From Mycobacterium sp. (lineage in GTDB: Bacteria; Actinomycetota; Actinomycetes; Mycobacteriales; Mycobacteriaceae), in assembly GCA_020438845.1 (NCBI GenBank), contig JAGQTV010000048.1, positions 1 to 35,616 of the forward strand: a DNA stretch of 35,616 bases, in the 5' to 3' direction. Every line of letters begins with the position of its first letter. Position 1 is the first letter of the stretch. Shown piece by piece: positions 1 to 35,616 of this stretch. Below the pieces are notes generated by a model. The model worked only from the letters and a program-made list of their open reading frames with translations. It did no database searches and was not told the origin of the DNA. The position numbers and the translations under genes were made by a program.

Positions 1-48
1 ATGGCCCGCGTTCCTTGTCCTGGATGCCTGAAGAACACCCAGCTCACA

Positions 49-62
49 GGGGCGCGGGCCCC
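49..62 (-). terminator. Possible GC hairpin after the YeeE-family gene
   Basis: GGGGC at 49-53 and GCCCC at 58-62 form a 5-bp stem around a 4-base loop. It lies just past the stop codon of the minus-strand transporter gene, which ends at 70. There is no U-tract, which is common for mycobacterial terminators. The stem is short, so this is weak evidence. No gene is supported in bases 1-69. Confidence 0.25.
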
Positions 63-69
63 CAATCAA

Positions 70-1068
70 TCACCGACACGACACGATGCCGGACAGCACC
101 AGACCCCTACAAAGTGCGAAGAGCCAGAAAACTCCGACGTTGGTCAACGGTTCCCAGCCGATGTTGGTGAAAACTTCTCGGCTGTAGGTGAAATCGGGCA
201 TGAACAGATGCCCGACCAGCCACGAGTACGTCGTCGACTGTCCGAAGATCTGACGCAGGAACATCGCGGCAACCGCCACGAGGGCCAAGGCCACCCCGAT
301 CAGCACGATGGTCCGCGCATAGGCCGTTGGGGCGGGGACCTCGCGTGCGGCCAGTCGCTGGAACTTACTGGCGCTGCGGGTTCCGGCCGGATCGAGCGCG
401 CCCTCGTTGAGGTAGTCGGCAGTGTCCCGCATGCACGCCCGGTCGTGCACGTCGATTCCGCGGTTACGCAGGTGCGCCAGACAACCGCCGCTGCCGCCCT
501 CGAAGCGGGGCAGAAGGGCCAGCAGCGTCAGCGCCAGAGCCGCATAACCGACGGCGACCGCGAAGGTCAGCAGTGGGTCGATGGTCTTGATGTCGCCGGT
601 GACGATCAGGTCGCCGAAGTTCGCCGTCGTCACCAGCCACTTGCCGAGGTCCGTCTCATAGAGGGCGGTCCAAGCCGCGGCGCCGAGCAGACCGCCGGGG
701 ATCGCATAGAGAACGTCACGGCGGCCCTCAGCCAGGGCGATCAGCTCTGTGCCGGGACAGTAGCCGCAGATGGCCATGCCCACACCGAACAGCAGACCGC
801 CGAGCGCAACCCCGTAGACGTAGAGCGGCTTGGGTGCGAAGTGCATCGAGACGCCCATCGCGTAGAGCCCGTAGAGCACGACCGCACCGATTCCGGTCAC
901 CACCGCAAAACAGCCGATCAGTAGCCGGTCGACCAGCCTGGCCACCCGAATGAGCGTCTCAGGGTTGCCGATTCCCAACAGTTCGGCGGGCACCCCGAAG
1001 GCGACCCCGACGAGGAACCCGACCCATAGCGGAGCGGTCACGGCGATCACGTCGAACTGCAACTGCAC
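70..1068 (-). CDS. YeeE/YedE (DUF6691-like) membrane transporter, probably for a sulfur compound
   Basis: This is a polytopic membrane protein of about 330 residues with roughly nine hydrophobic segments. Two features of the YeeE/YedE family are visible: an N-terminal hairpin with a GNPE turn followed by a second helix (about residues 15-50), and a glycine-rich segment ending in CGYCPGTE (Cys101 and Cys104). Characterised family members (TsuA, YeeE) import thiosulfate through relays of conserved cysteines, so a sulfur substrate is a family-based inference. A soluble stretch around residues 190-245 carries three more cysteines. The stop is TGA at 72-70. The start is uncertain. The GTG at 1068 abuts a strong GAGGAGGT ribosome site, while the in-frame TTG at 1062 has better spacing (6 bases) and could be the true start. 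It is followed on the same strand by no gene inside the window; the phosphatase gene lies 78 bases upstream. Confidence 0.8.
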   Translation of the reverse strand: MQLQFDVIAVTAPLWVGFLVGVAFGVPAELLGIGNPETLIRVARLVDRLLIGCFAVVTGIGAVVLYGLYAMGVSMHFAPKPLYVYGVALGGLLFGVGMAICGYCPGTELIALAEGRRDVLYAIPGGLLGAAAWTALYETDLGKWLVTTANFGDLIVTGDIKTIDPLLTFAVAVGYAALALTLLALLPRFEGGSGGCLAHLRNRGIDVHDRACMRDTADYLNEGALDPAGTRSASKFQRLAAREVPAPTAYARTIVLIGVALALVAVAAMFLRQIFGQSTTYSWLVGHLFMPDFTYSREVFTNIGWEPLTNVGVFWLFALCRGLVLSGIVSCR

Positions 1069-1146
1069 ACCTCCTCGTGGCCGAATAATGCGAATCTACG
1101 CACCAGTGGGCCGCTCAGACCGTGATGGAACGTTCCCTCCCAGTCG

Positions 1147-2853
1147 TCATTGACCCGGATGGTCGGTTCTGGGACGGACGAGGGTGAACTCGTCAACTGC
1201 TGTCGGCTCGCCGAAAGGCCCCCGCACAGCGAAATAGGTTGCTTTGATTGACGTCTCGCCACCGGGTGTTCCGGGGTCGAGATCGAAGACGACGAAGCCG
1301 TAGGGGTTCACCGGATCGCGGACGGCGGACCACGGAGCGTCCTCTTCGACATAGGTGGGCACCTTGTGCCCGATTGCGGGGTCGAACTTTCCGACGGCGG
1401 TCAACACCCGGCACCGGGGCTGGGCGAAGAGGTAGGCGTTGGAGGGTATCGACGTGCCCCCGCCGCCGATCACGACGTGGACCGTGCCCCTGCTGGTGTC
1501 GATCGGGGTCGCCGAATCGGTGCTCACCGGAGCGGGCGTCAACGTGTCGGTACCCAACGTCCCGCGGATCGGATGGGCCCGTTCGTAATGGTGTTCGTGG
1601 CCGCAGACCACCAGATCGACTCCGTAGCGGTCGAAAAGGGGCAGCCAGTCAGTGCGGATTCCGAGATCGGCGCCGTTGGTGATCCGTCCGGTCGATACCG
1701 CGGTCTGGTGCATACAGACCACGATCCAGTCGATCCGCGGGTCGTTGCGGGCCGAGGCGAGTTCTGCTTCCAGCCATTTCTTCTGGGCCCCACCGGAGTA
1801 GCCGCGGACGTAGAAATTCCCGCCGTCCTGAATGCAGACGTCGTCGTTGTTCAGACTGATCACCCGCACCGAACCGGCGGTGAACGAATACCACATACCG
1901 CGCAATTCGTCGTCAGCTCCGTTGTCGGGAACCGCGAAATACGCTTGGTAGGCGGCGAAACCGATAGGGCCGTTGCCCAATTCGTTCTCGTGATTCCCTG
2001 CCGCGGGCATCCACGGCCGGTACCGCGCCGAGCGGGAATTGTTCTCGAACCAGTTCGACCAGGTGCGGATCCGATCCCGAGCCATGTTCGCGTAGCACAG
2101 GTCGCCGTTGACGAGGTGGAACAGCGGGTTGAAACGCTCGACGGCAGCAGTCATGTCGCCGGCGGCCGGCGAGCCGAAACTGTCGCTTACGTATCTTCCG
2201 TCGACCAGTGCGTTCAACGCTGGGGTCGACTGATCCCCAAAGCTGGTGAAACGGAATGCAGCGCGTCCGGACGGGGCCGTGCGAAAGGTGCCCAGTTCCG
2301 CGGTGGCACCGTCGTGGGTAGCCGCGTAGATGTAGTCGGTATCGGGGTTCAGCCCGGGAACGCGGGCGTGGTGGATTCGTACCTCGTTGTTGGCCTTGGC
2401 GTCTCGATAGGTGACGGTCTGCGCCGACACGACCCGACCGAAACCTCCCGTCGGCGTGCCGAGCATCACTCGGGGATTACCGACTGCCGTCGAACTGTGC
2501 CAGGAAACAACGGCCTCGGTGGAGGCGTCGGCCCCGAACTGCAGGTGCACGCCGGTCACCGGCGGGGCACCGCTACGGTCGGGCAGCGACAACAGATCCG
2601 GAGATCTGGAAGGCGTCCCGAGAAGCCTGCTGCCGAGCACTCCAGCGCCCGCGCCAAGAAGCGTTGATGCCGCACCGACGGTCAGCACCTTTCGGCGGCT
2701 GACACCATCGCCTCTGCGCGCACCGCCCTGGTCAGTTGGTTCCCCAGGTTCCGGATTCGGGGCCACACCACGTTCTACCGCGTTTTGGCTGACGACGCGG
2801 GAAATCCCCGATTGAGTGTCCGCCGACGACCCCAAGTTGTGCGTGGCATTCAT
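1147..2853 (-). CDS. Tat-exported purple-acid-phosphatase-like metallophosphoesterase
   Basis: The protein has 568 residues from the ATG at 2853; a GTG one codon upstream is also possible. The order is a long polar N-region, a twin-arginine signal (SRRKVLTVGAAS, about residues 52-64), a beta-sandwich N-terminal domain (about 100-195) and a calcineurin-like phosphoesterase domain. The expected metal ligands are present: FGDQ (about 206), NGDLCYAN (about 250), AGNHENE (about 286), MHQ (about 382) and GHEHHYER (about 419). The first motif is GDQS rather than the usual GDxG. It should hydrolyse phosphate monoesters outside the membrane, and M. tuberculosis Rv2577 is the closest family member I know. 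It is divergent from pstS, and the PHO-like repeat at 2902-2923 lies within about 70 bases of both starts. That fits a role in freeing phosphate for the Pst importer. The exact substrate cannot be read from sequence. Confidence 0.85.
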   Translation of the reverse strand: MNATHNLGSSADTQSGISRVVSQNAVERGVAPNPEPGEPTDQGGARRGDGVSRRKVLTVGAASTLLGAGAGVLGSRLLGTPSRSPDLLSLPDRSGAPPVTGVHLQFGADASTEAVVSWHSSTAVGNPRVMLGTPTGGFGRVVSAQTVTYRDAKANNEVRIHHARVPGLNPDTDYIYAATHDGATAELGTFRTAPSGRAAFRFTSFGDQSTPALNALVDGRYVSDSFGSPAAGDMTAAVERFNPLFHLVNGDLCYANMARDRIRTWSNWFENNSRSARYRPWMPAAGNHENELGNGPIGFAAYQAYFAVPDNGADDELRGMWYSFTAGSVRVISLNNDDVCIQDGGNFYVRGYSGGAQKKWLEAELASARNDPRIDWIVVCMHQTAVSTGRITNGADLGIRTDWLPLFDRYGVDLVVCGHEHHYERAHPIRGTLGTDTLTPAPVSTDSATPIDTSRGTVHVVIGGGGTSIPSNAYLFAQPRCRVLTAVGKFDPAIGHKVPTYVEEDAPWSAVRDPVNPYGFVVFDLDPGTPGGETSIKATYFAVRGPFGEPTAVDEFTLVRPRTDHPGQ

Positions 2854-2901
2854 CACATCTCACGTCTCTGACCTGGGGCGATCGGCGTGCGCCGGTGAAG
2901 T

Positions 2902-2923
2902 GTTCATCCTGCGTTAACGATTC
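2902..2923 (+). promoter_or_regulatory. Candidate RegX3/PHO box between the phosphatase gene and pstS
   Basis: Two 11-base units in direct repeat, GTTCATCCTGC (2902-2912) and GTTAACGATTC (2913-2923), match the layout of actinobacterial PHO boxes (units beginning GTTCA with an 11-base period). The site lies 71 bases upstream of the pstS ATG and 49 bases from the divergent phosphatase start, so one site could serve both. In mycobacteria the responding regulator would be RegX3 of SenX3-RegX3. A weak -10-like CATAGT for pstS lies at 2949-2954. This was identified by eye, not with a matrix. Confidence 0.5.
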
Positions 2924-2993
2924 ATGTGTCAGTCGGCCATCACGGCCGCATAGTTTCGCGACCAGTGAGGGCCGACAGGACGAGGAGAAAACG

Positions 2994-4103
2994 ATGAAGC
3001 GAACGAGTGCCCGTAAGACCACCGCAGTGATGGCCGTCGCGATCGCCGCGACCCTGTCCGGTTGCGGTAGCGACAAGAACGCCGCAGCCCCCGAAGGATC
3101 CTCCAGTGGAGGATCGGCCGCCGACTGTGCCGGCAAGAATTCCCTGAGTGCCGAGGGCTCGACCGCGCAGCAGAATGCCGTCGGCGTGTTCAACCAGGTG
3201 TGGGGCCAGAAGTGCCCGGGTAAGAACCTGTCCTACAACCCGACCGGCTCCGGAGCGGGTGTGAACCAGTTCATCGCGGGCCAGGTCGACTTTGCCGGCT
3301 CGGACTCGCCGCTGTCCAACGATCAGGCTGCGGACGCCGCGAAGCGCTGCTCCGGCAATCCGGCATGGAATCTGCCGTTGGTTTTCGGCCCGGTGGCCCT
3401 GGCCTACAACTTGCCCGGCGTCGAGAAGTTGGCACTCAACGCTGATGTGCTGGCCAAGATCTTCACCGGCGCGATCACCAAGTGGAACGATCCCGCGATC
3501 GCGGCGCTCAACGGCGGCGTCACCCTGCCGGACACCAAGATCACCCCGATCTACCGGTCGGACTCGTCCGGAACCACCGATAACTTCCAGAAGTACCTGA
3601 CCGTCGCCGCGCCCCAGACGTGGACCAAGGGCGCCGGCAAGGAGTTTCAGGGCGGCGCCGGGGAAGGGGCCCAGAAGTCAGCGGGTGTGGTGCAGGCAGT
3701 GCAAGCCACGCCCGGTGGCATCGGCTACGTCGAGAAGGGCTTCGTCACCCAGGCAGGTCTGCCGATGGCGGCCATCGACACCGGTTCGGGTCCCGTCGAA
3801 CTCACCGACGAGTCGGCCAGGACAGCCATCGACGGCGCCAAGTTCGGTCGCGACGGCAATGACTTGATACTGGACTTGAACTCGATTTACGGCACCACCT
3901 CGCCGGGGGCCTACCCGTTGGTGTTGGCGACCTACGAGATCGTCTGCTCGAAGGGGTACGACCCCGAGACCGCCGCGGCGGTCAAGTCGTTCCTGTCGGT
4001 GTCCGCCGAAGACGGTCAGACCGGCCTGCCGGCGGCCGGCTACGTTCCGCTGCCGGAGTCCTTCAAGCATCGTCTGCTGACCGCCGTCGCGGCGATCCAG
4101 TAG
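2994..4103 (+). CDS. pstS: PstS, phosphate-binding lipoprotein of the Pst ABC importer
   Basis: The product has 369 residues from the ATG at 2994, preceded by AGGAG at 2983-2987 with good spacing; longer in-frame starts lack such a site. The N-terminus is a lipoprotein signal with lipobox LSGC (Cys24), then a Ser/Gly linker. The phosphate-binding loops are recognisable: [21 protein letters not shown] and [11 protein letters not shown], as is the late [12 protein letters not shown] segment. By overall wording it resembles mycobacterial PstS3 more than PstS1, from memory. It captures inorganic phosphate outside the membrane and delivers it to PstC/PstA. It is the first gene of pstS-pstC-pstA-pstB and is probably induced on phosphate limitation through the upstream direct-repeat box. 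Confidence 0.95.
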
Positions 4104-4129
4104 GTAGCATCGGAGAGGATCTTTTTCCG

Positions 4130-5197
4130 GTGACCATGGAACTCTCGATAGGCGACGGGGCCGACGCGCCCGACGGAATGCCCGATCCGGTGGCTGCCGG
4201 CTCGGCTGCGGTCGTCTCCGCGCCGGTTCCCGAGCCCTCCGCCCTACCTACGAACCCGTGGGGGCGGGGCCGGGTCCGGGCCGGGGACCGTCTCTTCCGC
4301 GGGATCGCTGAAGGCTCCGGGGTTCTGATCATCGCCCTCATCGTCGCGATCGGTCTGTTTCTCGCCTGGCGCGCTGTGCCTGCGCTGGCCCGCAACGAGG
4401 TGAACTTCATCACCTACGGCGGCAACTGGGTCACCACTGACACCGCGCACATGCGTTTCGGCATCTTCGACCTGCTTCAGGTCACCGTGTGCGTGTCGTT
4501 GTTCGCTCTGCTGCTGGCGATGCCGGTTGCCCTCGGGATCGCGATTTTCCTCACGCACTACGCGCCGCGCCGGGTCGGTGGTCCGTTGAGCTATCTGGTG
4601 GACTTGCTGGCCGCAGTGCCGTCGATCATCTACGGCGTCTGGGGTTTGTACGTGCTGGCTCCGGTGCTCAAGCCGATCGCGTTGTGGCTCAACGAGCATC
4701 TGGGCTGGCTGTTTCTGTTCAGCACCGGCAACGCCTCAGTCGCCGGTGGCGGCACTGTGTTCACCGCCGGGATCGTGCTGGCGGTGATGATCCTGCCGAT
4801 CATCACCGCGGTCGCCCGCGAGGTGTTCGCTCAGACGCCGCACGGGCAGATCGAGGGTGCACTTGCCTTGGGCGCGACCCGTTGGGAGGTGGTCAAGACC
4901 ACGGTCCTGCCCTTCGGCATGTCCGGCTATGTCAGTGGGGCCATGCTCGGCCTGGGCCGCGCACTGGGCGAGACGATCGCGCTGCTGATCATCCTGCGTG
5001 GAACCCAACGAGCATTCGGGTGGTCGCTGTTCGACGGTGGCTACACCTTCGCCAGCAAGATCGCTTCGGCGGCGTCGGAATTCAACGACGAGTACAAGGC
5101 CGGTGCCTACGTCGCGGCCGGATTGGTGTTGTTCGTCCTGACCTTCCTGGTGAACTCGGCGGCGCGTGCCGCGGTGGCACGAAGGACCCACGGATGA
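4130..5197 (+). CDS. pstC: PstC, phosphate ABC transporter permease
   Basis: This is a permease of 355 residues with a GTG start at 4130, 26 bases after pstS. An ATG two codons later is an alternative; GGAGAGG at 4112-4118 is the likely ribosome site. A cytosolic N-terminal extension of about 60 residues, rich in Pro/Ala, precedes six predicted membrane helices. The conserved ABC-permease coupling loop is seen as [14 protein letters not shown] followed by LPFGMSGY. With PstA it forms the membrane channel of the high-affinity phosphate importer. The stop codon overlaps the pstA start (ATGA at 5194-5197), which indicates translational coupling. Confidence 0.95.
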
Positions 5198-6108
5198 CCG
5201 CAATTGTCAACGGACCGGTCAAGGAACCGGCATTCACCTCAATCAGTCTGCGGCGCAGGGCCACCGATCGAGTTGCCTCGGTGCTGGTCACCGTATCAGT
5301 GCTTGTTGCCGTGGTTCCCTTGCTCTGGGTGCTGTATTCGGTGATTTCCAAAGGCGTACGCGTGGTGTCGGACGCCAATTGGTGGACGCATTCGCAGGCT
5401 GGAATGACGGCCTTCGTCACCGGCGGTGGCGCTTACCACGCCCTGATCGGCACTCTGCTGCAAGGGCTGGTGTGTGCGGCCATCTCCATCCCGATCGGGG
5501 TGTTCGCCGGCATCTTCCTGGTCGAATACGGAGGAGGAATCTTCCTGGGTAAGGCCACCACCTTCATGGTCGACATCCTCACCGGCGTGCCCTCGATCGT
5601 CGCGGCCCTGTTCATCTACGCCCTATGGGTCGCGACGCTGGGATTCCCCAGATCCGGTTTCGCGGTGTCGCTGGCTTTGGTGTTGCTGATGATCCCGGTG
5701 ATCGTGCGGGCTACCGAGGAGATGTTGCGCATCGTTCCCATGGACCTGCGGGAGGCGAGTTATGCACTGGGGGTGCCGAAGTGGAAGACGATAGTTCGCA
5801 TCGTCATCCCCACGGCAGTGTCGGGGATCGTCACCGGCATCATGCTGGCATTGGCGCGGGTGATGGGGGAGACAGCCCCGCTGTTGATCCTGGTCGGCTA
5901 CGCGCAGTCGATGAACTTCGACATGTTCGACGGGTTCATGGGATCGTTGCCCGGCATGATGTATGACCAGACCTCCGCTGGCGCGGGTGCCAATCCCGTT
6001 CCGACCGAGCGTCTTTGGGGTGCCGCGCTGACGTTGATCATTCTTGTCGCGACCCTCAACATCGGTGCCCGGTTGCTTGCCCGGCTGATCGCGCCGAAGA
6101 AGGGATGA
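5194..6108 (+). CDS. pstA: PstA, phosphate ABC transporter permease
   Basis: The product has 304 residues from the ATG at 5194, which overlaps the pstC stop by four bases. The open frame extends far upstream in antisense-free sequence, but that part only shadows pstC. A short cytosolic N-terminus is followed by six membrane helices. The coupling loop reads [20 protein letters not shown]. PstA pairs with PstC to make the phosphate channel driven by PstB. The gap to pstB is 7 bases, so the four genes form one operon. Confidence 0.95.
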
Positions 6109-6115
6109 GGATCAG

Positions 6116-6892
6116 ATGGCGAAACGACTCGATCTGAAGGACGTCGATATCTACTACGGCGCCTTCAGGGCCGTCGCCGACGTAACGCTGAGCATTCCGG
6201 CGCGTGCGGTGACTGCGCTCATCGGACCATCGGGCTGCGGGAAGTCCACCGTGTTACGCGCGATGAACCGCATGCACGAGGTGATTCCCGGGGCTCGAGT
6301 GGAGGGTTCGGTCCTGCTCGACGGACAGGACATTTATGGCGCCGAGGTTGACCCGGTGGCGGTGCGAAAGACCATCGGGATGGTTTTTCAGCGACCGAAC
6401 CCGTTTCCCACCATGTCGATCCGGGACAACGTGGTGGCCGGCTTGAGGCTGCAGGGTGTGCGCAACCGCGCGGTGCTGGACGAGACCGCCGAGCGCTCGC
6501 TGCGTGGGGCCAACCTGTGGGACGAGGTGAAGGACCGACTCGGCAAGCCCGGCGGCGGGCTGTCGGGCGGTCAACAGCAACGGCTGTGCATTGCCCGCGC
6601 CATCGCCGTACGGCCCGACGTCCTGCTGATGGACGAACCCTGCTCTGCTCTGGACCCGCTGTCCACGTTGGCCATCGAGGACCTCATCACCGAACTCAAG
6701 CGTGACTTCACGATCGTGATCGTGACCCACAACATGCAGCAGGCTGCCCGGGTGAGTGACCGGACAGCGTTTTTCAACATCGAATCGGCCGGCCAACCGG
6801 GTCGGCTCGTCGAAGTGGATGAAACCGCGACGATCTTCTCCAATCCGCGGAAAAAGGCCACCGGGGACTATATTTCCGGACGATTCGGTTAG
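6116..6892 (+). CDS. pstB: PstB (PhoT), phosphate importer ATPase
   Basis: This is a complete ABC ATPase of 258 residues: Walker [10 protein letters not shown] (about 41-49), Q-loop VFQRPNPFP, signature LSGGQQQRL, Walker B VLLMDEP with CSALDP, and the switch histidine in IVTHN. The DVDIYYG start, MNRMHE segment and PNPFP wording are typical of PstB. It hydrolyses ATP on the cytosolic face to drive phosphate import. It is the last gene of the operon. No phoU follows; the next gene is convergent, only 13 bases away. Confidence 0.96.
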
Positions 6893-6905
6893 CTCCGCTG
6901 CTGGC

Positions 6906-7820
6906 TCAGGCGACGTAACGAACCAACCAGGCTTGCAATCGTTTCCACGCATCGGCGGCGGCCACAGGGTTGTAACGCGCCCCGGTGTCGTTGAAGAAGG
7001 CATGGTCGGCGTCCGGTTCCACAACGAGTTCGTTGACCAAGCCGGCCCTGTCCAGTGCGGCTTTCGCGGCAGGCTCCGATGATGTGACCCGCGGGTCGAG
7101 AGCGCCGTAGAAGCCCAGGACGGCGGCATTCTTCGACCCGGCGAAGTCCGGATCGTCCGGTAAAGGGCCGTAAAACGGCACGGCCGCCGACAGCTTTGGC
7201 GCGCCGGAGGCCAGCAGCTGCCAGACCAGTCCGCCGCCGAAGCAGAACCCGATGACGGCCAGCTTGCGGCCAGGTGCCCGCTTCTGCAGTTCGTCGAGGC
7301 CGGACTTGACGTCGGCGACGAAGCTGCCCGGGGCGATCTTCGACAGTGCCGCTGTCGCGGCCGCGGGGTCACTGAAGGTCCTGGTTCCGCCCTGCCCGGA
7401 GAGCAGGTCGATCGCCAGGGCCGAGTATCCGACCCCGGCCAACCGTCCGGCCACCGAGCGCACCCAGTCATTGAGCCCCTTGTTCTCGTGAATGACCAAA
7501 ACCGCGCCGCGCGGGTCGTCGGCCGGCGCCCAACTGCCCATCAGAGGCCCCGCAGGCCCGACCCAGCTGATGGGCTCGGTCGGCTTGGCTGTCGCCATCC
7601 CGGGTGGCGACGACGGCGAGGTTGACGGGACTGCCGAGGTCGACGGGCCGGCCGACGACGGTGCCGTCCGCTGGTCGCCACAGGCGGCGATGAGCGTCGA
7701 GGCGGTGGCGGTGCCGATCCCGAGTAATGCGAGCCTGCGCAGAGCCTCCCGACGCGACAGCAGGCCGTCGACGTGGTCGGTGGCGATCTCTTCGGCCAGG
7801 TATCGCTGAAGCGGTGTCAT
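6906..7820 (-). CDS. Dienelactone-hydrolase-family protein with a Tat/lipoprotein signal
   Basis: The protein has 304 residues. The N-terminus carries twin arginines (SRREALRR, 22-29), a hydrophobic run and a lipobox IAAC (Cys47), then a Ser/Pro/Thr linker. This suggests a Tat-exported lipoprotein anchored on the outer face of the membrane. The mature part is an alpha/beta hydrolase of the dienelactone hydrolase family. The catalytic triad is visible: Cys193 in GFCFGG, Asp242 in GALDP and His273 in ADHAFF. Dienelactone hydrolases normally act in the cytosol on lactone intermediates, so an exported version probably acts on an unknown ester. It starts 60 bases downstream of the EamA-type transporter and may be the last gene of that minus-strand series. 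Confidence 0.85.
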   Translation of the reverse strand: MTPLQRYLAEEIATDHVDGLLSRREALRRLALLGIGTATASTLIAACGDQRTAPSSAGPSTSAVPSTSPSSPPGMATAKPTEPISWVGPAGPLMGSWAPADDPRGAVLVIHENKGLNDWVRSVAGRLAGVGYSALAIDLLSGQGGTRTFSDPAAATAALSKIAPGSFVADVKSGLDELQKRAPGRKLAVIGFCFGGGLVWQLLASGAPKLSAAVPFYGPLPDDPDFAGSKNAAVLGFYGALDPRVTSSEPAAKAALDRAGLVNELVVEPDADHAFFNDTGARYNPVAAADAWKRLQAWLVRYVA

Positions 7821-7880
7821 TCCTTCACTCTGTCGGTACAGGGCCGCCTTGTCGATACGAGGGCGAGGGACTCAAGTGCG

Positions 7881-8783
7881 TCACCAGTTTCCGCCGGCCG
7901 GGGGAATCGGGCCAAGCCCGGCCCGGGAACGACGGCCGCTCCGTTGCGCTGCCGCGCCGGCGAGCACGACGAAACCGATGCCGACGATCTGCAGCGGCAT
8001 CGGCTTCTGGTGCAGAACGATCAGGCCGAGGACAACGGCGATGGCAGGCTCGAGAGCCATCAGCGTGCCGAACGCATTGGGCGTGATGTGGCGCAGCGCG
8101 GTCATCTCAAGAGCGAACGGCACCACCGGCAGCAGGACCGCCAGGCCTAGTGCGCTCGCGATGACCGCAAGGCTCAAATGCCCGCTGGCTTGCGGGATTC
8201 CGACGACGGCAGTGGCGGCGGCAGCGATCGGCGCGGTGAGGCTCAGTCCGTCGAGTCCGTCAAAGCGGTCCCCGACATGCTGGGTGAGCAGGATATAAAA
8301 GGCCCAGCCCACGGCCGCGCCGGCGGCCAGGCCGATCCCGACCGTGTCGACTGGTCCGTGCCACGGCTCGGTGAGCAACACAACCCCGAGCAGGGCGATC
8401 ACCGGCCACAGGAGTGCCCGTCTGCTGTGGCTGCGCACCGTCGCCACGCCGAGCGGTCCAAGAAACTCGATGGCGACGGCGGTGCCCAACGGGATTCGGG
8501 CAATGGCCGCCAGGAACAGAGCCGTCATCAGACCGGTGGCGATCCCGAGCCCGAGTAGCGCCGGAACGTCTCGGCGACGCAGTTGGCGCAGCGGGGGGCG
8601 GGCCAGCGCAAGGAAGATCAACGACGCCGCGGTGAATCGGAGCCAGGCCGTACCCGCGGGTCCCACCCGGTCGATCAACGGAAGTGACAACGCCGAGCCG
8701 AGTTGCACGAAGAACATCGCGGCCACCGCCAGCGTCCACGCTGGTACGGGGAGCTCGCGTGAGTCCGTTCTGATCACTTTCAT
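7881..8783 (-). CDS. EamA-domain (DMT superfamily) transporter, RhtA-like
   Basis: The product has 300 residues from the ATG at 8783; a TTG three codons earlier is possible but poorly placed. About ten hydrophobic helices fall in two EamA repeats, with typical wording such as FLGPLGVA in the first half and GTLMALEPAIAVVLGLIVLHQ in the second. The latter is close to the RhtA threonine/homoserine exporter group. It probably exports a small metabolite such as an amino acid; the substrate is not determinable here. It lies 24 bases downstream of the 278-residue membrane protein gene on the same strand. Confidence 0.85.
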   Translation of the reverse strand: MKVIRTDSRELPVPAWTLAVAAMFFVQLGSALSLPLIDRVGPAGTAWLRFTAASLIFLALARPPLRQLRRRDVPALLGLGIATGLMTALFLAAIARIPLGTAVAIEFLGPLGVATVRSHSRRALLWPVIALLGVVLLTEPWHGPVDTVGIGLAAGAAVGWAFYILLTQHVGDRFDGLDGLSLTAPIAAAATAVVGIPQASGHLSLAVIASALGLAVLLPVVPFALEMTALRHITPNAFGTLMALEPAIAVVLGLIVLHQKPMPLQIVGIGFVVLAGAAAQRSGRRSRAGLGPIPPAGGNW

Positions 8784-8807
8784 TGGCCCCAATCAACGGT
8801 AATGCGT

Positions 8808-9644
8808 TCAGGCGTAGGGAAATTCCTCTTGGGCCAGTCGATTCAGAGCCACTCCATTGAGCAGCTCGGCCCGTTCCTCGGGATGCAACCAGTAATTCCG
8901 GACCATCCAGAACACCGCTCGTCCATTGGGGGCGTACCCGGAACCGCTGGGAAGCATCTGCAATGACCGGTCCCGCATGACGAAGACGATGGGCGTCAAC
9001 GGTGCGTTCGGAGTTGGTGCAAGTGCCGGGTCCGCCCACGGAACGAAATCGAGGATGTCGAGAACGTCGTCCCAGCGGCCGGTCTTGACCGGCTTCTCCT
9101 GGGCGTAGAAGCCGTCGGGGCTGAGATTGAGGAAGTTTCCGGTGTAGCGCTTCCACACGATTGGAAGGCTGATGGCAAGGGCCAGGCCGAAGATCCCGGT
9201 GAACAATGCGCTTTCCGTTGGATCGGTTGCATGCGAGGAGTGTCTGTGCCGGCGCGAGACCACCAGGGGCGGCATATCAAGGCCGGCGAGCACGAGGGCC
9301 GAATACAGAATTGCCAAGGCACTGAGCACACCAATCCCCACCATGAGGACTCTGGAGGCCGAACGATCCACGTACAGGGTGGTTCCGTAGTCAGTTGACG
9401 TCGCCTTCGATTGCCGCCGGCGGGCTACCGTCATGCTCGCCAAGAGCATGACGGCGGCCCAGACCGGAAGCACAACCTGGGCTAGACCGAACCTCCCCGC
9501 CGATGTCGCCAGGCTCAATGCCGCCATCACGCCGAGGATTGCACAGACAAGCAGAACCACTCGAAAGCGGGACGGCGGGGGATCGGTCCAGTGCGGGGGC
9601 TTCGGCAATTTCCCCGGTTTTGGCTGCTCGACTCTCCAGTTCAC
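8808..9644 (-). CDS. Membrane protein of unknown function with a C-terminal PH-like region
   Basis: The protein has 278 residues with a GTG start at 9644. I do not recognise a named family. A Pro-rich N-terminus precedes two hydrophobic hairpins (about residues 28-70 and 98-120), then a fifth hydrophobic segment near 150-165. After it comes a soluble domain beginning NLSPDGFYAQE with alternating strands, which resembles bacterial PH-like membrane-associated domains. The gene lies 23 bases downstream of the kinase gene and 24 upstream of the EamA gene, so co-transcription with the kinase is likely. It could be a kinase partner or target, which is inference. Confidence 0.7.
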   Translation of the reverse strand: MNWRVEQPKPGKLPKPPHWTDPPPSRFRVVLLVCAILGVMAALSLATSAGRFGLAQVVLPVWAAVMLLASMTVARRRQSKATSTDYGTTLYVDRSASRVLMVGIGVLSALAILYSALVLAGLDMPPLVVSRRHRHSSHATDPTESALFTGIFGLALAISLPIVWKRYTGNFLNLSPDGFYAQEKPVKTGRWDDVLDILDFVPWADPALAPTPNAPLTPIVFVMRDRSLQMLPSGSGYAPNGRAVFWMVRNYWLHPEERAELLNGVALNRLAQEEFPYA

Positions 9645-9667
9645 CGCCTTGTATCCCCGGCTCGTTT

Positions 9668-11344
9668 TCAGGCGACTTCGGCAGTGATGTCCCGAACCAG
9701 ATCCAGGACCTGCTGGGTTGCGCTATCGGCCTGGCACACAATGGAATCGATGACGACATTGTTCTTCACGCCGAGTCCACGGTCGCAGGCTACGCCCGAG
9801 GGCCCCACCGCCTGGGCGAGCAGTGCGACGTCGTCGTCGGTCACCACCACGTCGGCGAATTTCACTTCGGCACTTGGGTCACTCGGATCCACCTGGCGGA
9901 TTGCGCTGCGCTTGGCACATTGACGCCACTGATCCACCTGGCGGTCACGGGCAGACTCGGCGGCGTCTGCCGATGGATAGGCCACCACTGCCTGCTGGAC
10001 GGATGACGTGCCACGCTTCGGGTCGGGGTTGGCGGCTGTGAAAACGTTGGCCTCCAGTGCGGTGTAACCGCTTCCGGCGTAAGTGGATTGTGCGATCGGT
10101 CCGTATGCTGCCGCGCACTCGGTGCTGACGATCTTCCGGGAGTAGTCGATGGGCTGATTGGTTGAGGCCCCCAGGCGCATCGGCGTACCTAGGATGGAAG
10201 TGATCTTGGCCTCCGACAGCAACAGACGCGGCAGTGCACCCGGTTCGACCAACGGTTCAGCCGGTGTATCCCGTGACGCGTCGGACCCGCCGCCGGATGG
10301 TCCTCGACTCAGCACCAGCGCTCCGATGAGCACGCCGATCAGGATGATGGCAGCAGCGCCCAATCCGAGCACTAGCGGCTTACGGCGAAGCGCCGAGGTC
10401 TGTGCTGCGATCTCGATCATCGGCCTCGGACTCTCTCGGGGCGACACCGATATCGGGGCCTGCGAATGCGCCTTCACACCCAGGGCGCGGGCGGCGGCCT
10501 CGGCAAGTTCGCGGCCGGTCTGGTAACGATCGGCGGGATCCTTGGCCATTGCGGTTGCGATCACATCGTCGATTGCCGGCGGTAGCCCTGGTACTAAGTC
10601 GGTAACCCTCGGCGGCGGCTGCCTGAGGTGAGCCTCGATGACCGCCGCGGCCGGACCGCCAGGGTATGGGGTACGCCCGGTGAGCAGCCGAAACAGGCTG
10701 CACCCCAGCGAATACAGATCAGCACGGCCGTCCGAAGGCCGGCCAGCCAGCACCTCGGGTGCCGCATAGGCGACGGTCGCGAAAACTGAACCAGCCAACG
10801 AGGTCTCGTTCTGGCCTTTGTAGCGCGCGACGCCGAAGTCCCCGAGCAGGACCCGCTCGTCGTGGCTGGAGTCGCCGGAGAGCAGGAAGTTGGCGGGCTT
10901 GACATCGCGGTGGACCACATGACGTTGATGCGCGAAGTCGAGTGCTTTGGCTATCTCCTCGATGACGTGAACCGCGCGCGCCGGCGTCATCTGGCCGTTT
11001 TGCAGCGCGGTGTCCGCATCGGTGCCGGGGACGTACTCCATGGCTATCCAGAGAAGACCGTCATCGCGGCCGCGGCGGTAGACCGTCACGATGTTGGGGT
11101 GGGTCAGCTGTGCGACCACATTCGCTTCGCGCAGGAATCGGGCCTGAAAGTCGGCGTCGTCGGATAACTCCTTGTTGAGTACCTTCAGCGACTCGTATCG
11201 CGGGAGGTCGGGGCTCCGAGCCAGAAATACCGTTCCCATCTGGCCTTCGCCGAGCACGCGCTCGATGCGGTAGCCCGCAATCATCGAACCGCTGGTCAGC
11301 ACTTGTTGAATATAGCCGCGCCGGAACGGTTCGGCTGCCTGCAC
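9668..11344 (-). CDS. Transmembrane Ser/Thr protein kinase with a PknH-type extracellular sensor domain
   Basis: The protein has 558 residues from a GTG at 11344. A later ATG at 11284 would still keep the whole kinase domain. All kinase motifs are present: glycine loop GEGQMG (32-37), the ATP-binding lysine in LKVL (Lys54), HRDVKPAN (145-152), DFG (169-171) and APE (195-197). The activation loop contains several Thr/Ser residues. A single membrane helix (about 324-346) is followed by an extracellular domain of about 210 residues. That domain has four cysteines (410, 476, 520, 537) spaced as in the PknH sensor domain, probably forming two disulfides. It should sense an external signal and phosphorylate cytosolic proteins. 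It is divergent from the espE-like gene with only 110 bases between them, unlike the ESX-1 locus of M. tuberculosis, which has no kinase there. Confidence 0.9.
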
Positions 11345-11360
11345 GTTTGTCCCGAATGGT

Positions 11361-11380
11361 CGCTATAGCGACGCTATAAT
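11361..11380 (+). promoter_or_regulatory. Palindrome and -10 element in the kinase/espE divergent region
   Basis: A perfect 10-base palindrome CGCTATAGCG (11361-11370) overlaps a direct repeat of CGCTATA (11361-11367 and 11372-11378), one helix turn apart. The second copy runs into TATAAT (11375-11380), a consensus -10 pointing toward espE; the matching -35 (CCGAAT, 17 bases upstream) is poor. A poor -35 next to a repeat suggests an activator-dependent promoter. The segment ACGCTATA[A/G]TT recurs in the whiB6 promoter. Confidence 0.5.
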
Positions 11381-11454
11381 TGCTGAACGAGGGGAACCGG
11401 TGGTGATGCTATGCTTTTGGTCGGAATTTATTAGCGGAAGGGCTGAAGGATTCG

Positions 11455-13059
11455 ATGTCAGACGGCTCGCGCGCTGATGGTGGGAAGAGCATCCGCGAAT
11501 TGATTGACAAGGTTCGCGATGCGACAAAGAATGCGGATCTCACGGTCGGGAAGGTCGCCGAATACGCTGATACCGGCCTGGGTGCAATATCCGTGGGCAA
11601 GGATCTCGCCGACGTCGTGGCGGGCGATTATTCCGCGGTTCAGGACCTGTTCGACGACGGAGTCGAATTCATTCAGACCCTGCTCGGTGACGCTTTCGAG
11701 ACGCCAATCATAGAAGCCGGTCTCCTGCTCCTGGACTCCTACAGTGTCGTGTGCGGGGATCCGGTGACGCCGGACGTCGGCGCGATGTTTGGTAACGGAG
11801 CGTCGGCCTTCGAACGCGTTGAAGCTCAGGTCAAGTCGGCGGAGCCCACGGGCGATTGGACCGGAACGTCGTCCATTGCGTACGCATTGGCCGATTCACA
11901 GCAGGCCACCCGGGCTGCTGACATGTCCAGAGCCGACGGAAAGCTGCAGCGGATCATCGCTGATGAGGCTCAGCAGGTGGAGCAAACCCGGAATTTCATC
12001 GACGACCGCGGTTCGGAACTCCACATCGCGATTCTTCCGGCCTTGGCCGCTCTGGCACCGATCTTCGAGCCGGAGGGCCTGGCCGTGAGCGTCGCCATTC
12101 AGATTGCGGCGGTTGCTGCGACAGTGCCGCCCGCCACCGACAAGGTTGTCGAGATGGCCTGGAAAGCCTCTGCAAATGCCCGGAACATCGCGGCGGTTGC
12201 AGATGAGTACAGGGCCGCTGCCGGCGAGCATGTCCGCACGGACGTGGGGTTATCTATGCCTGGCGCGCCCAGCGCTTCAGGATCCAGCGCCCCAGGATCC
12301 AGCGCCCCAGTTGCGCCAGCGCCCGCCGGGCCAGGTGGGTTGGTGGGGCCAGCGGGAGCGGCCCCATTGCCAGGGGCGCCTGGGACACCCGGATCTCCTG
12401 GGACCCCCAGATCTCCTGGACCAGGGGAATCTCCCGGGTTGCCAGGGATGTCAGGCGGCGGCGGGGGCGCTGCGGCACCAGGCGGCGGAGCCGCGGGCGG
12501 TGCGGGCACGCCGGCCGCCTCAGAGGCTCCCGTCTCAGCTGCTCCGACAGCCGGGATACCGACGCCCGGGTCACCTGCCTCCGGCGCTCCTGCATCTGGG
12601 GCGTCGGCCGCACCCTTGGGGAGTCTGCCCGGACTGCCGGGAGGAATCCCGGGCGGCGCGGCAGGCGGCGGGGGTCCCGGCCTGTTGAGTTCGCTACTTG
12701 GTCCAGCCGCTCAGGCACTGAGCCCGATCGGGCAGGGGAATGCGGCCTCCGGAGCTCAGCCGCTCGGGTCCGGCGCGGGAGGTGCGCCCGGAAGTGCGTT
12801 GGGTCAAGCACCGGTGGCAGCGGGTCCGCGGCCAGCCGAATCCGTCGCCGGCGCAGAGCCCACGGATACCGAGCAGGACGGCCCGGCGAGATCCGCCGGG
12901 GACACCGAGGTAACAGAAGCGAAGGCAGGTCCGGGTGGCCAAGGGCCTCGGGCACCCATCCATCTGGAACTGGAACTCGATCCCGAGCAACTGTCCGAGC
13001 CGGTTCGTCTGACGTTGGATCCCAAGAACGTCACGCCGCCACCAGGGCCGGACGCGTAA
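11455..13059 (+). CDS. espE: EspE/EspA-family ESX-1 substrate with a long Pro/Gly-rich tail
   Basis: The product has 534 residues from the ATG at 11455, with AAGGA at 11446-11450 before it. Residues about 85-190 resemble the EspA/EspE N-terminal domain: a W-x-G turn (Trp135-Gly137), Tyr143 and a helix containing QVEQTRNFID. A hydrophobic alpha-helical part follows (190-265). Residues about 275-455 are low complexity, with many GxP/GxxP units resembling collagen. The C-terminus has RAPIHLELELDP; EspE and EspA also end with an acidic segment around RAP(I/V). EspE and EspA are roughly 400 residues, so this one is longer at both ends. It is expected to be secreted by ESX-1 together with the EspF-like protein encoded 41 bases downstream. 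The family call is by eye and the orthology to EspE is inferred from position. Confidence 0.65.
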   Translation: MSDGSRADGGKSIRELIDKVRDATKNADLTVGKVAEYADTGLGAISVGKDLADVVAGDYSAVQDLFDDGVEFIQTLLGDAFETPIIEAGLLLLDSYSVVCGDPVTPDVGAMFGNGASAFERVEAQVKSAEPTGDWTGTSSIAYALADSQQATRAADMSRADGKLQRIIADEAQQVEQTRNFIDDRGSELHIAILPALAALAPIFEPEGLAVSVAIQIAAVAATVPPATDKVVEMAWKASANARNIAAVADEYRAAAGEHVRTDVGLSMPGAPSASGSSAPGSSAPVAPAPAGPGGLVGPAGAAPLPGAPGTPGSPGTPRSPGPGESPGLPGMSGGGGGAAAPGGGAAGGAGTPAASEAPVSAAPTAGIPTPGSPASGAPASGASAAPLGSLPGLPGGIPGGAAGGGGPGLLSSLLGPAAQALSPIGQGNAASGAQPLGSGAGGAPGSALGQAPVAAGPRPAESVAGAEPTDTEQDGPARSAGDTEVTEAKAGPGGQGPRAPIHLELELDPEQLSEPVRLTLDPKNVTPPPGPDA

Positions 13060-13100
13060 TCGATGTCAAACCGCTTTGCCAGGCAGAAAGGAACAAGGAC

Positions 13101-13418
13101 ATGACCGGAGAATTGAAGGTCGTCACGGCTCACGTCCGGGAATTGGCGGTCAAGCAAGGCGAGATCGCTGCTGAGATAGCGCCGGCGCAGGCGGCCACGA
13201 ATGGCGTGACCTGGAATGTGACTGTGAGCCACGGATTGATCTGCACGTCCGCGAGCGTGGCGCTTGCGCAGGCCAATACCGCTCGTGGGTTGGCCTGTGC
13301 GGCGATGCAGAAGACCTCACTGGGTCTGCAGAACGCACTCGGTGCCGCTGCGTTGCATTACGACACCGCCGACGCCCAGTCATCAGGTTCGCTGGACCAG
13401 ACGATGCATCCACGCTGA
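13101..13418 (+). CDS. espF: EspF-like (EspC/EspF family) ESX-1 secreted protein
   Basis: This is a small protein of 105 residues forming a predicted helical hairpin, with the family's VSHG turn (residues 42-45). The C-terminal helix carries the YxxxD type VII secretion signal (Tyr87 to Asp91). It begins MTGELKVV, close to EspF of M. tuberculosis (MTGFLGVV, from memory). AGAAAGGA at 13083-13090 is the ribosome site. EspF and EspC are co-secreted with EspE and EspA respectively, and the gene order espE-espF is kept here. A perfect hairpin follows at 13478-13509. Confidence 0.8.
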   Translation: MTGELKVVTAHVRELAVKQGEIAAEIAPAQAATNGVTWNVTVSHGLICTSASVALAQANTARGLACAAMQKTSLGLQNALGAAALHYDTADAQSSGSLDQTMHPR

Positions 13419-13477
13419 TCGGATGGGGCCGAGCTTCATGCCACGGTTCCTCGTGGCGGCCTAACGGCGCCAAGCAA

Positions 13478-13509
13478 TGAGGCCCGCCACCTTGCGGTGG
13501 CGGGCCTCA
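13478..13509. terminator. Bidirectional terminator between espF and whiB6
   Basis: A perfect 14-bp stem (13478-13491 pairing with 13496-13509, left arm TGAGGCCCGCCACC) encloses the loop TTGC. It lies between the convergent ends of espF (13418) and whiB6 (13525). It is by far the clearest intrinsic-type terminator in the window and should stop both transcripts. Confidence 0.85.
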
Positions 13510-13524
13510 CTGTCGTCAGCCGTG

Positions 13525-13839
13525 CTAGGCGGTCTCGTCGAGCGTGTACCGGGCGGGATTGAGGGTTACCGGATAGCCGTTGCGTTCGGCCAATCCCCGC
13601 AACTGGCGCAGCGCGAAAGTGCGCGGGCGCCCCGACTCCGGGATCACGATGCCTGCCCAAAGGCCCTCCGCGCCGGGCGACTCGCAGGCATCGCGGGCGC
13701 ATTGCCAGCGCCGCGGGCACTGTCGGCACAGGGCTTTCGCCCCCTCGTCGATCTGCAGAGTCCAGCGCTCCGGGTCCTTGGTGCAGGGCCCCAGTGGTAG
13801 CTCCAGAACTGCGGTGTTCGAATCGGTCCGTGAGGTCAT
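13525..13839 (-). CDS. whiB6: WhiB6, iron-sulfur regulator of ESX-1 genes
   Basis: The product has 104 residues from the ATG at 13839. WhiB cluster ligands are Cys19 (PLGPC), Cys38 and Cys41 (CRQC) and Cys47. The family turn G(A)EGLWAG follows at about 56-63, then the basic/hydrophobic C-terminal part with VIPESGR and LAERNGYP. Long stretches match M. tuberculosis WhiB6 (Rv3862c) almost word for word. WhiB6 binds a 4Fe-4S cluster, responds to redox/NO and controls ESX-1 gene expression. An additional Cys52 lies close to the cluster ligands. The gene is divergent from espM, the same pairing as in M. tuberculosis and M. marinum. However, it is located between espF and espG1 rather than upstream of espE. 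Confidence 0.93.
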   Translation of the reverse strand: MTSRTDSNTAVLELPLGPCTKDPERWTLQIDEGAKALCRQCPRRWQCARDACESPGAEGLWAGIVIPESGRPRTFALRQLRGLAERNGYPVTLNPARYTLDETA

Positions 13840-13881
13840 CGTGAACGTCGGTCTTTCTATGGTAGGACAACAACACCGCAA

Positions 13882-13910
13882 ACTATAGCGTTAATAAAGT
13901 TTAAGTTCAA
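13882..13910 (-). promoter_or_regulatory. whiB6 promoter (sigma-A type)
   Basis: Read on the minus strand, TTGAAC (13910-13905) is separated by exactly 17 bases from TATAGT (13887-13882), a good housekeeping promoter. The predicted transcript starts near 13875, leaving a leader of about 36 bases to the whiB6 ATG. The -10 region lies within ACGCTATAGTT, which closely matches the ACGCTATAATT upstream of espE. Confidence 0.6.
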
Positions 13911-13912
13911 GT

Positions 13913-13923
13913 TCGGAATCCGA
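13913..13923. promoter_or_regulatory. Palindrome upstream of the whiB6 -35, candidate EspM operator
   Basis: TCGGA at 13913-13917 and TCCGA at 13919-13923 form an 11-base palindrome around one central base, directly upstream of the whiB6 -35 element. Next to it, AAGTTTAAGTTCAAGTTC (13897-13914) is a triple 6-base repeat. In M. marinum EspM represses whiB6 by binding their shared intergenic region, so either element could be its site here. No binding data can be inferred from sequence alone. Confidence 0.35.
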
Positions 13924-14007
13924 CAACTCTTTCAACGCTGGCGTAGCGGTGGGGTAAACTCGCGAAGCTAGACGGCTCGAATCCAGCCACTCCTCGCAGT
14001 CCGAAGG

Positions 14008-14781
14008 ATGTCCCGTACGTTGAGCGATCCTGCTTCGACCCGTGGCGGCGACGATCCCGATGACGCGTCCGCCCCGATCAGCCACGGTGACGATCCTGGC
14101 CGTGTCCGGGCCGGCGCGGCGGCCGCGGCCCGACGGCGGCAATTGGGAATCAGCCAGCGCAGCCTTGCCGCTGACGGAGTGATCACCGCGGCTGCCCTTA
14201 TCGCCTTCGAGAAGGGGCGTAGTTGGCCGCGTGAAAGCACTCGCAGCAAGCTCGAAGCGGTACTTCAGTGGGAGCCCGGTTCGATCGACCGCATCCGTCG
14301 GGGTGAAGCGCCAGACGGTCCGTCATCGAAGTCCGCTCTCAGTGACGAGCCTTCTCTGCTGGTGGCGGCATTGGCGGCTGCTGCCGGCGCGTTGACCTCG
14401 GTGATTGAGGCGCTGCCGCCTCCCGATCAGCCTGATTTCCCAGCCCGGGCCACCGCGGCGCTGGCTGACCTGCGCAAGCTTGAGTCCGTGGCATCAAAGG
14501 CGGCCCGCGTTGGCCCCGCTACCACTGAGCTGTTGCGGGCGCTGGCCACCACCCGACGTCAGTACGACGACTTGATGCTCTCTGCGGCCCGAAGCCCCGG
14601 AGCCACTCTCGGTCAGCGGGTCTATGCGGTACGACGCCTGAACGCATTGACCGACGCAGAGCTCGCCCAGGCGAGCGGAATATCCGAACAGGTCATTGCC
14701 AAAGCTCAAGCCGAACAACCGCTGTCAGCCACCGAGGCCGCGGCGCTGGAGACGGCCGTCGCGCAGTTCAGCTGGACCTGA
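14008..14781 (+). CDS. espM: EspM-like helix-turn-helix regulator divergent from whiB6
   Basis: The protein has 257 residues. A helix-turn-helix domain occupies about residues 35-100, with wording (RAGAAAAARRRQLGISQRSL and FEKGRSWPRE) that closely matches M. tuberculosis Rv3863/EspM from memory. The rest is helical and Ala-rich, and a second possible helix-turn-helix lies near the C-terminus (LTDAELAQASGISEQVIAKAQ begins about 216). EspM is a repressor of whiB6 in M. marinum, and the divergent placement is retained. The start is uncertain: GAAGG abuts the ATG at 14008, and a TTG at 14020 is possible. An in-frame TAG at 13969-13971 limits any extension. The protein therefore lacks the long N-terminal region I recall in Rv3863 (about 390 residues). 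Confidence 0.8.
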   Translation: MSRTLSDPASTRGGDDPDDASAPISHGDDPGRVRAGAAAAARRRQLGISQRSLAADGVITAAALIAFEKGRSWPRESTRSKLEAVLQWEPGSIDRIRRGEAPDGPSSKSALSDEPSLLVAALAAAAGALTSVIEALPPPDQPDFPARATAALADLRKLESVASKAARVGPATTELLRALATTRRQYDDLMLSAARSPGATLGQRVYAVRRLNALTDAELAQASGISEQVIAKAQAEQPLSATEAAALETAVAQFSWT

Positions 14782-14804
14782 AGGTCCTGACTTGCGGGGA
14801 GCGG

Positions 14805-14939
14805 ATGGCGGGTAGCTCACGCAAAGGACGGTTGGCTGGGCTCCTCGTTGCTAGGCTCGCGTCAGTGTCAGTGGGGCGGGCTGTGAAGCAGATCGAGCTC
14901 GCACCAGCGGCGATGACGATTGAGGCCGGGGGAGCGTGA
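14805..14939 (+). CDS. Possible 44-residue ORF translationally coupled to espG1
   Basis: An ATG at 14805 preceded by GGGGAG (14796-14801) opens a 44-codon frame. Its TGA (14937-14939) overlaps the espG1 ATG as TGATG. The product would be small and basic in its first half (SRKGRLAGLLVARL), with a possible amphipathic helix. I know no homologue. It could be a true small protein or a coupling/leader ORF for espG1. Chance is also possible, because stop codons are rare at this GC content. Confidence 0.35.
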   Translation: MAGSSRKGRLAGLLVARLASVSVGRAVKQIELAPAAMTIEAGGA

Positions 14940-15790
14940 TGACGTCCTTCCACCCCAGCGGTGGACCAGAGGCCCTCATCGACGACGTCGTCGGCGTGGA
15001 ACTAACGGTCGACGGCATGCTGGTAGTCGCGGACCGCCTTGGGCTGGGCGACTTCCCGACGGTTCTCGGGATCCGCCTCAACATCCCGTTTCCGGACCTG
15101 TGCAAAACCGTCTGGGAGCAGGTCGCCAGGGACCTGACCGCGCAGGGTGTGTTGTCGGCCGCCGGCCAACCCCACCCGGCGGTTGCCGACATGCTGCACA
15201 CATTGAGCAGGTCGGATCGAACCTTGGAGGGACGCTGGTGGCGCCGTGACCGGGGTGGTGAGATGACCCGGTTCGCTGTATCTCGCAGAGCAGACCGACA
15301 CGTGATCGCGGTGCGCCACGGCGAACTCGTGGCGCTGCAGCGCGTTGCCTCGAAGGTCGGCTTGGTCAGCATGGTGACCGCGGTGCTCGGCTCAGGCGAG
15401 CCCGCCGAGGTCGAGCCGCTGACGGCGCTGGCAGCCACACTCGCCCAGTGCCGGACGGCCGAACAGCTGGGACAGTTCGACATCGGCCTTGCCTCGGCAC
15501 GGACGTACGCCGCCCTCATCGACCAACCGGCAAGTTGGTCGGAGATCACCGCCGGCCAGCGGCATCCCGGCGGCACGGTGAGCCACACCGAGGTCGCCGC
15601 GGGCGTGCTCGACGGCCCTCAGGGGCGGATCGTGTCAATTCCGCGCCGGGTTAACGGCGAGCTCTACGGAAGTTTTCTTCCAGGCAGTGACACCAACCTT
15701 GCGCGGGCCCTGGACGGCTTGCTGGAATTTCTGCCCGCTAGAGCCTGGTTGGACGCCGAAGAATTCGGTGCGGCCGACGGCTTCGAGTGA
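14939..15790 (+). CDS. espG1: EspG1, ESX-1 PE/PPE-specific chaperone
   Basis: The product has 283 residues from the ATG at 14939; a GTG one codon earlier sits too close to the GGGGGAG ribosome site at 14928-14934. The sequence matches M. tuberculosis EspG1 along its whole length, with hallmarks VVGVELTVDGMLV, TLEGRWWRRD and ASQRHPGGT-like AGQRHPGGT. The C-terminal run NGELYGSFLPG leads into NLARALDGLLE. EspG proteins bind the tips of PE-PPE heterodimers in the cytosol and keep them soluble until export. No pe/ppe gene is found in this window, so its clients must be encoded elsewhere. espH follows after 34 bases. Confidence 0.93.
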   Translation: MTSFHPSGGPEALIDDVVGVELTVDGMLVVADRLGLGDFPTVLGIRLNIPFPDLCKTVWEQVARDLTAQGVLSAAGQPHPAVADMLHTLSRSDRTLEGRWWRRDRGGEMTRFAVSRRADRHVIAVRHGELVALQRVASKVGLVSMVTAVLGSGEPAEVEPLTALAATLAQCRTAEQLGQFDIGLASARTYAALIDQPASWSEITAGQRHPGGTVSHTEVAAGVLDGPQGRIVSIPRRVNGELYGSFLPGSDTNLARALDGLLEFLPARAWLDAEEFGAADGFE

Positions 15791-15824
15791 GACTTACAAT
15801 CAGATAGGCAGAAGGACAACAACT

Positions 15825-16277
15825 TTGACGCATGAACCCGACGACGGAGATGACTGGGAGATTCCCGACTTCGGTTTGGGTGTTCCCGTGCACGCTGACG
15901 ACGATGCTTCGCTGGACGAATCCGAGGGGCGGGGTTTGCCGCTGTTCAGCGTCACAAACCCTGCCGGGACGATCACCGCTTCGGCTTCGATTGCCGGACG
16001 CCTGCATCGGATCGAACTGACGGCGGGAGCCAAATCGGCGGCTGCGATAACGGAAGCTGAACTCTCGCAGGAGATTCTCCTGGTGGGCCGGCTCGCCGGT
16101 CAGAGGGCTCGCTCGGAACTCTTCACCTACCTGGTCGAGCGGACGGCCGAGGCCGGACAGGACCCGGTGGCGACCGGCCGGTTCCTCAGGGACGACGTCG
16201 GGCTGCCGACCCCTGAGGAGTCGGCGGCGGCCCGGGCCGAGGCGTTTGGTGCGCGGTACCTGGACAGCCATGGCTGA
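15825..16277 (+). CDS. espH: EspH-like ESX-1 accessory protein
   Basis: The product has 150 residues, probably from the TTG at 15825, which has AAGGA at 15812-15816 at good spacing; no in-frame ATG or GTG suits better. An acidic N-terminus (residues 1-45) is followed by LFSVTNPAGTITAS, then an Ala-rich helical region and the C-terminal LPTPEESAAARAEAFGARY. All of these have counterparts in M. tuberculosis EspH (Rv3867). EspH is a cytosolic accessory/chaperone protein that supports ESX-1 substrate secretion, including EspE and EspF in M. marinum. It overlaps the eccA1 start by 8 bases. Confidence 0.85.
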   Translation: MTHEPDDGDDWEIPDFGLGVPVHADDDASLDESEGRGLPLFSVTNPAGTITASASIAGRLHRIELTAGAKSAAAITEAELSQEILLVGRLAGQRARSELFTYLVERTAEAGQDPVATGRFLRDDVGLPTPEESAAARAEAFGARYLDSHG

Positions 16278-17994
16278 CCACCTCGTCAACGTTTTCGCCA
16301 GCGCCGTTGGCATGCTTGGGTCTTCGCCGGCCAGAGCTCACGAGCTGTTCAGAGAGATCACCGACTACGACGAGTCGGCCTGCGACGCCTGGGTCGGGCG
16401 AATCGGCTGCGGCGACATGGATCGAGTCACGCTCTTCCGGGCGTGGTACTCGCGGAAGAACTTCGGTCGACTGGCCGGGGCGGCCGAGGTCTCCGTCAAT
16501 GCCCTTGGCGCCCGGGTGCCGATCGGCGGGGAGTTCGGCAACATCACCTATCCGGTCAACTCGCCGCTGGCTGTGACGATGGGGTTCGCGGTCTCGGAAG
16601 CCATCGCCGGCAACTACGCCGATGCGATGGAGGCCATCGACGACTGCGCTGCGCCGGCCGGAGCCGGTTACTTGATCGCCTGGGTCAAGGCGGTGATCTA
16701 CGGGGCTGCTCAGCGCTGGACCGACGTCATCGATCAGGTCAAGAACGCCGAATCATGGCCCGATCCGTTCCTGGCCGCCGCCGCGAAGGTGTCTCACGGC
16801 GTCGCGGCGGCGAACCTGGGCTTGTTCAACGAGGCCGAACGGCGTCTGACGGAAGCGAATTCCTCGCCTGCGGGTGCAGCCTGCTCCACCGTCATCGCCT
16901 GGTATCTCGCGATGACCCGCCGAGCCCTCGGTAATGAAGGCGGCGCGGTGGTGCTGCTCGAGTGGTTGCAGGCCACCAACCCGAGCCCCACCATCGCAGA
17001 GGCGCTCAAGAACCCGGGATACCGGTTGGTGACCACCACCGCCGAAAGCATCCAGTCACGCACGGATGCCTGGGATCCACGCAGCGTTGTGGCGGACAAC
17101 TCCGGCCGCGAGGCGCTGCTGGCGGAGGCCCAGAAGGAACTGGACAGCCAGATCGGGCTGGGAAGGGTCAAAGAGCAGGTCGACCGCTACCGGGCGGCCA
17201 CGCAGATGGCCAAGGTTCGGGGCGCCCGTGGCATGAAAGTGGGACAGTCCAGTCGGCACATGATCTTCACCGGCCCGCCGGGCACCGGGAAGACCACCAT
17301 CGCTCGGGTCGTCGCCAATATCCTCGCCGGTCTGGGGGTTATCGCTGAACCCAAATTGATCGAGACGTCCCGTAAGGACTTCGTCGCGGAATACGAGGGC
17401 CAGTCCGCGGTCAAGACCACCAAGACCATCGACCGTGCCTTGGGCGGTGTGCTATTCATCGACGAGGCCTATTCGCTGGTTCAGGAACGCGACGGGCGTA
17501 CCGACCCATTCGGCATGGAGGCGTTGGACACCCTGCTGGCCCGCATGGAGAACGACCGGGACCAACTTGTGGTGATCATCGCCGGCTACGGCAGTGACAT
17601 CGACCGTCTACTGGAAGCCAACGACGGCCTCAGATCACGGTTCGCAACGCGTATCGAGTTCGAGTCCTACTCGCCGGATGAGATAGCTGCGATCGCGGAA
17701 GTCATTGCGGAGAAGAATGATTCGCGCCTCGATGTTGACGCCGCCGGGCATGTCGTGAAAGCGGCGACGTCGCTGGGCGGTCAGCGGCTCAACGGCAAGC
17801 CGGCCCTGGATATCGCAGGAAACGGCCGCTATGCGCGTCAATTGGTCGAAGCCGCTGAGGAATGCCGAGACTTGCGACTGAGCCGTTCGCCGAACCTGGA
17901 GCAGCTTGCCACCGACGAACTGGCCACGGTGACCGGCCAGGATATGGCCGCTGCGATAGCTGCGGTTCATGCGCGGCTCGGGGTCGGGGAGTAG
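16270..17994 (+). CDS. eccA1: EccA1, AAA+ chaperone ATPase of ESX-1
   Basis: The product has 574 residues from the ATG at 16270 (MADHLVN, matching EccA1). An N-terminal TPR-like helical domain (about 1-280) is followed by a CbxX/CfqX-type AAA+ domain. This has Walker A GPPGTGKTT (about 336-344), Walker B VLFIDEAY (about 393-400) and the arginine-finger region GLRSRFATRIEF. EccA1 is cytosolic; it binds ESX-1 substrates and chaperones and is thought to power their handling during export. Its frame overlaps espH by 8 bases and ends 3 bases before eccB1, so they are one operon. Confidence 0.96.
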   Translation: MADHLVNVFASAVGMLGSSPARAHELFREITDYDESACDAWVGRIGCGDMDRVTLFRAWYSRKNFGRLAGAAEVSVNALGARVPIGGEFGNITYPVNSPLAVTMGFAVSEAIAGNYADAMEAIDDCAAPAGAGYLIAWVKAVIYGAAQRWTDVIDQVKNAESWPDPFLAAAAKVSHGVAAANLGLFNEAERRLTEANSSPAGAACSTVIAWYLAMTRRALGNEGGAVVLLEWLQATNPSPTIAEALKNPGYRLVTTTAESIQSRTDAWDPRSVVADNSGREALLAEAQKELDSQIGLGRVKEQVDRYRAATQMAKVRGARGMKVGQSSRHMIFTGPPGTGKTTIARVVANILAGLGVIAEPKLIETSRKDFVAEYEGQSAVKTTKTIDRALGGVLFIDEAYSLVQERDGRTDPFGMEALDTLLARMENDRDQLVVIIAGYGSDIDRLLEANDGLRSRFATRIEFESYSPDEIAAIAEVIAEKNDSRLDVDAAGHVVKAATSLGGQRLNGKPALDIAGNGRYARQLVEAAEECRDLRLSRSPNLEQLATDELATVTGQDMAAAIAAVHARLGVGE

Positions 17995-17997
17995 TTC

Positions 17998-19488
17998 ATG
18001 GCCGGTTATCGGCTTACCACCAAAGTCCAGGTCAGCGGCTGGCGTTTTCTGCTCCGCAGAGTCGAACACGCCATCGTCCGGCGGGACACCCGCATGTTCG
18101 ACGATCCGCTGCGGTTCTATAGCCGGGCGGTTTCAGCGGGAATCATCATCGCTACCCTCGTCGGCTTGGGGGCGGTGTTGTCGGCCTACTTCAAACCCCT
18201 GGGCAAGCGCGGCAGCGACAGTCTTGTGGTGGACCGTTCGACCAATCAGCTCTACGTGATGCTGCCGGGATCCTCGCAGCTGCGTCCGGTGTACAACCTG
18301 ACTTCGGCCAGGCTTGTGCTTGGCACCGCAGGAAACCCGGTGGCGGTCAAGTCCGAGGAGCTCAACAAGATCCCCAAGGGCCAACCGATAGGCATACCGG
18401 GAGCCCCTTATGCCACCCCGGTTTCCAAGGATCCCGCCTCGACATGGTCCCTGTGCGACACCGCCATGAACCCACAGTCGGTGGCGCCAACCGTGGAGAC
18501 TGCAGCGATAGTGCTGCCGCTGACGACGGACGCGGCGATCGGACCGATGGCTGAAGGCCAGGGCGTCGTGGTGTCGTTCGAGAAGCGTGACTGGCTGGTC
18601 ACCAAAGAGGGTCGTCATGCCATCGACCTCGCCGACCGCGCCGTGGCTGCCGCGGTTGGGGTGCCGGTCACCGTGAAGACTTCCCCCATCTCTCAGGGGT
18701 TGTTCAACGCGATCAAGGACGCCGGCCCGTGGCAGCTGCCCCCGGTCGACAGGGCGGGTGAACCCAACACCAGTGGTTTGTCGCCAAATCTGGTTGTGGG
18801 CTCTGTGTTTCAGGCGCTGGTGGACAAGGAAATCCAAGACTATGTGGTGCTTTCCGATGGCGTCGCCAAAGTCAACACGATCACCGCTGCGGCGCTGCGC
18901 GCCGCGGACTCGCACGGTCTGGTGACCCCACCGATGATCGAGAGCAGCACGGTGTCCCGCATTCCAGAGCGCGTTTATCCTTCTCCGCTGCCGGGCGTCG
19001 CGTTGAACATTCTGGACCGGGCCGACGCCCCGGTGCTGTGTTGGACGTGGGCGAGGGCGGCCGGGGATCAGTCGGCCCAGACCGCGGTGCTGGCCGGCAG
19101 GCACCTGCCGCTGACACCGGACCTGCTCAATACCGGTGTGCGCCAGATAGCCGGCGGCCTGACTGTGTATATCCAAGGCGGGCAATATGTCCGGTTGCAA
19201 GCGCCCGACCCCAGGTATGGCGAAAGCTTGTATTACGTTGACCCGCAAGGCGTCCGATATGGTCTCGCCGACGAGGACACCGCGAAGGTGTTAGGACTGA
19301 CAGATCCGAAGAAGGCGCCGTGGCAGGTGGTCAATCTGCTCGTCGACGGGCCCGTGCTGTCGAAGCAGGCCGCGCTGGTCGAGCATGACACGCTTCCCGC
19401 TGATCCCCGGCCGCGTCCCATCGAGTCGGGTCCCATCGAGTCGGGTCCCATCGGGTCGGGTCCCATCGAGTCGGGTGGTGGCCGGTGA
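17998..19488 (+). CDS. eccB1: EccB1, ESX-1 membrane complex component
   Basis: The product has 496 residues. A basic cytosolic N-terminus ([31 protein letters not shown]) matches EccB1, then one membrane helix (about 43-63) and a large periplasmic domain. That domain has the conserved disulfide pair near residues 154 and 347, and the run WARAAGDQS after it. It ends [22 protein letters not shown]. EccB with EccC, EccD and EccE forms the type VII inner-membrane complex. The last residues are an unusual tandem repeat, PIESG four times (third unit PIGSG), encoded by 15-bp DNA repeats. The stop overlaps the eccCa1 GTG. Confidence 0.96.
19416..19475 (+). repeat. 15-bp coding minisatellite at the end of eccB1
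   Basis: There are four adjacent copies of TCCCATCGAGTCGGG (19416-19430, 19431-19445, 19446-19460 with one A-to-G change, and 19461-19475). The unit length is a multiple of three, so copy changes would keep the frame and only lengthen or shorten the EccB1 tail. M. tuberculosis EccB1 has no such repeat as far as I recall. Confidence 0.9.
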
Positions 19489-21728
19489 CCACCAGGAAGT
19501 TCACACCGACGATCCGACGAGGTCCACGGCTTACGCCAGGGGAGATCACGGTGGCGCCGCCAGACGATCTCGGCATCGAGATTCCCCCGTCGGGCCTTCA
19601 GAAAGCCCTGCCCTGGGTGATGGGTGGCGGGATGCTCGGCATGATCGCCATCATGCTGTTCACCGGCGTTCGGCAGCTGTCCCCGTACATGCTCATGATG
19701 CCGCTGATGATGATCATGGGGACTGTGGGTTTCATGGCCGGCGGTGGGCCTGGCGGCAAGAAGATTCCCGAAATCGACGAGGACCGCAAGGAGTACCTTC
19801 GTTACCTGGGGAACATCCGCAGCCGGGTCACCGACTCCGCCAATGCCCAGGTGGCGTTCTTCGCTTACCACGCTCCCCATCCCGACGACCTGCTCTCACT
19901 CGTCGGTTCCACCAGACAGTGGTCACGACCGGCCAACTCCGAGTTCTATGCGGCCACCCGGGTCGGAATCGGGTCGGAGCCCGCGGTCGACCGGCTGCTC
20001 AAGCCTGCGATCGGTGGCGAACTGTCGGGCCCGCAGACTGCCCCGCAAGCCCATCTGGAACCAGTCAGCCACATGTGGCTGACGAAGTTTCTGCGCACCC
20101 ATGGACTTATCCACGACTGCCCGAAGCTGGTTGCGCTGCGAACATTTCCCACGATCGCTGTTGGTGGCGACCCTGCCGGTGCCGCTGCCCTGATGCGAGC
20201 CATCGTGTGCCACCTTGCGGTCTTCCACCCGCCGGATCTCTTGCAGATTCGGGTGCTTACCGATGATCCGGAGAACCCGGATTGGGAGTTTTTCAAGTGG
20301 CTACCCCATACGCAGAACAAGGCCGAGACCGACGAGGCGGGCTCGGCCCGGATGGTTTTCACCCGCACGGACGGCTTCTCCGACTTGGCGGGTCGGGGTC
20401 CGCATACGCCCGATGCTGTCCCCGGGGGCCCTTGGGTGGTCGTCGTGGATCTCACCGGTCAGGGGGCGGGGTTCCCGGTGGACGGTCGTGCGGGGGTGAC
20501 GGTGCTGACCCTGGGCAATCACCGCGGTTCGGCCTACCGGCTCAAAGTGCATCCGGACGGGACAGCAGAGGACAAGCTGCCCAATCACGGATACCGCCTG
20601 CTGGTGACGAAGTGTGACGCAGTTTCGCCGAGCGAAGCCGGCCGGATCGCCAGAAAGCTTGCCGGATGGTCGATCACTGGCGCGATCATCGACAAGGGCA
20701 CCCGGGTTCAGAAGAAGGTTGCCACCGAGTGGCACCAACTCGTCGGAGCAGAGGCCGTCGAGCAGGTAACCCCGGCCCGGTGGCGGATGTTCGTCGACAC
20801 CGACCGCGACCGCCTACGGATACCGTTCGGTCACGAGCTGAAGACCGGCGACATCATGTACCTCGACATCAAGGAGGGAGCGGAATTCGGCGCCGGCCCG
20901 CACGGAATGCTCATCGGTACAACGGGCTCGGGCAAGTCGGAATTTCTTCGTACGCTGATTTTGTCGCTGGCGGCCACGCATCATCCGGATCAGGTCAATC
21001 TTCTGCTGACCGACTTCAAGGGTGGTTCGACATTCCTGGGAATGGAAAAACTGCCGCACACGGCAGCGGTGGTGACCAACATGGAGGAGGAGGCCGAACT
21101 CGTCAGCCGCATGGGCGAGGTGCTCATGGGCGAACTCGACCGCCGGCAGGCGATTCTGCGCCAAGCCGGTATGCAAGTGGGTGCGGCGGGCGCGTTGTCG
21201 GGCGTGGCCGAGTACGAGAAGCACCGTGAGCGCGGGGCGGATCTACCCCCACTGCCGACGTTGTTCGTCGTAGTCGATGAGTTCGCCGAGCTGCTGCAGA
21301 ACCACCCGGACTTCATCTCACTTTTCGACAGGATCTGCCGCGTGGGTCGGTCGCTTCGCGTACATCTGTTGCTGGCGACGCAGTCGCTGAACACCGGTGG
21401 CGCGCGCATCGACAAGCTCGAGCCGAACCTCACCTATCGAATCGCGCTGCGCACCACAAGTTCAGCGGAATCCAAAGCGGTCATCGGCACCCCGGAAGCG
21501 CAGTACATCACCAACAAGGAAAGCGGCGTCGGATTCCTGCGGGTAGGTATGGAGGACCCCGTGAAATTCCAGACCGCCTATACGGGTAACAACTACGTGC
21601 CCAAGTCACTGACGCAGCCAGACGCGGGGCCGAACGATTCAAGGATCGCCGAGCTTGACGGCTTCCGAGTTCGGAAGTTCACGACCTCGGCCGTGTTCGA
21701 CTCTGCAGGAGCGACAAGTGAGTGCTGA
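19485..21728 (+). CDS. eccCa1: EccCa1, membrane-anchored half of the split ESX-1 motor ATPase
   Basis: The product has 747 residues, the same length as M. tuberculosis EccCa1. The GTG start overlaps the eccB1 stop. Two membrane helices (about 38-80) are followed by a linker/DUF region and one FtsK/SpoIIIE ATPase domain. That domain has Walker [10 protein letters not shown] (about 478-486), an [12 protein letters not shown] segment and Walker [14 protein letters not shown], then the LLATQSL sensor. It couples ATP hydrolysis to export of ESX-1 substrates and works with the separate EccCb1 subunit. The start of eccCb1 lies inside the last 11 bases of this gene. Confidence 0.97.
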
Positions 21729-23466
21729 CGCCGAGCCGCGGGTGCTGCGGGAGGTAGTCCTCGACCAACTCACCACCGGGGAGGTGCGTGCCTACCGAAT
21801 GTGGTTGCCGCCTCTGGCGGATCCCTCGCCGGTGGACGAACTTATCAGGCGCGATCGACGCCAGCCGCTGCGGTTCAGCCTCGGAATCATGGACGAGCCT
21901 CGCCGTCACCGTCAGGAAGTATGGGGTGTCGACGTGTCCGCCGGTGGAGGAAACATCGCGATCGGCGGTGCGCCACAGAGTGGAAAGTCGACATTTCTGC
22001 AGACGATGATGCTCTCGGCTGCGATGACTCACAGCCCACGCGACGTGCAGTTCTACTGCATCGACTTCGGTGGTGGGGGGTTGATCTACCTCGAGGATCT
22101 TCCCCACGTCGGCGGGGTAGCCGCGCGCACCGATCCGGACAAAGTAAATCGGACTGTTGCTGAGATGAAAGCTGTTCTGCGGCAACGGGAAAAAGCGTTC
22201 AAAGAGTATCGTGTCGGTTCGATTTCAGATTATCGGCAGATGCGCCGGGATCCCGGTCACCCGGCTTCGCAGGACCGGTTCGGTGACGTTTTCCTCGTGA
22301 TCGACGGCTGGCCCGCTTTCGTCGGTGAGTTTCCCGACCTCGAGCCGGTCGTGCAGGACGTGGCCAGCCAGGGCTTGGCGTTCGGGGTCCACACCGTGAT
22401 CGCCACCCCCCGGTGGACGGAACTGAAGGCTAAGGTCCGCGACTACCTGCAGACCAAGATTGAGTTCCGGCTCGGTGATGTCAACGAGACCCAGATCGAC
22501 CGGATGACTCGGGAGATCCCGCTCAACCGTCCAGGCCGGGCCATCTCGGCAGAAAAGCACCACCTGATGATCGGCGTCCCTCGACTCGACGGTATCGGCA
22601 GCGCCGAGAATCTTGTTGCCGCGATGTCGGCGGCCGTCGACCAGGTCGCCGCGGCCAACACCGACCTCGCGCCACAGGTGCGAGTGCTTCCCGAACGTAT
22701 CCACCTGCGCGAGGTCGACCCGAACCCGCCTGGGCCGCAGTCCGATTACCGAACCCGCTGGACCGTCCCGGCGGGCATCCGGGAATCAGACCTCACGCCG
22801 GCTACCGCCGACATGGCAGTGATGCCGCACCTGCTGATCTTCGGCGCCGCCAAGTCCGGCAAGACCACCATTGCGCACGCCATATCCCGGGCGGTCTGCG
22901 CCCGCAACGACCCATCGCAGGTGCGGTTCATGCTCGCCGATTTCCGCTCCGGGCTGCTCGACGCGGTACCGCAAAGCCACCTGCTCGATGCGGGCGCCAT
23001 CAATCGGAACATCAACTCATTGGAAGAGGCGATCAAGGCGCTCGCGGCCAACCTCGCCAAGAGGCTGCCGCCGTCAGACCTCACCGCGGCGCAATTGCGT
23101 TCCCGGTCGTGGTGGAGTGGTCCGGACATCGTGCTGCTGGTCGACGACTGGCACATGATTGTGGCCGCCAGCGGGGCGATCCCGCCCATGGCGCCGTTGG
23201 CTCCGCTGCTGCCGGCTGCGGCCGACATCGGCCTGCACGTCGTGCTCACCTGCCAGATGAGCCAGGCTCACAAGGCGACGATGGACCGGTTCGTGGGCCC
23301 GCTGTACGGGGCCGGGTCGCCCACCCTGTTCCTGTCCGGCGACAAGCAGGAGTTCCCGTCGAGCGAGATCCGGCTCAAGCGCAGGCCCCCCGGCCAGGGC
23401 TTCTTCGTCACCCCGGACGGCAAAGAAGTCATCCAGGCGGCTTACATCGAACCGCCCGCCGAGTAG
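21718..23466 (+). CDS. eccCb1: EccCb1, soluble half of the split ESX-1 motor ATPase
   Basis: The product has 582 residues from the GTG at 21718 ([18 protein letters not shown], matching EccCb1), preceded by AGGAG at 21706-21710. Two FtsK/SpoIIIE ATPase domains are present, with Walker [11 protein letters not shown] (about 82-91) and [10 protein letters not shown] (about 375-384). The C-terminal domain holds the pocket that binds the EsxB tail in M. tuberculosis. The C-terminus stops at YIEPPAE, a few residues shorter than the version I recall from M. tuberculosis. In known ESX-1 loci pe35 follows here; in this window nothing of the type follows. Confidence 0.97.
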
Positions 23467-23475
23467 CGGCGGGTG
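23453..23475 (+). terminator. Hairpin overlapping the eccCb1 stop codon
   Basis: CCCGCCG (23455-23461) and CGGCGGG (23467-23473) form a 7-bp GC stem. It is extended by a G-U pair and a C-G pair to 23453-23475, with the TAG stop codon in the five-base loop. There is no U-tract. Its position at the abrupt end of the ESX cluster, before a convergent gene, suits a terminator. Confidence 0.5.
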
Positions 23476-23573
23476 CAGAGGTTCGGCGCGTGACCGGCTG
23501 GAGTTCCGTTTCCGTGATCGAGGGTGGCACTGCTTCCGGCGCATCGAATTGAAAAACGATGACCAGCGCCCAG

Positions 23574-23972
23574 CTAATCGGCGGACAGAGTCGTCTGGTC
23601 AACGGGGCAATAGCCTGCGATTTGCCCCTCGTCCAGTAAATACTGACAAATGTTCATGGCCGAATCAGGGCTCTCCGGATCGATGGGATCGACGCCGCCC
23701 GCCACTTGCACGCTTGGGGCGGTTCCGGGGTTCGAAATGGGGAGGCACTCTCCAGACTTGTTGACCGTCATGCCGACCGCGCACTCGGCAGCCGGCACGC
23801 CCGTCCCTTGCTGTCTTGGGATGGTCCCGGGGTCCGAAACGGGGACACACTCTCCGGACTCGTTGACCGTCATGCCGTTCATGCACTCGGTGGTCGGTGC
23901 CGCACCGGCCGGTGCCGCGGCAACGGCCGGAATTGCTGACATCGTCAGGAAGACAGCCGCCATGACTGGCAA
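23574..23972 (-). CDS. Small secreted protein with two 34-residue Cys repeats
   Basis: The product has 132 residues from a TTG at 23972; an ATG three codons later is the alternative, and an in-frame stop upstream prevents much extension. Neither start has a good ribosome site. A signal peptide (MAAVFLTMSAIPAVAAA) is followed by two tandem units of the form EC-x2-GMTVN-x-SGEC-x-P-x-S-x-PGT. A C-terminal part contains two more cysteines (ICQYLLDEGQ, GYCP). The two units derive from a 102-bp DNA duplication. I know no named family. It is likely an exported, disulfide-bonded protein of the cell envelope. It is convergent with eccCb1. Confidence 0.65.
   Translation of the reverse strand: MPVMAAVFLTMSAIPAVAAAPAGAAPTTECMNGMTVNESGECVPVSDPGTIPRQQGTGVPAAECAVGMTVNKSGECLPISNPGTAPSVQVAGGVDPIDPESPDSAMNICQYLLDEGQIAGYCPVDQTTLSAD
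23720..23905 (-). repeat. 102-bp tandem duplication inside the secreted Cys-repeat gene
   Basis: Two similar segments lie exactly 102 bases apart; for example the shared TTGACCGTCATGCCG begins at 23761 and 23863. They encode the two 34-residue units. The copies have diverged at many third positions, so the duplication is not recent. Confidence 0.8.
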
Positions 23973-24164
23973 TAACCGTCGTGGCCTGACGTTGCTGTGA
24001 ACGGCACTTCGTTAGTTGCCCTTCCGCGAGTCACCGTCGGGAATAGCAAAGGAGTATTGCATCTGCATCCCTTTACCGGGCGGTATTCCGACTTTTCGTC
24101 GGGCCGCAAAAGTTGCCGTCAATTGATGTCGGGCTGAATCGGCGAGTTCGCGTCCCGGGCATGA

Positions 24165-25013
24165 CTAAGGCTGGCTGAAACCCCAGTCCAGAAGCGCGCG
24201 GCCCTCGTCCCACAGGTCGTCGCTGCCGTACATCATCACGGCGATCAGCCGCTTGCCGTCGCGCTGGGCCATGGCGACGTAGGTTTCCTGGGCGAGGTTG
24301 GTGTAGCCGGTCTTGCCGCCGATGAAGCCCGGATAGTCGGGCAGCAGGTGATCGTGGCTGGCGATCTGCTTCGCCCCACCCTTCCCGTCCGGAAAGACAG
24401 CCGTGGACTGGTGGATGATCTGGGTGAACAGCGGGTAGTTCAGCGCCGCACGGTAAATCATCGCCAGGTCATAGGGAGTGGTCACCGACTCCCAGCCAGG
24501 TCCGTCCAGGCCCGATGGCGAACCAGCCCGGGTGGAGCGCGCACCGACCTGCGCGGCCTTGAGGTTCATCTTCTGAACCGCCACCGCAGGCCCGCCGAGC
24601 ATCTCGCCGAGCAGGTTCGCGGCGTCGTTTCCGGACACCATCAGCAGCGCGTCGAGCAGTTGGCGGGTGGTGTAGATCGCGCCGGGAACCAATCCCACAC
24701 AGGAGCACTCGACGTCGGTACTCGACGGCGTTGCCCGCACCGCAATCGCCGGGTTGAGCTGGTCGAGCACCACCATTGCCAGTAACGCCTTGATGGTGCT
24801 TGCTGGGGCGTACTGGCCGTACAGGTCCGTGCCGCCGAGAACGCGGCCGCTGATCGTGTCGGCCACCAACCAGGCCCGCGCGGGACCTGCCGGCGGGGCG
24901 AGGGCGGCGGGTTGCGGGTCCGGTTCGGCGGCGGCGACCGGCGGCGGGGCCAGTGCTACGGCGGCGGTGACGACAGCGCCGGCGTAATGCAGCCATCGAG
25001 ACATCAGGGCCAT
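24165..25013 (-). CDS. DacB2-like D-alanyl-D-alanine carboxypeptidase (paralogue 1)
   Basis: The product has 282 residues from the ATG at 25013; a second ATG at 25004 is possible. The open frame upstream of this only lies antisense to the neighbouring gene. A signal peptide (to about residue 29) precedes a peptidase S11 domain with ASTIK (Ser72 and Lys75), VSGN and GGKTGYTN, the three active-site motifs. A CSC pair follows the first motif (VECSCVGL). It should trim the terminal D-alanine of peptidoglycan stem peptides outside the membrane. It shares most of its layout with the DacB2 orthologue 0.8 kb downstream, so the two are likely duplicates. It is divergent from the PAP2 gene. Confidence 0.9.
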   Translation of the reverse strand: MALMSRWLHYAGAVVTAAVALAPPPVAAAEPDPQPAALAPPAGPARAWLVADTISGRVLGGTDLYGQYAPASTIKALLAMVVLDQLNPAIAVRATPSSTDVECSCVGLVPGAIYTTRQLLDALLMVSGNDAANLLGEMLGGPAVAVQKMNLKAAQVGARSTRAGSPSGLDGPGWESVTTPYDLAMIYRAALNYPLFTQIIHQSTAVFPDGKGGAKQIASHDHLLPDYPGFIGGKTGYTNLAQETYVAMAQRDGKRLIAVMMYGSDDLWDEGRALLDWGFSQP

Positions 25014-25035
25014 GGTCGCTGAGGTTAGCCGGGCC

Positions 25036-25063
25036 AGACCGCGGTATGGGTTCGATGCGGTCT
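25036..25063. promoter_or_regulatory. Inverted repeat between the carboxypeptidase and PAP2 genes
   Basis: AGACCGC (25036-25042) and GCGGTCT (25057-25063) form perfect 7-base arms with a 14-base spacer. The arm centres are 21 bases apart, two turns of the helix. The repeat lies in the 94-base gap between divergent genes, a typical place for a dimeric repressor or activator site. Confidence 0.4.
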
Positions 25064-25107
25064 CTGATTGGTAGCGGAACGTCCGCCGGGCCCGGCTTTG
25101 GTTCACA

Positions 25108-25833
25108 ATGATCGGCATTGATGCCCCGGTGATTGTCCTGATCGTCGTGGCCGCGGTGTTCCTCGCGGCCGCGCTCGCCGTTCGTGGCCGCGTCGGGCTG
25201 GTTCTGCTCTCAGCCGGGTTGTTCACCCTCTTGGCGGCCCTGGCGGTGGGGATCAACTCCGCGTCGATGTCCGGGCTCGACACCTCCGTTGCGATCTGGT
25301 TCGACGACCACCGGACCCGCAGGCGCGACCTGGAGGCCGTTGGAATCTTCGGCTACATCGGTCGGCCGATTCACGTCCTGATTCCAGCGTTGGTGTTGGG
25401 GACGTTGCTCTCGTTGCGGGTCCGTTCGGTCCTGCCGGTTGCGTGCGTGACCGGGGGAGTCGGAATCGGGGTTGTCGTCGAGGGAACGCTGAAGGCCGTG
25501 ATCGGCCGCACCGCGACAACCGGACCCTTGGTGGACTACCCGCACTCATACCCGTCCGGGCATGTCACGGGCACCTCGGCGCTCTTGGGAATGATCGCCA
25601 TCTGTCTCGGTGTGGGACGCAGCCGCCGGGTGAAACTGACGGTGTCGGCGCTGGCGGTGGCCGGAGTCGTGTGCGTCGCCTTCCTGGCGCTGTACACCGG
25701 CGCCCACACCTTCACCGACGTCATCGGCGGCATGTTCTTGGGCGGGGCGATCTGCGCGTTGGGAGCCGCGCTCCTGGGTGGCTCCGGGCCCGCGGCGGCG
25801 AATCGTCCACGATCCGTGGCAGCGCGGGAGTGA
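25108..25833 (+). CDS. PAP2-superfamily membrane protein with an altered active site
   Basis: The product has 241 residues with about six membrane helices. Of the three PAP2 motifs, the first is recognisable (KAVIGR, Lys129 to Arg134). The second is intact (PSGH, 149-152) and the third keeps His200 and Asp204 (GAHTFTD). The arginine expected six residues before the histidine is Ala194, so catalytic activity is doubtful or differently organised. Family members dephosphorylate lipid pyrophosphates such as undecaprenyl or decaprenyl pyrophosphate, which would fit its position between two peptidoglycan carboxypeptidase genes. The ribosome site is weak. Confidence 0.75.
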   Translation: MIGIDAPVIVLIVVAAVFLAAALAVRGRVGLVLLSAGLFTLLAALAVGINSASMSGLDTSVAIWFDDHRTRRRDLEAVGIFGYIGRPIHVLIPALVLGTLLSLRVRSVLPVACVTGGVGIGVVVEGTLKAVIGRTATTGPLVDYPHSYPSGHVTGTSALLGMIAICLGVGRSRRVKLTVSALAVAGVVCVAFLALYTGAHTFTDVIGGMFLGGAICALGAALLGGSGPAAANRPRSVAARE

Positions 25834-25836
25834 CCG

Positions 25837-26718
25837 CTACAGCGTCCCGATGCTCTCTGAGCTGTTCTGGGCGAAGCCCCAGTCCAGCAGCGTGGCAGCC
25901 TGGTCCCAATAGGTGGGTCCGCCATCGCGGACCAATCCGTACATCATGGCGATGACCAGGCGGCGGCCGTCGCGTTCGGCGGCGCCGACGAACGTCTTGC
26001 GGGCAGCGTTGGTATAGCCGGTTTTACCGCCGATCGCGCCCGGATAGCGGACCAGCAGTTCGTCCTGATTGATCAGCGGCCGCTCTCCGCTGTCGGTCGG
26101 GAACATCGCCGACGGCATCGCGGTGATCTGGGCGAAGACCGGGTTGGTCATCGCGGTGCGGAAGATGACCGCCAGGTCATGCGGTGACGTCCAGCCGGGG
26201 CCCCCCGGACCGTCCAGGCCGGACGGGCTGGTGGCATGGGTGTCGTAGGCGCCGATCGAGGCCGCCTTGGCATTCATCTTGTCGACGGCGATGTCGTACC
26301 CGCCGAGCATTCCGGCCAGGGCATTGGCGGCGTCGTTTCCGGATACCAGCAGGGTTGCCTCGAGTAGCTGCTGTGCGGTGTAACTGTGGCCGGGTTTGAG
26401 GCCGGCGCAGTTGCACTCCACATAGGTGTCGCTGACTTTCGCGACCGTCGTGGAGTTCAGACTCACTTCGTCGAGAGCGGTGAGCGCCAAAAGAGTTTTG
26501 ATGGTGCTGGCCGGGGGATGTGCCGCGTACATGTCGCGACCGGCCAGAACCTGGCCCGTGTCCATGTCCGCGACGATCCAGGCCGGTGCGGGGCCGTCCG
26601 GGATGGTGGCCGAGCCTGCTGGCTGGACGCTGGGTTCGGCAACCGCCGGGGAACTGACACCGACAACGGCGGTGCTGAGAAGGAGAGACGTTGCGAGGGC
26701 GGTCACGAGCCTGGACAT
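25837..26718 (-). CDS. dacB2: DacB2, D-alanyl-D-alanine carboxypeptidase
   Basis: The product has 293 residues from the ATG at 26718; a TTG two codons earlier is less likely. A signal peptide ends near residue 27 (AVAEPSV). Active-site motifs are PASTIK (Ser71, Lys74), VSGN and GGKTGYTN. The CNC pair (VECNCAGL) and the end YWDQAATLLDWGFAQN closely match M. tuberculosis DacB2 (Rv2911). It edits peptidoglycan stem peptides in the cell wall. It is next to the Rv2910c-like gene, as in M. tuberculosis, and convergent with the PAP2 gene with only 3 bases between them. Confidence 0.93.
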   Translation of the reverse strand: MSRLVTALATSLLLSTAVVGVSSPAVAEPSVQPAGSATIPDGPAPAWIVADMDTGQVLAGRDMYAAHPPASTIKTLLALTALDEVSLNSTTVAKVSDTYVECNCAGLKPGHSYTAQQLLEATLLVSGNDAANALAGMLGGYDIAVDKMNAKAASIGAYDTHATSPSGLDGPGGPGWTSPHDLAVIFRTAMTNPVFAQITAMPSAMFPTDSGERPLINQDELLVRYPGAIGGKTGYTNAARKTFVGAAERDGRRLVIAMMYGLVRDGGPTYWDQAATLLDWGFAQNSSESIGTL

Positions 26719-26771
26719 AGGCAAAGAGACTAACCAATGGGCTGGAACCGGAGGGTGTTGAATCTATAGAC

Positions 26772-27215
26772 ATGCTGAGCCTGGCGGAGATTTCCGACCG
26801 TCTTGAGATCCAGCAGTTGCTGGTGGACTACGCGACTGCGATCGATCAGCGGCGCTTCGATAACCTCGACCGGGTCTTCACCCCCGACGCCTACATCGAC
26901 TACCGCGCGATGGGCGGGATCGACGGAATCTTCCCGCAGGTGAAGGCCTGGCTGGCCGAGGTTTTGCCACACTTTCCTGCATATGCCCATCTGATCGGCA
27001 ACATCGACCTGCGACTGGCCGGTGACACCGCCTCCGGCCGGACGATGTGCTTCAACCCTCTCAAGATCGGCCCCACGAAGATCGTCGAGGACGGACCCGC
27101 CGAGACCCAGGTCCTGTTCTGTGCACTGTGGTACGACGACGAATTCCTCCGGACCGACGACGGGTGGCGCATCTCCCGACGGGTGGAGGCCAAGTGCATG
27201 GACAAACTGCTGTAG
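26772..27215 (+). CDS. SnoaL-like (NTF2-fold) protein, Rv2910c-like
   Basis: The product has 147 residues. The N-terminus EISDRLEIQQLLVDYATAIDQRRFDNLDRVFTPDA is the signature of the SnoaL-like group of the NTF2-fold superfamily. A cone-shaped domain follows, ending in a DGWRISRRVE strand. Members include ring cyclases, dehydratases and many proteins of unknown role, so no reaction can be named. The position beside dacB2 and rpsP matches Rv2910c. A TCTATAGA palindrome lies directly upstream of the ATG; no well-spaced ribosome site is seen. Confidence 0.8.
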   Translation: MLSLAEISDRLEIQQLLVDYATAIDQRRFDNLDRVFTPDAYIDYRAMGGIDGIFPQVKAWLAEVLPHFPAYAHLIGNIDLRLAGDTASGRTMCFNPLKIGPTKIVEDGPAETQVLFCALWYDDEFLRTDDGWRISRRVEAKCMDKLL

Positions 27216-27221
27216 TTCGCC

Positions 27222-27257
27222 GATTTCCGGCTTGGTTGCCGAATCTGGCACAATCGA
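27222..27257 (+). promoter_or_regulatory. rpsP promoter, same module as the rplS promoter
   Basis: GATTTC (27222-27227), 13 bases, then GAATCTGGCACAAT (27241-27254), followed by CGA. CACAAT serves as the -10 element. The same two blocks with the same 13-base gap occur upstream of rplS. The transcript would start near 27261, giving a leader of about 80 bases before rpsP. Confidence 0.6.
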
Positions 27258-27343
27258 CGGCTGGCCACGCGAGGCAAAACCGGATTCCGGCATCCCGCCG
27301 GTGATCGCTGAATTGCAGCGTGCGACACAGGAGAAGTTCATTC

Positions 27344-27823
27344 ATGGCTGTCAAGATCAAGCTCACCCGGCTTGGCAAGATCCGCAATCCCCAGTACCGC
27401 ATCGCCATCGCTGACGCACGCTCCCGTCGGGACGGTCGCGCGATCGAGATCATCGGCCGCTACCACCCCAAGGAGGAGCCGAGCCTGATCGAGGTGGACT
27501 CCGAGCGTGCGCAGTACTGGCTCGGGGTCGGCGCTCAGCCCACCGAGCCAGTCCTCAAGCTGCTCAAGATCACCGGTGACTGGCAGAAGTTCAAGGGCCT
27601 GCCCGGTGCTGAGGGCACGCTGAAGGTAAAGCCCCCGAAGCCGACCAAGCTCGAGCTTTTCAACGCCGCCCTGGCCGCTGCCGACGGCGCGCCCTCCGGT
27701 GAGGCGACGCAGCTGAAGAAGAAGAAGGCCCCGGCCAAGAAGGCCGAAGAGAAGGCTGACGCCGAGGCTGCTGACGCGCCTGCCGAAGCTGCCGCAGAGT
27801 CCGCTGAGCCGGCCGCAGAATGA
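27344..27823 (+). CDS. rpsP: Ribosomal protein S16 (bS16)
   Basis: The product has 159 residues from the ATG at 27344, with AGGAGAA at 27329-27335. The first 80 residues are standard bS16 ([32 protein letters not shown]). A mycobacterial extension rich in Lys, Ala and Glu makes the rest. It is a component of the 30S subunit. It starts the rpsP-khpA-rimM-trmD operon, and its stop overlaps khpA (ATGA). Confidence 0.97.
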
Positions 27824-28062
27824 GTTCGGTCGTCGTCGACGCCGTGGAGCATCTGGTCCGCGGGATCGTCGACAACCCCGACGACGTTCGTGTCGATCTC
27901 GTGACCAATCGGCGCGGACGCACCGTCGAGGTGCATGTGAATCCCGATGACCTGGGCAAGGTCATCGGCCGCGGCGGCCGTACCGCCACCGCGCTGCGGA
28001 CCCTGGTCGCCGGTATCGGCGGCCGCGGGATCCGGGTCGACGTGGTGGACACCGACCAGTAG
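27820..28062 (+). CDS. khpA: KhpA, small KH-domain RNA-binding protein
   Basis: The product has 80 residues, a single KH domain with the RNA-binding loop in [12 protein letters not shown]. It is the counterpart of Rv2908c. KhpA usually partners with KhpB (Jag) to bind RNA and influence cell growth or division. It is translationally coupled to rpsP through ATGA, and rimM follows after 15 bases. Confidence 0.94.
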
Positions 28063-28077
28063 CGCCGGCTGACCGGT

Positions 28078-28605
28078 ATGGAGCTCGTGGTCGGGCGGGT
28101 CATCAAACCCCACGGCATTACTGGGGAACTCGTTGTCGACATCCGTACCGATGACCCTGAGGAGCGGTTCGCACCCGGAAACAGGCTCCGGCTCAAACCT
28201 TCCCGCGGTGAAGGGCGGCCCCGCGAGATCGAAGTCGAGTCGGCCCGTCCGCATAGCGGACGTCTGCTGGTCCGGCTGGTCGGTGTGACTGACCGGTCCG
28301 GGGCAGACGCGTTGCGCGGCAACCTGTTTGTCGTCGACTCGACCGCCCTGCCGCCGTTGGACGACCCCGACGAGTTCTACGATCACGAACTCGAAGGCAT
28401 GACCGCGCGCACGGTGGACGGCAGCGAAATCGGGACCGTGGCCGAAGTGCTGCATACCGCGGCCGGCGAATTGCTTTCGGTGCGTACCGCTGCCGGCGCC
28501 GAGATCCTGGTGCCCTTCGTCACCTCGATCGTGCCGTCGGTGTCGCGGGCCGAACGTGTGGTTCAGATCGACCCGCCGGAAGGCCTGCTGGACTTGGAGT
28601 CCTGA
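28078..28605 (+). CDS. rimM: RimM, 16S rRNA processing factor
   Basis: The product has 175 residues. The N-terminal RimM domain begins [17 protein letters not shown], and a C-terminal PRC-barrel (from about 95: [11 protein letters not shown]) ends with [22 protein letters not shown]. It binds ribosomal protein S19 and assists maturation of the 30S head. The TrmD GTG starts one base after the stop. Confidence 0.96.
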
Positions 28606-28606
28606 C

Positions 28607-29296
28607 GTGCGCATCGACGTCATCACGATCTTCCCCGACTATCTGCAGCCGATCCGGCAGTCCCTGCCCGGCAAGGCGATTGAGTCGGGCGTCGTCGACT
28701 TCGCCGTACATGATCTGCGGCGGTGGACTCACGACGTGCACCACTCGGTGGATGACGCCCCGTACGGCGGTGGACCGGGAATGGTGATGAAGGCCCCGGT
28801 CTGGGGTGAGGCCCTCGACGAAATCTGCACGCCGCAAAGCGTTTTGGTAGTCCCCACTCCCGCCGGCCGGCTATTCACCCAGGTCACCGCCCAGCAGTGG
28901 GCAGCCGAACAGCACCTGGTCTTCGCCTGCGGTCGGTACGAGGGCATTGACCATCGCGTCGTTGAACACGCTGCCACCCGTATGCGCGTCGAGGAAGTCT
29001 CCATCGGCGACTACGTGTTGGCCGGAGGAGAGGCCGCCGCGCTTGTGATGATCGAGGCGGTGGTTCGGTTGATACCCAACGTTCTGGGCAATCCGCTCTC
29101 CAACCAGGACGATTCACATGCGCCCGAACAGGACGGCCTGTTGGAGGGGCCCAGTTACACGCGCCCTCCGGTGTGGCGAGGTCTGGGGGTTCCTCAGGTG
29201 CTGCTGTCCGGTGATCATGCGAAAGTCGCGGCCTGGCGGCGCGCGCAATCTCTGGAACGAACACAGGAACGTCGCCCGGACCTGTTGCCGGAGTAG
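28607..29296 (+). CDS. trmD: TrmD, tRNA (guanine-37-N1)-methyltransferase
   Basis: The product has 229 residues from the GTG at 28607 ([12 protein letters not shown]); frames reading farther upstream overlap rimM. The SPOUT trefoil-knot core is seen as [13 protein letters not shown] and [24 protein letters not shown], then the linker and the C-terminal helical domain ([25 protein letters not shown]). It methylates G37 of tRNAs reading CNN codons to prevent frameshifting. It is the last gene of the operon. Confidence 0.97.
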
Positions 29297-29315
29297 GGGT
29301 AAAACGACCCCCGGC
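29287..29315. terminator. Hairpin between trmD and the convergent lppW-like gene
   Basis: GCCGG (29287-29291) pairs with CCGGC (29311-29315), and GGGT (29297-29300) pairs with ACCC (29307-29310). The left arm has a five-base bulge that contains the trmD stop. It lies between convergent gene ends, so a terminator is plausible though the stem is imperfect. Confidence 0.4.
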
Positions 29316-29323
29316 TTCCCCGC

Positions 29324-30295
29324 CTAAATGCGCCCGCCGGGAAAGATCTCCTTCACCGTGGCGGTAATGGTGTTGCGTGCGGTGACATCGTCAACCGGCT
29401 GCATCGATCCGATGGCGATAACGTACCGCCGATCGCTGCCCACGGCTCCGGTGGACATGTGCAACCAATTGTTGCCGTTCCAGCAGCACATCCAACCTTG
29501 TTTCACCGCAACGGGTTCGGCGAACAACCCATCGGGAATGCCGAACCGCTGGGGGTAGCCGTCGACGCCGACGGGCTTGGAGGCGGCCAGGTTCGACACG
29601 ATCAGGTTGGCGGCCTGTGCAGGCAGGCCTCCGGTTCCATCGAGGAGTTTGGCGTAGTAGTGCACCAGATCGTCGGTGGTGCTCATGGTGTTCCACCAGT
29701 TGCCGTCGTAGGGGGCGGTGGTCTTGGTCAGTCCGTACCGTGCGGCAACCCGGTCGACGACGGCGTTTCCGCCACCGCGGACCCAGAAATCGTCGGCCGC
29801 AAAGTCGTCGGAGGACTGCAGCATCACCTCGAGGGCCTGCTGGTCCTGGGCGCTCAGTGGCGCCTTCCGCTGTGCGGACTGCATTAGCAGGTCGTCGGCG
29901 ATGAAAAGCTTGGCCACCGAAGCGATGGGGAAGGGCGCTTGGTCTCCGGTGGAGACCTGCTTGCCGGTACGGCGGTCGAGCAGCGTGAAGCTGACGTCGG
30001 CGCCGCTGGCCTGGGCGTCAGAGATTGCCTTGCGGGCCGCGGCTTCCAGTTTGGCCGTCGTTTCCGGCACTGCGGGCGCCGCCAGCGGGCCCGGTGCCGC
30101 CGGGGGGCCGGCTGTCTTCGTTCGGGGCGTGACCACCACCGCCTGGGGAACTCCGTCGGGGCCGGCTACCAGGAGGGTGACCGGCCGGGAGTGGTCGGCG
30201 GGTTGGTTCATCAGCTGTCCGGCCGCCGCGCCGATGAGCAACCCGGCCGAAGCCGCGGAGGCAGCGACGGCAAGCGTGGACGGTCGACGTCGCAT
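29324..30295 (-). CDS. lppW: LppW-like exported beta-lactamase-fold protein with degenerate motifs
   Basis: The product has 323 residues from the ATG at 30295 with GGAGAGG just upstream. A basic N-terminus and hydrophobic segment (to about residue 28) act as a signal or membrane anchor, with a Pro/Ala linker after it. The domain from about 80 has a serine beta-lactamase/penicillin-binding fold. SVAK (Ser126 to Lys129) is intact, but the second motif is SDD (162-164) instead of SxN, and the KTG position reads KQG followed by a CC pair. Position matches LppW (Rv2905). However, no lipobox cysteine is visible here, so it is probably not a lipoprotein. Catalytic activity is doubtful. Confidence 0.8.
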   Translation of the reverse strand: MRRRPSTLAVAASAASAGLLIGAAAGQLMNQPADHSRPVTLLVAGPDGVPQAVVVTPRTKTAGPPAAPGPLAAPAVPETTAKLEAAARKAISDAQASGADVSFTLLDRRTGKQVSTGDQAPFPIASVAKLFIADDLLMQSAQRKAPLSAQDQQALEVMLQSSDDFAADDFWVRGGGNAVVDRVAARYGLTKTTAPYDGNWWNTMSTTDDLVHYYAKLLDGTGGLPAQAANLIVSNLAASKPVGVDGYPQRFGIPDGLFAEPVAVKQGWMCCWNGNNWLHMSTGAVGSDRRYVIAIGSMQPVDDVTARNTITATVKEIFPGGRI

Positions 30296-30639
30296 GGTCC
30301 TCTCCTCGGGTCGGTGGCAACGGACGAGATGTTGCTGAAGGGCGGGTATTCAGTGGACGTCGCGAGTGAGCCGACCTTCGCAAATGCCCAGGAATTAGGG
30401 TATCTGAACTCTTTGTACCGCACGTAAATCCCGCGAAGCGGGAGGTTCCCGGTGTCGGCGGGTCCGCCTGCGGGGTTCGGTGCGATTTCGCCGTCGAGGC
30501 CTGAATCTGGCACAATTGAGCAGTTCCCGCGCGGGCCTGGTTCGGCCTGCTGCGAAAACCACCCCGTTGACCACCGGCTCGGTGTTGTCAGGGCCCACGC
30601 GCCCGGCCGACCGCAGCCCGACCGCAAGGATATGGCCAG
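30296..30639 (+). other. 344-base intergenic region upstream of rplS
   Basis: No gene is supported here. It holds two small GC hairpins (TCCCGC/GCGGGA at 30429-30443 and GGCGG/CCGCC at 30457-30468), the rplS promoter (30484-30519) and a leader of about 115 bases. A CCCGCGCGGG palindrome lies near the leader's 5' end (30526-30535). The leader could carry an L19 autoregulatory structure; none of the known leader motifs was recognised. The left part should also contain the lppW promoter, which I could not identify. Confidence 0.5.
30484..30519 (+). promoter_or_regulatory. rplS promoter, same module as the rpsP promoter
   Basis: GATTTC (30484-30489), 13 bases, then GAATCTGGCACAAT (30503-30516), followed by TGA. 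Both blocks and their spacing are the same as upstream of rpsP, 3.3 kb away. CACAAT is the likely -10 element. Confidence 0.6.
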
Positions 30640-30981
30640 ATGAACACGCTGGACTTCGTCGACCAGGCGTCGCTACGCGACGACATTCCCACTTTCGGCC
30701 CTGGTGACACCATCAACGTTCACGTCAAGGTCATCGAAGGCAACAAGCAGCGCATCCAGGTCTTCAAGGGCGTGGTGTTGCGCCGTTCCGGCGGCGGTAT
30801 CCGGGAGACCTTCACCGTCCGTAAGGAAAGCTACGGCGTCGGCGTCGAGCGCACCTTCCCGGTGCACTCGCCCAACATTGACCACATCGAGGTCGTTACC
30901 CGCGGCGATGTGCGCCGCGCCAAGCTCTACTACTTGCGTGCTCTGCGTGGCAAAAAGGCCAAGATCAAGGAAAAGCGCTGA
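30640..30981 (+). CDS. rplS: Ribosomal protein L19 (bL19)
   Basis: The product has 113 residues from the ATG at 30640, with AAGGA about 10 bases upstream. It contains the standard bL19 core: [28 protein letters not shown], the RR(S)[12 protein letters not shown] loop and a basic C-terminus ([17 protein letters not shown]). It sits at the subunit interface of the 50S particle. It heads the group rplS-lepB-rnhB-DUF2469. Confidence 0.97.
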
Positions 30982-31045
30982 GCTTCGACACCGATTCGGC
31001 CGTGGGTGCCGGGATTTGGTCGCGGCGGATGACTACGCTGATCCC

Positions 31046-31867
31046 GTGGCTGATCGCGTGACCGATACCCCTGACCCGGCCGATTCGACACCGGAGGGCC
31101 CACCAGCGGAGGCGTCCGAGGAACCGGCGAAGGGCTCGAAGAAGTCGGCGCTGCGTGAGGGCGCGATCCTGGTCGGGACCGCCCTGATCCTCTATTACGT
31201 GATGTTGACGTTCATCGCGCGCCCGTATCTGATTCCTTCGGAGTCGATGGAGCCCACCTTGCACGGTTGCAAGGGCTGTGTCGGTGACCGGATCATGGTC
31301 GACAAGCTCACCTACCGGTTCAGCAAACCGGAACCCGGAGACGTCATCGTCTTCAAGGGCCCACCTAACTGGAGCCTCGGCTACAAGTCGATTCGCTCGC
31401 ACAACCCGGCCATTCGGACGGTGCAGAATGCGTTGTCCTTCATCGGATTCGTTCCACCGGACGAGAACGACTTGGTCAAGCGCGTGATCGCGGTGGGTGG
31501 TCAGACGGTGGAGTGCCGGGCCGACACCGGTCTGACGGTGGACGGCAAGCCGCTCAATGAGCCCTACCTCGATGCGGCGACGATGATGGCCGACCCGGTG
31601 ATCTACCCCTGCCTGGGCAACGAGTTCGGTCCGGTGAAGGTGCCCGATGGCCGACTCTGGGTCATGGGCGACAACCGCACTCATTCGGCGGACTCTCGCG
31701 CGCACTGCACCAGCACACCGGCTGAGGCGCAGAAGGGCATCTTGTGCACCGGTAATCCCGACTCAGGCACGGTGCCCGTCAGCGATGTGATCGGAAAGGC
31801 CCGTTTCATCGCATGGCCGCCGTCGCGGTGGGGCGGTGTGTCCTCGGTGGACCCGCAGCAGGGCTGA
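31046..31867 (+). CDS. lepB: LepB, type I signal peptidase
   Basis: The product has 273 residues from the GTG at 31046; a GTG at 31058 is also possible, and neither has a clear ribosome site. A charged cytosolic N-terminus precedes one membrane helix (about 39-58). The catalytic serine is in PSESMEPT (Ser67) and the general base lysine in [10 protein letters not shown] (Lys145). Box E reads [12 protein letters not shown]. An actinobacterial insertion with Cys residues is present (HGCKGCVGD). It removes signal peptides from Sec/Tat-exported proteins on the outer membrane face. It ends one base before rnhB. Confidence 0.96.
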
Positions 31868-31868
31868 T

Positions 31869-32618
31869 ATGCCCCCCAACAAGACCGGCTTGGCGACTTG
31901 GCCTCCGCGCACCGTCATCCGGCGGTCGTCGGGGCTGCGGACCCTGGAATCGGCGCTGTATCGCAGCGGTTTGGGCCCGGTGGCCGGCGTCGACGAGGTT
32001 GGCCGCGGCGCCTGTGCGGGGCCGCTGGTGGTCGCTGCCTGCGTCCTGGGGCCCAATCGCCTGGAGAGTCTTGCTGCCCTCGATGACTCCAAAAAGCTCA
32101 CCGCCAAGGCTCGCGAGGTGCTCTTCCCCCTGATCCGCCGCTATGCGTTGGCTTATCACGTGGTATTCATCCCGGCTGCTGAAGTGGACGTGCGTGGTGT
32201 GCATGCGGCGAACATCGAGGGCATGCGCCGCGCGGTCGCGGGGTTGTCGGTGCGACCCGGTTATGTGCTCTCCGATGGGTTCCGGGTGCCCGGTCTGCCC
32301 GTACCGTCGCTGCCGGTGATCGGTGGTGACGCCGCAGCGGCATGCATCGCGGCGGCCAGCGTGCTGGCCAAAGTGAGCCGAGACCGGCTGATGGTGTCGA
32401 TGGACTCCGATCATCCCGGTTACGGATTCGCCGAGCACAAGGGCTACAGCACACCCTCGCATGCAACGGCCTTGGCCGAACGCGGGCCATGCAGCCAGCA
32501 CCGGCAGTCGTTCATCAACGTCCGGCGGGCCGGTGGTGCTCTGGTGGCGGAGTTCGCGGTGGGTCAAGATGGAAGCACGTCGTTTGAGACGGCCAGGACA
32601 GAAGGACAGCTGAGCTGA
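31869..32618 (+). CDS. rnhB: RNase HII
   Basis: The product has 249 residues from the ATG at 31869. The catalytic acidic pair is in [14 protein letters not shown] (Asp42, Glu43), with the later carboxylates in LDDSKKLTA and LSDGF. The helix [13 protein letters not shown] and the YGFAEHKGY(S)T segment are characteristic. It cuts the RNA strand of RNA-DNA hybrids and misincorporated ribonucleotides. It is coupled to lepB upstream and overlaps the next gene by one base (TGATG). Confidence 0.96.
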
Positions 32619-32923
32619 TGAGCGCTGAGGATCTCGAGAAGTACGAAACCGAGATGGAGCTGTCCCTGTATCGCGAGTACAAGGACATCGTCGGGCAGTT
32701 CAGCTACGTCGTTGAAACCGAACGTCGCTTCTACCTGGCCAACAGCGTCGAGTTGGTGCCGCGAAACACCGATTCCGAGGTGTACTTCGAATTGCGGTTG
32801 GCCGACGCGTGGGTGTGGGACATGTATCGTCCCGCCCGCTTCGTCAAGCAGGTTCGGGTGATCACCTTCAAGGACGTCAACATCGAAGAGGTCGAAAAGC
32901 CGGAGTTGCGGCTACCGGAGTAG
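32618..32923 (+). CDS. DUF2469 protein, Rv2901c-like
   Basis: The product has 101 residues, highly acidic and aromatic ([38 protein letters not shown] is the family start). It is conserved across actinobacteria directly after rnhB. The function is unknown to me. The position in the rplS-lepB-rnhB run and its cytosolic character are all that can be said. GAAGGA precedes the start at 32618. Confidence 0.93.
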   Translation: MSAEDLEKYETEMELSLYREYKDIVGQFSYVVETERRFYLANSVELVPRNTDSEVYFELRLADAWVWDMYRPARFVKQVRVITFKDVNIEEVEKPELRLPE

Positions 32924-32960
32924 TGAGGTCGGCGCAGTCCGTGGTTGCTTAGCGGCCTGA

Positions 32961-32998
32961 GGATAACCGGGCCACTGGGGATAACCGGGCCTCCAGTG
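32961..32998. repeat. 18-base direct repeat before yraN
   Basis: GGATAACCGGGCC occurs at 32961-32973 and 32979-32991 with a period of 18 bases. CACTGG (32973-32978) and CCAGTG (32993-32998) form an inverted pair around the second copy. It lies 50-85 bases upstream of the yraN start and may be an operator or promoter-linked repeat. Confidence 0.5.
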
Positions 32999-33044
32999 CG
33001 GTTTCAGGAACTATCGTGTCGTCCGCGTCGCCGACGCTGGTGCC

Positions 33045-33431
33045 ATGACGACATCGGCGCCGCTGACACCCAACCAACTCGGTGCGTTGGGGGAGCAGGT
33101 GGCTGTCGAGTATCTGGTCGGCCTCGGGTTGCACATCGCACAACGCAATTGGCGTTGTCGGTATGGAGAATTGGACATCATCGCTGTCGAGGGCGATGGC
33201 CGGCAGGGTGGCACTGCGGTTTTTGTGGAGGTCAAGACCCGCTCAGGTGACGGGTTCGGGGGACTCGAGCAGGCGGTGACGCCCCAGAAAGTTCGCCGCA
33301 TCCGACGGTTGGCGGGTATCTGGCTGTCCGGCCAGGACGCCGTCTGGTCGCACGTCCGCATCGACGTCATCGGTGTGCGGATCGGCGGCCGGCGCACGCC
33401 CGAGGTGATGCATCTGCGTGGTGTGGGCTGA
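33045..33431 (+). CDS. YraN/UPF0102 family putative nuclease
   Basis: The product has 128 residues from the ATG at 33045. The restriction-endonuclease-like core is visible: LGEQVAVEYL, RYGELDIIAVEG and VFVEVKTRSGDGFGG (Glu, Asp, Glu-x-Lys). It corresponds to Rv2898c. The family usually sits beside comM/dprA, as here, and is thought to act on DNA, perhaps Holliday junctions. The role is not established. Its stop lies inside the first copy of a 30-bp tandem repeat. Confidence 0.9.
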   Translation: MTTSAPLTPNQLGALGEQVAVEYLVGLGLHIAQRNWRCRYGELDIIAVEGDGRQGGTAVFVEVKTRSGDGFGGLEQAVTPQKVRRIRRLAGIWLSGQDAVWSHVRIDVIGVRIGGRRTPEVMHLRGVG

Positions 33432-33482
33432 TGGCATCGGGTAGGTGGGTGGGTGGGCTGATGGCACCGGTTGGGTGGTTGG
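33423..33482. repeat. 30-bp tandem repeat at the yraN-comM junction
   Basis: Two copies, 33423-33452 and 33453-33482, match at 26 of 30 positions (both begin GTGGGCTGATGGCA). They hold the yraN stop and end four bases before the comM GTG. Because the unit is a multiple of three, copy number would change the spacing without disturbing the upstream comM frame. Confidence 0.85.
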
Positions 33483-33486
33483 TCTA

Positions 33487-34998
33487 GTGGCACTGGGGCG
33501 TGCGTTCTCCGTCGCAGTGCGCGGCCTCGATGGCGAGATCGTCGAGATCGAGGCGGATATCACCTCAGGCCTGCCGGGGGTGCACCTGGTCGGACTTCCC
33601 GACGCTGCATTGCAGGAGTCCCGCGACCGAGTCCGGGCGGCGATCACCAATTGCGGAAACACGTGGCCGATGTCGCGGCTGACACTGGCGCTGTCCCCCG
33701 CCACGCTGCCCAAGACCGGCTCGCTGTACGACATCGCGCTCGCAGCCGCCGTGCTGTCGGCCAGCCGCAAGAACCCGTGGCATCGCTTGGAGAAGACCGT
33801 TCTGCTCGGCGAATTGGCCCTGGACGGACGCATCCGCCCCGTGAACGGTGTGCTGCCCGCGGTGCTGGCCGCCAAACGCCGCGGGTGGCCGGCCGTCGTC
33901 GTCCCGGTGGGCAACCTTGCTGAGGCAAGTCTGGTCGACGGCATCGAGGTGCTGGGCGCCCGGACATTGCGCCTTCTGCAGCAATGGCTTCAGACCGGTA
34001 CCGGTTTGGAGGCGCGGGTCGACGGTTCGCCCCCGGAGAACGACGCAGTCGCCGATCTCGCCGACGTCATCGGGCAGACCCAGGCCCGCTACGCCGTTGA
34101 GGTGGCCGCGGCCGGTGGTCACCATCTCATGCTGACGGGCCCGCCCGGTGTCGGGAAAACTATGTTGGCACAACGGCTCCCGGGCCTGCTGCCCGATCTC
34201 ACCGAGGACGAGGCGTTGGAGGTGACGGCCATCCACTCGGTGGCCGGCCTGCTGTCCAGGCGCATGCCGCTGATAGTCCGCCCGCCCTTCATCGCCCCGC
34301 ACCACTCCTCCAGCGTTGCAGCGCTGGTCGGAGGCGGATCGGGTCTGGCCCGGCCCGGCGCGATCAGCCGTGCGCACCGCGGCGTGTTGTTCCTCGACGA
34401 GTGTGCCGAGATCCGGCTCAGCGCACTTGAGGCCTTGCGAACGCCGTTGGAGGACGGCGAGATTCGTCTTGCTCGCCGGGACGGAGTGGCGCGTTACCCG
34501 GCCCGCTGTCAGCTCGTCCTGGCCGCGAACCCCTGCCCGTGTGCCCGGACCAATCCGGAGGACTGCATCTGCTCCTCGCTGCAGAAGCGGCGCTATCTCG
34601 GCAAGCTGTCCGGTCCACTGCTTGACCGGGTGGACCTGCGGGTGCAGATGCACACCGTGCGGGCCGGCGCCTTTACCCCCGAGCCGTCGGAGGGCAGTGG
34701 GCAGGTCCGATCCCGGGTCGCCCAGGCTCGCGGCGCCGCCGCCGAACGTTGGCGGCCCTACGGATTCTTAACCAACGTCGAGGTAACCGGGGCGGTACTT
34801 CGTCGACGATTTCGGCTACCGGCCGAGGTCATGTCTCCATTGAAGGCTTCGTTGGAACGCGGCCTGATCAGTATCCGGGGCCTGGACAGGTCGCTACGGG
34901 TGGCGTGGACCCTGGCCGACCTGGCTGGACGGACGAGTCCGGGTGTTGACGACGTCTCGGTGGCCCTCAGCTTCCGGCAAGGGGAGGTAACGCCATGA
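33487..34998 (+). CDS. comM: ComM/YifB-family AAA+ Mg-chelatase-like ATPase
   Basis: The product has 503 residues from the GTG at 33487 (VALGRAFSVAVRG), the same length as I recall for Rv2897c; a GTG at 33445 would add 14 residues encoded by the repeat. An N-terminal Lon-protease-like fold domain (about 1-170) is followed by the AAA+ module. That module has Walker A GPPGVGKTM (about 218-226), Walker B GVLFLDECAE and a Cys cluster NPCPCARTNPEDCIC. The C-terminal Mg-chelatase lid ends in RSLRVAWTLADLAGR. In Vibrio ComM is a helicase that promotes branch migration in natural transformation. It overlaps dprA by 4 bases. Confidence 0.95.
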   Translation: MALGRAFSVAVRGLDGEIVEIEADITSGLPGVHLVGLPDAALQESRDRVRAAITNCGNTWPMSRLTLALSPATLPKTGSLYDIALAAAVLSASRKNPWHRLEKTVLLGELALDGRIRPVNGVLPAVLAAKRRGWPAVVVPVGNLAEASLVDGIEVLGARTLRLLQQWLQTGTGLEARVDGSPPENDAVADLADVIGQTQARYAVEVAAAGGHHLMLTGPPGVGKTMLAQRLPGLLPDLTEDEALEVTAIHSVAGLLSRRMPLIVRPPFIAPHHSSSVAALVGGGSGLARPGAISRAHRGVLFLDECAEIRLSALEALRTPLEDGEIRLARRDGVARYPARCQLVLAANPCPCARTNPEDCICSSLQKRRYLGKLSGPLLDRVDLRVQMHTVRAGAFTPEPSEGSGQVRSRVAQARGAAAERWRPYGFLTNVEVTGAVLRRRFRLPAEVMSPLKASLERGLISIRGLDRSLRVAWTLADLAGRTSPGVDDVSVALSFRQGEVTP

Positions 34999-35498
34999 CC
35001 ACACGGCAGACGCGGGCCTGGGCCTATCTCTCCCGGGTGGCCGAACCGCCCTGTCGTCAACTAGCCGATCTGGTGGATCAAGTGGGTCCGGTTGAGGCAG
35101 CCGAACGGGTCCGGGTGGGCGCGGTCGAGGCGAGTCTGGCGCAACGCACCGAGGCGCGCCGAGAAATCGACAGTGCCGCAGAGGATCTGGATCTGTTACA
35201 CAGTCGGGGTGGGCGACTGGTCACCGCTGACGACGAGGAGTGGCCGGGCCTGGCATTCGCCGCATTCGGCGGCAGTTCCTTCGGTGGCCAACCCGTGCGG
35301 GACAAGGCCGAGGGACATGCTCCCCTGGCGCTGTGGGTGATCGGCAACGCCAGCCTCGATGAGGTTTCAGAGCGTGCTGCGGCGATCGTGGGGACCCGGG
35401 CGTCGACCGCATACGGCGAGCACGTGGCAGGTGATCTGGCAGCCGGCTTAGCTGAGCATGAAGTGGCCGTCGTGTCCGGCGGCGCGATTGTTCTCTAG
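34995..35498 (+). pseudogene. dprA: dprA, 5' part only, interrupted by foreign DNA
   Basis: The start is an ATG overlapping the comM stop. The helical N-terminal part and the beginning of the Rossmann-like DNA-binding domain are intact: AAAIVGTRASTAYGEHVAGDLA then EVAVVSGGA. After the Ala codon ending at 35486 the reading changes to IVL and a stop, whereas DprA proteins continue with a GID motif and about 200 more residues. None of the three frames downstream resumes DprA-like sequence, so this is not a simple frameshift. DprA loads RecA onto incoming single-stranded DNA. The truncated 167-residue product would lack most of the DNA-binding domain. Confidence 0.8.
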
Positions 35499-35616
35499 CG
35501 TGTCGGTCCGTTGTTGATGACATGGTTGTCGTTATCGTCCAGCCGTGCGAACAGCGCTTTTGCCGGGACAGTGGCTGGTTTTCGCCTATGAACCGCACCT
35601 TGTGCGGGATATTGGC
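35487..35616. mobile_element. Start of an unidentified insertion in dprA
   Basis: This sequence is unrelated to dprA and runs off the window. Two overlapping frames stay open to the edge: one from the ATG at 35522 and one from the GTG at 35545 (VRTALLPGQWLVFAYEP). I recognise neither, and no terminal inverted repeat can be confirmed without the far end. An insertion sequence, an integrated element or a chromosomal rearrangement would all fit. Confidence 0.4.

Follow-up and report, generated by a model that had tools for sequence, protein, structure and literature searches.

The ESX-1 core of a Mycobacterium genome is complete but dispersed over three sites, probably as a result of two inversions

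The window, i.e., the whole stretch of DNA that was analysed, comprises the entire contig C25 (35,616 bp) of a Mycobacterium sp. draft genome (G000; 4.53 Mb in 118 contigs, 99.78% complete, 2.41% contamination). It carries ESX-1 genes from an espE-like gene to eccCb1, followed by unrelated genes; this gene content had been proposed in a sequence-only reading and was confirmed by curated models, Pfam and, for EspH, tblastn. The left flank is formed by a gene for a PknH-type kinase (9668..11344, minus strand; Pfam Pkinase and PknH_C), which has the identical place and orientation in the nearest relative in the comparison, the MAG G061 (ESX-1 locus L008). Two substrate genes come next on the plus strand: an EspE-like one (11455..13059; Pfam EspA_EspE, 67.8 bits) and an EspF/EspC-like one (13101..13418; Pfam T7SS_ESX_EspC, 74.9 bits) with the YxxxD motif YDTAD at residue 87. 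The gene of the WhiB6 regulator was present as claimed, although its location had to be corrected to the minus strand at 13525..13881 (Pfam Whib, 29 bits; 78% to G061); the plus-strand ORF 13477-13800 in this region produced no match in Pfam or NCBIfam. The EspM-type regulator (14008..14781, plus strand) is short (257 aa) and matched NF052403 with 284.8 bits, which is below the cut-off of 550 bits, at model positions 116-366 only. It lacks approximately 115 N-terminal positions of the model and aligns to its G061 homologue over the whole length. The remaining ESX-1 genes, all on the plus strand, encode the EspG1 chaperone (14936..15790; Pfam ESX-1_EspG, 170.6 bits), EspH (15687..16277; recognized by tblastn to the relatives' ESX-1 loci and not by a model), and, each with a model score above the cut-off, the EccA1 ATPase (16246..17994; TIGR03922, 714 bits; Walker A present), EccB1 (17998..19488; TIGR03919, 497 bits), EccCa1 (19485..21728; TIGR03924, 764 bits; Walker A present) and EccCb1 (21655..23466; TIGR03925, 668 bits; two Walker A motifs), the last ESX-1 gene before the break.

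The ESX-1 genes thus end at eccCb1, as had been stated, but not with envelope genes starting within 110 bases. Instead, eccCb1 is followed by a junction segment of 698 bp (23467..24164) without a strong match in the other loci compared, which holds an orphan ORF of 132 aa on the minus strand (23574-23972; no Pfam match) with its 3' end approximately 110 bases past eccCb1. The N-terminus of this ORF is leader-like, and a stretch of 100 bp inside it is duplicated in tandem (79% alike). The first dacB-like carboxypeptidase gene begins only at 24165 (24165..25283, minus strand; Pfam Peptidase_S11), and a second one lies at 25837..26724 (minus strand; Pfam Peptidase_S11). The gene names dacB2, rnd and dxs and the Rv-type labels are those that we take to apply from M. 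tuberculosis, with Pfam support where it is given.

The genes usually following eccCb1 are indeed absent from the window, and a genome search, as had been proposed, located those sought on two other contigs: PE35, PPE68, EsxB, EsxA, an EspI-like protein and EccD1 are encoded on the minus strand of C112, and MycP1, EccE1 and EspB on C62. Family searches in the whole genome recovered two EccD genes (C112 and C1), two mycosins (C62 and C1) and eight WXG100 matches, six of them above the cut-off, including one pair on C112 and one on C1. A separate 292-aa protein on C49 (L107:2055-2933) combines an EsxB-like WXG100 domain (64% to EsxB) and an internal YTSTDE motif with a long proline-rich C-terminal part; its gene is located near an IS110-type transposase. 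EccCa1, EccCb1 and EccD1 of the ESX-1 type were found once each. EccC is split into EccCa1 and EccCb1, with TIGR03924 and TIGR03925 on separate ORFs, and EccCb1 was closest to other EccCb1 proteins of similar length. The ESX-1 core proteins EccA, EccB, EccD, EccE and mycosin are all present, together with the EsxB/EsxA and PE/PPE pairs, EsxB having a C-terminal YxxxD, and with an accessory set of EspE/F/G/H, EspI, EspB, WhiB6 and EspM (the latter below its cut-off). EspH and EspI were identified by homology to the relatives' loci. Hence, the ESX-1 core of this organism is complete and encoded in three places: the window, C112 and C62. A contiguous cluster is a usual, not a functional, feature of ESX-1; here, the genes are distributed over three contigs with reciprocal junctions.

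Alternatively, the genes in the window might be a partial duplicate of a complete ESX-1, or a stand-alone motor serving another ESX membrane complex, both of which had been considered in the sequence-only reading. The partial copy is contradicted by the single EccCa1, EccCb1 and EccD1: neither a second eccA1-eccCb1 set nor a second, fuller ESX-1, as would accompany an ESX-6-like partial duplicate, was found in the genome. The service to another complex is an unnecessary assumption because eccD1, eccE1 and mycP1 of the ESX-1 type are present on other contigs. It could draw some support from the fact that the genome's one further ESX system detected is also split, with eccB-eccC apart from the rest; however, that system owns EccA, EccB, EccC, EccD, EccE and a mycosin, and we consider either form of this explanation extremely improbable.

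The second system is divided between the eccC and the PE/PPE genes. C110 (L092:9348-15240) carries eccB and a gene for a 1410-aa EccC followed by an aldehyde dehydrogenase gene, and the other part is located on C1 (L090:9490-18900) with genes for PE, PPE, two WXG100 proteins, EspG, EccD, mycosin, EccE and EccA. The C-terminal part of the C110 EccC, compared with the solved M. tuberculosis domains, scored 238 bits with EccC2, 114 with EccC5 and 85 with EccCb1, while at full length its best match was EccC5 (588 bits) among the matches listed, which include no full-length EccC2; the C1 EccD fitted EccD5 best (130 bits). From these similarities, the system is called ESX-2-like. G061 has the same eccC-aldehyde dehydrogenase neighbourhood, and in M. 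kyorinense (G064) and G029 the genes from eccB to mycosin form one run. The number of EccC systems above the cut-off was two in both G000 and G061, two in G002, four in G066, five in G029 and seven in G064. Neither ESX-3 nor ESX-4 was found with the EccC model in G000 or G061, or by the EccD and mycosin counts in G000. The low number of ESX systems is not unique to the G000/G061 lineage, since G002 also has two EccC.

The arrangement of ESX-1 in relatives was analysed in 80 loci picked by EccB1. In 78 of them eccCb1 is followed by ppe68 and/or esxB, and the genes found are in the usual order; both eccCb1 and esxB are contained in 77, the 78th, L037, has ppe68 after eccCb1, and the loci L046 and L076 end before eccCb1. 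In the nearest relative, G061, the locus is unbroken from pknH and espE to eccD1; identity to G000 amounts to 86-97% in the Ecc and Esx proteins and to 40-83% in the other ESX-1 proteins. A survey of the genus, based on an even draw of 248 genomes and chosen cut-offs for EccCb1 and EccD1, detected the former in 136 genomes and the latter in 137 (both in 133, EccCb1 alone in three, EccD1 alone in four). In 115 of the 133, both genes share a contig and a strand, with 91 to 5122 bp (median 4094) in between; in the other 18 they are on different contigs. In 17 of these 18, the contig of at least one of the genes ends no more than approximately 3.4 kb away on the side of the break, as judged from gene coordinates in 13 genomes and from contig sizes in four; these loci look like assembly gaps, but may include a true split. 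This leaves G000 as the only positive eccCb1/eccD1 split among the 133 genomes with both genes, with 12 kb of sequence past eccCb1 on C25 and, on C112, approximately 26 kb past eccD1 in the direction of pe35. The survey also revealed a second ESX-1-type copy in G014 (G014:C7:913171-916506), where eccD1 starts 91 bp after eccCb1, leaving no space for PE/PPE and esxBA in between. In the trees of EccCb1 (77 rows) and EccD1 (70 rows), G000 groups with L008 with 100% support each, indicating a common history for the genes on either side of the cut; a horizontal origin of one half is therefore unsupported.

The break after eccCb1 (break II) was resolved by comparison with G061: eccCb1 meets dacB and pe35 meets an amidohydrolase gene in G000, while in G061 eccCb1 meets pe35 and dacB meets the amidohydrolase gene with a spacing of approximately 97 bp. 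In all 13 relatives searched, the amidohydrolase gene and a dacB-like gene are at most 6 kb apart; in nine of them this dacB-like gene is orthologous to the one at 24165 in the window and no more than 1.9 kb away, and in the other four the second dacB alone was found. At the nucleotide level, the homology to G061 extends up to 23465 and the cut is directly after the eccCb1 stop codon (stop at 23466), and on C112 the spacer between eccCb1 and pe35 is retained as far as L088:18780 (with 74% over its last 94 positions), the amidohydrolase gene following from 18817, so the two joins are reciprocal. This supports the earlier suggestion of a split by rearrangement with the second half lying elsewhere, and the synteny of relatives on both sides of the eccCb1-dacB junction agrees with it. 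The two G000 junctions match each other best over 59 positions at 73%, and the two sites still unbroken in G061 over 56 positions at 77%. An IS-mediated event was considered and rejected: Pfam gave no match for the junction's orphan ORF, and the junction repeats are short, save the tandem pair inside that ORF.

Break II was observed in G000 only, among the genomes searched, and is known from one draft assembly of 118 contigs. This invites the explanation that C25 is chimeric at about 23470, by an assembly or binning error, and that ESX-1 is in truth contiguous, all the more so as there is 2.41% contamination and the locus is apparently hard to assemble, given the 17 other genomes with contig breaks here. 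Such an error, however, needs two reciprocal false joins at sites without a common long repeat, with approximately 26 kb kept on C112 past eccD1 in the direction of pe35 and 12 kb on C25 past eccCb1, while another break of the same cluster recurs in the independent assembly of G061. A misjoin near 23470, raised in the sequence-only reading, appears unlikely from the partner junction on another contig, and we regard an artificial split as very improbable. Most likely, a complete ESX-1 core was genuinely rearranged here, and the locus is neither a partial copy nor, probably, an assembly error.

The other break (break I) joins eccD1 with rnd and espB with dxs and is common to G000 and G061; in G000 a decarboxylase gene is also present between eccD1 and rnd. 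In all six other dxs regions examined, rnd is at most 2.7 kb from dxs, and eccE1 is approximately 2-11 kb from eccD1 in five of the six other ESX-1 loci examined, G064 being left out of this count with the two genes on different contigs. The sixth, G011, has a distance of 68 kb, showing that the eccD1-eccE1 part of the locus is not tightly linked elsewhere either; mycP1 and eccD1 of this genome are on one chromosome, 69 kb apart (G011:C1:1488802-1558266). Inversions were modelled with signed gene markers, in which espB and eccE1 were treated as a single block; the start order was that of the complete chromosome of M. senegalense (G066, locus L062). One inversion produced 6/6 of the G061 junctions (two new, four unchanged), and two inversions produced 6/6 of the G000 junctions (four new, two unchanged). 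Starting from the G002 or G029 order, two inversions were needed for G061 and three for G000, and a single exchange fails since its joins would excise a circle. Break I is probably older than break II, as it is present in G061 too, and it is probably an inversion common to G000 and this nearest relative.

The preferred explanation, which we hold with high confidence, is that the window contains the 5' piece of the organism's sole ESX-1, split by two inversions, and that the pieces probably work in trans. The older inversion would have cut between eccD1 and the espB-eccE1-mycP1 block, swapping ends with the rnd|dxs site, and the later one, observed in G000 only, right after eccCb1, swapping ends with the dacB|amidohydrolase site. 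The outcome would be the three places described: espE to eccCb1 in the window, pe35 to eccD1 on C112 and mycP1-eccE1-espB on C62.

A split system may also be a dead one, with pieces which are relics awaiting degradation. The listed ESX-1 ORFs are open, and Walker A, WXG, the mycosin DTG/HGT/GTS motifs and the EsxB YxxxD tail are all present, which argues against decay. Evolutionary rates were compared for 14 ESX-1 genes (espE, espF, pe35, espB and whiB6 were left out). Pairwise dN/dS between G000 and G061 was 0.051-0.188 in 13 of them and 0.386 in espH, against 0.077-0.206 in eight control genes, with a partly saturated dS of 0.35-1.13. The number of unique residues over the 14 genes was 193 on the G000 branch and 199 on the G061 branch, and 129 on each in seven controls with an outgroup; the G000 branch is thus no faster than its sister over the tested ESX-1 genes, in a test which spans the whole branch since the G061 split and is therefore blind to selection after break II. 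Compatible with decay are the espH value, the EccCa1 count (25 unique residues on the G000 branch versus 13 on the G061 branch) and the strong divergence of espE (40% over 277 aa) and espB (32% over 64% of the protein) from G061, and break II may be too recent for visible decay. Taken together, an inactivated ESX-1 appears unlikely, albeit less so than the explanations by misassembly or duplication.

In a functional three-part ESX-1, the pieces would be transcribed separately and the expressed proteins would assemble in trans into an ordinary, secreting ESX-1 complex. This is considered most likely since the reading frames of the pieces are open, most of the genes are conserved, and the region upstream of pe35 was kept. 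A consensus promoter scan upstream of pe35 found none, but such scans miss other promoter types. A palindrome, AACTTCAGCAAAGTT, is located before pe35 at L088:18713-18727 (C112:58712-58726). It is present in one of 77 related loci (L008 of G061), has no match within the window, and its core is present at a single place in the G000 genome; it was therefore rejected as a mark of a shared regulon and is silent on co-regulation of the pieces. Recognition of EsxB by EccCb1 through the YxxxD tail is established knowledge, and the tail retained here may be recognized by EccCb1 in the same way.

In terms of genes and their internal order, the pieces are shared with the mycobacterial ESX-1 clusters of M. 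kyorinense (L016) and M. senegalense (L062), including the split EccCa/EccCb, EspG/EspH, EsxB/EsxA, EccD1, EccE1 and MycP1; however, ESX-1 of these species forms one cluster, in contrast to the three separate places in G000. Partial parallels exist in sections of two published studies. ESX-2 of the M. avium complex is marked there by 'the transposition of EccB2 and EccC2' (PMC4791881), i.e., eccB-eccC are apart from the rest as in the ESX-2-like system of G000, but that case concerns ESX-2, while in G000 ESX-1 was cut at two sites by traceable exchanges. ESX-6 of M. marinum, according to the section concerned, is a partial ESX-1 duplicate (PMC13354803) and resembles the window in being an incomplete ESX-1 gene set at one place; M. 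marinum, however, also keeps an ESX-1 cluster, and no second copy was found in G000. Among the titles of the full-text literature matches listed, there was none on an inversion-split ESX-1, which is weak evidence of absence. In the ESX-1 of G000 the machine is a known one, and what is new is its arrangement.

The section of the ESX-evolution survey that deals with distribution places ESX-3 in all studied mycobacteria, bar a named exception, and reports the loss of ESX-4 in M. leprae (PMC4791881); the apparent lack of both ESX-3 and ESX-4 in the G000/G061 lineage contrasts with that part of the survey. The balance of evidence tilts slightly towards a natural, working ESX-1 put together in trans from three unlinked transcription units, in a lineage whose two remaining ESX systems are both dispersed and which lacks ESX-3 as well as ESX-4. 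It is customary to regard ESX clusters as blocks that are inherited whole. An ESX-1 with two cuts, whose breakpoints are mapped and whose parts are intact, provides a natural test of the need for co-transcription of motor, channel and substrates, and the ESX-1 machine may not need neighbouring genes. Locus-based typing would score the ESX-1 of G000 as partial or deleted despite its complete core. If this reading is right, type VII secretion would not require gene clustering, and this lineage would not require ESX-3.
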